A DNA stretch of 64,000 nt from Diacronema lutheri (taxonomy: Eukaryota > Haptophyta > Pavlovophyceae > Pavlovales > Pavlovaceae). The stretch lies in the NCBI GenBank assembly GCA_019448385.1, contig JAGTXO010000012.1, forward strand, positions 394,501 through 458,500, in the 5' to 3' direction. The notes below the pieces were generated by a model. It was not told the origin of the DNA. It searched no databases and saw nothing but the letters and a program-made list of their open reading frames with translations. Position 1 is the stretch's first letter. Each line of letters starts with the position of its first letter. Position numbers and translations under genes: made by a program. This document shows, piece after piece, positions 1-64,000 of the stretch.

Positions 1-81
1 CTGACAAAGCGCGCGCCCGCGCGCTCCAAACGCCGGCCGCGCGCGCCCGTCGGGCCTCCGCCGCTGCCGCAGCCCGTCGCA

Positions 82-3000
82 ATGTACCCGCCGGGTGTCA
101 CCAAGGCAAACCTCCTCGCATTGCACCGCGCGATGGCCGTCGATGCCTACATCCGCGAGCAGGTGGGCTCACCGCTCGACGGCGCGATCTCGGAACTGAT
201 TCTCGAGATCGGAGAATGCGCGCTGGGCGGCCTCCGCGTCAGCGACTGGCTCGCCGAGCCCCAGCGCTTCCTCGCGCAATCTCTCCTCCGCCAACGGCCC
301 GCCGAGCGCCTTGCTCAGCTCGAGGGCGCGCACCTCGTGCGCGCGCACCGGCTCGCCGCGCAGGCTGAGGCGCGCGAGCTCGGGACCGCCGCGCCGAACG
401 CGCCCGCCGGCGCACCGCCGTGCTTGCCGCGCGCGGCCTCGCCGCGCACGTCACCATGCGTGCTGCCAGACGGCTCCTTCGACGGCCGTGCGCTCTCGCG
501 CGCGCCGGGCGTGGAGCTTGACGAGGTGGTGATGGTCGCACGCGCCTCTGTGCTGCGCTCGGCGATCCTGCTGCCCTCGCTCGGCCCGCCTGCCGTGCGC
601 ACCGTGCTTGGCGATTCGCCGACGCTCAGCCGGCTCTCGTACGCGGACGACCTTTCCGGCGCCGCGATCGTCGACGGGTTGATCGACGTGCTCGCGTCTT
701 CGACGACGATCGCGGCCATCGACGCGCTCGGCGCGAGCCTCACGCGGGCGGACGTGCGGCAGCTCGCGAGCGCGATCTGCGCGTCGCGCTCGCTCGTCAC
801 GCTCGCGCTACCCGCCGCGCGCTTCGACGCGCGCGCGCGCGCGGCGCGAGCGGGTGCACACGCACAGCCGGCAGGCGCGCGCGCGAGTCGCACGCACGAG
901 CGCGAGCGCGCGCTCGAGGCGGCGATGATTATGCAAGAGCTGTCGCGCGGACTCAGCAGCTGCGCCACGTTGCGCGCCATCTCTCTCCGCTCCGCGCTGC
1001 TCGGCGATGCGGGCGCGATCGCCATTGCTCGCGCGCTCCGGCGCGCGCCGGCGATTGTTCGCCTCGACGTGAGTGGCTGCGCGATCGGCGACGAGGGCAT
1101 GGAGGCAATCGCGACGCTCGTCGGCGGGTTCGACGTGGCCGCCGAGCTCGACCCGGAAACGCAAAACTCGGCCGCGCGAGCCGCCGCGCGTCTCGCGTTG
1201 GCGCGCACCGGCGGCGACGGCCCACCGCCGAGGGGTGCGTCCGTGCGCCCTGACGCCACGCCGGGCGCGCGGCTGGTCGAGTCGCGTTCCGGACTCATCG
1301 CGCATCCCGGACTCACCGCGCTCGATGTGTCGTGCAACGCGCACTCACTCGCCGGCGCGCTTGCGCTCGTCAATGCGATCGCGCGCGACCGCGACCGCTC
1401 CACGGCCGAGCTCACGGTGGCAGCGCGAGCGCACTGGCTCGACAACTTCGCCGCCGCCGACGTGCCCGCGGCGGACGTGGGCGGCATGCCCGCCGCCAAC
1501 GCGGACGCGGGCGCGGGTGCGGGCGGGCATGGCACGGTCGCGTCCGATATGCCGACGGGGCGTCGCACGGCCGCTCGTTCGCCCGACCCGCTCGAACCTG
1601 GGCCCGAACGGACGGGCCCACGCCTTGCCGAGCTGCGCTGGCGCGCGCGCGTGCTCGGCGAGCGCGCGGGCGCGCGCGCTGCGCGCCGAGGCGCCTCTTC
1701 GTCCGTGCTACCGCGCGATCGCGCGCTGCTCGCTGCTGCGCTCGGCCGCGCGCTCGCCGGGCACAGCGCGCTCTTCCTCCTCGACCTGTCCGGCTTGATC
1801 GAGGTGGACGTCGCCGACCTGCCCGATGACGCCGACGGCGCACGCGCGCGCGCCGCTGCGCCAGCGGCAGCGGCCGCACCGGTGGCGGGCGGCGAGCGCG
1901 ACGCCGCCACGCTGGCCGTCAAAGGCGCGCCCGCCGAGGTGGGCGCTGCCCCAGTTGCTGCAGCTCGCGCGTCTGTGGCCTCCATCGACGGTGAGGTTGC
2001 CCCTGAAGGCGACCAGGCCGACGCGGACGGCGCGCCCGACGAGCGCGCGGGCCGGCGTGCCCGGCCACCGCTGCCCGAGCCGTGGCGGCTGTCGGACGCG
2101 GCGGGCGCGCCCAACTCAGCGGCCGCACGGCGCGCGTGCGCCGAGCACGCTGCCGGCCGGCTGGGCCGCTCGCTCGCGCCGTGCGCCGAGCTGCGCGTCT
2201 TGAGCGTCGCCGGCAGCGCGCTGCCCGACGCCGCGCTTGCCGCGCTGCTCGACGGCGTCGCCGCCGCCGGCCGCGTCGAGGTGGTCGACTGCGCGCGCAA
2301 TGGCGGGCGGCGGCTGGCTGGCGTGGCGGCGGCGCGCCTCCTCCGCGCCGCGAGCGGCCTGCGCGCGCTCGACCTGTCGCACAACGAGATGAGCGCGCTC
2401 GACGCCGTTCCGCTGCTGCGCGCGCTCCGGCAGCATTCCTCGCTCCGCCGCCTCGACCTGAGCAACAACCGATTGGGCGCGTACGAGTCGGTGCGCGTCG
2501 GTGACACGATTGCGCCGCCACCGCCGCTGCCGCCGCCGCCGCCCGCCGACGCGAAGAAGGACGCGCTGAGCGCGCATGCCGCCGCAACGTCCGCCGCGGC
2601 GAGCGCGCGCGCCGCGCACGCGGAGGTCGCCGAGCTGGTCGACACGCCGCGCCAGGGTCTGCGCGAGCTGGGCGCGTCGCTGCGGCACAATTGGGCGCTC
2701 GAGGACCTGCGCCTGGCAGCGAACGGTCTCGGAGCGGTCGCCGAGCCCGCGCGCGTCGTTGGCGACGAGCCGCTGCTTGCGATCGCGTCGGGTGCAGCCG
2801 GGCCCTTGCCGCCGACGCTGCGCAGCGCCGCCGCCGAGGCGCAGGCGGCGGCGGTCAAGGCGGAGGAGGCGGCTGCTGCAGCCGCGCAGCAGCCGCCGCT
2901 CTCGGCCGCCGCGGCCGCCGCGCGCGCGCCGCTGGCGCGCGCGCGCGCCGCCGCCGCGGCCCTGCGCGCGCTCGCGCCCGCGCGCTGGGCGGAGCTGACG

Positions 3001-5148
3001 GCGCCCGAGGACGTATTGCCCGGCGACGCGCTGCGCGCCATGTGCGCCGCGCTCGCGCTGGTCGGCGCGCCCGAGCACCAGCACCTGCTCGACGAGTGGC
3101 GCGCGCTACGCGCCGATCTGCGCCGCTCGCGCGCCGCTGCGCGCTTACCGTGGGGCCCGTCGCTCGCGTCGGCTATATCGGCGCTGGCATGCGCGCCGCA
3201 CGGCGCGGACGCGGCGCGCTGCGCGCGTGCGGCGGCTCTGCTGCCCACGGACGGCGATGCGGTCGCGCTGCGCCGGTACGGCGTGCGCGCGCTCGACGCG
3301 CTCGCCGAGACCGTGCGCGCCACGCTCGTTGCGCGCCCGCTCGCGCTCGCGCTCGCGCCGGCCGAGCTGCCGCGCCAGTACGAGCCAGCCGTCGACGACG
3401 CGCCGGCGGCTTCGACGGGTTCGACGGGCGCCCTGACGACGCCGGCCCGCGCAGGCGCAGCAGGCAAGGGCGCGGCGAACAAGGTCGGTTCGCGCCCAAC
3501 CTCCGCGCTGCCCAAGGCCAGCGCCAAGCCGCCGTCCGCCGGCAAGGGCCGCAAGGCGAGCATAATGCCCGCACCGCCCGCCGAGACCGACGAGTTGCGC
3601 GAAGGCGCGGGCCGCGTGCTGCCGGACGCCATTGTCCTCTCGGCGCAGTTTGCAGCCCTGCGCTCGACGCCGCTCGACGCGCGACCGCCCGCCGGCGTCG
3701 ACGCGCCCGTGCTCGCCGCGGTCGGAGCGCCCGCCGCGGCGCCCGTGCGCCCTGGGCCCGCGGCGGCCGCGCCCGAGCCTTCGCCAGTGCCGCGGCAGGC
3801 CGACGCGGCCCTGAAGCGCGGCTTGGGTGAGCAGCTTGCGCCGCTGCCACGCCGGCCCGAGCCGCCCGCCGGCGCCAAGCCCGCGCTCGAGGCGCTCGTG
3901 CTCGCGCGCGCGCTGCGCGACGCGTGCATGCTGCCGCTCCGAACGCTCGACCTCGCTGCGAACCCGCACATCGGCGGCGCGCGCGAGCTGGCGGCGCTCG
4001 GCGCGGCGCTCACGGTGCGCGGCTCGGTGCGCACGCTGCGCGTCGACGGCTGGGACGCGCCGGGCAGCAGCGGCGCACACGCACTCGGCGGGCACCTCGC
4101 GTCCGACCGGCCGGCGAGCACGCTGCGGTCCCTCATCGCCGCTGAGCGCGCTGCAGACAAGGCAGCTATCTCGCGCGCGCTCGCGCACGACGCAGCGGCG
4201 CGTTGGGCAGCGTGGCTCAACAGGCGGCACGCGATGGCGACCGAGGCTGATCTGCTCGCGCTCATGCCGCACGTCGTGCGCGAGCGCGTGCGCGCGCTCC
4301 TTCGAGCATTCGGCGCGCGGCCCCCGGCGCGCGGCGCCGGCGACCTTGCCGCCGACCTTGCCGCGGCCGCGCCGGCGCACGCGCCGGCGCACGCGGGTCG
4401 CACGATGCCCGCCGCATTTGCTGCGGCGAGTGCCGACGAAGGTGCGCTCGACTGCGCGCTCGTCCTGCGCGCGCTCGGCGCGGCGGACGCGGCCGGCGCG
4501 CACGCCAACGCGTCGCGCCTCCTGCCGCGCATCGGCCTGCTCTCGTGGCTCATCGACATTGGCGCTGCTGAGCTCGACAGCGTGTGCGACGCGGAGCTTG
4601 GTGCGCACGCGGCCGCCGGCGCCTCGAGATTTGTGCCGCACGCCGAGGCGGGCGCGCGCTGCGGCCAACCGCCGCGCGACGGCGAGGGTGCGGACGCGGC
4701 GGCCGACGCGCTCGCCGACGCCGTCTCGGCTGCATGCGCGGCGCGCGCCTTTGCGGCCGCGCACGAGCGAGGCGTGGACGACACCGACGACGATGCTGGT
4801 GTCCCCGCTTCGGCCGTGCTCACGCTTGTCCACCTCCTCTTGGCCCATACGCACGCTGACGCCCTAGCGGCGGCCGACGCGCCGCCCGCGCCGCCTGCAC
4901 CCGCGGCCGAATGGGCGCGCGCGTGCGCGCTGGCGCTCGTGCGTACGGACTGCTACTTTCAACCGCTCCGAGGCCGGCCACTACGCCTCGCGCCCGCCCA
5001 CTTTGAGCGGATTGGTACGCTCGCCGCTCCACCGCGCGCCGCTTCGCCGTGCGTCACCCTGCAAAGCGCGCGCAGCGCACCACGCGCGCGCGGCCGTTGG
5101 GCGAGGGCGCGGGCTCGGGGAGGGCGCCGTATGATCCGCGCGCGATGA
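82..5148 (+). CDS. Large leucine-rich-repeat protein (ribonuclease-inhibitor-like LRRs)
   Basis: An open frame of 1688 codons begins at an ATG 81 bp into the window. Seen: scattered LRR units, for example LDVSGCAIGDEGMEAIA near residue 330, a unit near 415, two adjacent units near 765-795 (LRALDLSHNEMSALDAVPLL, LRRLDLSNNRLG) and one near 1290 (LRTLDLAANPHIGGARELA). They are separated by long Ala/Pro-rich, probably disordered stretches, one with a poly-proline run near residue 815. The LxxLDLSxN pattern is that of ribonuclease-inhibitor-type LRRs, usually protein-binding scaffolds; no enzyme domain, signal peptide or membrane segment is visible. The last ~40 codons are arginine-rich and look like read-through into an intron. 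A donor at 4943 (GTACGG) and acceptor at 5233 would join this frame in phase to the exons at 5260-6195, so both may be one gene. Function unknown. Confidence 0.7.
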   Translation: MYPPGVTKANLLALHRAMAVDAYIREQVGSPLDGAISELILEIGECALGGLRVSDWLAEPQRFLAQSLLRQRPAERLAQLEGAHLVRAHRLAAQAEARELGTAAPNAPAGAPPCLPRAASPRTSPCVLPDGSFDGRALSRAPGVELDEVVMVARASVLRSAILLPSLGPPAVRTVLGDSPTLSRLSYADDLSGAAIVDGLIDVLASSTTIAAIDALGASLTRADVRQLASAICASRSLVTLALPAARFDARARAARAGAHAQPAGARASRTHERERALEAAMIMQELSRGLSSCATLRAISLRSALLGDAGAIAIARALRRAPAIVRLDVSGCAIGDEGMEAIATLVGGFDVAAELDPETQNSAARAAARLALARTGGDGPPPRGASVRPDATPGARLVESRSGLIAHPGLTALDVSCNAHSLAGALALVNAIARDRDRSTAELTVAARAHWLDNFAAADVPAADVGGMPAANADAGAGAGGHGTVASDMPTGRRTAARSPDPLEPGPERTGPRLAELRWRARVLGERAGARAARRGASSSVLPRDRALLAAALGRALAGHSALFLLDLSGLIEVDVADLPDDADGARARAAAPAAAAAPVAGGERDAATLAVKGAPAEVGAAPVAAARASVASIDGEVAPEGDQADADGAPDERAGRRARPPLPEPWRLSDAAGAPNSAAARRACAEHAAGRLGRSLAPCAELRVLSVAGSALPDAALAALLDGVAAAGRVEVVDCARNGGRRLAGVAAARLLRAASGLRALDLSHNEMSALDAVPLLRALRQHSSLRRLDLSNNRLGAYESVRVGDTIAPPPPLPPPPPADAKKDALSAHAAATSAAASARAAHAEVAELVDTPRQGLRELGASLRHNWALEDLRLAANGLGAVAEPARVVGDEPLLAIASGAAGPLPPTLRSAAAEAQAAAVKAEEAAAAAAQQPPLSAAAAAARAPLARARAAAAALRALAPARWAELTAPEDVLPGDALRAMCAALALVGAPEHQHLLDEWRALRADLRRSRAAARLPWGPSLASAISALACAPHGADAARCARAAALLPTDGDAVALRRYGVRALDALAETVRATLVARPLALALAPAELPRQYEPAVDDAPAASTGSTGALTTPARAGAAGKGAANKVGSRPTSALPKASAKPPSAGKGRKASIMPAPPAETDELREGAGRVLPDAIVLSAQFAALRSTPLDARPPAGVDAPVLAAVGAPAAAPVRPGPAAAAPEPSPVPRQADAALKRGLGEQLAPLPRRPEPPAGAKPALEALVLARALRDACMLPLRTLDLAANPHIGGARELAALGAALTVRGSVRTLRVDGWDAPGSSGAHALGGHLASDRPASTLRSLIAAERAADKAAISRALAHDAAARWAAWLNRRHAMATEADLLALMPHVVRERVRALLRAFGARPPARGAGDLAADLAAAAPAHAPAHAGRTMPAAFAAASADEGALDCALVLRALGAADAAGAHANASRLLPRIGLLSWLIDIGAAELDSVCDAELGAHAAAGASRFVPHAEAGARCGQPPRDGEGADAAADALADAVSAACAARAFAAAHERGVDDTDDDAGVPASAVLTLVHLLLAHTHADALAAADAPPAPPAPAAEWARACALALVRTDCYFQPLRGRPLRLAPAHFERIGTLAAPPRAASPCVTLQSARSAPRARGRWARARARGGRRMIRAR

Positions 5149-5259
5149 GGCGCGCGCGGCCGTTGGGCGCGGCGCGCCTCATCGCGCGCCGCGCCGCCGC
5201 GCCGCGCCGTATCATCCGCGTGCGCGCGCGCAGCCGCCTCGACGCGCCCGTCCGACGCG

Positions 5260-6195
5260 ATGCTGCGCGTGCGCGAGATGCTCCTTTCGCCGAGTGGCGC
5301 GGCCGTCGCAGCCGGGCTGCCCGCAGTTCGTTCGTACGCGCGCACCGCACGGCAGCTCGACGAGCTGTTGCACGCGGCCGTGCTGCCGAGCAGCGCGCTC
5401 GTCGACGACGGCGCGTCGATCCTCGGCGCGCTCAGCGCAGCCTTTGACGACGTGATCGCGCGCGAGCACGCGCCCGACGACCTGCGTGCGCGTGCGCGCG
5501 CCGACCGCGCCTACTGGCAGGCGGAGCAGATCGCGGCGCTTGACGTGCCGACCGAGTGGGCCAAGGTACGTAACGGAGGCGTGCGGCGCGCCCGACGGGC
5601 TTGCCGGTGCGGCTGTCGCGCGCCGAGAGCTATGCTCACGCATGCGGCGCGTGCGCGGCGCCTCGCGGCGCGCGCAGGTCTTGCGATGGATGTGTCAGGC
5701 GCTGCCCGAGGACGACATGCCTGCGGCGTCGACCACACTGCTCGCGCGCGCTGAGCCACTGCATCCGGCATCGGAGTATGAAACGGCGGGCCATTTTGCG
5801 CTGCGCTACGAGGTACGCCGGCTCGTGCAGCCGGCGCGCGAGATGGGCGGCGGCGCGCGCGAGCATGCCGCCCGCTCACGCGCGCACGCGGCGCGCCTGG
5901 CGTGCCGTGCTCTCCGCGCGCACAGGCGCTCATAAGGCGGCCATTCAAGGCCGGGCGCATCGCGCTCGCGCTCATGCGCGTCGACGTGTGCGCGACAACG
6001 AGCGACGACGGCACGCCGCCGGCGGCCGACGCGACCGACGCGGCTATGCGCGCGCCCGTCGTGGAAGAGGGCCAATGGCTGGTGCACGCGGTACGCGTCG
6101 ACGTCGAGCCCAGCTGGGAGCCGCTCGATGCGGTGCACACGTGGTTTGACATGCCGCCTTTCTCGAGCGATCTGTCGGCCGCCGAAACGGCATGA
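5260..6195 (+). CDS. Spliced hypothetical protein (possible 3' end of the upstream LRR gene)
   Basis: Three exons fit in phase 0: 5260-5565, 5678-5812 and 5926-6195. The introns (5566-5677, 5813-5925) begin GTACG and end in AG, and the product is 236 residues ending ...FSSDLSAAETA. The first exon is rich in helix-forming residues (VRSYARTARQLDELLHAAV, then an Asp/Ala-rich stretch). The last holds an IALALMRVDVCATTSDDG segment and an acidic tail with WFDMPPFSS. I do not recognise a family. The open frame extends upstream of the ATG without a stop, and an AG at 5233 would let it follow the LRR frame above. It may therefore be the C-terminal part of that protein rather than a separate gene. Confidence 0.5.
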
Positions 6196-6562
6196 GTGCG
6201 CGCCGGTGGTCACCGCGGATTTGTCGAAGCCTGACGAAGACAATGACCGCTGGTGCACGTGCGGCGGGCCCATCGGCCCCGCCTAGTCAGCAACGTGGCG
6301 CCAGCGACGTGGTCGGCTCGGCTTGTGAGTCTGCCGACCGCAATCGAAGTTTGAGTTGTCGCGCGAGGTCGCGCCGCTGGGATGTTTCACCGACGCCAGT
6401 GTGAGGATCTTCGCGGAGCGGCCATGCGGACGACGCCCACGCATATTTATGAGGGTTTATGGTGACGCATCTTTTTTTGAACTACTATCGGCGCTCATTG
6501 TTAAACGGCACCGCATGCCCGCGCCTGCCCTAGACCATATCTTCGAATTCGATTGGCCCACG
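6196..6562. other. Intergenic stretch between two LRR-type loci
   Basis: About 367 bp, less GC-rich than its surroundings near 6,440-6,500 (a T-run and TTGTTAAACGG). It probably holds the promoter and 5' leader of the following LRR membrane protein. No gene or RNA recognised. Confidence 0.4.
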
Positions 6563-8642
6563 ATGGGCTCGTGGTGCGGCTCGCCGCTCGTGATCCTCGC
6601 CTTTGCTCGGCTCGCCACCGCCAGTTTTGAGGGCCTGCAGGTGTACAAGGATTGCGTGGCCACGCAATGCACTAGCCTGTGCGCCTGCCCACCTTTGTCG
6701 CGCCGCGCACGAGCGACCGTGCCGCGCAATCGCGCCTCTGCGCAGGTCCTCATGCGCGGCGTGCGTCGGCGCGGCGCGCAGGTCCGTCATTGGGCAGGCG
6801 AGCCTCGGCACGCTCCCCACGGAAATCGGAGACCTCGTTTCGCTCGCCTCGCTGTGCGCGCGGCGCGCGCGCACCTTTCTGCCGGCGATGCGCTGCGCGA
6901 CGGCGCGCGCGCGCGCGCGCCTCGCTCAACTTGTCCGAGAGGCCCGGGCGAGGTGCACAAGCGCCAGCGAGCGCGCGCCGCGTGTCCGCAGCTCGTCCAA
7001 CCAACGCCAGCATTTGTTTCCGCGCCTCCTGCGCATTCGCGCATGCCCACTCGTGCCGCGTCGCGTTGCGCTGAGCAGGGTGCTGCACGACGACGCGCTC
7101 ACTGGTACGCTGCCGACAGAGCTCGGCTCGCTCACCGAGCTGACAGACCTGTGCGCAGCACCGCGCATCAAGGCGCAGCCAAGGCATGCGAGACATGCGT
7201 GCGCGCGCACTTACGCGAGATGCACGTCGCGGCGCCCGCCCGATCTCGCGCGCGCGCCCACCGTGCAGCCGGCTGCATGGCAACTCATTTCGAGGCGGCA
7301 TTCCTACGCAACTCGGTCGCCTGAGCGCGCTACAGTCGCTCAGTCTCGCGTCCAACTCGCTCACGGGCGCGATCCCCTCCGAGTGGGCCAAGCTGACAGC
7401 GCTCACGCGGCTCTCGGCCGCGTGGAATCAGCTTGGCGGCACTGTCCCAGCCGAGGTGTGGAGCAACTGGCCTGCGCTGCGCACCCTCGAGCTGCAGGGC
7501 AACCAGCTCAGCGGCATCCTGCCCGAGGAGATCGAGAACGTTGACAAGCTCGAAGAGCTGTACGCGCGCCTGCATGTTACGCACCGGGCGTGTGGCCCAT
7601 TGCGCGCGACTCGGCGCCGCGCCCCACGACCGCGCCGGTCGCTCCGATCGAACGTTGTGTGCTCGCCCCTCGCCCAGCGCCACCGCTGAGCTGCCGCGCC
7701 GCGCGCGCATGTGCGACACCCCGCGCACGCAGCGTACTGAGCCTCAACTTGTTCAGCGGCTACCTGCCGCCCGCGCTCGCCGAGCTCAAGGGCCTTAAGA
7801 AGCTGTGCGCAGCCCCGCCCCTTTGCCCCCTCGCCCGAACCCGCCCGCGCCCGCTCGCACCCAGGCGCGTCTGCCGGTCATGGCGGAGCGCGTGCCGCGG
7901 GCGCCGAGCGGGCGCAGCCTGGCGCTGAGCGCATGCGCTGCGCGCAACCCCGCCTGTGCACTCGCCGCTTCGCCCGCCGCACGCGTCCCTCAGCCTCGTC
8001 GAGGCGAACCTGTTCTCAGGCGCCGTGCCTTCCGAGATCGGTGCGCTGCCGCTCGAGGCGTGCCACCTCACCTTGCCCGCGGAGGTCGTGGGCGAGGATC
8101 TGGCGTCGCACCCGTTCAACACGTTCTGGAAGCCGCTCCCGCCAAGCATCGAGGCCAAGTGCACGGTGCACTGGACGGTCCCATTCCACTTGCCGCATAC
8201 CCCTCACAAGGACTGCACCATGTGCCTCCGCCATCGCTGCACGCTGTGGGGCATGAACAAGTGCGCCGCGCGCAAAGGCTTCACTGACCCGCAGCGCCAT
8301 GAGAAGGAGGCGTGCATGTGCGCGTGCTGCGCGGAGGAGTGCAACGTCGATCCGCACCACACCGTTGGCGGCTGCCCCGGCGAGAACAACAAGCCGCTGT
8401 ACGGCCCGGCGGAGAGCACCTTCTACGCGCCGGGCATGGCACCCGTCGGCAAGGGCAAGGGCAGGGGCAGTGGCCACCCCGCGCTCCTCGCCGAGCGCCC
8501 GCCGGCCTCTGCGGCGCCGCGTCCTTCGGTGGCCGAGGTCGCGTGCGTCCTAATTGTCGCGCTCGCCATCGTCGGCAGCATCGGCGTCGTCGCCGCGCGC
8601 GTCATTGCGGACCGTCGGCGGCGGAGCGCAGAGTCCTCGTGA
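6563..8642 (+). CDS. Plant-type LRR single-pass membrane protein on 72-nt exons
   Basis: Six exons are resolved: 6563-6678, 6782-6853, 7079-7150, 7269-7559, 7733-7804 and 7994-8642 (423 residues). The start was chosen because MGSWCGSPLVILAFARLATA resembles a signal peptide; an in-frame ATG at 6515 is the alternative. The repeats follow the plant-specific pattern (GTLPTEIGDL, GTLPTELGSL, GAIPSEWAKL, GYLPPALAELKGL). Three exons are exactly 72 nt, one 24-residue repeat each, and every intron splits the same leucine codon in phase 2. After the repeats come a Cys-rich ectodomain (CTMCLRHRC, CMCACCAEEC), a Lys/Gly-rich linker, one membrane span (VACVLIVALAIVGSIGVVAA) and a short basic tail. No kinase domain follows, so it is more like an LRR receptor-like protein than a receptor kinase. 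A role in surface recognition or adhesion is inferred. Confidence 0.8.
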
Positions 8643-8776
8643 TCTCTCTTCCCCTCGGTGCACCGTGACGGTGGATGGCGCGCATGGGCGCGCCCTCGCG
8701 CGCCGTCGCCCGGGCGGCGCTCGAGCGGGCACATGCGCCTCCAGCTTGCCGCGTGCGTCGTGCGTGGGCACGCGCA

Positions 8777-9000
8777 GCTCCTGCTCGCGCGTGCGCAGAT
8801 GGCGCACGGGCAGGCGCCGCCGCACCGCCACGCCACTCACGGCGTCCGTGCGGATGTGGACGCATGCGGCGGTGTGGACGGTGTCTGCTTCCGGCGCGGC
8901 AACGACGGCGGCGACCGATGGGGGCCGGCGAGGGGTGGCTAAGCGTGTGGTGTGTGGGTGTCCGCCCACGCCGCGTCCTGCCGCGTCCTTGCCGTCCCGG
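8777..9000. repeat. Dispersed repeat, copy A (second copy at 56360-56580)
   Basis: About 224 bp closely matching 56360-56580 in the same orientation, from GCTCCTGCTCGCGCGTGCGC to CCTTGCCGTCCCGG with scattered substitutions and few indels. The - strand translation is open in both copies (for example DAVSGVAVRRRLP), but no family is recognised. It lies in the roughly 500-bp space between two convergent genes. Confidence 0.75.
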
Positions 9001-9058
9001 CCGTCCCCGCTGCCGGCGTGCACAGGGTCGACGCCCTGGCTAAGCCCCGTGCATGCCG

Positions 9059-9077
9059 CCCCCCCCCCCCCCCCCCC
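9059..9077. repeat. C homopolymer, 19 nt
   Basis: An uninterrupted run of cytosines just after dispersed repeat A. The rest of 8643-9149 holds nothing else I can identify. Confidence 0.9.
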
Positions 9078-9149
9078 GCCGACCCGCCCGAGCGTCGTAA
9101 GTATATCATTGACGGAGTCTCCCCAGGCTTGAAGGATTCTTGAGGCCGC

Positions 9150-12100
9150 TCACGCCATGCTTGCACGCGGCCGCTTGCGCTTGAGCCGCTCATCATCCGG
9201 GGTGGTCGAGCCGCCCAAGCTTAGGCGCGTCTTGACACGCCCAATGAACACCTCCTGCTCGTGGGCCATTGGCGATGGCATGCGCCCGCCCGTCAGCTCA
9301 AGCGCCGTCGCATCGCGCCCAATCTTGTCCACAAAATCTCTGGCGGCTTTGGCGAGCTGCTGCAGCTCGACGGCCTTCGAAGCCGCCGCCTCGAGCAGCT
9401 TGCGCGCTTCGTCAACCTTCTTCTGCGCTTCGCTGTGATCCTTGATGGCCTTGAGCGCCTGGGCCTCCACCTCGCGCAGCTCGTCGCGCGCGGCTTGCTG
9501 CGCGCGTTCCTCGTCGTTGAGCGCCAGTCGCTTGCCGCCGGTGCGGGGCGTCGCCTGCGCGCCGCAAGGGCGCGGAGAGAGAGCGGACGCCACACCGCGC
9601 GCGTGGGAGCGCTGCGCGCGCGGGGGGCGGGGCAGAGGCGGGCGCGGGTGGAGCGAGAGCAGCCCATGCGCGGCGCCATACTGGCAAGGCGAGCTGGCGA
9701 GCGAGCCGCGTCGATCCGGCCGCCGACGGCTCGGTCGGGCGCGCCTCGCTTGGCCCCTCCTCGCGGCTCGTCGGGGAAGCGTCGGTGCAGCGCGTGTGCG
9801 CGGTGGGCGGGCTCGTCTCGCCGCGTGGCTGCGCATCTTGCTGGAGATGGGGCAGAGGCACGGGTGCAAGCGCATCGTCAAGCTCGTTGGGGTCCGGCAA
9901 GGATGGAACTATGGTCTCTTGCGAGTCGCAGCGCGTGAGCGTGAGGTGTGGCTGCTGCAGGTCGAGCTCCTCCGTCGCCTCCTCCGCCGTGTCGACGACC
10001 GCGTCCGCGCGATGGGTGCCGAGCGCCGCCGCGCCGACGCGCCACACATGGCGGCCTGCCGTCGACGGTGGGTGCATGTCAAAGATCCACCAGCCGCCCT
10101 CAAAGTTGAGAGGGTGAAACGTGCACGCGTCTGCGCCTGCGCTCGCCTTGCGCGTGCTGGTGCGCGCGGGCAGCTCGGCCTCGAGGAAGGGCTTGCAGCC
10201 TGCACGGCCCTTTGGCGCGCAGTCGTCATCATCGAGCAGCACGCGCGCGCGGACGCGCACCATCGGGCCGTGCACGCGCGCAACGGAGCTCACGAGCTCG
10301 ACTTGGAGCCGATGCGGCTGTTGCCTCGGCAGCAGCCGGATCGGCACGTCGCCGGAGCAGAGCGGCACGCGCGCGCCGAGGACGAGGCGAGCGTAGATCG
10401 CACCAGCCGCAGGCATCGTTTCGCCCACCGCCGGCCGGAGGACGAGCTTCTTCCATGTGAGCGTCGACGCCTCGGCGGCGGGTGGGCTGGGGCACTGCGC
10501 GCCCTTGGCGCTCACGTAAAAGTGCATCTTGGCCTCCGCATCGCCGCGGACGTGCAGCGTGCACCGCGCATCCCCTGCGCACGCGTTGCCGTGCGCGTCG
10601 CGCACGCGTGCGGCGAGGGCGAATTGGTCGCCGCTGCTCAGCTCGAGGAAGAGCGGCGGCTCGTCGTCGTGCGCGCCGATGGACACGAGGTGGAGCGAAA
10701 CGGGCGCGCCGGCCTGCACGCACACGTCCACGCGGGGCGTGGGCACGAGCATCGCGTCGGTGTGCGCTTGCGAGGGCGCTGCGCCCACCAAGCCGCGCAT
10801 GCTCTCGACCTCGAGTGCGAGCGAGCACTTGCCCGCGACACGGAGCATCAGCTGACACTCGGCGGCCGTGATCGTGCGCGCGGCGACCGGCGTCCACGCC
10901 GCAACCTCCTCGGGGTCCTCAAGGCGCGTGCCGTCCGCTGCGAGCGCGCACACGCGCAGCGCGCTCAAATCGACTTGCTCAGCGGCGCGCGCACAGTCGG
11001 CGCCGGATGCATCGACGAGGGTGGCGCGCAGCGTGAAGGGCTCGCCCGCGCGCACAGTGCGGGCGGCGGCCGCTGGACCGACGAGCGCGAGCTTGAAGCC
11101 GGCGGGCGGGCCCTGCACGCCCTCGATCTGCAGCTCGGCGCTCGCTCCACCGATCGTCGCGCGAAGCGTCCGCGTCGACGTCGCGCGCGGTGCGAGCACG
11201 GTCCATCCAATCGCCGCTTCGCCGTGCTCGACGAGCAGCTTCTGCTCGCTTCTCTGCGCACTGTCGTGCACGCTCATCATCAGTATCGAGCCGGGTGAGA
11301 AGCTGGCGTCCAGCGCGCCGAGCGTGCCGTCCGGCTGCACGTGGTGGACGCGCACGCGGATCCCGTCGACCGCGCTGCCGTGCAGCCGCTGCACGCGCAG
11401 GACGTGCTTGCCGCCGGCCGTGCACTCGACGAGCGCGGGCGGCGCACCATCAAGCGTAAATGCGAGCATGCGCGGCGCAACGTCCCACGTGAGCTCGGCG
11501 CTGAGCGGGTTGCCGGCAAACGTCGGCTCGCTGCACAGCGTGAGGGTGAGCCGCGCGGTCTGGCCGAACGGCGCGCACACGAGCGCGTGCGGCACGATGA
11601 AGCGGCCCCTGGACGCGCCCTGCATGCACGCGTCGAGGTGCGCCGGCAGGTTGTCCACACCAGTCGCAGAGCACGACAGCCTGAGCGCATGCCCATCAGC
11701 GGCAAGCGTAACGACATTGTCCCATGAGTCAAGCGCGACAACCGAAATCTGCGGCATCTCGCTGCCAAACGCGAGCTGCCCGCCGCCATTTTCGAGCACG
11801 CTCAGCTTGGCCGGTACGCCCGGCGCGAGCAGCGGACCGTCGTGCGCGTCCTCGACCTTGACGAGCGAGTTGGTGTCGTGCGCGCTGACCTTGATCGTCA
11901 AGTCGAGCTTGAGCTTATACGGGCGCGCGGTGCTCGGAGGCGCAAACGCGCAAGCGGCGCCCGTGCCGATTGGCAGTTGGAAGCCCGCGTCTGGCGCAAG
12001 CTGCAGCCCGCTCACGCTGAGCACCTTGATCTGCGCGGCGAGCGCGTGTCGCCGCACCTCACCGGGCATGAGCAGCTCGCTCGGCGCGACACTTTTCGCG

Positions 12101-15100
12101 ACGATCGCGATGCTGTTGCGCAGCGCAAGCTCGTGTGACGCGCGACGCTCGGCGACAGCCATGGCACGCGGCACGAGCTCGCCGTTGACATCAACAATGC
12201 GTCCGCGCTTGTCCGTCGCAACGACGTAAAAGGGCGGGAGCTCCGAGTGGCCAAGGAGCAGCAGCAGCTCGGCCGGCTCGTAGTTCTTTGCGTACACGAT
12301 GTGCGCGCGACTGGCGGTGCCTTGAACGATCAAAATGGGCACCTGCACCGGATCAATCTTCAGCTCGTCGACCCACTTGTACACGCCGGTGCGCACGCGC
12401 GCGCGCAGCGTGTAGGCGCCGAGCTCGAGACATTCGGCTACTGGGCGATGCGCATAATCGAGGTCCATGTCGAAATGCTTGTCGGACGCGAAGGGCATCT
12501 CCATCGCGGAGTTGTCGGTCGATCGCACCACCTCGCCACTCGCGTCTGACACGAGCTCGAGCGCGAGCGGCATCTTCTGGCTCCACAACGTCCCCTTGTC
12601 GCCGTCGGGCCGGCGGCCGCCTTGGACGATCACGCTCACGCTCGTCCATTTTGGCAGCGCCTCAAAAGGCGTCGCACTTGCCCGGTCGAAGTCGCGGATG
12701 CTGCTCCTGTCGCCAACGCCCTCGGCGCGCCAGCTGAGCAGCAGCCTGCTGGGCAGCTTTTGCCGCTCCTGCTCTCGCCACTTGGCGACAGCAGCCGTGG
12801 AAAGGTTGATGTCGGCGAGCTTGTCCACGTCAGCGAACGGCACTTGCTCCTCAACGCCAAAACGCGTGTCGAGCGTGTGGCGCTCGACGACCATGAAGTA
12901 GCTGTCGAGCGAGGCCTTGGCCGGGTCGGGCTTACCGTCCTTGCAGACAAAGTATAGAACGCGGCCGAGCGAAATTGGTGCGCTCTTGGCGTTGGAGCAC
13001 GGCTTGTGCAGCAGCCACAGGCCGCCCGGCTGGCCGACCGAGAGCTCCTTGCGCATGTACACGAGGTTGTTAAAGCGCCAGTTGCCCGTGTTGCCCATCC
13101 GCAACGCCGGCTCCGAGTCGCTCACGAGCACTGCGCGCGCAATCGCACCGCGCCACGCGGGACAGGACGGGAGGGAGGGGGGGGGGGATGCGGCCGTGCG
13201 TGTCAACTTCCCCTCGTGCGCAGCCCTCGCTCGCCCGCGCCAACAGCATGGGCGTGCCCGCACGCAGCTGGTCGCCACCCACGCTGCGGGCAACGCGAGC
13301 GTGCGCACGCGCGCACACCATCCATGTCGCGCTTGCGGCTGTACTTGAGAAAGACGTCGAGGTAGACAAGAGCGAGGCTCTTCATGCGAACGAGCTCACG
13401 GAGCGGCGCAATTGGCAGCCCGGGCGAAGCGGCATGCGCCGAGGCTGGCTCGACGGGCGCCGCGCCGCGAGCAGAGCCGGGCGCAGCAGCAGCCCTCCCG
13501 TTCGCGGAGATGAGGTCGGCGGCAGCCCTTCCCGCCGCGCGTTGCTGCCGCTGTGCGCCCTCGACGCCGTCAGCGCCCTCGTCCGGCCCGAGGACGACGG
13601 GAACGACGCTTGAGTCCAGCTGCTCGATCTGCGTGCTACAGTCGTCTGTGAGCCGCGCCTTGTTCTTGGTGATGGCGCACGAGGGCGGGAGGAAGGCGAG
13701 GGCGGTGACGCGACCGTAGCAACCGTCGCTCAGCACCTCGCGCCGCAGCCTCTCCTCTTTGCGTCGCATGGTTGGCAGCCGCATGAACGACCAGAGCACG
13801 CACGGCTGCTTGGCGAGGCGGCAGCCGTTCTGCACGAAAAACACGCCGTTCGCCTCGCTCCCGAAGGACGTCTCGCCATTTGCGTCGAGCGGAAAGTACA
13901 AAAAGTGCACGAGCATCGTCTCGCCCTTCTTGCCGCCCAGACCGGCAGGCAGCGGCATGCGCACGCGCAGCGTCAGCTCAGGACCAAAGAGTGCGCTGAG
14001 CGCGGCGTACTGCGCCTGATGGTGCATCTTCTCGCGCTCGACGTTCTCGCGATGCCTTTCGAGAAGCTGCGCGATCGTGGGGGTGCCCGCCGCCTGCAGC
14101 GTCGAGTATGGCGAGAGGATGCACGGCAGGCGCATCAGGTGGTTCGCGAGCGTGTACAATTCGGGGCTCTCCTTCCCCATGAAAAATTCGATGTGCAGCT
14201 CGACGCACTGGAGCGGGCGCGTTGCGGGTTCGCCGAGCACTCCATTGAAGAGCAGCGGGTAGTACACATCGGCGAAGTAGGACACGAGCGCGTGCCGCTC
14301 GTTCTCGGAAGACCTGAGCTTGGCGCAGAAGTCGGCCGCGAGCCCTTCAATCGTCACGCGCGTGAGGCGCTCGCCCCACTCGACGTCGTCGAGCCGCTCG
14401 ATCTCATCGCCTTTCACCTCGTCCTCCTCCCAGTCGAAGTACCAAAAGTCCGTGTTGGCGGTCGCCTCTGTTTGGCGCATCGCCTGGATGTCCTGCCGGC
14501 CGCCGACAACGCGGCGCTCGCCGCTCTTCGGGTCGAGCCGGACCGAGCGCACGCGGGTGGAACCATGAACCTCCTCGGCGCTGCCGCCGTCGGGCATGCT
14601 CAAGCTCAGGCCGGCCGCCTTCGCGCCGACGCCGTACGACGAGAACATGCCCGAGCAGAGGCTGCCGCACGTCGCAAACGAGCGGCCGCCTGGGCCGATG
14701 CTCGGGTCGTGGCCGTGGCCGGTGGCGCCCGTGCACATCATCTTCCGAACCGCTTCCTCGTCGACGCCGCGCCCGTTGTCCCAGCACTCAAACGTGCGCA
14801 GATCGAGGTCAAACTTGAGGAGGATCATCGGCCTTTCCTGGGTGCTCTTCGGGGTGCGCTCCACGGCGCACTCCTTGAGCTCCGTGACCTTGGCCCAAAA
14901 GTCCCGCAGCATGTCCTGCGGCAGCGTCGATCCGAGCTGGTTGAGCGCTGAGATCTTTCCGCATGCAAGGCCACCCAAGCTCTGCGCTTTGACGGCCGCG
15001 ACAAAGTCGGCGACGCGCGTGACGTCGAGCAGATCGTCGACCCAGATTTGCACGATGCTCTTAATGAACTCGCGCTCCCCGGGCTGCAGCGAGAGGAAGC

Positions 15101-15368
15101 GCTCGCCATGTTCCGAAGAGAGCGCCTCGGCGAGCATCCCGATCACGGTGTCGGTCCCAACGTCGCACGCCTCGATCACGCGCGAGAGCTCGAGGAGCGC
15201 CTCGCGCAACAATCGCTTCACGCGCGCGCAGAACTGCGCGTGGAAGAAGAGAATCGTGCTCTGCACGGCGTTGTCCGAGATCTCCTTGACGGCTTCACTT
15301 TTGGAGAAATCTTTGGCGAGCGTGAAAAGCACGTCCGTCGCCGGCGGGCAGCTCTCCCGCCTCGCCAT
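9150..15368 (-). CDS. SMCHD1/MORC-like GHKL ATPase
   Basis: Three exons (15368-13319, 13130-9682, 9554-9150) join in phase 1 and phase 0 to give about 1967 residues, close to human SMCHD1 (about 2000). An upstream in-frame ATG at 15419 is possible, but a TTTTAAAA box lies between the two, so 15368 is preferred. Seen: a Bergerat-fold ATPase with N-box KEISDNAVQST, DxGxG motif WDNGRGVDEEA and G-x-G-x-K loop SSYGVGAKAAG. A transducer-like region follows, with a conserved RMGNTGNWRFNN at the first splice junction, then a long beta-rich region resembling serial Ig-like domains and a C-terminal Glu/Lys-rich coiled coil ending in a basic segment (LKRKRPRASMA). Family knowledge: SMCHD1 and MORC proteins compact or silence chromatin. 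No SMC hinge (GxxxG-containing) domain is recognisable at the C-terminus, unlike animal SMCHD1. Nuclear location is inferred. Confidence 0.8.
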
Positions 15369-15479
15369 GTTCGGGTTGGGCTCGACTTTTTTAAAAGCCT
15401 TTTTGGACCGGTCCTTCACCAGTCCGGTCGGATTCCTCGGACAGGTGAAGGAACCGGTGACAATTCAATTGCTGGTGGT

Positions 15480-18464
15480 CTACTCCAGCTCGCGACAGCC
15501 GGCCCAGTCGTCAGGCGCCTTGAAATCAGACGCGGCCATCAGCTTGAGCAGCGCGAGGGTCGGCTTGTCGGGCGCGTCAAGGTTTTTGTTCTCCTGCTCC
15601 GCTCGGGCGCAGATCAACCGGCGGTTTGCGGGCCAGCCGGTGAGCGTCCGCGGGCGCACGCGCGCCAATCGGGCGCCCGCGGTCCCATCGGGTGGGCGTC
15701 TGCTGCACTTGACGCGTCGCGTGCGCGCACCTTTGCTTGGTCGACGAGGAGGGCATTGGCTGCCTCAAACAATGGCCTCGCCTCCGCCCACTTGCCCTGC
15801 AGCAACGACAGCGCCGGATGCGCACGCGCGTCACGCGCTGCCGTGGCTGCGCGCGCGCACCTGCGCCGCGCCGCGGCTGCGCGGCGGGGCGGCGCACCTG
15901 CAGGTAGAGCTCGAGTGCCTCGTCAAAGGCCGCGCGGAACTCGGGCGTGATTGCGAGCGGGTAGTCGAAGACGTGCTCGGCCATTGCCCTCTCCTTGGCC
16001 TCGTCCGGAGGGACGGCAAGGCTCGTCGGCAGGTCGTACGTGTACAGGTCAAAAGGCTCGGCACCCGCGGTGGCGTACACGCGGTCGATCCGGCGGACGA
16101 GGCGCTGCACAAGCGGCGAGAAGAGCTTGTATGTTTCCTGCGAGATGAGCAGGAGGTTGCCATACTGCTTTGTCGCACCCTCGAGGCCCATCGCAACGTT
16201 GGTCGCTGGCGAGAGGTAGGTCGCATCGATCTTCTTCTGCGTGCCCAGGGCGCCCTCGATCGCCCATCCGACGTGCAGCCCGCAGCCGAGCCGCACCGTG
16301 TATCCCGGCAGCCGCTTTTGCAGCACAGGGTTCTGCACGAGCTCGGTGAGCGCGGTCGCGCCGCGCACGCAGATTGTCAGCCGGATGAACGCGGCCATCG
16401 CCTTGTCACCGACGGTCGGCGACCACTTGTCGCGCGAGACGGGCTCGAACTGGTTGTCGGTGAAGACGGCGCCAATTTGCTTGTTCCGATCCAAGTGCTG
16501 CACCTGCGCAATCCGCCGCTCGAGCTTGTCGCCCGTCCACGCGACGAGGAAGGCGTCGCCAATGTTCTTGTTCGCAAAGCCGCCGCAGTCGTGCACCGCG
16601 TGGTGCACAATATGCCCGACAGAGTTGGTGAAGAGCATCACCTGCTCCTGCAGGCACTCGGTCGCGTCAGTGAACTGGCGGATGTCGCAAAAGCCGAAGA
16701 GGCAGTTCACCTTGATCCCGACCGCAATAGGGTTGATGTCGCCCGTCGTGCGCAGGCAGCGCGCGATCGTCTCGCGGCCGGCGAGCCCGATGCCGACCTG
16801 CAGCAGCGAGGCAATCTTGCGGATCGACTGCTCGAGCTCGTTGAGCTCGTCGAGCTGCGCGCACCAGTGCCACGCGCGCGAGCACGCGCCGGCGGGAGGG
16901 GCGACGGCGCGGACGAAGGGGTAGGGGTGATGGGGGGGAGGGAGGAGGGGGGTTGGGAGGGTAGTGCAAATGACCGGGCGCGGAGGGCAGAGCATCCTCG
17001 CGCCGGCACGCGGTCGCGCACGCATTTGGTGCGAGCTGAGCAGCCAGCATACGGCCACCAGCGCGCGCGCACAGTGTCGTCGCCAAAGGAGCCGAGCTTG
17101 GCCATCGGGTCCTTGGCAAAGCTGTTGACGATCGCGAAGAGCTTCTCGATCGGCGCGATGCAGTAGCGCGTGGCGATGCGATTGAAGATGACCACGCCGC
17201 CAATGAGCAGCACGACGACAAATGCGAGCAGCCCGAGCGAAAACTGCGCCTGGACGACTAGATCCGCGCGCTTGAAGAAGCCGCCGAGCGAGCAGCCATC
17301 GTGCGAGCCGCTTGCGCACGACGTGCCTGCGAGCGCGACGGCATACTCGACCTCGCGCACGGCTGGTGGGATTATTTGCAGGTTCTCGAGCAGCACGGTG
17401 CCGTCGTATGCGCGGAAGTAGGCCAGGTGCTGGAAGCTCTGCGCGCTGTCGATGAGACGCCGGGCGGCGACGCTCGCGGTCGCCGAGCCTGCCCGGTGCG
17501 CGCGCCAGAGCGCGTCGAGCTGGCTCACGAGCTCCAGGTCGTAGTCGAAGCCTGCACGCGCCTCGGTGACCGAGATGAGCGGAAAGACGATGAGCATGAG
17601 CAGCACACCCACCACCACCTGCAGCGTGATCGACTCCTGCAGCGCGCGCCCGACGGCCGACGGGTTGTCCTGCCACGACGGCCCGTCGCCGCTGTCGGGC
17701 GAGCCCGTGCCCGGCTCCCTTGGCAGGAGGCGCGCCAGCGCGTACTTGTACAGCTTGATGAGGCGGACGAGCCGGATCAGCCGCACCACGCGGAGTAGCC
17801 GCACCGTGCGCGCCGTCGACGACGCCTCGCTCGCCGTCTGCCCGTTGTCGCCATCGTCGGGGCCCATGAAGCCCTCGATCACCCACGGCATCTCGGCGAT
17901 GAGCGTGAGCGTCGCGACCACGTCAAACAAGAAGTAGGCGGAGCGCGGGTAGCCGCGCTTGACGACCAGCGCAATCGCGATCTCGACCGCGAAGAGGAAG
18001 AAGCACACCGACGTCACGAGCATGAAGCTGTCGTCGTGTACCATTGGGATGTTGGTCGCGATACGGATGTCGTCCGCGATGAGCGTCCAAAACGTCGCGC
18101 CCATCATCACAAAGGTGACGGGAAACGATCTGAGGAACTTGTTGCCGAACTTGAGCGCCGGGTGGACCGCGCCCTTCTTCGACTCCCACAGCCCCACCGA
18201 CGCGCGCGCGCTGCTCGTCTCGACTGATCTGCGCGGCGTCGCCGATTGGCCAGCCGCCGCCGACGAGCGGACCACACCCCAGCTCTTCTCGCCCTGCGCG
18301 CCCTTGGTCGGCGCCGAGGCGGCGGCCGGCTCAACACAGTCGCTCGCCACCGCGGGCTTGTCCACGGGCACCACCTGCGCGAGCTTGCCCGACATCCCCA
18401 CCTGGGGCAACGGGCCCCACCACTGCTGTAACTTCCTGAGTGTGTGGTTGGGTTGCATATGCAT
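15480..18464 (-). CDS. Class III adenylyl cyclase with voltage-sensor-like membrane N-terminus
   Basis: Four exons (18464-17073, 16854-15898, 15796-15731, 15593-15480), all joined in phase 0, encode about 842 residues. N-terminal half: hydrophobic spans around FVMMGATFWTLIADD and FMLVTSVCFFLFAVEIAIAL, then an S4-like segment with Arg every third position (RLLRVVRLIRLVRLIKLYKY), a long loop between two further spans, and LLAFVVVLLIGGVVIFNRIA before the catalytic part. Catalytic domain: FGFCDIRQFTDATE carries the first metal Asp and NKNIGDAFLVAW the second, with the Lys typical of adenylyl rather than guanylyl cyclases. The tail ends with the APDDWAGCRELE signature seen in ciliate-type cyclases. 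Such fusions are known from alveolates and some algae, where membrane voltage is thought to set cAMP output. No pore selectivity filter was seen. The next gene begins about 110 bp downstream on the same strand. Confidence 0.85.
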
Positions 18465-18564
18465 ACTCACGACGAATCCGGGCGAGTCAGAGTCATCAGC
18501 GGCAGAGGAGCAAAAAGCCACCCACGTCGTCACGCGCAGCCTGGCAGCCCGAGCGACGCCACGC

Positions 18565-18615
18565 AGAGAGGCGACCGGCGGAGCAGGCCCAAAGGCCCCC
18601 TCGCGCCTAGCCGGC
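18565..18615. repeat. Partial relative of the 22.6-kb inverted-repeat element end
   Basis: About 50 bp matching the arms of the 22611-23419 element (core GGCGGAGCAGGCCCAAAGGC followed by a GCGCCTAGCC block). It lies about 100 bp upstream of the cyclase ATG; no second arm was found close by. Confidence 0.55.
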
Positions 18616-18696
18616 GCGTGCCACACACGGAGGCCGGGGGCGGCCGGCAACTACCGCCGCCCCCGCGCCGCCGGCCACCAACGCGGCGTCGACGCG

Positions 18697-21600
18697 TCAC
18701 AGGCCAAGCCGCAGGCCAGCAAAGCCCCTGCTCAACCCGCCGCCAAAGTACGAGCCGCCCTGCGGCTTGCCCGCGCGCGGCTGGAGTACGCCGTCGAGCT
18801 CGAGCTTGGCGATGCGCGCCGCCTTCCACCTGCGCGTGCCCACTTGCCGGAAAGAGGCCTGGATCTTGCGCGCGGCCTCCTCGATCTCGCGGCCCTACGC
18901 GGTCGGCGCGGCACGCGCGCGCTCGGTACGCGTGCATTGGCGGCCACGGCGGCGTTCGGCGCGGGCGCGCGTCGGGCCGGCGCGCGGCGTGGCGCGCGGC
19001 GCGCGCGCGGCGCACCGACTTGCTGTGCTCCCATCTCGCGCCGCCGTCGCCCTTATGCTGCAGCACGTAGACGCGGTCGCTGTCGCGCACGGGCGTTGCG
19101 TTCGGCGGGTTGGTGAAGGTGTAGGGCATTGCGCGCAGCGCGCGGTCCGAGAGGCCGCTCGTCAGGCGCTGACGGAACAGGCCGATCGGGAGGCGCCCTC
19201 TGCGAAGCAGCTCCACCTTAAGCTCGCCATACGTGAGCATGCCGCGCACGAGCCGATGACGCGCGCTCGGCGTGGGGTGCGGCACGGGTGCGCCCTGCGT
19301 GGGTGGCATCTCGCCGCCTCCGAGCGGGTGCGGGCTAGCGAATGCGGGCGTCGGCTCGGCGCGCCAAGCGAGATCGGCGGGAAGGTCGACGAGCTTGATC
19401 GAGACGGGGTCGAGCGCATCGTCTGTCAGATTGCGGCAGAAGGTGACGAGCCCGGCCTTGCGCCAGCTCATCATGAGCGGGAAGAGCATCTCGTCGCCAA
19501 ACACCTGCCCAGCCGCGTACGTGGGCGACGTGAGATGGCCCGAGACCGTCGAGTCGGAGACAGGCCACCAGCTCGCGCGCTCGATAAAGCGAATGCTCGC
19601 CGTCGACGCGAGCGAGATGAAGACGCGCGCCCGCTCGGCGCCGCCGGCGCTCGGCAGCATCGTCTCCACCTTTGCGACGCACACGGCCGCGTCCATCTGC
19701 TGGTCGGCCGAAGCGGCGAGGTGGTCGTGGAAGATGATCACCGAGTGCAGGCCGGGCGCGAGCAGGTGCGCCTTGAGCACTTCGTGGTTGAGTGGGTCAT
19801 CCTGCACGAACGTGTAGCGCGGCTGCTCGCCGTGCGCCCCGCCGGCAAACTTGGCAAGCACCTTGTGCAGCCCGGCGAAGGGCGCAAGGCACACGTGCAT
19901 CACGTGCGTGTACCGCGCGCCCGTCGTGGTCAAGCCGTTGCGCCCGCCGCCAAGCAGCAGCGTGATCAAAATGTCCACATCGTGCGGCGCGCCGAGGATC
20001 ACGATCCGATCGCCACGCAGCAGCGCTCCGAGCTGTGTGCTCGTCAGCTCGCCGTTGCCATCGGTGAAGCCAAGCGCGGGCGCGGACGCGCGCAAGCGCC
20101 GCGGCGCGGGCGCGGGGGCCGGCGCTGGCAAAGCCGGCTCGCCGGACTTGCCGACTGCGCCGACCGGCGCGAGCGCCATGCCGGGCGGAGGCTGCTTGCT
20201 CTGGAGGAACTCGTCGAGGTCGAGCGCAGACCTGCAGACGTAGACGCCGTGCATCTGCGAGAGGAGCTGCGTCCCACCCTGGAAGATGTGCATCGACCGC
20301 TCGTCGCTCACCGCGAGCAGCTGCAGCCCGTCCTGCTGCGCGAACACGTCGTACAGCTCGGACGCGCGCAACCCAATCGCCCATGCGGGCAGGCGCGAGA
20401 CGATGAGCTGCGACTCAGCACCAAGCAGATAGTCTCGCATGTCGGCGGCGGCGGACGTGGGCGCGGGCAGCGGCGTCGACGCGCGCCGCTTGGCTATGTG
20501 CGCGTCGGACGAGCTCGCGCTCCGCTCGAGCGCCGTTGGTGGCATCCGGTTGAGCTCGCGCTCCAGCCCGCCCGTGTCTGCGCGCGAAGCGGGAGCCACC
20601 TTGCGCACGTGCTCGATGTGATCCAGCAGATGCTCGCCCTTGAGAAGCCTCTTCGCCTCCTTGTGCTCGAGCGGCTCGGCGATCAGATTGGCCATGAGCG
20701 AGATGAGGCCGGGCGTATCGGTGATCGACCGCGCGAGCCAGCGCATCTGCAGGTCGTTCACGCACAGCGTCGACCAGACGCCCATGTTGGCGGCCATCGT
20801 CATGTTGACCGCGCGGTTGATTGTGCATGTGATCGACCAATTGGGCACAAAATTGAGCAGCGCGAGGCAGCGCAGCATCGCGGCCATGTCGTCCTCGGCC
20901 GTCGCCTCGGTCCCTCCGAACACAAACGCGTGGATCGCTGAGCGCAGGTTGATCGGCGAGCGCGACGTGCCCAGCTCGAGCGAGCGGAGCATGTCACCCC
21001 GGTACACGAAGACCGAGAGCAGCGCGGATCGGCTCGCTGACTCGTACTGCTCGACGGGCAGCGGCGAGAGCACGACGACCTTGGCCGGCGGCCTATGGAA
21101 GTCGTCCTTGACGCACCGCTCGAGTGAGCGCACGAAAACCTCGAGCTGGACGGGGCTGACCGCTCCCGTGACGAGCACGTACGGCTCGCCCGGCCGTGGC
21201 GGCGTGCCCGCGCTCTTGGGCTCCTCGTTGAGCGCGTCCTGCAGCTTTGTAATCTGCGCGGGCACCACGGCGATCGTGAGCAGGATCGCGATGATCACCA
21301 CGAGCCGGCTGAGCGGCGTGCTTGGCGCAAAGTCGCCGTACCTGCAAGCGCGCGCGGCGAGTGTGCCAAGGCGAAGGAGCGTCCGTCGGCAGCGCGCGAC
21401 CGTGCGCGGCGGAGCGCGCCGCGGCCGCTGCGGCGCTCGGCCGGTGGCTCGCCGCGGCCGCTCACCCGACCGTTGAGCCCGTCACGACGGCGAAAAAGAA
21501 AAAATCAAAGTAGTTGACGTACTCTGGGCCGGCGAGCCGCGCTTCGAGCACAAACATGGCTCCGGCGATGACCGCAAAAATGCAGAAGACGGTGACGACC

Positions 21601-22565
21601 AGCGCGAACACGCGTACGCGCGTCGAGCGCACGCGCAGCTTGGTGAGCATGATGGCCGACACGTGGTGCGCAGCGAGGAAGCGCAAAAAGCCAAACTCGA
21701 AGAGGTAGAGGTTGGGGTCGGACGAGAGCCGGTCGACCTGCCAAATTGTGCTTATGCTGCCCGCGACGCCGTCCGCGCCGCGCCACTCGAGCCGCGAGAG
21801 CGCGCTGAGGATGCCGCTCACGACGAGGATGAAAGGCGGCTGCGTCGTGAGCTCGACGAGCGAGCCGAGCGAGAAGACAAATTCCCATCGGCCGGATTGC
21901 AGCTCAAGCATGTAGTCAAAGTAGTTGGTCCACAGCGAAACGAAGTTGACGAAGAAGAAGAAGGGCGGCATGTCCTCGAAGATCCACGTGCCGCGGTCCG
22001 TCCGCTCGACCATCCAGTACGTCGACGCGACGTAGCACGCCGAGTAGAAGCCGAGACGAAGCAGGCGCGCGACCCAGTACTCGGGCGTGTTTCGGACGCG
22101 GCGCATCAGCCGAGGGATGGTGGACGCGCGCAGCAGGCTCGAAAAGTCGGTCTGAGGACCACGAAGAAGCTCGCGCCTGTCAACCGAGACCACCTGCTCG
22201 GAGCGAGCCTGGAGGTTGCGAATCGCCGCATCCGCACGCCGCTTTGCCGCGTCCATCCGAGTCAGGCTCGCCGGGATCGCCGGCAAGAGCATCACAACCC
22301 ACGCGATCAGCGCAAACACGAGCGATAAGCCGACAACGGCGGAGGTCGAGACCGAGAGAAGTTGCACGGAGCGCGATGTCGTCAACACGACAAAGTGAAG
22401 GGCGAACAGCACAAGCGCCAGCGCGCTGATTGCATAGTTGGAGACCACCTCGCGCTGCTCCTGGCGCAGCACAAGAGCGGCATTGTCCACTGTGCGCGCG
22501 CGCAGCTTCAGCCCGTCCAGGTCGCGGACAGCGAAACGGAGCGCGCTCCTCGCACCCACCTCCAT
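18697..22565 (-). CDS. BK/Slo-like potassium channel with RCK domains and C-terminal IQ motif
   Basis: Three exons (22565-21466, 21341-19016, 18894-18697) encode about 1207 residues, the usual size of Slo channels. Several N-terminal membrane spans (YAISALALVLFALHFVVLT; GLSLVFALIAWVVMLLPAI; RVFALVVTVFCIFAVIAGA) lead to a pore helix and selectivity filter. Exon 1 ends in TGSTVG and exon 2 opens with YGDFAPST, giving TVGYGD only after splicing. Two nucleotide-fold RCK-type segments follow (YVLVTGAVSPVQLEVFVRSL about 60 residues after the filter; RIVILGAPHDVDILITLLLG about 340 residues further on). In animal BK channels these form the Ca2+-sensing gating ring. The last exon encodes an IQ motif (KIQASFRQVGTRRWKAARI), a likely calmodulin site and unusual for Slo channels. 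Voltage-sensor arginines are sparse. Plasma-membrane K+ efflux is inferred. Confidence 0.85.
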
Positions 22566-22610
22566 GATAGGACAGTTCTAAAACGCGTGTGGTCAACGAT
22601 GCATATTAAT

Positions 22611-23419
22611 ACTAACGACGCTTTCCGACGGGTCAACAGATGGGGTTAGGAAGTGCGCAGCGAGGCGCCAGGCGGAGCAGGCCCAAAGGCCCACACGCGC
22701 CTAGCCACCGCGCGCCGCCGCCCGCGCGCCGCCGCACCGGTGGCCGCCGTCAATCACACCACCGGCCGACGCGCACGCGCACGCCGAGGCCCGAAGATCG
22801 TCGGCGACGACCGCCACCCCCGAGCCGCCGCCTGCCACGTCGCCAAGCCGCCCGCCGCCGCTGCAGAGCGCGACGCCCGCCGCCAGCGAGCCGCCGCCCT
22901 CCCCGCCGCGTCGCAGCCCCCTGCCGCCGCCGCGAAGCGCACCGCCACCCGCCGCCAGCGTGGCAAGCGCCGCGATGCTGGCCGCGTGGCCGCGCACGCG
23001 CGCCCCGCCACCCCCAAACCCACCGACCGGGGCGAAAAGTACGTTGTTCGCGGTGCCGGCGCAGTCGATGGGCAGGGGCGGCGGGGCGCGCGGAGCGCGG
23101 CCAGCAGAGCGCGAGGGCGCAGCCGTCGCAAGCGAAGGTTTCGTCGTAGAGAAGGCCACGCCGCCGTCGCTCGTGCGGCCGTGCGCGCGCGCCCCGCCAC
23201 CTCCAAACCCACCGACCGGGGCGAAAAGTACGTTGTTCGCGGTGCCGGCGCAGTCGATGGGCAGGGGCGGCGGGGCGCGCGGAACGCGGCCATCAGAGCG
23301 CGAGGGCGCAGCCTGGATGGCTAAGGCAGGCGCGTGTGGGCCTTTGGGCCTGCTCCGCCTGGCGCCTCGCTGCGCACTTCCTGACCCCATCTGTTGACCC
23401 GTCGGAAAGCGTTGTTAGT
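22611..23419. mobile_element. 809-bp inverted-repeat (foldback/MITE-like) element
   Basis: Left arm 22611-22707 and right arm 23318-23419 are near-perfect inverted repeats, starting ACTAAC...GACGCTTTCCGACGGGTC; the right arm has a small extra GCAG block. Between them sit two nearly identical 124-bp direct repeats (23001-23124 and 23190-23313). No clear target-site duplication flanks the ends, and no transposase is encoded, so it is non-autonomous. It ends 45 bp upstream of the potassium-channel ATG. Confidence 0.8.
23001..23313. repeat. Pair of 124-bp direct repeats inside the inverted-repeat element
   Basis: Copies at 23001-23124 and 23190-23313, spaced by exactly 189 bp, share ACCGACCGGGGCGAAAAGTA and the following GC-rich block with only a few differences. 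This indicates an internal tandem duplication. Confidence 0.85.
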
Positions 23420-24054
23420 GGGGCGAGACGTGACGGGCCGAGACGTGACGAGTGACGAACGTAGCGAGCGAGAGAGCACGCGCGGCGCAGCGCAAATCCG
23501 GGGTCAGACAACCGGTCGCCCTGTGCGTAGCATTCGCCCAGGTTGACGCCCGGGCCCCGCTCGGCGTGCGGCGCGGAGAGAAGCCGCTTGATCCGCAGCG
23601 AGCGGCTGGCTGAGAGCAGCAGCTGCGGCCGAGAGCAGCAGGTGCGGTCGCACGCTCGGCTAGTGCGCGACGGGCTCGAATGCGCCTGCGATCGCCTGCC
23701 AAACCCGCCGCCGAGCCGTGGACGCGCTCACGCGACAACGAGCATGCCCTTTCGCGACGCGTGCACCTTTCTGCGGGCGAGCCTGACGGCGCGCGAGCGC
23801 TGGAAGAGCGCGCTGCGCGCACGCGCGCGCTCCAGGTCCACCAGCGCGGCCGTCACGGCCGTCATGCGGCAGCGAGCCAAATGGCTCATCGGCCAGCTTC
23901 GGGCATGCGGCGATCCTCAGCTCGTCGTCGGGAAGGTGACCGCCATCGTGGTCAGAAGCCGGTTGCAGGACTCTCTCTCAGGGAGAGCCTCAGCGCATCG
24001 AGTCACTCGGCAAAGAGAGCGCGGCGAGGAGCTCGCTCGCCAGACAGCCCGGCG
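23420..24054. other. Leader region upstream of ubiquilin
   Basis: About 635 bp. An open frame from the ATG at 23744 ([20 protein letters not shown]...) runs on the + strand and overlaps the ubiquilin start. It may be an upstream ORF or a small gene, but nothing confirms it. Confidence 0.3.
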
Positions 24055-24463
24055 ATGCCCACGATCAAGATCAACGTGAAGAGCTCGCAGGGCAGTGTCA
24101 AGACGTTCGACGTTGATACGGCCACGACCGTCGGCGAGTTCAAGTCGCAAATTGCCGCCGACGTCGAGATTCCCGCGCCGCAGCAGCGCCTCATCTTCTC
24201 CGGGAAGGTCCTCAAAGACGACCAGTCGCTCGAGAGCTACAAGGTGCAGGACGCCCAGACAATGCACCTCGTGCGCGGCGCACAACCGCCGGGTGCCGGA
24301 CCCGCGCCGAGTGCGACGGCGGCGCCCACGCTGTCTGCAACGCCGCCGCCCGCGGCTACGGCGGCGGCGCCCTCGCCGCAGCCGGGCACGCTCGGCGCGT
24401 TCGGTGCGCCGGCTGGCGGCGGGCAGGGCGGCGCCATGGGTGGACTCGGGGCCCTCGCTGCGC

Positions 24464-24559
<96 letters not shown>

Positions 24560-25170
24560 CGACCCCGGACGTGCACCAGATGGCCGCGCTCATGCAGAAC
24601 CCGATGATGCAGCAGATGATGATGCAAATGATGCAAGACCCGCGCATGCTCGAGCAGCTTGCGGGCCAGCTGCCGCCAGGCGTGGACGCGCAGGCGCTCG
24701 CGCAGGTGATGCAGACGCCCGGCGTGCAGCAGATGATGGCGCAGATGCTCGCCGACCCAAACATGATGGCCTTGATGATGCAGAACTCGCCGCTCATGGG
24801 TGGAATGGGCGGGATGGGCGGCGGAGTGGGCGGCTTTCCCGCGCTCGGCGGCGGCATGCCTAACCCGCTGCTGGCCGGCACTGGAGATCAGCCTGCACAG
24901 CCCGGGCAGCCCGGGCAACCGGGCGGCGTGCAGGCTGCCCAGCTCGCCGCCGTGCTTGGCATGCTCAACGCGGGCGGCGGCGCGGGCGGTGGCTTCGGCG
25001 CGCAGCCCGCGCAACCCGCCCAGCCGCCTGAACTGCGGTACGCAACGCAGCTCGGCATGCTCAACGACATGGGCTTCTTCGACCCTGTCGCAAACCTCCA
25101 GGCCCTCGTCTCGACCGGAGGCAACGTGAACGCCGCCGTCGAGCGGCTGCTCGGCGGTGGCGGGCCGTGA
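24055..25170 (+). CDS. DSK2: Ubiquilin / Dsk2 ubiquitin-receptor protein
   Basis: Single exon, 371 residues, almost the length of yeast Dsk2. Residues 1-75 form a ubiquitin-like domain ([18 protein letters not shown], then [20 protein letters not shown]). A Pro/Ala linker and a run of Gly-Gly-Met repeats (about residues 140-165) follow. Next is an STI1-like methionine-rich region ([20 protein letters not shown]; a second unit around MADPNMM) and a C-terminal UBA domain ([20 protein letters not shown], ending AAVERLLGG). Ubiquilins shuttle ubiquitinated clients to the proteasome and chaperone membrane proteins. The ATG at 24055 was chosen because the ubiquitin-like fold starts there, although the frame is open far upstream. 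The GGM repeat is encoded by a GGCATGGGC microsatellite-like tract. Confidence 0.93.
24470..24558 (+). repeat. Gly-Gly-Met codon repeat in ubiquilin
   Basis: Tandem 9-nt units (GGCATGGGC) encode the Gly-Met-Gly run between the linker and the STI1-like region. It is likely length-variable. Confidence 0.8.
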
Positions 25171-25400
25171 GTCGCGCACGCGCGCACTACGCGGCGGCGG
25201 TCTGCGCGCACGGCCGAGCGCGCGCTCGTCACATTCCTGGCGGGAGGAGCGGGTGCTGCACGTGCACGCCCGCCCGGGAAGTGGTGGCACGCGCCACTTT
25301 GCGTGGCCGTCCTCGCGCCTAGCGCGCCTAGCGCGCATTCTACATGTTTCACTGTGACTCTCCTGCCACACCTCGCGGGCACTGCAACGCCGCCGTCTGC
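25171..25400. other. Convergent 3' spacer between ubiquilin and CWC24
   Basis: About 230 bp between two stop codons facing each other; no gene or distinct terminator structure noticed. Confidence 0.4.
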
Positions 25401-26471
25401 CTACAACGCCCACGACGACACGGTGGACAGCTTTGCGCGTTTGCTGCGCTCGGGCTCGCGCGATGTGGCAAGCCCCGCGCGCTCGCCACCAACATCGTCC
25501 TCGTCGTCGCTCGCCGTGCGCTGCAGGGCGGCGGCGGCCGCCGCGGCAGCCTTGATCTGCTCGCGCAGGCGCTTGGCGGCGTTGAAGATGCCGTGCGTGA
25601 GCTGGTTGCATACCGAGCAGCGCTTGCTTGTCGCAAAGTGCGCGCAGGCGCACGCCTCGCAGAAGTGGTGCCCGCACTTGGTGACGACCGGATCGGATTT
25701 GACTGTCCACGGCGTGCGGCAGAGCATGCACGCAAACGGCAGCGCATCGGCTGCCGGCTGCGCGTCGGCACCCTCTCGCGCCTCCTCCGGGAGGCCCAGG
25801 TCAAGGCGGCGCTGCTTCTCCTTCTCCTTGGCGTCCCATTCGCGCTCCAGCTGCCAGCCCGTCTTGTAGTCGCCACGGTCGTGCAAAAACTTGCACGCGT
25901 CGCCGTAGCCGCAAAAGCCCGTCTCCTTGTAGTCCTTGCACACGTCAGGCTGGTAGTCGAAGCGGCAGATCGCGCGGTAGTGCACGGGCGCGCGCTGCGG
26001 CCCTTGCCCGCTGAGCACCGCCGAATCAAAGTCTTCAGCGCGCTGAGTGAACGAGCGGTAATTGTTTGCGCCCCGGTAGATCTTCTCGCCGTTGGCCGTG
26101 AGCGGCTCCTCGCCCTCGATCGCCTTCTGCCGCTCAAAGATGGCGCGCGCGTCACGGTCGTGCTCCGTCTCCTGCTCGTTCGTGGCGAACACTTTGTTGT
26201 CGAACGTCGTGATCCGCCGGTCCGATGCGTGCGCCGCCACGTCCTCCCGCGCCGCCTTGGACCGGCCCGGCGCTTTGGTCGACTGCATAAATGGGGTCGG
26301 CTTGGCGGCCTTCTCCGGGCGCACTACCGAGGGCCGGTCGTCGCCGCCAGAGTCATGGGAGGCCTCATCGAGCAGCATGGGGCGCTTGCGCATGTTGCCG
26401 CGCGCCCTCGACGCCGGCTTGCGGAACTGCGCCACCCCCTCCGCCGCAGGAGGACCGATGTCATCCGCCAT
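25401..26471 (-). CDS. CWC24: Spliceosome factor CWC24 / RNF113 (CCCH zinc finger plus RING)
   Basis: Single exon, 356 residues. An N-terminal basic/disordered part precedes the conserved block ITTFDNKVFATNEQE. A CCCH finger comes next (CKDYKETGFCGYGDACKFLH, preceded by the family's FDYQPDV), then YKTGWQLEREW and a C3HC4 RING (CMLCRTPW...CGHHFCEACA...CSVC). A lysine/acidic tail ends the protein. This domain order and spacing are diagnostic of Cwc24/RNF113A, which binds the 5' splice site region during spliceosome activation and may act as an E3 ligase. It suits a genome with many introns. It is divergent from the next + strand gene, sharing a 143-bp promoter region with a CTTTTAAAGG box. Confidence 0.93.
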   Translation of the reverse strand: MADDIGPPAAEGVAQFRKPASRARGNMRKRPMLLDEASHDSGGDDRPSVVRPEKAAKPTPFMQSTKAPGRSKAAREDVAAHASDRRITTFDNKVFATNEQETEHDRDARAIFERQKAIEGEEPLTANGEKIYRGANNYRSFTQRAEDFDSAVLSGQGPQRAPVHYRAICRFDYQPDVCKDYKETGFCGYGDACKFLHDRGDYKTGWQLEREWDAKEKEKQRRLDLGLPEEAREGADAQPAADALPFACMLCRTPWTVKSDPVVTKCGHHFCEACACAHFATSKRCSVCNQLTHGIFNAAKRLREQIKAAAAAAAALQRTASDDEDDVGGERAGLATSREPERSKRAKLSTVSSWAL

Positions 26472-26614
26472 GAGGATCGCTCCCTTCTATTCCTTTTCAA
26501 TCTTTTAAAGGAACGCTTCCACAGAGCCCAACTCCGTCGGGCGTCCGCACGGAGGCCGCCCACGCGCGGACGAGTGCGCAGCGAGGCGCGAGCGCGCGCG
26601 CTCGCGAGCTCGCG
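26472..26614. promoter_or_regulatory. Divergent promoter region between CWC24 and a small membrane protein
   Basis: 143 bp between two divergent ATGs. A pyrimidine/AT island (ATTCCTTTTCAATCTTTTAA) stands out from the GC-rich background about 20-40 bp from the CWC24 ATG and probably contains its core promoter. TTTTAAAA-like boxes recur upstream of other genes here. Confidence 0.4.
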
Positions 26615-27004
26615 ATGCCGCTCTATCGCGATCAGCCGAGCTGCGCGCGCTGCTTGACCGGCACGCTCTGCTCGCTCGGTTTCTTCACATTTGTCCTCTC
26701 GCTCGGCTTCTCTGCGCATTGCGTCGCCCGCGCGACGCCCGAGGCGTGCAGCCTTAGGGCGAGCCTCGTCGCGGTGAACGCCGCCGTGTGGGGCCTTATC
26801 CTGATCATCGTCGGCGGGATGTGCCTCGCCTTTTACGATTGCTTCCGCATCGAGCCCGCCGACATCGAGCTTGCGGTGAGCACGCGCCGGTGGGAGGCGG
26901 GGTTTGGCAAGCTGGGTGGCGAGCACACCAACGAGAGCCGGGGCGACGATGGCATGCTGGGAAGAACCTCTGGACGGGAAGCGAGCGCGCGGACGCCCGA
27001 GTGA
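26615..27004 (+). CDS. Small two-span membrane protein, hypothetical
   Basis: 129 residues, single exon. Two hydrophobic segments are visible: LGFFTFVLSLGFSAHCVA (about residues 21-38) and VNAAVWGLILIIVGGMCLAF (about 53-73). They flank a short Cys-containing loop, and a hydrophilic acidic tail follows. An N-terminal CARC pair could bind a metal or form a disulphide. I do not recognise the family. It starts just after the divergent promoter shared with CWC24. Confidence 0.55.
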   Translation: MPLYRDQPSCARCLTGTLCSLGFFTFVLSLGFSAHCVARATPEACSLRASLVAVNAAVWGLILIIVGGMCLAFYDCFRIEPADIELAVSTRRWEAGFGKLGGEHTNESRGDDGMLGRTSGREASARTPE

Positions 27005-27039
27005 TCGCGGCGCCTAAAACAGCCTAGACTGAGCCGACG

Positions 27040-27598
27040 ACGCTGCGCTTCACCTCGGGCCGCTTCGCGCAGCTCGCCGGACGCCTGGACGCGGCGCGCT
27101 GGCTCAAGGCACGCGCGCGCTCGACGATCGTCGCGGGCGACGGCCGGTCGATCGCGCAGCTGGAGGCCGCGCTGCGCGAGACGGGCGAGGACGGCGAGCT
27201 CGTCGTGCGCAACGACGCGCGCGCGACGACGCGCGCGCTTCTCAAGGAGGCGGATGGCAACGAAGATGCGCGGCAACGAAGACGCGCGCCACCTGCCCGG
27301 CATGATGCCGACGATGACGATGACCATCGTCGACGCCTTCCGCGCGCGCGGGTACACGATCGGCTTCATCGACGAGAGCTACACTTCCAAGCTCTGCAGC
27401 CGGCCGGGTTGCCGTGGCGCGCGCGTCTCCGTCGACTACGCCGCGGTGCGCGCGCCGCCGTCCGGCCCCGACGGCGCGCGCCGCGCGGTGAGGGCGGTCG
27501 GGCTGTGCCACTGCTGCGACACCTTCTTCGATCGCGATTTCTCGGGGGCGCGCAACGTCCACCGGCGCGCGCGCGAGTTGCGCGCGCGCGGCGACTAG
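27040..27598 (+). pseudogene. Fanzor/TnpB-like nuclease fragment (C-terminal half)
   Basis: The 3' frame (27254-27598) reads RARGYTIGFIDESYTSKLCS, then a second Cys pair (GLCHCC) and FFDRDFSGARNVHRRA. In TnpB/Fanzor C-termini a DE-x-x-TSK-x-C motif precedes a zinc ribbon and the RuvC-III DRD-x-x-AARN motif, so both the glutamate and the final aspartate are present. An upstream piece in another frame (27040-27250, from LRFTSGRFAQLAGRL to LLKEADGNEDAR) ends exactly at a near-perfect 16-bp tandem duplication (GGCAACGAAGATGCGC, then GGCAACGAAGACGCGC at about 27256-27287). The duplication accounts for the frame change. No RuvC-I aspartate was found, so this is a truncated, probably dead copy. It could instead be a domesticated exon, though no start context supports that. 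Confidence 0.55.
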
Positions 27599-27884
27599 GC
27601 GGCCGCCGTGTCGCCGCCGTCGCCGCCGCCGCCGCCGCGCGCGCCGCGCGCGCCGGCGCGCACGCCGCTGCCGCCGCCCCCCGGCGCCGCGCGCGCGACG
27701 CGCTCGCAGGCGGCGGCCGCGGCCGCCGCTGCGCTCGCCCCGGCCGCGCCGCCAGCTGGCGCACACTCACTAAACCCGCAGAGGAATCTGCACGTGCCAC
27801 CACCCTGGACGGTCTTTGAGCCCAAGGGGATGCCCTATCATCACGGACCTGGGCATATGCAGGCTCGGAGGGGCTTGAGGGGAT

Positions 27885-29087
27885 CTACGGCAGCGGCGAC
27901 GCTCCGCGCTGTGTTTGAGCTCGCTTGAGCTTGTTTTCCAGGTACAGCTCGCCCGCGCGGTAGCTCGAGCGGACGAGTGGACCCGCGGCGACAAAGTCGA
28001 AGCCGATCGACAGCCCGTAGTCGCGGTACTCATCAAACTGCGCTGGATGCACGTACTCGACGACAGACAAATGCCGCTCAGTCGGCCGCAGGTACTGGCC
28101 GAGCGTAAGGATGTCGATCTGCGCTTCGCGCATCTCGTCCATCGTGCGGCGCACCTCGCTGCTGGTCTCGCCGAGCCCGAGCATCAGCGACGACTTGGTC
28201 ACGAGGCCAGGCTGCGCGACCTTTGCGTGCCGCAGCACAGCGAGCGACTGCCGGTAGCTTGCGCGCCGGTCGCGCACGTGCGGCTGGAGCCTCTCAACCG
28301 TCTCGACGTTGTGCGCGTACACGTCGAGGCCGGAGGTCGCGAGGGCTTCGACGGCGGTCAGGTCGCCTGCAGTACCGGGCGCGCGCCGCACGAAGAGCGG
28401 CATGCGTGAGGCGCCACTCTTATCACGGTCCAACTCAGGACGTCCTGACAAGGGGCAGGGCTGGAGGCATGCGCGCACAGCGGCTGCGGTCGCTTGCAGC
28501 GCGCCGGGATAGCGTCGCGCGCGAAGCGCCGCGCACGCGCCGCGCCGTATTTGCCCGTTTGGCCGTGGCGCGTCGGACGTACCTCGGAAGTCTGAGACGA
28601 GGCACTCGACGAGCAGTTGCGGCTTGAGCACCTTCATCATCTGCACGGTGCGGCGGAAGTGGCCGGCACCGCCATCGGGTAGGTCGTCGCGGTCGACGCT
28701 CGTGACCACCACGTAGTCTACGCCCCACTGCGCGATCGACTGCGCGACGTTCATCGGCTCAGACTCGTCGGGAGGGAGCGGCGTCGAGGCCGTGTTGACG
28801 GCGCAAAAGGTGCAGCCGCGTGTGCACGTATCGCCGAGGACCATGATCGTACCCGTCCCGCCATTCCAGCACTCGCCAATGTTTGGGCACTGCGCCTCCT
28901 CGCATACCGTGTGCAAATTGAGCCCGTGCACCGAGTTGCGCAGGTCCTCGTAGCGCGTGCGCGCGCCGCCGGGCGCGGGCACGTGCAGCCAGCTTGGGCG
29001 CGGCGGCATGGGCGCGCCGACGCGCGGGACGGCGGGCGCCTGCGTCGAGGCCACGCCGAGCGTCGCGTGCGCGAGGAAGAGCAGCAT
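27885..29087 (-). CDS. LIPA: Lipoyl synthase, radical SAM enzyme
   Basis: Two exons (29087-28583, 28366-27885) spliced in phase 1 give 328 residues. The intron GTACG...CAG sits inside the conserved SDFRG-D stretch. Seen: the auxiliary-cluster cysteines [12 protein letters not shown], the radical-SAM CTRGCTFC (C-x3-C-x2-C), [28 protein letters not shown] and the C-terminal RSSYRAGE, whose serine ligates the auxiliary cluster. The enzyme inserts two sulfurs into octanoyl groups on E2/H proteins. The first ~40 residues ([20 protein letters not shown], then Pro-rich) look like a signal peptide followed by a transit peptide, so plastid targeting is plausible, though a mitochondrial presequence is possible. 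It is back to back with the kinesin gene, 116 bp apart. Confidence 0.94.
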
Positions 29088-29203
29088 CTCGCGCCGCGGC
29101 GTCGCCGGACGTCGACACGCCCAACAAGATGGCGTAAAAAGCGCGATTTCGAAATCGCAATTGGCTGGGGTCAGGCGGGCGGCGCGGCAAGCGCCAGCGC
29201 GCG
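29088..29203. promoter_or_regulatory. Divergent promoter of lipoyl synthase and kinesin with a 16-bp palindrome
   Basis: 116 bp between divergent ATGs. It holds the perfect palindrome GCGATTTCGAAATCGC at 29143-29158, flanked by a GGCGTAAAAAGC stretch. This is the only AT-richer patch in the interval and a likely factor-binding site. Confidence 0.45.
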
Positions 29204-32200
29204 ATGCAGCTGCATGCGGACCCGGTGACGGTCATCGTGCGCGTGCGCCCACTCCTCGCGGCTGAGCGCGCCAACGGCGATGTGCGCACGTGCCGGTGCA
29301 GCGGCAATACGCTCGTGCTCGACGAGCCGGAGAGCCCGCACATGCGCGAGGTCCTGCAGCTGCGCGAGAACAGCGCGCTGATGCACGCGGCGACGCCGCT
29401 CGCGAGCTACACGTTCAACTTTGACCATGTCTACCCAATGTCCAGCTCGCAGGCCGATGTCTACGAGCGCACCGCGCTGCCGGCCGTGCAGGCGGTGCTC
29501 GAGGGCTTCAACGCGACCGTGATTGCATACGGCATGACAGGCGCGGGCAAGACGTTCACAATGGAGGGCACGAGCGGCGACCGCGAGCAGCGCGGCGTGA
29601 GCCCCCGCGCGCTCGAGGTGTGTGTGCGCCCCACGCGCGCTTGCGCCGTCGGTGCTCTCGCGCGGGCGGTCACAGTACGCGCGCGCGCCGCTCGTGCGGG
29701 GCACCGCCGCGCGCGGCCGTGCGCAGCACATCTTCGAGCATATCCGGACGTGCACGGACGGCAGCAAGCGCTTCCTCGTGCGCGCGTCCTATCTGCAAAT
29801 CTACAACGAGTCGATCTCGGACTTGCTCAAGGCGGAGCGGTCGGCGCTCGCCGTGCGCGAGGACCGGCGGCGGGGGCTCTACGTCGAGGGGCTTTCCGAG
29901 TGGGTGGTGCGCTCGACCGCCGAGGTGGGCCGGCTGCTCGCGCGTGGGCAGTCGGCGCGCGCAACCGGCTCGACCCGCGCCAACGAGCTCTCGTCGCGCT
30001 CGCACGCCGTCGTGCTCGTCGTCGTCGAGCAGGCGAGCGTGCCGCCGGGCGCGGCTGGCGCGAACGGTGGCGACAACGCCGGCTACGCGGCGGCGGGCGG
30101 CGGCGGCGGCAGCGGGCGGCACGTGTGCGTGGGCAAGCTCAATCTCGTCGACCTCGCCGGCTCCGAGCGCCTCTCCGCGTCCGACGCGTCCGGAGCTCGG
30201 CTGCAAGAATCAAAGAAGATCAACACGTCGCTCTCGGCTTTGGGCAACGTGGTCGCCGCGCTCTCCGACAGGGCGAACGGCCGGCTGCGCGCGCACATCC
30301 CGTACCGCGATTCGAAGCTCACGCGGCTACTCGAGGATTCGCTCGGCGGCAACTGCAAGACGACGCTCATCGCCCTCGTATCGCCCGCCGCGCACGCCTT
30401 TCCCGAGACGCTCTCGACGCTCAAGTTCGCGACGCGCGCCAAGACGGTGCGCAACCAGCCGACGATCAACGTGGACGACGAGCTGGACCAGGGCGCGCTG
30501 CTCCGCGAATACGAGGCGCAGCTCTCGCAGCTGCGCGCCGAGCTCGCGCAGCGCTCGCGCACGCTCATCGACTCTGCGCGCCTGCTCGAGCTCGAGCAGC
30601 TTCACAGGCGCGCGGAAGAGGATCGCCTTGAGGCGATGCGCGCGCTCGAGCAGCGCACGTCCGAGTATCTGTCGGAGAAGGCGGGCAAGCGAGCGCTCGA
30701 GGCGCGCATTGCAGACTTCCAGTCGCAGCTCCTCGGACGGCCGGCCGCGGCCGCGCGGGCGGGCGGCGGCGACGAGGCGGCACAGGGTGGTGCCGACGCG
30801 GCGGGCGGCGGTGTCGGCACGCTCGGCGCCGAGCTGCTGCCGTACGGGCTGCGTCTGGAGGAGCTTGAACGCGACCGCGCCGCGATTGAGGAGGACAAGG
30901 CGCAGGTCGTGCGGTACAAGGCGCTGCTCGTCAAGCAGCGCGAGCTGATGCTTGCGCTCACGCGCAGGCTGACGGAGCGAGATGCGTCCCTTCTCGCACT
31001 GCAGGCGGAGCTCGACGCGGCGGACGCGCGCGCGCTCGAGCTTGAGGACGAGCTCGACGCGCGCACGCTCGAGCTACTCACGCTGCAGCGCGTCGCGCTC
31101 GAGCACGGCGTGCCGCAGGGCGTGCTCGCCGTCTCGCCCGCGCACACGAGTCAACTACTCGCTCGGTATGGGCCGGCGCACGCGGGCGTGCGCCGGGCGC
31201 TCGAGCCGATCGCCGAGGGTGCGGCGGGCGCGGACGGGCGCGCACCGATCTCGATGCCGAAGCACGAGCTCACTGGCGCGGGCGGGCTGCGCGGCTTCGC
31301 CGTGCCGAGGCCTTTTGATGACGGCGACGATGGCGGCGCGCCCGACGGCACCGCACCCGTCGCCGAGCTGCGCGCACGGCTGGGTGCGCTACGCGCGCGC
31401 AACGCGCAGCTCGAGCGCGCGCTCGGCGACGCGCAGCACGCGCTCGCCGAGACGGAGGACGCGATCGCCGAGCGCGTGCGCGACCTCGTCGACGCGGAGG
31501 TCGAACGCGTCGCAGCAGATGCGGTTGAGGTCGTTGCCGAGGCCAGGGCGGCGCGCGCGGCAGCCGACGCCTTGCAGGCGGACGCGGTGAGCGCGAGACA
31601 CGCACTCTCGGTGGTAGAGGGCGAGCGCGACGGGCACGCCGCCCAGCTGCGCGCCGTCGAGGCCGAGCTCGGCAGCGCGCTCGCCGACGCGCGCACAATG
31701 CTCGCGCGCGCCGTTCGCGCCGATGGCGTCCCCGAGGCGGCGCGTGCGAGCGCGCTCGCCGAGGCCGCGCTCGGCGATGGCGGCGACGGTAGCGCGCCGC
31801 ACGAGCGTGTGCGCGCGCTGCGGCGCGTGTGTGCGGCTGCGCTCTCCGTCTCGGCGTCGGTCGACCCCGTGGCGCCGCGGCCTTTGCTTCTGCCGTCCGA
31901 GGCCTTGGTCGCCAGGGCGGAAGCTTCCGAGAAGCACGTGCTCCGGCTCAAGCACCGCTGCGCCGCGCACGTGAAAGAGCGAGCCGCACTCACCTCGATC
32001 CTCGACAAGAAGGTCAAGGTGCTCGTCGACGAGCTCGTCAAGTCGCTCTCGAGCGTGGGTGGCGCGGCCGTGCCGGCCGGCGCGGGCCATGCGGCCGCGC
32101 CGGGTGGCGACGGCATGGCGGCAGCGCTGAAGCAGGTGGGCGTGCTGCAGAAGCTGGTGCATGCGGCGGTCGCGGCCCTCAAGATGCCCGACGCTGCCGG

Positions 32201-32225
32201 CGAGAGCGGCACGGAGGAGCCATGA
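29204..32225 (+). CDS. Kinesin with N-terminal motor and long coiled-coil tail
   Basis: Two exons (29204-29617, 29727-32225) spliced in phase 0 give 970 residues. The motor domain starts at about residue 8 ([19 protein letters not shown]). It has the P-loop [15 protein letters not shown] near residue 110, [12 protein letters not shown], switch [13 protein letters not shown], switch [27 protein letters not shown] and [19 protein letters not shown], with a neck after [15 protein letters not shown]. The remaining ~600 residues are Glu/Ala/Arg-rich coiled coil. The Met in GMTGAGKT replaces the more common Gln. Motor and microtubule-binding motifs are complete, so a plus-end N-kinesin is likely; the subfamily cannot be assigned from the motifs alone. 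It is divergent from lipoyl synthase and convergent with the MA3 gene. Confidence 0.92.
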
Positions 32226-32448
32226 GTTGTCTCATTTTTTTCACAATGAGTATTCACAGCGGCGCGGAGGGGCTCAGCGTCCACCGGACGGCGCGCGCGC
32301 ACGCGGCGTCCATCTGCAGCGATGCACGCCCGTCCGGCGCGCGCAGAGGTGGGGCGCAGTGCGGCTGCGCGCAGGCCGGTTCGCGTCGGGTCGCTCCGCG
32401 CGCGTCACGTGCCCACGCCAAGCGTGCACGCGGCTGCGCGAGACCCTT

Positions 32449-34365
32449 TCACGCAGACACGACATCATTGGCGCGCGCACTCGCGCGCAGCTCAGCGAGA
32501 AGCTGCGGTGCGCTGGGCGTGTCCAGCCGCAAGTCGTCGAGCGCCTCGCGCAGCCGCTCAAAGCCTTGCGCAACGCTCTCGCGCGCGACGGTCGCATTCT
32601 CGCCCGCGGTGAGCTGCGCGAGCAAGCGGATGGCGCCCTCGCGGTCGCCGGCCGAGCCCTCGAGCGCGCGCCTGAGCAGCTTCTTCGCAAACTCGTGGTG
32701 GTAGGCGGGAACGCCCAGCTCGTCGAGCGCACGCTGCGCCTCGTCCGCATCCTTGCTCACCTGCGTCGCAGAAGCGCCGGTCGTGCGGCGCGGCGGTGCG
32801 CGTGAGCGCCGACGCGCGGCCTACGCCCACGCGCGCGGCATGCGGTCGAAGGCCATCGAAGGCCATCTTCCAGGAGGGTGTTGCGCTCTATGTCGCGCGG
32901 CGCGCGCACGAAAAATTCGTCAACCACGTCCTGGAACATGGCCTTCACCTCGCCGACGGGCGCTGTGGCGGCCATCGCCCGCGGCCCCCAGATGCGCGCC
33001 ATGCGGTGCGAGTTGTGCCCGATCGCGAGCAGCGCCTTCGCGCGCTTGAGCGCGGCGGCGCCGACATCGTCCGCCGGTTTCGTGCGCAGCGCGTGCTCGA
33101 CAAAGGAGGCAGCGAGCACCTCGTCCGAGACGGCGCGCGCGAGGAAGTTGCCGAGAAGGAGCGGCGTGGCGGGCACGTCGATGAGCAGGTCGGACGCCTC
33201 GTCGATCAGTGCCTCAAAGCCGCGCGCAATCTCCGCGGCGGGCAGCGTCTGGCCGTAGAGGGCGGAAAGAAGGCGCGAAACCGACTCGCACTCCTCGGGC
33301 CCGCGCTGCAGGGCGACGCGCACGCCGCGCTTGACCACCTCGTGGCGGAGGGGCAGATGCACCTGGCCCTCTCTCAGCCTCCTCGACACCTCGCTCACGT
33401 CTGACGCCTGCGCGTGCGGACGAAGATTGGCGTTATGCAACGTTGTTCACGGGGAGAGGTGGGGGGGGGGGGGGGGGGGGGGGGTGGGTGGGCGACCGTG
33501 CGCGAGCGGCCCAGGCGCGCTCATCCCGTCACGCGCGCTCATCCTGTCATGCGCGCTTGCGCCTCGTCGCGTGCGCGCGCGCCTGCAAATATTCGGCGAT
33601 GAGCGACTCGATCCTGAGCTTCACCTCCTTGAGCGGCACGTGCATCGCCTCAGACGGCGCGGCCATCGCCGTCCCCTCGTGCAGCCGGCGCGCGGCGTCC
33701 GCGAGAACGCGCTTAGCAACGTCCACCTGCTGCTGCGTCAGCCGGACGGAGAGGGGCGGCGGTTCGAGGATGAACGTGGGCGTGAGGCAGCCGTCGAGGA
33801 CGGCGTCGGCGAGGAAGTGCGCGAGCATGCCGTCCGCACGCGGGTTGTCGAGCAGGATGTCCGCCGCGGTCTCGAGCAGGACGATGAAGGCGTCAAAGAC
33901 CTGCGCCGACGAGATGATCCGACGAACGTGCAGCGACGAGATCAGAACGGCAGCCATCTCGCGCTCGCGGTCCGAACGCTCGAGCGAGAGCACGATCGCG
34001 CGGCGCACGAGCTGGTCGTGGTGCCTCGGGCTTTGCAGCTCGTCGAGCTGCCGCACGACCTCCATCACATCGGCCGAATCGAAGTACTCGCGCACGAGGT
34101 CGATGACCTTGGCCTTGAACTCGTCGAGCGACGCGGGCGGGCGCGTGTGCAGGCGGTTGGACGCGGTGAACACTGTCTTCTCGACGTTGGCCTTCACCAC
34201 GTCGGGCGGCAGCGGCAGCGGGCCGTCTCCGTTCCACTCAACGATATATTTTGTGCCCGCTGGCTGGTCGTCGCGCGTCGCCGACGCGGACGGGAGGTCG
34301 TCGTCGCGGCCTTTCGTCGCGCCGAGAAACTGGGCGAGGGGCACCGCGTGCGCCTTGGTCGCCAT
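32449..34365 (-). CDS. MA3-domain translation regulator (PDCD4/MRF-like)
   Basis: Three exons (34365-33583, 33407-32910, 32760-32449), all joined in phase 0, give about 530 residues with three MA3 domains. MA3-1 begins LDEFKAKVIDLVREYFDSAD. MA3-2 begins EVKLRIESLIAEYLQ and continues across intron 1 as ASDVSEVSRRL with the LRHEVVKRG motif. MA3-3 begins VKAMFQDVVDEFF and continues across intron 2 as VSKDADEAQRALDELGVPAY. Both introns interrupt the domain right after the EYL/EFF helix. MA3 domains of PDCD4 and plant MRF proteins bind eIF4A and restrain translation. Intron 1 appears to use a GC donor (CAG then GCGCGC) and contains a 24-nt C-run on the sense strand. The start at MATKAHAVP was preferred over upstream in-frame ATGs. 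Confidence 0.85.
33461..33484. repeat. G homopolymer, 24 nt, inside MA3 gene intron 1
   Basis: Uninterrupted G-run on the + strand, hence a C-tract on the sense strand of the intron. Confidence 0.95.
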
Positions 34366-34947
34366 GTCGGCCTGCGAACGCAAACGGGCGGCGGAGGACC
34401 GGCACATCAGCTCGGCGCGACGCGGAGCGCCGCCCGTGTGCCGCGCAAATGGTTCGCTTTGGCGAGACGCGCGCGAAGCCCATAGCGTGCGCACGTGGCA
34501 CGTGCAGCTTGCCGGCGCTGTGCGAGGCGCTGCACAGCGCATGAGGAGCGCCGGCACGCGCTGCGCAAAGCAGCCTGTGTGCGCCCCCGCGCACGGAGCG
34601 CGCGCCGCACCTTCGACCTCGGCGGGTGAGACTCGGACGCCCTCCTCGGCGGCGGCGCGAAATCCGACGAAACACAGGCGCCCGTTTTCAAGATCTGTTG
34701 AGTCGGGCGCAGCCGCGCAGGCGGCGCCGCGCGACTGGCAAATGGCAACGGACTTGCGTGTCACAGGCGGCGGCTCGCACTTGCCTCGCCGACGCTTCCT
34801 CCTCGCGGGACCTCGCCGCTCGACCTCAGTGCGAAAGGTACGGCGCCAGCAACAGCGGCACGCGCCCTCGGTCTGCGGCGCGTGCCCGAAAGCAGGCGGC
34901 CTCCGCCACCGCACTCGCGCGCGCGCGCTCGCCGATGCGCGCTCCGC

Positions 34948-35719
34948 TCACTCAAGCTTGACCTTGCCACCCGCCGCCTCGAGCTTCGCTTTGATGTCCT
35001 CGGCCTCTGCTTTCTTCACCGCCTCCTTCAGCGCCTTTGGCGCTCCCTCGACCGCCTCCTTCGCCTCCTTGAGCCCCAGACCCGTCAGCGCGCGCACCTC
35101 CTTGATCAGCTTGATCTTGGCCGCCGCATCGAATGACTGCAAGATGACGGTAAACTCCGTCTTCTCGACAACCGGCTCGGCCGCAGCGGGCGCTGCGGCC
35201 GCAGCGACGGGCGCCGCGGGCGCCGATGCACCCATGGGCGCCGCCATCATCACGTCCTTGATGCCGAGGCGCTCCTGCGCCCGGTTCGCGGTGCAACGAC
35301 GAGAGCGCGCGGCGCCCGCGCGATCGCGCGCTCAGCGCCGTCGCGGCTGCGTGCACGTGCGCGCGAGAGATGGCGCGCCGCTCCGCTTCGCGCGGCGCGC
35401 ACGCACGTACGGCCCCGCGCTCCGCCCGTCCGCGCGCGCGCGTCGGCACAGCCGTGGCCCGCGTGCACGAGCGGCGACGCTCGCGCGCGCGGCGCGCGCC
35501 GCGCACCTTGAGCGATTCTGTGAGCTCGGCAGCCTCGAGCAGCGTGAGCGATGCAATCTCGCCGGTCAGGCGCTCCACCTTCTCAGAGCGCGGCGCGGAC
35601 GCGGCCTCGTTGCGCAGCGCGGCGCTGCGATGAAACGCGCGCCTGCTCGTGCTCAAGGCGCTCAAAGGTCGCGCCGCGCGCGCGCCCAGCCGCGCGCACA
35701 GCGCGCCCCTCGCGAGCAT
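34948..35719 (-). CDS. MRPL12: Mitochondrial ribosomal protein bL12m (L7/L12)
   Basis: Two exons (35719-35507, 35274-34948), phase 0, 179 residues. An Arg/Ala/Ser-rich mitochondrial presequence ([20 protein letters not shown]...FHRSAA) precedes the N-terminal dimerisation domain ([18 protein letters not shown], then ERLGIKDV). A flexible Ala/Pro hinge leads to the conserved C-terminal domain ([20 protein letters not shown], then [17 protein letters not shown] and a final [14 protein letters not shown]). L7/L12 forms the stalk that recruits translation factors. The presequence suggests a mitochondrial rather than plastid copy. It is divergent from the glycerol-3-phosphate dehydrogenase gene, 110 bp apart. 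Confidence 0.92.
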
Positions 35720-35829
35720 CCTCTCGCTGCACGTGGAAAGGCCGCCTTCGAGCTGCGCGCGTTTTAAAAGTTGGCGCCACCTCGCAACGCGAAAAAGTGG
35801 TGGTGTTGACCAGAGGAATCGCGGCAGCG
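35720..35829. promoter_or_regulatory. Divergent promoter of bL12m and mitochondrial G3P dehydrogenase
   Basis: 110 bp between the two ATGs. The motif CGCGTTTTAAAAGTTGG lies about 60 bp upstream of the dehydrogenase ATG. The same TTTTAAAA core lies upstream of the GHKL ATPase gene, and a TTTTAAAG variant upstream of CWC24, suggesting a TATA-like core element. Both genes encode mitochondrial proteins. Confidence 0.45.
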
Positions 35830-38084
35830 ATGAGCGCCTTCCGGCTCGGCTGGAAGCTGGGCGGCGCGGCCGCGCTCGGCGCGGCTGGCGCAGCGGCGTA
35901 CGCGAGCATGCCGACGGTCGAGGCGGCCGCGCTGAAGAAGCGCTACTCCATCATTGACGAGGCCGACCTTGACGGCGACCAGGTCGCCGTGCCGAAGTGG
36001 ACGCCGCCCTCGCGCAAGGAGATGAAGGAGGCGATGAAGTCGGTTGAGTTCGACGTGCTCGTGATTGGCGGCGGCGCGACGGGGACGGGCTGCGCGATGG
36101 ATGCGTCGACACGCGGCCTCAAGACCGCGCTCGTTGAGCGCGAGGACTTCGCGTCCGGCACGTCGTCGCGCTCAACCAAGCTGATCCACGGCGGCATCCG
36201 GTACCTCGCACAGGCCTTCCAGTCCAAGATCCCGCCCAACACGCTGTTCGACGTCATTTGGCACCTGCAGTACAACCACGAGTACATGAAGATCGTTTCC
36301 GCCGACCTCGCCGAGCGCGCCTACATGATCGAGTCGGCGCCATTCATGACGCACCCGATCCCGATGATGGTGCCGCTCTTCAAGTGGTGGGAGGTGCCGA
36401 TGATGTACTTCACGGGCAAGCTGTACGATATCATCGCAGGCAAGCGGCGCGCGGTGCCGCCCAGCCATTTCATCCCGCGCGACGAGGCGCTCTTCCAATT
36501 CCCGTCGATGAAGACGCAGGACGCCGACGGCAACTCGCTCAAGGGCTGCCTCGTCATTTACGACGGCCAGCAGAACGACACGCGCATGAACCTGTGCATC
36601 GCGCTCACGGCGATCCAGGCGGGCACGGCCGTGCAGAACCACACAGAGGTGCTCAACCTGCTCACCCGCGGCACGCCCGGCTCGCCCGACTACAAGGTGT
36701 GCGGCGCCAAGGTGCGCGACGTCCTCACCGACGAGGTCTATGACGTGCGCGCAAAGCAGGTGATCAACGCGTGTGGCGTCTTCTCCGACAAGGTGCGCAA
36801 GATGGCCGACCCGGCGTGCAAGGAGATCATGGTGCCCGCGCCGGGCACGCACCTCATCTTCCCCGACTACTGCTCGCCCGACGAGATGGGGATGGTGTGG
36901 TTCACCAAGGACGGGCGCATCCTCTACCTGCTGCCGTGGGAGGGCTCGACGATCGCGGGCACGACGGACACGAAGGGCGAGATCACCTTCGAGCCGCGCC
37001 CGACCCTCGCCGAGATCGACTTCATCATCTCCGAGGTCAACCGGATGATGCGCGATCCCGTCGACTACTCGACGGTGCGCGCCGCGTGGTCGGGCATCCG
37101 CCCGCTCGTGCGCGACCCAAAGGCGGACCCCAACGACACGAAGAAGCTGTCGCGCGACCACGTCGTCGATGTCGTCGACGGCAAGCTCGTCACGATCGCC
37201 GGCGGAAAGTGGACGACCTACCGCAAGATGGCAGAGGACGCCGTCGACAAGGCGATCGAGGTGACGCCCGAGCTGAAGGCGGCCGTCCAGTCCGGCTGCA
37301 TCACGAGCACGATGCAGCTCGTCGGTGCGGACCGCGGCGGCGAGATCTGCTCGCAGAACTTTGACCGCGTGACCGTCACGCTGCGCGAGGAGTTTGGCCT
37401 TGACAAGGACACGGCGCAGCATTTGCGCGGCAACTACGGCACGCGCGCGCTCCAGCTCGCGCTCCTCGCGCGCTCCGACCCGCAATTCACGACGCAGACC
37501 AAGGACAAGGTTTTCTACAAGCGGTTGCACCCCAAGTACCCGCAGCTCGAGGCCGAGGTCGCGTTCGCGTGCCGGTGCGCGCAGCGCCACCTGCGCGCCC
37601 GACGTGCGCGCGCATGCGCGCGCGCCCGCCGCGCGCTGACGCGCGTCGCTCGCGCCGCTGCGCGTGCGCGCCGCGCGCAGGTTCGAGTACGCCGAGACGC
37701 TGACCGATGTGATTGCGCGCCGCACGCGCATGTCGTTCCTCGATGCGAACGCGACCAACGAGGTGCTGCCGCGCATCAGCGAGATCATGGCCAAGGAGAA
37801 GGGCTGGAGCGCGGCCAAGGTGGCCGAGGAGGAAAAGGCGGTAGGTCGCGCGCTCAAACTCCGCGCTTTCGCCGTCGCGCCACCGCAAGCGACTCGGGAC
37901 ACGCGGCGCTCAATTGCGCCGCGCGTACGCGCGCCCCGCCCGACTGCGTGCCGGCCGGCAGGCGCGCAAGTTCCTCGAGACCATGTACTTGCCGGAGGGC
38001 GGCGCGACGATGGCTGGCGAATTGATCAAGCGCGGGGCGAGCAAGAAGATCGTCAAGCAGATGTCGGCGACGAACAAGCTCTAG
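35830..38084 (+). CDS. GPD2: FAD-dependent mitochondrial glycerol-3-phosphate dehydrogenase
   Basis: Three exons (35830-37574, 37681-37840, 37962-38084) give 675 residues. The intron in R-FEYAETLTD is phase 2 and the second is phase 0. An N-terminal hydrophobic segment (WKLGGAAALGAAGAAAYA) probably anchors it in the inner membrane. The FAD-binding FDVLVIGGGATGTGCAMDAS motif, SSRSTKLIHGGIRYLAQAF, PWEGSTIAGTTDT and GGKWTTYRKMAEDAVD are all present and typical of GlpD/Gut2. The enzyme oxidises glycerol-3-phosphate to DHAP and reduces ubiquinone, completing the glycerophosphate shuttle. The C-terminus ends soon after a short helical extension, without the EF-hand pair of animal GPD2. Confidence 0.96.
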
Positions 38085-38316
38085 GCCACAAAAAGTGGGC
38101 TGTCTCCCACTTCCGTCCGACGCCCCTGTCGCGCTGTTGCATCCCTCGGCCCTTCAGGCAGCGTGATCTTGCGCACGCCGTCGCGCACAAATGGTTCGCA
38201 AATTCGCAGCGCGGCCGCCCGTTGCCCCGGCCCGCCAAAAGGACACCCAGTGGCGCTCACGATGGGGCGTCACCCCGGGTGACACTCGCTCGGCTCACCT
38301 TGTGCGTGTGGGCGGG

Positions 38317-39528
38317 ATGCGCGCGCTTGAAGTGCTGCTCGCGGCGTGCGTGTGGCATGTCCCTTCCGCGTCGTGCATGGCCTACGCCGGTGCCTACGGT
38401 GCCGCCACGAGCTCTTCCGTGGCGCCTGCTCGGCTGCGGCCACGCGTCGCCGCCGCGCGCGCTCCACGATCAAGGCCTCAACAGTCTGTCGACGCGCGCG
38501 CGCTCGCGGCCATCGCGCTCCCGCTCATCGGCGCGCCGCTCTCGGTCGCCGCGCTGCTCGCCGCGGAGCGGTCGGGGATGTGGGCGCGTGGCGTGCGCGC
38601 TGATCCAACTGATTGGCCGTCGTCGGCGTGGCGTTGGTCGGGCGCCCGCGGCGTCGAGCTCTTTGCGGACGGCGACGTGCGCGTCCTCTCGCACGCGGCC
38701 GGCGAGTGGCGAACGCTACGCCTTGGCGCATCGGTGCAGAGCGCCGCGAGGTGCTCACGCGCGGCGGGTGGCGTGGACCCTACCGCGCCGGCCTTCCCGT
38801 ACGTCAAGGTGATGGCGTCGCTCGCGGCTGCACTCGCGTTGGTGCCGTGCGCCGAGTCGTCGGCGGCCCTAGAGCCGGTCCGCGCGCTCTTCCTCGGCGG
38901 AGGCGCGTGCTCGTTGCCACGGCTGCTCGAGAGCGCCCTGGCGCCGCGCGCAGCGTACCGTGACGGACGTGTCACACTCACGGTCGTTGAGCTGGACGCG
39001 CGCGTCGCGCAAGCTGCGCGCGAGTGGTTCGGCGTGGGCGCGGGCGATGGCACTCTCGTGCAGATCCAAATTGCGGACGCGCAGAGCGCGCTCGAGAGGT
39101 TTGCGGGCGCCGACTTTGATCTCGTATGCGTGGACATCTTTGGCAAGGACAACGCGCAGCCGGGCGCCTTCGCCACGAGCGAGCGCTGGCTTCGGCAGGT
39201 GCGCGCGGCGGTGCGCCCTGGCGGAGTCGTCCTCGCCAACTTCCACTCGGGCACCGACGAGGCGAGGGCTGTGCTCCGCGACGGCCTACGCGCGTACGCT
39301 GGCGTTTTTGCTGCTAGCAGCGCGTGGCGCGTGCATGAGCAGGCCAACGTTGTCGTCGCTGCGGCCGTCGGTGGGCACGCTGCCGAGCTGCTCAGCAAAG
39401 CGGGGGGGTTTGAGCCTGGCGCGCTCGACGAGCTCGCCTCGCGTGCAGAGCTGGTCGCGCGCCGAGGGGGGTGGCAATTTGATGTGCGTACCGCACTCAA
39501 GCGCAGCGCTCCAACAAGACGGGCCTAG
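38317..39528 (+). CDS. Spermidine-synthase-like methyltransferase-fold protein
   Basis: 403 residues from the ATG at 38317, chosen because MRALEVLLAACVWHVPSASC resembles a signal peptide; the frame is open further upstream to 38191. Central motifs match the SAM/dcSAM-binding Rossmann fold of polyamine synthases and relatives: RALFLGGGACSLPRLL (motif I), LTVVELDARVAQAAREWF (acidic end of strand 2), ADFDLVCVDIFGKDNAQPG and RPGGVVLANFHS. Substrate-specific residues cannot be read, so spermidine synthase activity is not claimed. A second hydrophobic stretch (IALPLIGAPLSVAALLAA) could be a membrane anchor. Its TAG stop overlaps, on opposite strands, the TAG stop of the RWP-RK gene within CCTAGG. 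Confidence 0.7.
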   Translation: MRALEVLLAACVWHVPSASCMAYAGAYGAATSSSVAPARLRPRVAAARAPRSRPQQSVDARALAAIALPLIGAPLSVAALLAAERSGMWARGVRADPTDWPSSAWRWSGARGVELFADGDVRVLSHAAGEWRTLRLGASVQSAARCSRAAGGVDPTAPAFPYVKVMASLAAALALVPCAESSAALEPVRALFLGGGACSLPRLLESALAPRAAYRDGRVTLTVVELDARVAQAAREWFGVGAGDGTLVQIQIADAQSALERFAGADFDLVCVDIFGKDNAQPGAFATSERWLRQVRAAVRPGGVVLANFHSGTDEARAVLRDGLRAYAGVFAASSAWRVHEQANVVVAAAVGGHAAELLSKAGGFEPGALDELASRAELVARRGGWQFDVRTALKRSAPTRRA

Positions 39529-40184
39529 GTGGCGCCCGTGGGGGGTGGGGGTTCTAGCGCGCCGGCAATTGTGTTGGCTGCGCCCGTGGGCGCAGCCAAC
39601 ACAATTGCCAGCTGGGCACGATCAACGATCTGGTCGCGGCCGATCGCAATTTCGGCCATCGCGTTCGCGGCCATCAGCTGCCTCTTCTTGTGGAACGCAG
39701 ACTGATCCTTGGCCGTCAGCTTCCGGTACGGCCAGCGCCCGACGCCGTTCTTGCGGCAGATGCGCTTGACGAGCGTCGCGCACACGTTGAGTCTTTCGGC
39801 CGCCTGCGTCAGCGGCAGCTCAAAGTGGCGCGCGACCTCCTCAAACGAAAGCTCAATCTTCCGTCGTGGTGTGAACGAGGCGCGCTGTGGTTTGGTCGCG
39901 ACGAGCTCCCCATTCTTTCGCGATTGCGACTGAATTTGACGATGCGGCCACCGCGAGACGCCGTTCTCGCGGCAGATGCGCTTGACGAGCGTCGCGCACA
40001 CGTTGAGTCTTTCGGCCGCCTGCGTCAGTGGCAGATCAAAGTGGCGCGCGACCTCCTCGAACGAGAGGTCGGCCTTGCGCATTTGGGCCTGCGGCCTCCC
40101 CGCGAGGAGCCGCAGGCGGTCCCCGTGCCGGTTCGGACTTTGTATAGTCTTCGGGTTTGTTTTCGGGTTTTTCCCATTCTTCAA
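39525..40184 (-). CDS. Protein with two RWP-RK domains
   Basis: 219 residues in one exon. Two RWP-RK units of about 45 residues repeat almost exactly: SFEEVARHFDLPLTQAAERL...NGVSRWPHRQ near residue 40 and SFEEVARHFELPLTQAAERL...NGVGRWPYRK near residue 112, each with the VCATLVKRICR core. RWP-RK proteins are DNA-binding regulators of nitrogen response and gamete development in plants and algae. Having two units in one small protein is unusual; the nucleotide identity of the units indicates recent duplication. The C-terminal ~50 residues are Ala/Pro-rich and their DNA contains a perfect 22-bp inverted repeat. The start codon at 40184 is the first in frame. Confidence 0.75.
   Translation of the reverse strand: MKNGKNPKTNPKTIQSPNRHGDRLRLLAGRPQAQMRKADLSFEEVARHFDLPLTQAAERLNVCATLVKRICRENGVSRWPHRQIQSQSRKNGELVATKPQRASFTPRRKIELSFEEVARHFELPLTQAAERLNVCATLVKRICRKNGVGRWPYRKLTAKDQSAFHKKRQLMAANAMAEIAIGRDQIVDRAQLAIVLAAPTGAANTIAGALEPPPPTGAT
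39564..39609. repeat. Perfect 22-bp inverted repeat with 2-nt loop
   Basis: Arms 39564-39585 and 39588-39609 are exact reverse complements (left arm starts GGCAATTGTGTTGGCTGCGC), separated by GT. It lies in the 3' coding end of the double RWP-RK gene, 36 bp from the convergent stop codons. It could form a strong hairpin in either transcript and act in 3'-end formation. Confidence 0.9.
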
Positions 40185-40240
40185 CGCCGAAACTTGATCT
40201 TCTGAAAAGGTCAGTCACTTGGATGAGTCGGGCCGCCAGG

Positions 40241-40678
40241 TCAGCAAGGGCTCGTCAGGGTGTGATGTGACCCCATCACGTCGCAGTACTGCAGCGTCGC
40301 GTGGCCGAGCCCGCGTGCGACGTGCGCGATCTCGCTGCCCCGCACGAGGCTGCCGTCGGCGACGCGCGGCTGCTCGGCGGCGATTCGCTCCTTCTTCTTG
40401 CGCGACTGCAGCTTGCGGTGAGGCCATCGCGAGACGCCATTCTCGCGGCAGATGCGCTTGACGAGCGTCGCGCACACGTTGAGTCTTTCGGCCGCCTGCG
40501 CGAGTGGAAGGTCGAAGTGGCGAGACACGTCGGCGAACGACAGCTCGCGCCCCTTGCGCACGCGGCGGGGGCCGGGCGACGTGGCGCCGCCCGCCGACGA
40601 CGCGCGCGCGACTGAAGGCGCTCCGTCGCCGTGCGTGCCCGGTGGATCGCCCGCGGCCAGGCCGGCGCGCACCAGCAT
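40241..40678 (-). CDS. Protein with one RWP-RK domain
   Basis: 145 residues from the ATG at 40678. After a ~45-residue Gly/Ala/Ser-rich leader comes KGRELSFADVSRHFDLPLAQ, then the same VCATLVKRICRENGVSRWPHRK core as in the neighbouring gene, and a short tail ending HHTLTSPC. The DNA at 40448-40545 is nearly identical to the two RWP-RK blocks at 39750-39860 and 39968-40076, so the three domains arose by local duplication. The frame is open upstream through a GC-repeat region, but a TATATA at 40744-40749 makes the 40678 start more credible. Confidence 0.65.
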   Translation of the reverse strand: MLVRAGLAAGDPPGTHGDGAPSVARASSAGGATSPGPRRVRKGRELSFADVSRHFDLPLAQAAERLNVCATLVKRICRENGVSRWPHRKLQSRKKKERIAAEQPRVADGSLVRGSEIAHVARGLGHATLQYCDVMGSHHTLTSPC

Positions 40679-40743
40679 CCCGGCGAGCGCCGTCGCGTGC
40701 ACGGAAGTCAAAACACACCAAAAAAAGGTGCACAGCGAGTCGG

Positions 40744-40749
40744 TATATA
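40744..40749 (-). promoter_or_regulatory. TATA-like box upstream of the single-domain RWP-RK gene
   Basis: TATATA (palindromic) about 66 bp upstream of the 40678 ATG on the - strand, followed by an A/T-rich stretch (CCTTTTTTTGGTGTG on the sense strand). It stands out strongly in this GC-rich region. Confidence 0.45.
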
Positions 40750-40755
40750 CGACCC

Positions 40756-43700
40756 TTACGGGGCGTGCGAAGCCGCAAGCGGCTCGTGCTGAGGCTGAAG
40801 ATCGCCATGAAGCGTTGTTCTCAGCAGGGTGTGGCAGGCGCGCTTCGTCGCGCCACCGGCTGCGCCGCCGCGCGGCGCCGCCACGCGCGGCGCCGCGTGC
40901 GCGCGCGCGCGCACGGCGGCGGCCGCGTCCTGTGCGCCACTGCGGCTCGCCCGTGCCCGCTTCGGGCCCGGGGGCGTGGCGCGCGTGCTCGGGCTGGCCG
41001 AGCCGCCCCGCCGCAAGGTCGCCGCCGACCGGCGAGGGGCTGCGCCGTTCGCGGCTGCCGTGCTGACGCGACGCTGGCGCTTCGCCTCCGGCGCCGCGTC
41101 GCGTGCGGACGCGAGCGAACCTCGCGCGTTGCCGCCGGTCGTGCCGGTGCCGGCAGCGGCAGCGGCAGCGGCGGCGGCGGCGGCGGCGGTGGCGGCGGCG
41201 TGTGCGGCAGCGGCTGCGGCACGACCGGCGGCGCCGGCAGCACCAGCACTGCCGCTGCGGCCGCGGCCGCGGCCGCCGCTGCGTCCGCCGCCGCGTCCGC
41301 CGCCGCGGCCGCCGCCGAGGACGCCAACGCCGCTGCCGCCGCCGCCGGCGCCGGCGCCGCCGCCGCCGCCGCCGCCGCGGCTGCCGGCACCGCCGCCGCC
41401 GGCACCGCCGCCGCCACCGCCGCCGCCGGAACCGCCGCCGCCGCCGCCGCCGCCGCCGCCCGCCTCGTCTTCGTCCACCTGCAGCTCGCCCTTGTCGTGC
41501 TCTCTCTCGCGACCGAGGGCGCGCTGCCAAAAGGCCTTGACGCGCTTGAAGCGGCCGGGCTCGGACGTGATGCGCTCATGCCTGCCGAGGTGGTCGACGA
41601 CCATGTCGAGCACATCGTGGTAGATGCAGCGCGCCGCCGTCCAGTCGCGGTGGTAGATGATGCCGCACGCGTCGCACCGCGTCGCCCGCCACGCGCCGCG
41701 GCCGCTCGGCGAGCTGCGCGCGTACGGGTGCAGCGTGCCTCCGCATCGCTGCTGCGGCGGCGGCTGCCCCGCCGCCTCGTCCGCCGTCGTCGGCGCGCCG
41801 TCGTCGGCGGGAGCGCCTGCGCCGGCGTCGGCGGCCGGCGCCGCGCTCGCAGCGGGCGCGCCCCGCACCTCGCGCAGCTGCGAACAGCACTTGGAGCTGA
41901 GCGGCTCGGGCACGAGCGTCGCCGCGACGCCGCGCCGGCGCAGCGCGCGCAGCACGCCGACGCCGAGCGCCGGCGCCTTGCCGCGCACGCAGCCGCCGCC
42001 GCGCGACCGGTGGAGCCAATCGCCGAAGAGCACGAGCAGCTGGTCTGGCCGCAGCCCTCGGTCGGTCGCGTGCGCGCGCACGATCCGCGCCGCCGCGCGC
42101 GCGCACTCGCGCCGGCCCGCGCCGCCGCGCCGCTTGCGCGCGCGCAGCCGCGCGCGCGCGCCGTACACGGGCAGCGTAGCCCGTCGCACGCGCTCGTGCG
42201 CGCGCGCGTAGGCGGCCTGGTCGTTCGCGCCGAGCGCGGTGCGCCCGCCGTGCGCCGCGCCGAGCTCCGCCTCGAGCGCGGCCGCCGTCGGCGGAGCACG
42301 CGGCGCGCGCGGCCGCGCGCCGCCCGGCCCCGACGGGCCGGCGCGCGCGCCCGGCTCGACGAGCGGCCGTTGCCGCGCGCCCTCGAGCTTGCTGCGCTCG
42401 CGCGCGTGCCCCGCGCGCGCGGCGCGCTCGCGCTGCGTGAGGCGAACCGAGGTGGGCTCGAGCCCGTGGCCGTTCGGCGCGTACGTCACGAAGCCGTCGG
42501 AGCCGGGGTCCACCGTGGCCGTCTTGAGGCCGTGCACCTCGATCGCCTCGGCCAGCTGCTCGGGCGTCGCGTCGTCGAACGTGCCGTTGGGATCGCGCCA
42601 ATTGTCGAGGAAGGACTTGCTGCCGCCGGGCGGCGGCGGCTTGAACACCGGCACGACCACCTGCCAGGCGTGGCCGTTGTGGCGCATGTACACCGCCAGC
42701 TGCGGTCCGGCGGACGCGGTCGCGGGTGGGACGGCGGTGCCGACATACGTGGGCCGCTGCTCCGCCGTCACGTCGCTGCCGGGCAGCTGCTGGCCTGTCC
42801 GCTGCATCGCCCGCTCGTCGAGGCTGACGAAGTGGGAGAAGATCATGTCCCTGACGCGCGGGTCGCTGGTCGCGGTGCGCGGGTCGTCGTGCGGCACGCC
42901 GTCGGCCGTCGGCAGCTTGCGCACCCAATCGCGGACGAAGGCCGTGTCGTCCTCGTCGAGCAGGAGGTACAGGTCCTGCGCGGACAGGTCGACAAAGCGC
43001 TTCTGCATGCTCCCGCGCCGGGGGCAGAGCGCGTACGGCGGCGGCTCGCCGGTGACGTGCGTGTACAGCATCGCGAGGCGCGCGAGCAGCGACGCGCCCA
43101 TCGCCGCCTTATCCGGCTGCGCGGCGCACGCAAGGGAAGGAAGGGGGGAGGGGGGGGGGGGGTGGAGGTCGGGGAGCACGCCATCAGCGCCGTCGAGCGC
43201 TCCGCGCGCCGTGGCCCTGCTGCGCGCGCGCGCGGCACGTCGTCCGCGCGGCGCGCGCCCGGCCATGCCTGGCCGCGGCGCCGCGCCGCGGAGCGCGCGC
43301 GCGCGGGGCGCGCCGCGGCACGCGCGCGGCGCCGCGCGGACGGCGCGGCCACCGTCGCGCGGCCGGCCCGTGCGTAGCCCCCTCCGTCCCCGCGCGCGCC
43401 GCGCGGCGCGCGCGCGCGCGCGCGCGCGCGCGCACCGTCAGGAAGTAGTTGGTCGTGTGCCTGACCTTGGGGTCAGGCGTGCTGTAGTCGCATGGGAGCA
43501 CGAGCCAGTCGGCGTGCTGCGCGAGCGCGGGCGGCAGCCGCGGCGCCGCGCCGGCCGTGTCGCCGGACCACAGCAGCTTGAGCAGCGTCGCGACGTCCGC
43601 GTCGCGCTGCTCATTCGACGCGCGCGCACCGCGCGGCTTGTCGGCCTCGCCCGCGTCGATCGCCGCGCGCAGCAGCTTGCGCAGCAGCTTGTACGCGACG

Positions 43701-46700
43701 CGGCGCGGGTGCATCTTGTACGCGGTGAAGATCTTCTGCGCCTCGGCGTCGACGCAGCCTTGTAGCGAAGGGTGCGAGCGCGCCGTCGGCGCGTCGCCCT
43801 GCGACAGCCGGTCAATGTGCCGCTGGTTGCGCGCCCGCTGCGCCGCGTTGGCCTCGCCGAGCGGATGGCCGCGCTTCTGGTCGGGCGGCAGCTCGATCTG
43901 GCGGATCAGGTTCTCCACGTCGTCCTCGCCCTTGGGGTAGCCCTTCAGCTCGTCGTCTGGGCGCTGCAGCTCGTCGCCGGGCGAGCACTGCCCGGCGTTC
44001 GGCAGCGATGTGTGCGCGCGGTCGTTGAGCACGTTGTACGTCATGCGCGTGCTGGCGTTCGCCTCGTCCACGACGCGTATCAGCTTGACGCCGTACTTTG
44101 CCCGCCCGCGAAAGGCGCCGTCGCTGAGCTCCAGGGTCCGGTACTCCGTGTGCCAGCCCTTCGGCTTCTGCAGGCAAGCGATGCGCTCGCCCGTCGCGTC
44201 CGGCGGCTCGGCCGGCGGCTCGGCGCTCGCGCAGCACGCGCAGGCGGACGCGTTGGCCGCGCCGGCCGCCGGCGCGGCCGTCCGCGCGGCGCGGCGCGGC
44301 GTCGCGGCCGGCTCCGCGCACTCGCCGCACGCGAGCACGCCCCCGCCGACCGCGCCGCCCGCGCGCGGCCGCGCCGCCGCCGCGCCGCGCCCGGACGCCG
44401 GCGCGGTGCTCACCGGCGACGTGAGGAGAGCGGCCTCGCGCTTGGCCTCCGCGCGCAGCCACGCCTCGAGCATCCAGCCGGCCGCCTGCGCGTCGCGCTC
44501 GCGCGGCCACACGCGCCCGGCGTTGCCCAGCAGGCCGCCGCGCTCCACGCGCAGCACGCACAGCGCGAGCGCGAGCGCCCACACGCCCGCGCGGCCGGCG
44601 GGCGGCACGTACGCACGCGAGCGCTCCGACCGGCGCAGCTGCTCGAGTTTCGCGTCGCCGCCGAACAAACGCGCGACGAGCCCGCCCGCCCAGCTTGTCG
44701 CCGCCGCGCCCGCCGCGCCATCGCGCGGCGCGCGCTCGAGCAGGAGGAACCGGCGCCAGCGGCCGCTCGGACCTGCGCGGTGCTCGTCGGCGGCGAGCAG
44801 GAGGAGGAGCTGCGGGTCGGCGCCGTCGCTCGGCGAGTGGACGAGCAGCAGCGCGTCGCAGTCGGTACCGTCGAGACGCTCGCGCAGCCGCTCTTGCGCG
44901 GCCTGGTGCCGTGCGTCGCGCGCGTCGAGCAGCGCGCGCGTTTCGCCCGGGCCGAAGAAGGCGCGGAACCCGCGCGCCGGGTCGCGCACCTGGGCGAGCA
45001 CGCCGTCAATGGCGGCGGTCGCCACGACCGCATGCTTGCCGCCCGATGCCTTGAGCTCGTTCAGGCACCGCGCGTAGGGCTTCTCCTCCGTCGGCGCCGC
45101 CGACGCCGGCGCGGACGCGACCGGCTGCTGCGCCACCGCCGCGTCGCGCGCTCGCAGCTGCGCTGCCGTCTCGCGCAGGATGAGCGCAAACACCGCCGCG
45201 CGGTACTCGGCGAGCTGCGCCGTCGCGTGCACGTTGAGCGCAAGCACGCTCGCCGCGGCAGCGAGCGCGCTCTGGTCGCCGCCGCCATCGCCGCCGCCGA
45301 CGCCGCCGCCGCCGCCGCCGACGTCGGCGGCGGCGTCACGCGCGCCGAGCGCGAGCCAGGACATGACCACGACGCAGGCGGCGCGCGAATCCGCCTTGCG
45401 CTCGACGCGCCAGCGGCCGCCGACCGCGCGCCCGTGCGCCGTCGGCTGCGCCGACCGCGCGGTCGCCGGCGCAGCGCCGTCGACGGGCGGAAGCGCGCGC
45501 AGGCGGAGCGCGCGCGCGAGCCCGCGGACGAGCTGCTCCGCCTGGCGCTCGATCTCCTTGGCGCGCTCGCGCACGGCGATCGGCTTGGCCCCCGTGGCGC
45601 GCTCCGGCGCGGCGGTCGGGTTGTAGTGCTGCACCCAGCCGCCCTCGCCGTCGCGCACGACGACCACGACGGCCGCGCCGACCCGCCGATTGGTGCTGGC
45701 GAAGAGCAGCGCGAGGTGCGTGCACTTGCCGAGGCCGTGCTTGTCCAGCGCGGCCTGCGCGCGATCGGGCTCGCCGCCGCCGTCGGCGACGGCGGCGAGC
45801 AGCGCGCGCGCGACGGCCGGTCCGGCCGTCCTCCACGGCCGGCCGGCTTTGTCCGCGGCGCGGTTGATCGCGCCGAGCTCGGCCTCGACGACGATCGAAG
45901 GCACCTCGGTGTACTTGCCCTGGAGCGCGCGCACGTCGTGCGTCGACAGCCGCCGCCCGCCACACATGTACGTGAGCGGCGGACCGCCGGGTCGCGCCGC
46001 CGCGTCGACGCGCGCGGTGTCGGCCGCGAGCCGCGCGCGCGCCTCGGCATCGCGCTTGCGCTTGCGCGGCAGCGGCGGCAGGTGCGGCGCGACGCGGCGG
46101 CCGCGCGACTCGCCGGCCGGCTCCGCGCTCGGCGCGCCGGGCGCGCCGGCCGGCGCGCCCGCCGCGCGCGCGCTCGCGCCGCCGCCGCGCGCGCGCGCGC
46201 CGTCCGGCTCGGCCGCGTACACGAGCAGCAGCGCGCGGCCCTCGAGCGCGACCCTCGCGGTGCACGCGCGCCTGCTCGCGGCGGCAACGCGCATCCAGTC
46301 GCGATCGCCGGGCGCGAGGGCAGCGCAGGCGACGAGCCGCTCCTTGTCGTCGCACGCGTCGCGCAGCACGACGGCGACCAGCCTGAGCACGGCGGCGGGC
46401 TCGGCGGCGGCGTCGGCCCCGGCGGCGTCCGCGGTCGGCTCGGCCGGCTCGGCGCCGCGCGCGACGCGCAGCGCGAGCCGCTCGGGCATCTCGAGCAGCG
46501 ACTCGGTCGCGTCCGCGACGTGCACGACGACGAGCCGCGGCGGGTTGCGCACCCCGTGCGCGCCGAGCGCGCGCGACACGGCGGCGCTGGCGCTCGCGCC
46601 GCGCGCGTCGGCGGCGCGCAGCGCGACGAGCGGCCACGCGGCCGACGCGCCGCGCGCCGAGGGCGCGCCCGGCGCCGGCGGCTCGCCGCCGCGCAGCGCG

Positions 46701-49700
46701 CGCTCGAGCTCGTCGCTCGCGCCGCACGCGCGCAGCACGTCGAGCAGCGCGCGCAGCGCGCCGTCGGCCGACAAGCCGCGCGCCGTGCCCGCCGGCCAGC
46801 CCGCCGACTGCTCGAGCGCGGCGGCGAGCGGCGCGACGCGCGCCGACTCGGGCGCGCTCTCGTCATCGGGCTCGAGCGCGTTGTGCAGGCGCGCGAGCGC
46901 GCGCGCGACGGCCGCGGCGCCACTGTCGGGGGCGCGGCTCGCCGCGCGCACCGCGCGCCGCCAGGCCGGCACGAACATGAGCGCCGACACGAGCGCCGCG
47001 AGCGCGCGCGCCTCGCGCGCGTCGCTCGCGCCGAGGCGCGGCGGCACGCGCGCGGCGCCGCGCGGCGCGGTGCCTCGGAAGCGTGGGCTTAGCGTGTAGG
47101 CGAGGTGCTGCGGCACGCCGCGCGCCTCCGCGAGCGCGCGTCCGTCCTCGACCTCGCGCCACGCCTCCTCGATCGCCGGCGTGGCGCGCGCGAGCCAGTC
47201 GGGGTCGGCGGGCAGGTGGATCACGACGAGAATCGGCGCCCAGTCCAGCCGCGGGTTCTTGTGACGGTCGGGCACGACCCACACGAGCAGCACCGTGCCC
47301 TCCGCGCCGCACGCCGCCTCGTAGATCCTGGGCTGCGAGCGCCAATCGGGCTTGACGCGCAGCGCCCGCGCGTGGACGATGGCAGCGGCGCGGTCGCCAT
47401 CGAAGTGAACCGTCTTCACCTCGCCGATGACGGACCGGCCGGACCGCCAGCAGAACACCGCGTCCGCCGACCCGCCGGCGATGGCCGCGAGCGGTTCGGG
47501 CGCGGCGAGCCGCGGCAAGCCCTCGAAGACGGCAAAGTCCTCGTCCGCATTGTACACGCCGCCCCAGCCGTCGAGCGCGTACGCGCGCGCGGCCGCTCGT
47601 ACCGCGTGCAACTGGTTCTCCACGCCCGACGTCATGTGCCATGTCGTCCCCGCGAAGCCGGGCTCGCCCAGCTTGGCCAGCACGACGTTACCGTACCCCG
47701 CGCCCTGCGTCAGGGCGGCGAGGCGGTGCATCTCCGCGCCGGTCATGACCTCCGGGCGCTGCTGCGTGACGATCGTGCCCGTCGCGTGCGCGTCGAGCGT
47801 GTCGACCACGGCGGGCGCGCGCCCGCTGTTCGCCTCAAGCCGCGCCCTGCCCGCTTTTAGCTTCTCGGGGTCCTTGGCGTCGTACACGCGCGCGTCCGCG
47901 TCGCCCTGTCCAGGCGCAGTGTAGACGCAGCGGCGTTCGCGTTCGAGCGGCGCCGAGCCACCGCCGTCCGCCGCCGCCGGCGAGGTTGGCGCCGCGCCCT
48001 CCGCCACCGCGCTCGTCGCCGCCGTGCCCGTCACCACCACCGCCGCAGCCGTCGCGCCCGCGCGTGGCGCGCACGGCGCCCTCGGTGCCGCGACGGCCGC
48101 CGCCGCCGCCACGACGAGCGCGCCCGCCGCCGCGTTCGCCGCCACGTGCGCCACCGGCGCGCCGAGCGGCGCCGAGCCACCGCCGCCCGGCGCCGCCGGC
48201 GGGGTTGGCGCCGCGGCCGTGGACGCGGCGGCGGAGGGCGCCGCGAGCGGCACGTCCCACCGCCAGCGATGCGCCGCAACGGCCACGGCCGCGCGCTCGA
48301 CACCGTCGCGCGCGTCGGGCAGGCCGGCGATGTGCGCGTTCGCACTGCGGCACATCTCGTCTGCGCTCGTGCAGCGCGCCCACGCGTCGCCGAGGTCGTG
48401 GCACACGACCGCACGCGCGAGCAGCGCGAGCTCGAGCGCAAGGACGTGCGGCTTCGCGCGCGCGACGCCGTCGATCGCGACGTGCGTCGGCTCCGTGCTG
48501 AGCAGCTCCGCGCTGCGCAGCTCGCCGACGTGCGCGCGCGCGATGCGCCAGTCGTCGTCGCCGCCGACGCGCGGCGCGACGAGCAGCGGCCTCGCGGGGG
48601 CGCCCGCCGCGCGCGGCGGCAGCACGACGAGCAGCGCCACGACCCTTCCGCCTGTGCCATCGCGCAGCGCGACGACGAGCCTGGGGCGGAGTGACGGCGT
48701 CGACCGGCGCGTGCGTTTGCGGACGCCGTCGGCGTCGGCCGCGCTGCGCGCCTCCGCGAGCACAACGTCGCCGTCGCGCGCCGCCCACGCGCCGTCGACG
48801 TGCGCGCGCGCGAAGAGCGGCGCGAGCTCGGCGGCCGCGAGCGCGGCGCACGCCGACGGCGCGTCCGCCCCGACGCGCAGCACGTCGAGCGCGTCGCGGA
48901 GCGGCGGCGCCGTGTCCGTCGCCCACCGCCACACCTGCTCGCCGTGCGCGTCGAGCGCGCGCGCGACGGCGCACAGGCGCGCCTCGTCGGCCGCGCCGAC
49001 CACTCGGCGCGCCGGCGCGTGCGGCTCGACGCGCTCGTACAGCGCGACCACGGCGAGCTCGCGCGCCTCGGCCGCCGCGCTGCCAGCGTTGTCTCGCTGC
49101 CTGCCGCCGCCGTCGACGCGCCACCAGCCGCCGTCGGGCGCGGGCGCGAGCACGGCGCACGCGTCGCGCTTGCGGCCGCGGCGCTGGACGAGCACGCTCG
49201 CCAGCGCGAACGTCGCGTCGGGGCCGCCGACGGTGCCGAGCACGAGCGCGCCGCCACCGCCGCCGCCCGGCCCGCCGAGCTCGACCGGCTCCCTGTCGGT
49301 CGACGGGCGGTCGATCGCGACCAGCAGCGCACGCGGCGCGCTCGAGAGCCGCACTCCGCCGAGCAGCTGGGCGACGTCGCGCACGCCCGGCGCGCCGCGC
49401 TGCCCCGGCCGCGGCGCGACGCGCAGCATCGTGAACGGCGCGTCGGCCGAGCCGTCTTCGCCGGCGCAGACGCCGGAGAAGAGCTGCCAGTCGGGCAGGG
49501 CCACGTGCAGCTCGGCGACGAGCCGCTCGGCGACGCGGCGCGCGTCGCGCAGCTCGTCCGTGCGCCGCCGCGAGCGCTTGGCAGCGCAACGCGGATCGCG
49601 CAGCGCGAGCAGCAGCTGGCGGAGGCGCAGCCGCGCGCGCACGTCCGACAGCCGCGCGACGCGCACCAGCAGCGAGCGCAGCACCTCAAAGGGCGCGCGC

Positions 49701-49917
49701 TTCGCGTCCAGCGCGTCGCCGCGCGCGCCGCCGGACGGCGCAAAGGCGAGCGCCAGCTGCTCGCGCACAGTCGCGGCGGCCGCGAGCAGCTCGAGCACCG
49801 CCTCGGGGCTGGCCAGCGCGAAGTCCTCTGGGGCTGCCGACGGCGAGCCTTGGCCGCCGCCGCCGCCGCCGCCGTCGCCTCCGTCGCCGCCGCCGCCGCC
49901 TCCGTCGCCGCCGCCGC

Positions 49918-49966
<49 letters not shown>

Positions 49967-51151
49967 GCCGCCGTCGGCGGAGTCGTCGTCGGTGTCGTGA
50001 CCCGCATCGTCGTTGGAGAGGTCGTCGTCCCCGTCCTCCGCGTCCTCCCCGTCGTCAGCGGTGGTGGCGTCGCCATCGCCCCCGTCGCCCTCGCCCACGC
50101 CGAGGCTGCTGAATGGTCGGTGCCCCCACGCCGAGGCGGCGCGCCGCTGCGGCGCACGCGGCGGTGGCGCTCGCGACGGCGGCCTTGGCGCCGCCGCGCC
50201 GCGCGGCCTGGCCGCCGTCGACAGCGCGCGGCCTGCAGCGCCCGTGAGCGCGTCGAGCGCGGCCGTGCGTGCGATGCGGTCGTCGGGCGCGCGCAGCGCC
50301 GCCTCGACGGCCTGCAGCAGCCCGTCGGGCGCGGATCCGCCGACACTGGCACCGCACGCCTCGGCGAGCCGCGCGGCCTCGGCGAGCCGCGCGGCCTCGT
50401 CGGTGAACGCGCCGCAGCGCCTGGCGCCGTCGTCGAGCAGAGCGCCGACGGCGGCGTGGAGCGTGCGCTTGCGGGCCTCCTCGTACGCGGCCGTCGTGAG
50501 TCGCGTGAGGCGCGCGTCCAAAGCCTTCTTGATCCCGACAAGGACATTCGCGCGGCGGCCCGCCGTCGGCGCTGCGCTCGCCGCGACCTCGGCCGCGAGT
50601 GTTGCCGCGGCGAAGCAACACTCGTTCCCACTCTGCGCGGGCGCCTTCAAGGCATCGATGGGCGGCGCTGGGATGCCGATGCGCTGGGCGAGCGTCGTGA
50701 TGAGCTTGCCGGCCGCCGTGGCGTGCGCCGACTTGCCATTGCCCAAGCTGAGCGAATCGGCGTGCAGGGCGAGCGCGGCGCCGGGCGGCGCGCCGCGCTG
50801 CGCGGGCGGCGCGAGGAGCAGGTACGCCGCCGTCCAGTGATCGAGGCCGCTGGACGCGCGGAGGCAGAGCGGTAGCACGACCACGAGCACCTGCCCAAGC
50901 CGGTCCGCATCCGCGCATGCTTTGCCCAGGTTGCGCAGCGCCACCTTGAGCGCATGCTTCGAGCACGCCTTGAACTCCACCTTGACCACGCTCGGGCCGA
51001 GACTCTCGCCATGCAGCAGGGCGAGGACGCACTCGGGTGGGACCACGTGGGGGTGGCGCACACTGTTCGCCACGGTGGTGCTGAGGGCCAGCGAGAAATT
51101 GTCCGAGCTGCCCAGCCCGCCGCGCAAAGCGTCCTTCACGGAGTCCTCCAT
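40756..51151 (-). CDS. Giant fusion protein: C48-like protease, nuclease-like core and C-terminal Fanzor (OMEGA) nuclease
   Basis: Two exons (51151-43436 and 43116-40756) join in phase 0 across a 319-nt GTGCGC...CAG intron: about 3358 residues. N-terminus: a Ulp1/C48-like catalytic pattern with GLDHWTAAYLLL (His105), LHADSL (Asp132) and AQSGNECCF (Gln173, Cys178/179). An acidic Gly/Asp-repeat region spans about residues 350-430, and a stretch near residue 670 (DGGWWRVDGG) recalls deubiquitinase His-boxes. Near 1230-1245, SADAVF plus SVIGEVKTV resembles a PD-(D/E)xK nuclease core. Exon 2 holds a Fanzor/TnpB nuclease: RuvC-I TATVDPGSDGFVTYAP (about 2774), VLFGDW, RRRGVAATLVPEPLSSKCCS with the candidate RuvC-II glutamate (about 2974), a second Cys pair (RCDACG) and RuvC-III IIYHRDWTAARC (about 3063). 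Basic C-terminal clusters (PKRARASR) may be nuclear signals. Family knowledge: Fanzors are RNA-guided DNA nucleases of eukaryotic mobile elements. Nothing breaks the frame. Whether it is one protein needs transcripts. Confidence 0.65.
41140..41465. repeat. GC-only trinucleotide repeat tract in the Fanzor 3' coding end
   Basis: About 325 bp built almost wholly of GCC/GCG/GGC/CCG triplets, encoding Gly/Ala-rich tails on the - strand. Slippage-prone low complexity; all frames are open through it. Confidence 0.8.
43136..43170. repeat. G-rich tract in the Fanzor-gene intron
   Basis: Interrupted G-runs on the + strand (longest about 12), giving a C-rich pyrimidine tract on the sense strand just upstream of the GCGTGCGCCGCGCAG acceptor. 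Confidence 0.8.
49855..49990. repeat. Asp/Gly codon repeat in the giant protein
   Basis: Tandem GCCGTCGCC-type units of 9-18 bp encode the acidic Gly-Asp run around residues 390-430. Confidence 0.8.
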
Positions 51152-53067
51152 CTGCAGACTGTGGACACGTCAGTGTCCGGATGGCAGCCCGGATGATACT
51201 TGGGAGAAATCAGAATTTACATGATGCCCTGGAGAATGCCCCGCTCTCCCACAACCAGGACCCGCCAGCGCGCCGAGCCTACTCGTTTGCCCGCGCCGCC
51301 TCTCTTTGCGCGCCCGAGCGCGGCCTCCGAGCGCGGCCAACGTCCTCCGGGGGAGTGCATCGTGGCTGCTCGGAGGGGCTGCGACGCGGCGAAAGCTCGC
51401 TGCGCGGCCGCAACGTGAGCGCGCGCGCGCGGCCGCGCGCCGGCCTGCGCTGCTCTGCACGGCCGCGCGCCGGCCTGCGCAGCCTCGTCGCGCAGCGTGA
51501 GCGCGAGCGCGCGCGCGGTGAGCTCGGCGGATGGGTGCGCGGCGGCGTTGGCGGCGGGTGCGGCGGCAGGCTGGGCGGCGGGTTTGGACGGAGAGTGTCG
51601 GGGAAGAACGGGGCGCATCCTGGTTGGGAGTTGGACGGCGCCCACCACGCGCTGGCGGATCCTGGTTGCCACCACCACCCCCCCCCCCCCCCCCCCCGGA
51701 GACGAGGACCAGGGGCATGGCCGACTCGCTGCGCCGCACAGCGCGCGGCGCGCGGCATGCTGCGCGACCTCAGGCACATCCAGCCGCGCTCCGCCCACGC
51801 AACGCGCGCAATGCCGCGTTGCACTGCAGGTGTGCACGTGCGGCTCTCACGCGCACTGTGCTGCACGAACGGCATCACGCCACCGAGCTGCGTCCGGACC
51901 ACGCGCCGCGCGCAGGCGACCACACAGGGGCGCGCCGCGCCGCGCGTGCGCGCCCTCGCAACCGTTGCAGCACGCTCTGCCTTGCACTGCGCCGAGCCGC
52001 CGCGCGCTGTGCGCGTGCATGCAGGGCGCACGCGTGCGACGAAGCGCGCGCGCGGCGAGGCGTGCGGACGGCTCGCTGCGCGGGCGGCAACGCGCCCAGC
52101 TGCGCCCAGGCCAGGCGCGCGCCCGCGAGTGCCACCGGGACGCACTGCCCCCGCCGGGGGGTCGCCGCGCGCTCTGTGCGTGCGCTCGCGCGCTGCGAGC
52201 GCGGCGGAACGTTCGTGCATGGCGCGAAGAGCGCGGCACCCGAAGACGGCTGCACCGAGCCCGCGCCGGGTGGCACCGAGCGGCGGCACCTCCTCGGCGA
52301 GCCCGCCCCGCGCCTTCCCCTCCACGTGGCGTTTTGAGGCAGACGGACACGCGCCCACACTGCGACTGGGCACGCTGCTCGAGGCAGACACGCACCCAAC
52401 GCGCGCGCACCACGCGCCCGCGTCGGCGGGCCGGTGTGAACGAGCGAGAGCTCGGTGTCGCCAACGGGGGCACGGGCGCGAGCTCGGTCCGCCTCTCGAC
52501 GGACGCAGGCGACGCTGCCGGGAACTTCCCCGACGCCTGCACATCCAGGGCTTCGAGGTACAGAGCTGGGCAACAGTGCCGCTCGTCACCGATGAGGCGG
52601 CCAAGCTCGCTATCCTTGCTGCCCTCGGCTCCACCAAACAGCCGGGCGACCCAACGGTTCGTGATCGCCTGGCCGCCAGGTGCGAACCGCGCCCGTGCAA
52701 GCGCTTCACCCGCATTCTCCGCCCCGCTGCGGACGTCCGCCTGCCGGCCGCGAACACGGCCGGTGCGCGTTGCCGCTTGGCCCAACACGAAAAACCGCCC
52801 GCCCCCGAGGCCGCAGGTCCTACCTGCCCAAGCGCAGCCCAACGGCACGCAGACAGCCCGCCTTGGCAACCGACTCGTGCGCGAGCGCTCCGCCCTCCAC
52901 AAGAGCCTGCCCCACGCCACCGCCGACGCGGAGCCAGCGCAGCCGACGCCCCTCCGCGACGCTCGCGCCGCAAGGCGCAAGGGCCCCGGCGAGACGGCGT
53001 CAACCAAGCCCGCCGCTGGCACAGCGCCGGCACCCGGAGCCCACCCCAAGCCCCCGCGCACGCCTCG

Positions 53068-53103
<36 letters not shown>
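53068..53103. repeat. C homopolymer, 36 nt
   Basis: Longest homopolymer in the window. Such runs are error-prone in assembly, so the exact length is uncertain. Confidence 0.9.
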
Positions 53104-53104
<1 letters not shown>

Positions 53105-53494
53105 ATCGGCGGACCGATTGCGTTTTGGTGCGCCAGGCTCAAAGCGCCATCGCAGTGGCGGGCCCGCAGACGCAGACGCTGACATGCCCAACGCTGGGCA
53201 CTGAGGCCGCAGGCCGGCCCTCCTGGACCTGGCGGGCAGCGGGTCACGCGAGCCTCGCACTGACCGTGGCGGTCGCTGCCACCGTGATAGCTGCGGGTGC
53301 GGCGGCCTTGGCCCCAACCCCATCATCCGTCTTCATCCCCGCCCTGCTCGCGCTCGCGGCCTACGTCGGCAATCCCTGCACCGGGATCCGCCCCGCGAAG
53401 TCCACACAAGACTTATCCGTGCTGCACGCCAGCCGCGCGCGCCGACGCGCGCCGCTCCCACACGCTCACCTCCGTTTCCGCGGGCGGCCCAACG

Positions 53495-53525
<31 letters not shown>
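53495..53525. repeat. C homopolymer, 31 nt
   Basis: Uninterrupted C-run in the gene-poor region. Confidence 0.9.
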
Positions 53526-53527
<2 letters not shown>

Positions 53528-53863
53528 CAGGCGGCCATCGAGCCGCATTAGCACACCCGCCCGGGGCCTCCCGCCGCACCCGCAGCGGCTCGGCGCCTTG
53601 AATCCTCCCGTCCCCTGGGGTGAGGCCTTCAACCCGGGCCCAGCGCGCTCCGACTGCCTCACGCGCGCCAGCGCCAACCTCGGCGGCATGGTAGGCCCCG
53701 AGCGAAAAGCCGCACTTCTCGCCGTCCTCGTCAGGCGCAAGTACGTTACGCTGCTCCTACTGCCGACGCGGCTCCCGCGCGCGCGGACTACTACGCCGGG
53801 CAGATCGCCGCAGACGCACGTGAGTGCACACGTGCGGACAAGGCGCACACGCTCGACGTCCAG

Positions 53864-55316
53864 TTAGCGCACGTGCACGTGCGCGCCACTGGTCACATTT
53901 AAGCGTCCGTGCTCGCCCACAGCGTCGCCATCCACAAGATGCGCGCTGGAGCCATCCAAGCAGGGCTCTGCCTGCTCGGCTTCCGCAAGGCAATTTGGGC
54001 CGCGGACAGCGGACAGCGGACGGCGTGCGCGTGCGAGGTGCGAAAGGAGAAAGGAGGTAGGGAGAGTGGTGTGTGTGTGTGTGGGGGAGGGGGGGGGGGG
54101 GGGGGGGGGGGGAGGGCACAGCGGCCGCCGGAGACGAGGACGCACTCACCGCTGTTGGCAATGCGCGCGTCACGGAGGCAACTTGGCGGGCCTCGCACGC
54201 AGCTGGGCCGATCGCCGCCGTAGAGATGTCTGCAGCCGTCTCCGCGATGCCGATCGTCGCATCTGTTGGCACCGCTGCCATCTGCCGCACCCGCGGCCAG
54301 GCTGCCGGCCAGGTCGGCGCGTCGGGCTCCGAGCTCGGCCACGCAGGCGATGCGGCCGACGGCGGTGACGCTGAGCCCAGCGCCGGGTCCAACGGCTCCA
54401 CGTCGAGCCGGCTGTAAAAGAGCATGCTCGCACCACTTGCCCACGCCAGCGCGTCGGACTCAGGCACGTTGTAGATCTGCGCGGGCAACGCGCGTGCGTG
54501 CGGCAGGCGCGCGCGCGAGCTTTCAGGCCACGCGCGCGTGCCGCGCGGGAGGACGGGGCGGTTGCGGCTGCGCTCGACCGCCGGTCGCGGCACCGAGCGA
54601 CCGTGCGCGCCGCCGCACGTTGTAGTCGTCGCACGGAAACCAAGCCTCGTTGCGGAGCACGATGGCGACAAGGTGCCCGCTCATCGGCCCCTCGCCCACG
54701 TGCACCACGCCGGCGACGAGGAGGTGGTCGCGCCCGCCGAGTGGCAGCCGCGGCGCGCACACGAGCGCGCGGTTGTTCTTGCACTGCGAGCCATTGCCGC
54801 GCGTCGTGCGCGGCACCTCGACAGCAATGCTGGCTGGCGTGAGCACGCCCGAGTGGCACGCGTTCGTGTGGCCATCCCGCGGCGGCCCAGCGGCGCCCCC
54901 CAGAGCGTGTGCAAGCGCGCGCGCCGCATCGCCGCCGACGCTGACGAGTACGGCGATGCCCTCGCCGGACTCTGAAGGCACGGCGATCTGCTCGAGCACT
55001 GGCCCGACGCGTGTGTCGGCTTCGAAGGCAGCAGCGAGCCCGGGCACTCGGCCGAGCAGCAACCGGAAGAACTCAGCGGCATCCTGCGGCGTCCTTCGCG
55101 CGCCACGGCCCGAGATGACGTCGATGACGGACACAAGACACAGCTGTGTCGGCGCCTTGGTGTCCTCGATCAGCGTGCCAAAGTCCCGAAAACGCGCCCT
55201 CTCGACGCTGTTGGCACGGCGCGAAGCGGAGCGAAGCATCGCACGGAGCACGTTCAGGGCGAAGAGCGATTGCATAAGGCCGGTCGTGTAGCACGCGTTG
55301 CCCTCGTTTTTCGCGC
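53864..55316 (-). CDS. Ubiquitin-specific protease (USP/UCH family), 5' exon not resolved
   Basis: Three exons are placed: 55316-54619, 54476-54150 and 53971-53864, the last two borders in phase 0. The Cys box AKNEGNACYTTGLMQSLFAL opens the first of these. The His box GEGPMSGHLVAIVLRNEAWF plus CDDYN closes it, and exon 2 continues IYNVPESDALAWASGASMLF-YSR, exactly the end of a USP domain. Cys, His and Asp are all present, so it should be active. Exon 3 encodes AEPCLDGSSAHLVDGDAVGE and stops at 53864. The second intron has a full GTGAGT donor and contains a 24-nt C-tract on the sense strand. Exon 1 starts at a phase-1 acceptor; the upstream exon may end at a GTGAGA donor near 55,458, but its start is unclear. 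USPs remove ubiquitin from proteins. The catalytic domain is shorter than usual because no finger insertion is visible. Confidence 0.75.
54089..54112. repeat. G homopolymer, 24 nt, in an intron of the USP gene
   Basis: Preceded by a (TG)n run; a C-tract on the sense strand of the intron. Confidence 0.9.
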
Positions 55317-57229
55317 CTGCGCCGCGCCGCGCAGCGCCGGGTGTGCGGGGTGCGCATGCAAGGTTTACGGCGGGGTGGAGCGAGGCCAGAATGGGCGCGC
55401 GCCGAACCCGGCGAGCCGTGCAGGCGCTCACCACGCGGCACGCCGGGCACTCTCACCGGGCACATCGGGCCGATGCCCTCGCTCCCCACAAATTGTCGCC
55501 CGCGACGGGCTGCGCAGCAGAGAAGATGGAGGAAGGACGAGCGAGGATTGAGCGCAGGTCGGCGTGGTGGCGCGGCAAGACGAGCGCGCGCCGGGCGCCC
55601 GGCGATGAGGCGCGCCCGCGCGAGGACGCGAGCCGCTTCTCGCACCGGACGGACGCCCAAGCGCAAACTGGGTTTGGAGAACAGCACGGACTAGCCGGAC
55701 GCCACGGGGGAGGGGGGTGGTGTGTGTGTGTGTGTGTGTGTGTGTGTTGGGGTGGGTGGGGGGGGGGGGGGGGGGGCGGGCGGGGGCGGGCGGGGGGGGG
55801 GGGGGGGGGGGGGGGGGGAGGCGATGCGTGGAATTGCCCAGGGCAAGTGCGCATGATACCAGCGCGCTTATGCGTGCGCATGCAGCGGGCGGCGCGCGCG
55901 TTGCGCGTGACGGGGCGCCGAGCGGCACACCGGCGGGGACGCGCTCGCCGCTGCCGTGGCATCCTCCGCTGCCGGCGTGCTGGCACGCACGCGCATTGCT
56001 GGCGACGGGGATCGGCGAGTGCGCCTTGGCCGACCACAGGCGCGAACGTTACGCCCGAGCGCGTGGTCGAGCAGCGGGTGGAAGCACCCTTCGTCGTGCG
56101 GCGGCGACCCACGCCGACGGCACGCAGCGCCGGCCCAGGCGCGCATCCGCCCGACGCGGATTTGGACGGCGCGTCGATCGGCACGCCGGGCGTCTGCGCC
56201 CGCCTCACGGCCGGTCGCGCCGGCCCCTCTTCGGCGCGCGGCGTGTTCCGCGGACACGCAAATGTACTGTGTGCGCCGGCCGCGACGACACGGCGTAGCG
56301 GAACGCGGCTGGCCGCCGGGGCCATGGGCGTACTGCCGTGGCGCGACGCCAGGGCGTGAGTGCTCCTGCTCGCGCGTGCGCAGATGGCGCGCGGGCAGGC
56401 GTCGCCGCACCGCCACGCCGCTCACGGCGTCCAGGCGGACGTGGACGCCTGCGGCGGCGTGGACGGCGTCTGCTTCCGGCGCGGCGACAGCGGCGGCGGC
56501 CGACGGGGGCCGGCGAGGGGTGGCTAGGCGTGTGTGCGTGTCCGCCCAGGCCGCGTCCAGCCGCGTCCTTGCCGTCCCGGCGTCGATGTACGGCCACGGC
56601 GTGTCGGATCCGCCCCGCAGCCAGGACCGCAGCTTCGTCCGGCCACGCAGCGGGCTACCGCGCGTTGTGCGCGCCCGGCGCGAGTGGTGCGAGTGGCGAA
56701 CCAAGCCGCGTCGCCCACGGAGCTCGCCCCCGGCTCGGCGGCGCGCCGCTGCCGCGTGCTCGCCGGGTCGCGCACCGCCGTCGCCGCCGCTACGCGCTTG
56801 CCCGGCTTGCCGGCAGGCGGCGGCGACGGCGGCGGCTGTGGCTGCGGCGGCGGCGCGAGCGCGACGCCGGGCGGCGGCAGCGCCGATGGCACGCGCGCGG
56901 CGGCGACCCACGCGGCGGCGGGCAGCGCGCCGGCTTAAGGCCTTTGCGCGCCGGCCGCGTCGGCGCCGCCCTGCGCGCCCCGGACGGGCGCGCAGGTACG
57001 CGGGTCGGTTCGCGCGGCGCGCGGCGCTGGCCAGGGCCCGCCGGCTGCGCGTCGGCCGCGAGCGACGCGGCGGGCGTCGCGCCGGCGGAGGCGTGCCCGC
57101 CACGCCCGCAGCCGGCGGCGCGCCCGCCGTCAGCGCGCCGCCCACCGCCGGCGCCGCGCGCGCCGTCCGCGCCGCGCCCGCCGCGCCCGCCGCCGCCGCA
57201 GCCTCGCCATCGCTGGCCGCGCGGAGCAC
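55317..57229. other. Accessory region upstream of the USP gene
   Basis: About 1.9 kb. It probably contains the missing USP 5' exon (before about 55,460), then a TG microsatellite (about 55,722-55,747), two G-runs (55758-55776, 55792-55818) and dispersed repeat B. No family motif was recognised in the long GC frames of either strand. Confidence 0.5.
56360..56580. repeat. Dispersed repeat, copy B (first copy at 8777-9000)
   Basis: About 221 bp, matching copy A along its whole length with roughly one mismatch per ten bases by eye and few gaps. Both copies keep an open - strand frame. Confidence 0.75.
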
Positions 57230-59608
57230 CTCCTTGAAGACGACGTTGCGCGTCGCGGCGTCGCGAGGTCCGCGCCGAGCGCAAAGCGGATGCACGACGC
57301 GTGCCCGACGCGCGAAGCGGCCACGTGGAGCTGACCGTGCATGAAGCACGGCTCGGCGAGCCACACACGCCCGCGCACCCGAGCGTCTGCCCCCGCGCCT
57401 TGCTGATCGTCCTCGCAAACGCCGGCCGCACCGAGAACTGGCGGCGCATCCATGCAAACGCGAACGTGCCGTCGTCAGGCGAGTGGTGGTCGACACGCGC
57501 AATGAGCACGGTGCTGTCGCGCCCCGCGGCCGCGCCGGGGCGTGCGCACTCGAGCAGCCGGCCGCCGGCGTGCACGCCGCGCACGACCAGCCGCGTGCCG
57601 CTGCACAGCCCCTCGCAGGGCGAGAGGTTGCGCAGCAGCATCACCACCATCCCGGGCTACAGGTCGAGGACGTAATGCGGCATCTGCGCGTGCTCGAGCG
57701 AGTAAGGGAACTCGACCGACGCCAGCGCAATCTGCCCGCCCGCCATGTCGTCGCGCCAGCTCGTCCGCCGACTCGCACCTCGCCGCCGCGCCCAGGAAGC
57801 GGCCGATCACCAGCCAGTTGATCCGCGCCACGTCCGTCTGCTTGGCGCAGAGCACCGCGCGGTCGCACAGCCAGCCGTCGTCGGTCCAACACGCCGCGCC
57901 GTGGACAAAGTCGTCGCGAGCTCCGTCGGGTAGGCCGAGCCCACGCGGATGGGGACGCCGCCGACGGCCTCGGGCAGCTGCACGGGATCGAGCGGGAATG
58001 CGCCGGGCATGGCCCCGGCCGCCGACACCGCCGCGGGAAAGGCGCCGTCGCCGGGGCTGCGCGGCAGCTTCGCCCACTCGCCCGCGCCGAGCGCGTCGCC
58101 CGTGTCGCGCGCCGCGCTCGAGGCGCGAACGTTCTCGACCAAGGCGTGCGGCCGATCGTGCTGCCACGACGCCGAGTACTTGAGGCAGGAGCGTGCGATC
58201 TGCGCGCACGAGCCGCGCCGCACCACTGGCAAGCATTGGCAAAAGTCGCCGGCGAGCAGCAACGTCTTGCCGCCGAAGCGCTCGTCGACGCCTGTCACGT
58301 CGCGCAAACACCGATCAGGCGAGTCGAGGTGGCACCGCGTCTGCATCGGCGCCTCGTCCCACACGACCAGCCGCCGCGGCGGCCAGGGAGCGCCCGCGCT
58401 CGGAGCGCGGCACGCCATTGAGCGGCTTGCCCGTCTGAGTCGGCACCGCCGGGCACCTTGAAGGTCGAGTGGAAGGTGCGGCCGTCGGGCAGCAGCGTGG
58501 CGGCGACGCCAGAGGACGCGCCCACGACGACCGCGTGCCCATCCGCGCGCACGGCGGCGATGATGGCGCGCTCGACGAACGTCTTGCCCATGCCACCCGG
58601 CGCGTCGCAACGATGCAGCCGGTCGCCCACGCCGCGCAGCGTCGATTCGACGACCGCGCCGTGGAGCGCGCGCTGCTGGCCGCCCTCGGCCATCGCCACG
58701 CGCGCCGCCGCCGCGCTCGCAGCCCGCTCGGCGCGATCGTAGCCCGGCGCGCGCGCGAGCTCGCGCCCGCCCGGCCCGGCCGGCGCGCGCGCCGTGCGCA
58801 GACCGGCCACCGCCGCGAGCGCCGCCGCGCGCTCGCGCTCGTCGGGCACGTACAGCCCCGTGGAGTCGAACGTGTCGGCCCAGGCGGGCACGCCGTACGA
58901 GGCGAAGGCGTCCGAGCCGGGCTGCGGCCGCTGCTCGGCGCGCTTCAGGAGCATGACCCCGCACACGTTCCACTTGGTGCCAAACATCGAGCCCGTGAGC
59001 CCCGTGTAGACGCAGTCGAGCTGCGTGGCGATGGCGCAGACGTCCTCGTGCCGGATCTCGTCGACCGGTTCGCGCCGCGCGTCGACGAGCGGCACGACGC
59101 GCTCGGAGCCCGCCCACGTGAACGTGCGCGTCGACATGTTCAGCCGCGTGTGCGCGAGCGTGTCGTCCTCGTACTTGGGCTTGACGGTGGGCGAGAGCTT
59201 GCCGCGCACCTCCTCCTTCGAGAGGCCGCGCGTGTTGAGCAGCTCCTTCTGGCGCGCGTGCACCGTCTCGACGCGCTGATCGTCGATGGCGCGCAGGGCG
59301 CCAAAGTAGGCGTCCATCTGCGCGAGCGGCGCGCCGGCGATCGGCAGCTCCTTGTCGGTCACGCCGACCGTGTACGCCGCCTTGTCGACGTCCGTCGGCC
59401 CGTACATGGTGCCAAAGTTGCCGTCGCCCGTGAGCTTGGGCCAGTCGACGACGCAGGGCGGCGTGACGAAGGCGAGCGCGCGGCGCGACGGCCCGTAGCT
59501 CAGCTTGTCGACCGTGCGCGCCTTCTCGCTCGGCTTGACCGGCCGCGTGCTCACGATCTCGCAGTTGACGAGCGCCGCGTCGAAGGCGCGCAGGTCGATG
59601 GCGGCCAT
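57230..59608 (-). pseudogene. Broken gene with SSB-like N-terminus and Pif1-type helicase
   Basis: The intact 5' part starts at MAAIDLRAFDAALVNCEIVS. It encodes about 280 residues (TPPCVVDWPKLTGDGNFGTM; TGLTGSMFGTKWNVCGVMLL) whose pattern recalls single-stranded-DNA-binding proteins of large DNA viruses and related elements; this is a weak resemblance. A Pif1-family superfamily-1 helicase follows: Walker A DAPGGMGKTF, Walker B VVWDEAPM, LLAGDFCQCLPVV, VVMLLRNLSPCEGLCSGTRL, RRQFSVRPAFARTISKARGQ and a final GQLHVAASRV. The motifs are in the right order but fall in different reading frames. I estimate three to five breaks, so it is a fossil. Pif1 helicases occur as host genes, in Helitrons and in viruses; the origin here is undecided. 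The neighbouring transposon starts 44 bp upstream of its ATG. Confidence 0.7.
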
Positions 59609-60004
59609 GGTCGTTTTGCGCGGGAGATCACGCTGCAGGCGGCTCCACAGTATGGGGGGGGGGGGGGGGGGGGGGGGGGTTCGGTTAGTTTTGGAGGTGG
59701 AATAACCGCCAAAAGTACCCGCGCTTCGAAGGCTTCTCGTGGAAGCAAGACGGACGATGGCGACGAATGGACGACAGGGCGTCCTTCCAGAGGCACGTCT
59801 CGGACGAACGCGCCAGTGCGCGACGAGCTGCGCGCTCTCCTTCAGGCACGAGAGCACGTCAAAAATGACCAAAAGTTGGCTAACCTCCAAAACTAACCGG
59901 AGCCATGCCCCCCCGCGTGTGCGTGGCTTCCTCTTCGGGCATTGAATGCTTCCCCACGGGCCAGCCTTTGCATCACAGCTCGACCCGGCGTGGCACGCGA
60001 CCCC

Positions 60005-60005
<1 letters not shown>

Positions 60006-60036
<31 letters not shown>
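60006..60036. repeat. C homopolymer, 31 nt, inside the transposon
   Basis: Lies between the transposase 3' end and the left terminal repeat. Confidence 0.9.
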
Positions 60037-60039
<3 letters not shown>

Positions 60040-60179
60040 CCACCCCTTCCCCCTCCCTCCCCCCCTCTCAACCCCCTGCTTCCCTCGCGACTCATTCGCT
60101 ACGTGAGCGCGCCCCTCGAAGGGTCGGAGGTGGGTTCGAGTAAGCGTCTCGTGTTTATCAATCACACTCAATCATCGTC

Positions 60180-62771
60180 AAGACGCGCGTTGCAACCACC
60201 GCACCAGACGTACCCGTTCTCGTCCGGAGCGAGCTTTGTCGTTCACGCGCCCGCAATGCGGGCACACAAGGCCGTCGACGTCGGAGTCAGACTCCGTGCC
60301 AACGGCACTGTCGGCACTGAGCGAGGCGGGGCGAGGCGGAGTCGGCTGAATGAGAGTGGTGTCGCGCGCGGTTAGCGCCGCGCGCGCCTCCTCGAGCATG
60401 CCGCCCTCTTTGTTGCTTTTGGCCCCTTGCTGGTGCGACCGGTGCGCGAGAAGACAAGCGCCCTGAGCGACGCGACCGGTAGCCCCTGCGGATCGCCGTT
60501 CGCCGCCGCGAGCCGCTCCTCAGCCAGGCGCACCGCAACACGGTGCCTGTCCCACATAGTCCGCTCGCAGGCGGCCTTCTTGGCCCGCTGATCGATCTCG
60601 GCAGCGGTCTTGGCTTCCTGCGATGCCGTCCACTCTGCCCCACCGATCACCAGCCGTCGCGGTTGTGCTTGCGCGCGCTCTGGCCGCGCGGATTGGCGTG
60701 CACGGGTCGTGGCACGACTGGCTCGAGCATACGTTGCGCCGCCCGGTGGACCGCCATCAGTTGCGACAGGTTGCTACGGTAGCCGTCGAGCGCGTCGAGC
60801 TGCTGCGCCTGGTCCGCGCACATCGCCGTTCGTCCACCAAAGTTGGAGGGCACCAGCGGCGCGCGCGACGCGGTGACGACGGGCGCCGGCGCAGCGGGGG
60901 CGGTCGGCAGCTGGGCGTCAGCGGGCTCCTGCGGGAGCAACCTGGTGAGGTTCCATTGCAAGTAGCCCTCCTCATTCACGTAGTAGCCCACGTCGTAATT
61001 GAGCTTCTCCATCTTGGTGCCGTTGAACGACTCCGTCCAAGCCTTGACGAGGAGCGCCGCGATCTCCGCGACAGTGACGGTGCTCTTCACGAGCTGGTCG
61101 CGCACGTTGGCAAACCACTGCTGCTTGAACAGGCGCCGGAACGCGGATTTGAGTAGCGCGATCGGCCCGCCCTGATGCGCAGGCCGGTCGCACTGCTGAG
61201 TGCCCGTTCTCGCCGACGTCGGCTGACGTGTGCGACGGCGGACAGCAGAGGAGCACCAAGTTGTCGTCGGCGAGCTTGTGAAGCGCAGGGTTGTTGAGGT
61301 TGGAGTCGTGACCATCCACATTGATCACCATCGGGCGCGCGCCGACGATGCCCGCCTTGACTTGGTGGTTAAGAAAGGCTGTCCTGAGCTCGTTGCTGAT
61401 CCACCCAGTCTCCGTCTGGCCGATGAGCACGAGGTCGTCGTCACACAGCAGCTGCCCGTGGCCGGGACTTGGCGCCAGCCCATCCACGCCCTTGACGATC
61501 AGCAACAAGATCATGCGCGAACTGCCCGTGTAGCCGACGACGACCGTCATGTGCGGCGACTGCTCGAACGGCACGAGCACCTGGTTGCCGAAATGCCGCA
61601 AGCAGAGGAACCCAAACATCGACGCGAACGCGCACAGGTCGAGCCCCGTCTCGTCCCAGTTGCCCACGTCGCCGAGGCCGAGCTTGCCGTGCTTCTGCTG
61701 GAACGCGACAAGCTCAGGGTTGATCTTCGCGGCATAGTTGTCGAGAGAGTCGCGGCACTGGTTGATGAAGCGCTGCAGCGCGTACTTGCGCCCCTTCTTC
61801 ACGATGAGGTGGATGCCGTCTTCTGCGGCGCGGCGAAGGATGCTGGCGACCAGTGTTGACACGTCGGTCAGCATTGTGTACGGGTTGCCCGTTTTGGCCA
61901 CGGTCAGCTTGAGCTCCATCGCCGTCGTGCGCACGAGGTTTTCGAGCTCTTCGACCAGGTACGGGCACTTGGCCTTGCTAGCATCCGCGAGCGTGAGGAC
62001 GATCTTCTTCTCCGCGACCGCGCCGAGCACAACGCCGCCGCCCTTAGCGCCACCTGACTTCGGGAGCTTGGCACGCCGCCGCACGTCGCGCTCGACCTGC
62101 CATCGCGGCTCGTATGAAGGAGCGAGCGGCTTGATCCAGCGGAGCATGGTGGAGTATGGCACCTTCCAGCAGGCGGCGAGCGTCTTGTCCGTCTGCAGGT
62201 GGTGAACATTCAGCGTGCCCGCTTTGATCGCCGCGCCGGCCGCGCAGATGTCGTCCCACGTGTACTTGCGGTACGTCGCCGTTGTGATCACAGCGAGCTG
62301 CTCGCCGCGCCTTGCCTCGCTGAGGATCTCGCGGTCCAACGGCGCCGTGCCGCGCGCACGCGCTGGGGCCGAACTTGCCCGGCCTGCGGCAGGCGCCGCG
62401 GGCGGGACGGGCACGACGGGCGCGGCAGCTGCGGAGCCTGCGCTGCCCGTTGACCTCGTCCGGAGCGATGCGCTGGCACGAGACGTGCTGATGCTCATGA
62501 GGCTCTGCCGCCTCAGCTCTGCCAAGTCAGCTTCGAGCTGCTTGTTCTTCTCCTCCATCGCCTCGAATGCGAGCACGTACATGCGGGCGGCGGCGGTCGG
62601 CGCGTCGCGCCCGCCCGCGCTCAGACCCGGCGCCGCGGGCTCGGCGGGGAAGGGGACAACGCGGAGCTGCACCGTCTTCTTAAGCGACGTCCGCAATCGT
62701 GCCGCGCCGCCAATACAGCCTCCCTGCGCTCCGTGGGAGCCGCCCATGCGGCCCCTGCCCAACGACGACAT
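60180..62771 (-). pseudogene. DDE transposase of the pogo/Tc1-mariner-like element
   Basis: The main frame starts at MSSLGRGRMGG (62771) and runs to about 61,200. It has a Glu-rich coiled-coil patch, a helix-turn-helix-like part (LAACWKVPYSTMLRWIKPLA), the first catalytic Asp in GDVGNWDETGLDLC, the second in MVINVDGHDSNLNNPAL and LCCPPSHTS. The reading then continues one frame over with GTQQCDRPAHQGGPIALLKS (candidate third Asp in QCD) to about 60,650. A further open piece (EWTASQEAKTAAEIDQRAKK) and a zinc-ribbon-like C-terminus (LVCPHCGRVND; YVWCGGCNARL) follow in other frames. The DD-about-30-D layout and PPSHTS match the pogo-type DDE_1 family. With at least two frame switches this copy is probably inactive, unless sequencing errors or introns explain them. 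Confidence 0.75.
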
Positions 62772-62976
62772 GTTCCCGCGCACGACCTCCAAAACTAACC
62801 GACCTCCAAAACTAACCGAACCCCCCCCATAGGTTCGAGAAAAAAAAAGCTGGGCCAACGGTCAGTCGAGCGCCACAAGCAATCCTCGGGAGCCGGTGGC
62901 CCAACCCAACCCAACGATCTTCGTCGCCACCCTTCGCGCGTTTTCCGTTCGCGCCCAAGCAGACAATGAGACCACA

Positions 62977-63261
62977 ATGTCGGTGCTGCTCGGCGCGATG
63001 ATGGGCCTCAGCGGCTCGGTGGCGATCGTGCTCTACGTGCGCGCGCGACGTCGCGAGGTGCAGCACGGGCGCGTGGCGACGCCGCGCATCATCCAGCGCC
63101 AGCTCGAGCTGCAGCTGCCGTGGGGCCGGCCGGACGAGGCATCCGTCGCCTCGCGTGCCGAAACGCCGGGCGTCGAGGCCGCGTCGCGCTCGGTGCGCGA
63201 CGCGGCGCCCGAGCCGGACCCGGACGAGGGCTACGTGCGCGTGGCGAGCGCGGCGTTCTGA
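62977..63261 (+). CDS. Small single-pass membrane protein, hypothetical
   Basis: 94 residues from the ATG at 62977 (an in-frame ATG at 62896 would add 27). MSVLLGAMMGLSGSVAIVLYVRARRR is a clear N-terminal membrane anchor followed by a positive stop-transfer cluster. The cytosolic tail is amphipathic then acidic (PEPDPDEGYVRVASAAF). No family recognised. The pogo-like transposon ends 147 bp upstream, so its promoter may have been affected. Confidence 0.5.
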   Translation: MSVLLGAMMGLSGSVAIVLYVRARRREVQHGRVATPRIIQRQLELQLPWGRPDEASVASRAETPGVEAASRSVRDAAPEPDPDEGYVRVASAAF

Positions 63262-63362
63262 GGCGCGCACGACGTCGCCCAGCCAGAGCAGCCCGGGGCG
63301 GGGCGAGTCCGGCTGCGCGGAGGTCCGGCTCGAGCGGGCGGGCGCCATGCTCTGAGGCGCCG

Positions 63363-63672
63363 CCGCTTTTCAAAAGGGTGTAGGGTGTATGGTGTAGGAT
63401 GCAAAACAAGCCCTCCCTACATTTGGGCCCGACGTCATTCCTTCTTTCGTCACAGCGTCATTCCTTCTCCATCCGTGGGACTTTCATAACCGTACTTATC
63501 CTACACCCTACACTATGTAAATACGTAGAGAATAGATACATCCTACACTAAGTAAAAGTACTCGTATGTGAGTAACGTCACGGCTTCGAAGAAGGAATGA
63601 CGTCGGGCCCAAATGTGGGGAGGGCTTGTTTTGCATCCTACACCCTACACCCTACACCCTTTTGAAAAGCGG
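63363..63672. mobile_element. MITE, 310 bp, with 5-bp target-site duplication
   Basis: Terminal inverted repeats of about 80-85 bp start CCGCTTTTCAAAAGGGTGTA and pair with the opposite end. CGCCG occurs directly on both sides (63358-63362 and 63673-63677) as a target duplication. The interior is far more AT-rich than the genome and contains CCCTACA and CGTCATTCCTTCT repeats. No coding capacity. The superfamily is not identified. Confidence 0.85.
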
Positions 63673-63801
63673 CGCCGAAGGTGGGAGGAAGCCACCCGTA
63701 TGCGCGCGTTTGAACGTGCGCGGACGGCCGTTGGCTTCGCGCCCTTTCGCCCACGGTTTGCGCGCCAACGGACCAGTCCTCCGCAGGCGCCGCGCATCGT
63801 C

Positions 63802-64000
63802 TCAGAGGCGGTCGGTGTGGTATGCCGCGCGCATCGTCAGCGCCGCGGCGTCGAGCTCGGCGGGCGAGGGCGCGTACGTGACGCCGCTCAGCACCTCGTC
63901 CGCGCCCGCCCTCGTTGCGCTCGCCGCCTCCGCAGTGCGCGCAGGCGGCTTCGTGACGGCACGCGAGGCCACGCCGCGCGCTGCAGGTGCCTTCGCGCGC
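63802..64000 (-). CDS. C-terminal end of a gene running off the window
   Basis: Reading the - strand inward from the right edge, one frame stays open and ends GVTYAPSPAELDAAALTMRA then AYHTDRL and a TGA at 63802-63804. The composition (Ala/Thr-rich then an amphipathic end) is that of real C-termini here, but no domain can be identified from about 65 residues. Confidence 0.4.
   Translation of the reverse strand, partial: RAKAPAARGVASRAVTKPPARTAEAASATRAGADEVLSGVTYAPSPAELDAAALTMRAAYHTDRL

What the first reader, a model, noticed from the sequence alone, without database searches (positions are those of the whole stretch)
40756..51151. A Fanzor nuclease apparently fused to a giant protein with protease-like and nuclease-like domains
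The sequence shows two exons of 7716 and 2361 nt that join in phase 0, with no break in the frame. The C-terminal 790 residues carry the RuvC aspartate-glutamate-aspartate series and Cys pairs of Fanzor/TnpB. The first 180 residues carry a His-Asp-Gln-Cys pattern of C48 (Ulp1) proteases, and a D-x(n)-ExK core sits in the middle. Known Fanzors are usually well under 1200 residues; I know of none joined to a SUMO-protease-like domain and a second nuclease. If real, this is a new kind of eukaryotic RNA-guided nuclease or a multi-enzyme mobile element.
Basis: partly seen in the sequence, partly recalled or inferred. Interest (0 to 1): 0.92.

Follow-up and report, generated by a model that had tools for sequence, protein, structure and literature searches.

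The report
Fanzor nuclease fused to giant protein
In a marine alga, a large repeated mobile element carries a gene that appears to fuse an RNA-guided DNA-cutting enzyme (a Fanzor) to the end of a giant protein with a second nuclease-like and a protease-like part, an arrangement I did not find described.

Summary
Window 40756-51151 (-) is one two-exon coding unit (2572 + 786 aa, GT-AG intron 43117-43435, phase 0) with strong codon periodicity. The host matches the haptophyte Diacronema lutheri. In 14 of 25 full exon-2 copies (window's included) the N-terminal block lies at near-constant distance upstream. Two sequence families share the exon joint. The C-terminal ~770 aa is a diverged Fanzor: conserved D/E/D, one CxxC, profile match to a canonical Fanzor family of the same genome, sub-threshold Pfam TNB. 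The C48-like motif and D...EVK core are conserved, but no profile or structure search confirmed either fold; both AlphaFold models failed.

Helitron membership is not met: no Rep domain was found in it. New variant of a known kind; RNA-guided activity is inferred only.

The parts
40743..40827 (-). 3' terminus of the element: three stem-loops ending ...CCCCGTAAGGGTCGTATATAC; stop codon TAA inside the last hairpin; candidate omega-RNA scaffold
   Evidence: 23 of 25 copies reach this end, with different flanks; 95.2% of cells paired (30/500 shuffles), 2 compensatory pairs (3/500 shuffles)
40756..43116 (-). exon 2: C-terminal part of the Fanzor (RuvC motifs, TNB) then a Gly/Ala/Arg-rich tail
   Evidence: open to a stop at the terminal hairpin in 16 of 25 copies, window included, lengths 767-828 aa
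41623..41745 (-). TNB-like zinc/RuvC-III region, CxxC and RDW
   Evidence: Pfam PF07282 18.7-20 bits, below the 26.3-bit cut-off; hhalign to canonical Fanzor probability 94.7
43117..43435 (-). GT-AG intron, 319 nt, phase 0, inside the Fanzor
43436..44164 (-). end of exon 1: N-terminal side of the Fanzor (start approximate)
   Evidence: conserved with family B and P0003 up to the exon joint
43436..51151 (-). exon 1 of the giant protein (2572 aa)
47039..48061 (-). PD-(D/E)XK-like nuclease block, D1230, E1244, K1246
   Evidence: BLASTP to P0003 E 1e-6; rows of the abundant related family have EVT instead of EVK
50462..51151 (-). N-terminal C48-like cysteine-protease motif: H105, D132, Q173, C179
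   Evidence: invariant in 15 rows; shuffles; no HMM or PDB match
53757..55600 (-). ubiquitin-specific protease (C19/UCH) exons upstream of the giant gene
   Evidence: Pfam UCH 42.3 bits, cut-off 23.9, in 54523-55452; USP12 E 2e-4; exon joints and outer limits read by eye
57130..59608 (-). Helitron-type PIF1 helicase behind a ~240-aa N-terminal domain; the frame changes near 58.4 kb in this copy and in the C69 copy
   Evidence: Pfam PIF1; only PDB match is Helraiser, E 4e-7 and 1.2e-9; frame change
59653..62829 (.). nested 3.2-kb insertion at a TA site, absent from the C69 copy; not part of the element
62830..64000 (-). 5' part of the element; its 5' terminus CTATATAGGGCGCGG lies outside the window at C6:460175 (1,675 bases past the window end)

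Best explanation
The gene is the 3' module of a large (~22 kb without the nested insertion), probably recently active, Helitron-like mobile element of Diacronema lutheri. It encodes one ~3,360-aa protein: a C48-like cysteine-protease N-terminus, a PD-(D/E)XK-like nuclease in the middle and a diverged Fanzor at the C-terminus. Shown: frame, joint, repeats, element ends, conserved candidate catalytic residues, helicase and ubiquitin protease in the same element. Inferred: the element's 3' terminal stem-loops form the omega-RNA scaffold and the DNA just outside the end supplies the guide, as in TnpB/Fanzor systems. The Fanzor would then cut sites matching the flank, i.e. empty donor or allelic sites, and so keep copies by repair from the element. 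The helicase would drive strand replacement. The protease parts would remove ubiquitin-like tags from host or element proteins, or cleave the giant protein itself.
For: Coding periodicity over both exons. Exon-2 DNA in 25 full copies at 96-100% identity plus diverged groups. N-terminus and exon 2 at near-constant spacing in 14 of these 25, window included. Same joint in two families. One gene model, P0003, has relatives of giant-protein residues 636-950, the D...EVK block, 1458-1631, 2472-2572 and the start of exon 2 in the same order. D/E/D invariant in 6 rows. Profile match to the canonical Fanzor family, probability 94.7, E 6e-8; that family scores 39.9-44.5 bits to TNB, over the 26.3 cut-off. 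Exact ends with different flanks. 3' stems. Helraiser as only PDB match of the helicase. UCH. 5' end, helicase and Fanzor in fixed order on one strand in other copies.
Against: TNB below Pfam's cut-off. No PDB match of exon 2 to a Fanzor by sequence or profile; even the canonical family reaches SpuFz1 only at E 0.18. Both AlphaFold models unusable. NG86 shows no purifying selection between families: pN 0.227 against pS 0.207, though GC3 is about 0.94. Covariation rests on one family-B row. No transcript was seen. No Helitron Rep in the element. Exon 1 was read in full only in the window's copy.
Confidence: 0.62

Rival explanations
1. A decayed or repurposed Fanzor: the giant protein is made, but its C-terminus has lost RNA-guided cutting and serves only as a DNA- or RNA-binding domain.
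For: Sub-threshold TNB and a rearranged zinc site; no excess of synonymous change; rows of the related abundant family have lost the nuclease lysine in the middle domain.
Against: D, E and D invariant across two families; exon 2 open in 16 of 25 copies; 3' stems kept.
Confidence: 0.25
2. Two or more separate proteins: the ORF is translated whole but cut by its own protease part, or alternative transcripts separate Fanzor from the rest, so no fused nuclease acts.
For: A protease-like motif sits in the same chain; annotated gene models of other copies differ widely.
Against: The intron splits the conserved Fanzor-side sequence, so exon 2 alone lacks its N-terminal part. No search for a second promoter was made.
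Confidence: 0.3
3. The N-terminal and middle parts are not enzymes; the motifs are chance in a low-complexity Ala/Arg-rich protein.
For: No C48 or nuclease HMM or PDB match; D-ExK is frequent in shuffles; AlphaFold failed.
Against: H105, D132, Q173, C179 invariant in 15 rows while 12-24% of residues differ in the more diverged ones; the D...EVK block aligns with a diverged homologue.
Confidence: 0.35

Closest known systems
Fanzor1 in Helitron2 elements CRe-1, 2, 3 of Chlamydomonas (Bao & Jurka 2013, PMC3627910; passages read)
   Same: Fanzor inside a Helitron-related element of an alga; hairpins at the ends; no target-site duplication where the copy ends at the consensus 5' end; multi-exon gene.
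   Different: They are described as probably non-autonomous elements encoding Fanzor1. Here Fanzor is the C-terminus of a ~3,360-aa protein in an element with its own helicase and ubiquitin protease.
Helentrons (PMC4067079; passages read)
   Same: PIF1 helicase of the Helitron kind with added cysteine protease, endonuclease and single-strand binding protein.
   Different: Helentrons carry Rep, an AP endonuclease fused to the helicase and OTU proteases. Here no Rep was found, the proteases are C19-type and C48-like, and the nucleases sit in a separate giant protein with a Fanzor.
SpuFz1 and other characterised Fanzors (PMC10432273; passages read)
   Same: RuvC domain and a zinc-finger NUC part at the C-terminus; guide RNA (omega-RNA).
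   Different: SPu-1-1p is 633 aa (PMC3627910). No fusion of this kind appears in the passages read.

Membership tests
Fanzor/TnpB | D-X(125,275)-[TS][TS]-zinc finger-RD motif with RuvC acidic residues (motif: PMC3627910 abstract) | tested here: met
   D203, E404, SSKCC and R490-D491 invariant in 6 rows, 203 residues between D203 and S407; aligned to canonical Fanzor E and RD. The role of the displaced Glu is recalled.
Fanzor/TnpB | C4 zinc finger / Pfam TNB over the cut-off | tested here: inconclusive
   18.7-20 bits against 26.3 for the window; one CxxC kept, the other rearranged
Fanzor/TnpB | RuvC fold | tested here: inconclusive
   AlphaFold pLDDT 36
Fanzor/TnpB | omega-RNA from the element's 3' end with guide from the flank | tested here: inconclusive
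   3' stems at the exact end; no Rfam match; no RNA data
Fanzor/TnpB | RNA-guided DNA cleavage | not testable with these tools
   needs the bench
Helitron | HUH Rep domain joined to the helicase | tested here: not met
   Helitron_like_N: 1 match in the whole genome, on C63, none in the element; no HUH seen by eye in the helicase N-terminus
Helitron | PIF1-type helicase of the Helitron branch | tested here: met
   PIF1 54 and 76.5 bits in two frames; only PDB match Helraiser
Helitron | 3' hairpin, 5'-TC/CTRR-3' ends (Helitron1) or two hairpins (Helitron2), no TSD | tested here: inconclusive
   hairpin at the 3' end, hairpin-like 5' end by eye; ends are CTATATAGGG/GTATATAC, not TC/CTRR; no TSD beyond TATATA by eye in the 2 copies with both ends read
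C48 (Ulp1-like) peptidase | His, Asp, Gln, Cys in order with Q-x5-C | tested here: met
   C48 spacing is recalled
C48 (Ulp1-like) peptidase | C48 profile or fold | tested here: not met
   no Pfam or PDB match at E up to 10; model unusable. It is therefore called C48-like only.
PD-(D/E)XK nuclease | conserved D...(E)xK core in a homologous family | tested here: met
   no PD-(D/E)XK Pfam family matches, so PD-(D/E)XK-like only
C19 ubiquitin-specific protease (neighbour gene) | UCH profile, Cys and His boxes | tested here: met
   42.3 bits, cut-off 23.9; USP12; boxes by eye

The most novel reading that the evidence does not exclude
A eukaryotic RNA-guided nuclease that works as the C-terminal domain of a single ~3,360-aa multi-enzyme protein (SUMO/ubiquitin-like protease, PD-(D/E)XK nuclease, Fanzor) encoded by a Helitron-like element. 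Its guide scaffold is the element's own 3' terminus, and its protease end is under diversifying selection against the host.
Probability: 0.3. Interest if true: 0.88.

Novelty: new variant of a known kind. Interest (0 to 1): 0.72.

Why it matters
Characterised Fanzors act, as far as I recall and as the passages read describe, as separate proteins of about 600-1000 aa. A Fanzor built into a multi-enzyme protein of a large element would tie RNA-guided cutting to a second nuclease and to host ubiquitin/SUMO control, and would give a testable reason why eukaryotic transposons keep Fanzors. The genome holds at least 40 near-identical 5' ends of such elements (271 candidates), so guide, target and retention hypotheses can be tested on natural insertions.

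Tried and rejected
Ideas rejected. (1) Chance frame: rejected by codon periodicity. (2) RWP-RK genes downstream as a further exon: rejected, the element ends at 40743 before them. (3) Telomere-targeted element, suggested by Fanzor matches 669-862 bp from six contig starts: the listed part of a telomere-repeat search (100 of 212 matches) shows none at those six starts. (4) Canonical Helitron: no Rep in the element. (5) Structure tests: two AlphaFold jobs gave pLDDT 36.4 and 33.8, so no fold search was run. (6) Protein database: 5 relatives for exon 2, all D. lutheri; none at E 0.001 for P0001 or the canonical Fanzor, perhaps because low-complexity words filled the 8000-candidate list. (7) A first 3'-end structure string was misplaced in the third helix and was corrected. 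(8) In one search the selection figures for family B and L033 came from a wrong start or broken frame and were dropped; one search replaces them for family B.

Papers: PMC8379373 (D. lutheri genome), PMC3627910 (Bao & Jurka), PMC10432273 and PMC10711439 (Fanzor), PMC6338049 and PMC4067079 were seen as passages only. Searches are search listings. That this fusion is not in print rests on searches of an open-licence library and on those passages; Jiang et al. 2023 (recalled) was not read.
Full report
SETTING. The window is C6:394501-458500 of a 43.49-Mb, 103-contig genome. Size, contig number and GC match Diacronema lutheri NIVA-4/92 (PMC8379373 passages), and the 5 relatives found for exon 2 are KFE25_ proteins of that alga.

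THE GENE. Exon 1 (43436-51151, -) and exon 2 (40756-43116, -) are open and joined over a GT-AG intron in phase 0. GC at codon positions is 0.81/0.61/0.94 across 43184-51151, as expected for a coding frame in this 73% GC genome; a neighbouring FAD-dependent glycerol-phosphate dehydrogenase-like gene shows the same order (0.61/0.49/0.90). Five annotated proteins from other contigs contain the joint. P0003 is a diverged relative (56% identity over 23% of the exon-2 query). It also holds relatives of giant-protein residues 636-950 and 1458-1631 (42% each) and 2472-2572 (68%) and of the D...EVK block, in the same order. These gene models are otherwise shortened and disagree, so they support the joint and the order, not the whole protein.

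COPIES. Exon-2 DNA finds 25 places with full query cover at 96-100% identity (window included), one broken copy, and diverged groups at 75-83% (40 of 568 candidates scored). The N-terminal DNA (40 of 177 candidates scored) lies 8.1-8.6 kb upstream, start to start, on the same strand in 14 of the 25 (C6, C69, C36 twice, C12, C34 twice, C75 twice, C28, C46, C4, C1, C85), with a partial N-terminus in one more (C46:756938). In 16 of 25 (L009-L033, window's own included) exon 2 is open to a stop at the terminal hairpin, lengths 767-828 aa. The other nine are broken or stop early. Exon 1 of the other copies was read only near its two ends.

THE FANZOR. Pfam sees only a weak TNB in the window (18.7-20 bits, cut-off 26.3). 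The same genome holds at least 148 TNB matches (150 of 306 candidates scored), among them a family I call canonical at 39.9-44.5 bits; that family itself reaches SpuFz1 only weakly (E 0.18). Profile comparison links exon 2 to it at probability 94.7, E 6e-8, over RuvC-II to TNB. D203, E404 and D491 of exon 2 are invariant over two families at 63-64% identity. The ~240 residues before the intron are conserved up to the joint across families, so I place the start of the Fanzor in exon 1. This is the best argument for a true fusion: exon 2 alone would be an incomplete Fanzor.

N-TERMINUS AND MIDDLE. H105, D132, Q173, C179 are invariant in the 15 rows aligned (15 of 30 loci) and, by eye, in the sequences printed for the 30 loci; the Trp after His is Cys in four of them (L052-L055). 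The order and Q-x5-C spacing recall C48 peptidases (recalled). Shuffling the 2572-aa protein gives such a motif in 0.2% of 2000 trials, but I defined the motif after seeing it. No HMM or PDB match exists and AlphaFold failed. I call it C48-like, not a member. The middle D...EVK block has a significant relative in P0003 (E 1e-6); the 6 rows of the abundant related family in A4 read EVT. A separate deubiquitinase-type protease (UCH 42.3 bits) lies upstream at about 54.4-55.5 kb.

THE ELEMENT. 23 of 25 copies reach window 40743 within a few bases, with unrelated flanks; the match of the other two (L026, L027) stops at 41049. Four family-B loci end in TATATAC as well. The 5' end, CTATATAGGGCGCGG, lies at C6:460175, outside the window, with different flanks in the two copies read. 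The span is 24.9 kb, or about 21.8 kb without a nested TA-insertion (59653-62829). The 5'-end query matches 40 scored places at 98% or more (271 candidates), the helicase 40 scored places at 98% or more (367 candidates). Together with TNB places they give ordered sets on one strand, e.g. C26 (31042, 27491, 849), C8 (74204, 77755, 104148), C8 (156095, 159646, 186042), C29 (177478, 181028, 207454). Spacings from 5' end to Fanzor that I paired by eye cluster near 20.7, 25.5 and 30 kb. So the window's element is one of several large element types sharing a 5' half and ending in different Fanzors. Two other copies sampled at the expected 5' distance (L040, L041) did not match the window there, so 5' parts vary. 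The helicase's only PDB match is Helraiser, a Helitron transposase, but no Rep domain was found in the element. The helicase frame changes near 58.4 kb both here and in C69; I cannot tell an old frameshift from another mechanism and did not mend it.

THE 3' END. The last 85 nt fold into three stems in 12 distinct sequences from 26 loci: 95.2% of cells pair (30 of 500 shuffles reach this), two pairs change on both sides (3 of 500), and sliding the partners drops pairing to 28-46%. Only one row comes from the diverged family, so support is modest. In the window's copy the stop codon lies in the last hairpin. In TnpB/Fanzor systems the guide RNA scaffold comes from the element's 3' end (established knowledge), which makes this the natural candidate. 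Rfam has no match.

SELECTION. Between families A and B, exon 2 shows pN 0.227 and pS 0.207. Using G-C changes only, fourfold sites change somewhat more than positions 1 and 2 (12.3% against 8.5-8.6%). So purifying selection is not demonstrated. For the N-terminus, A against rows of the abundant family gives pN 0.100-0.109, pS 0.042-0.047, fourfold sites 4-5 of 209-215 (Fisher p 0.0004 on rounded counts), while the 1.7-kb upstream flank is 98.3% identical. This hints at diversifying selection or mosaic exchange. Against it: strong GC3 bias lowers pS; the flank differs as much between near-identical A copies (25 of 1699 against 1 change in the N-terminus), so flank and N-terminus have different histories; and with G-C changes only the contrast rests on few changes. 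It is a lead only.

VERDICT. A real, multi-copy Fanzor fusion inside a Helitron-like element: a new variant of a known kind. RNA-guided action is plausible and untested.

Noticed in passing
window 39525-40600 (-): Three RWP-RK domains in the host DNA immediately beyond the element's 3' end.
   Followed up: partly
window 59653-62829: Nested 3.2-kb insertion with inverted ends (GGTTCGGTTAGTTTTGGAGG...) at a TA site, absent from the C69 copy.
   Followed up: partly
genome-wide, e.g. C26:849-31042: At least 148 TNB/Fanzor matches in a 43-Mb genome; one family of near-equal score dominates and sits at the 3' part of large elements sharing the window element's 5' end and helicase.
   Followed up: partly
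C5:902639, C3:286249 and five more places: A third Fanzor-like subfamily; at C5 (twice) and C3 it lies about 2.4 kb, edge to edge, from the helicase, so some elements may carry two Fanzors.
   Followed up: no
L002, L005, L008: The canonical Fanzor family lies in open frames of 1,518-1,681 aa at these places, possibly another long fusion.
   Followed up: no
window 50018-51151 and L042-L071: Nonsynonymous excess in the protease-like N-terminus beside a 98%-identical upstream flank.
   Followed up: partly
contig starts C1, C6, C8, C12, C26, C29: TNB matches 669-862 bp from the first base, all on the minus strand: assembly seems to stop at element 3' ends.
   Followed up: partly
P0005 (KFE25_011735): Gene model with a different ~1,205-aa N-terminal part joined to the same Fanzor segment.
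   Followed up: no
L039:4745-5224 (+): Opposite-strand open piece near the element's 5' end with a weak RES-domain match, E 0.03, below its cut-off.
   Followed up: no
C63:35738-36019: The only Helitron_like_N match in the genome (86 bits); a possible source of Rep in trans.
   Followed up: no
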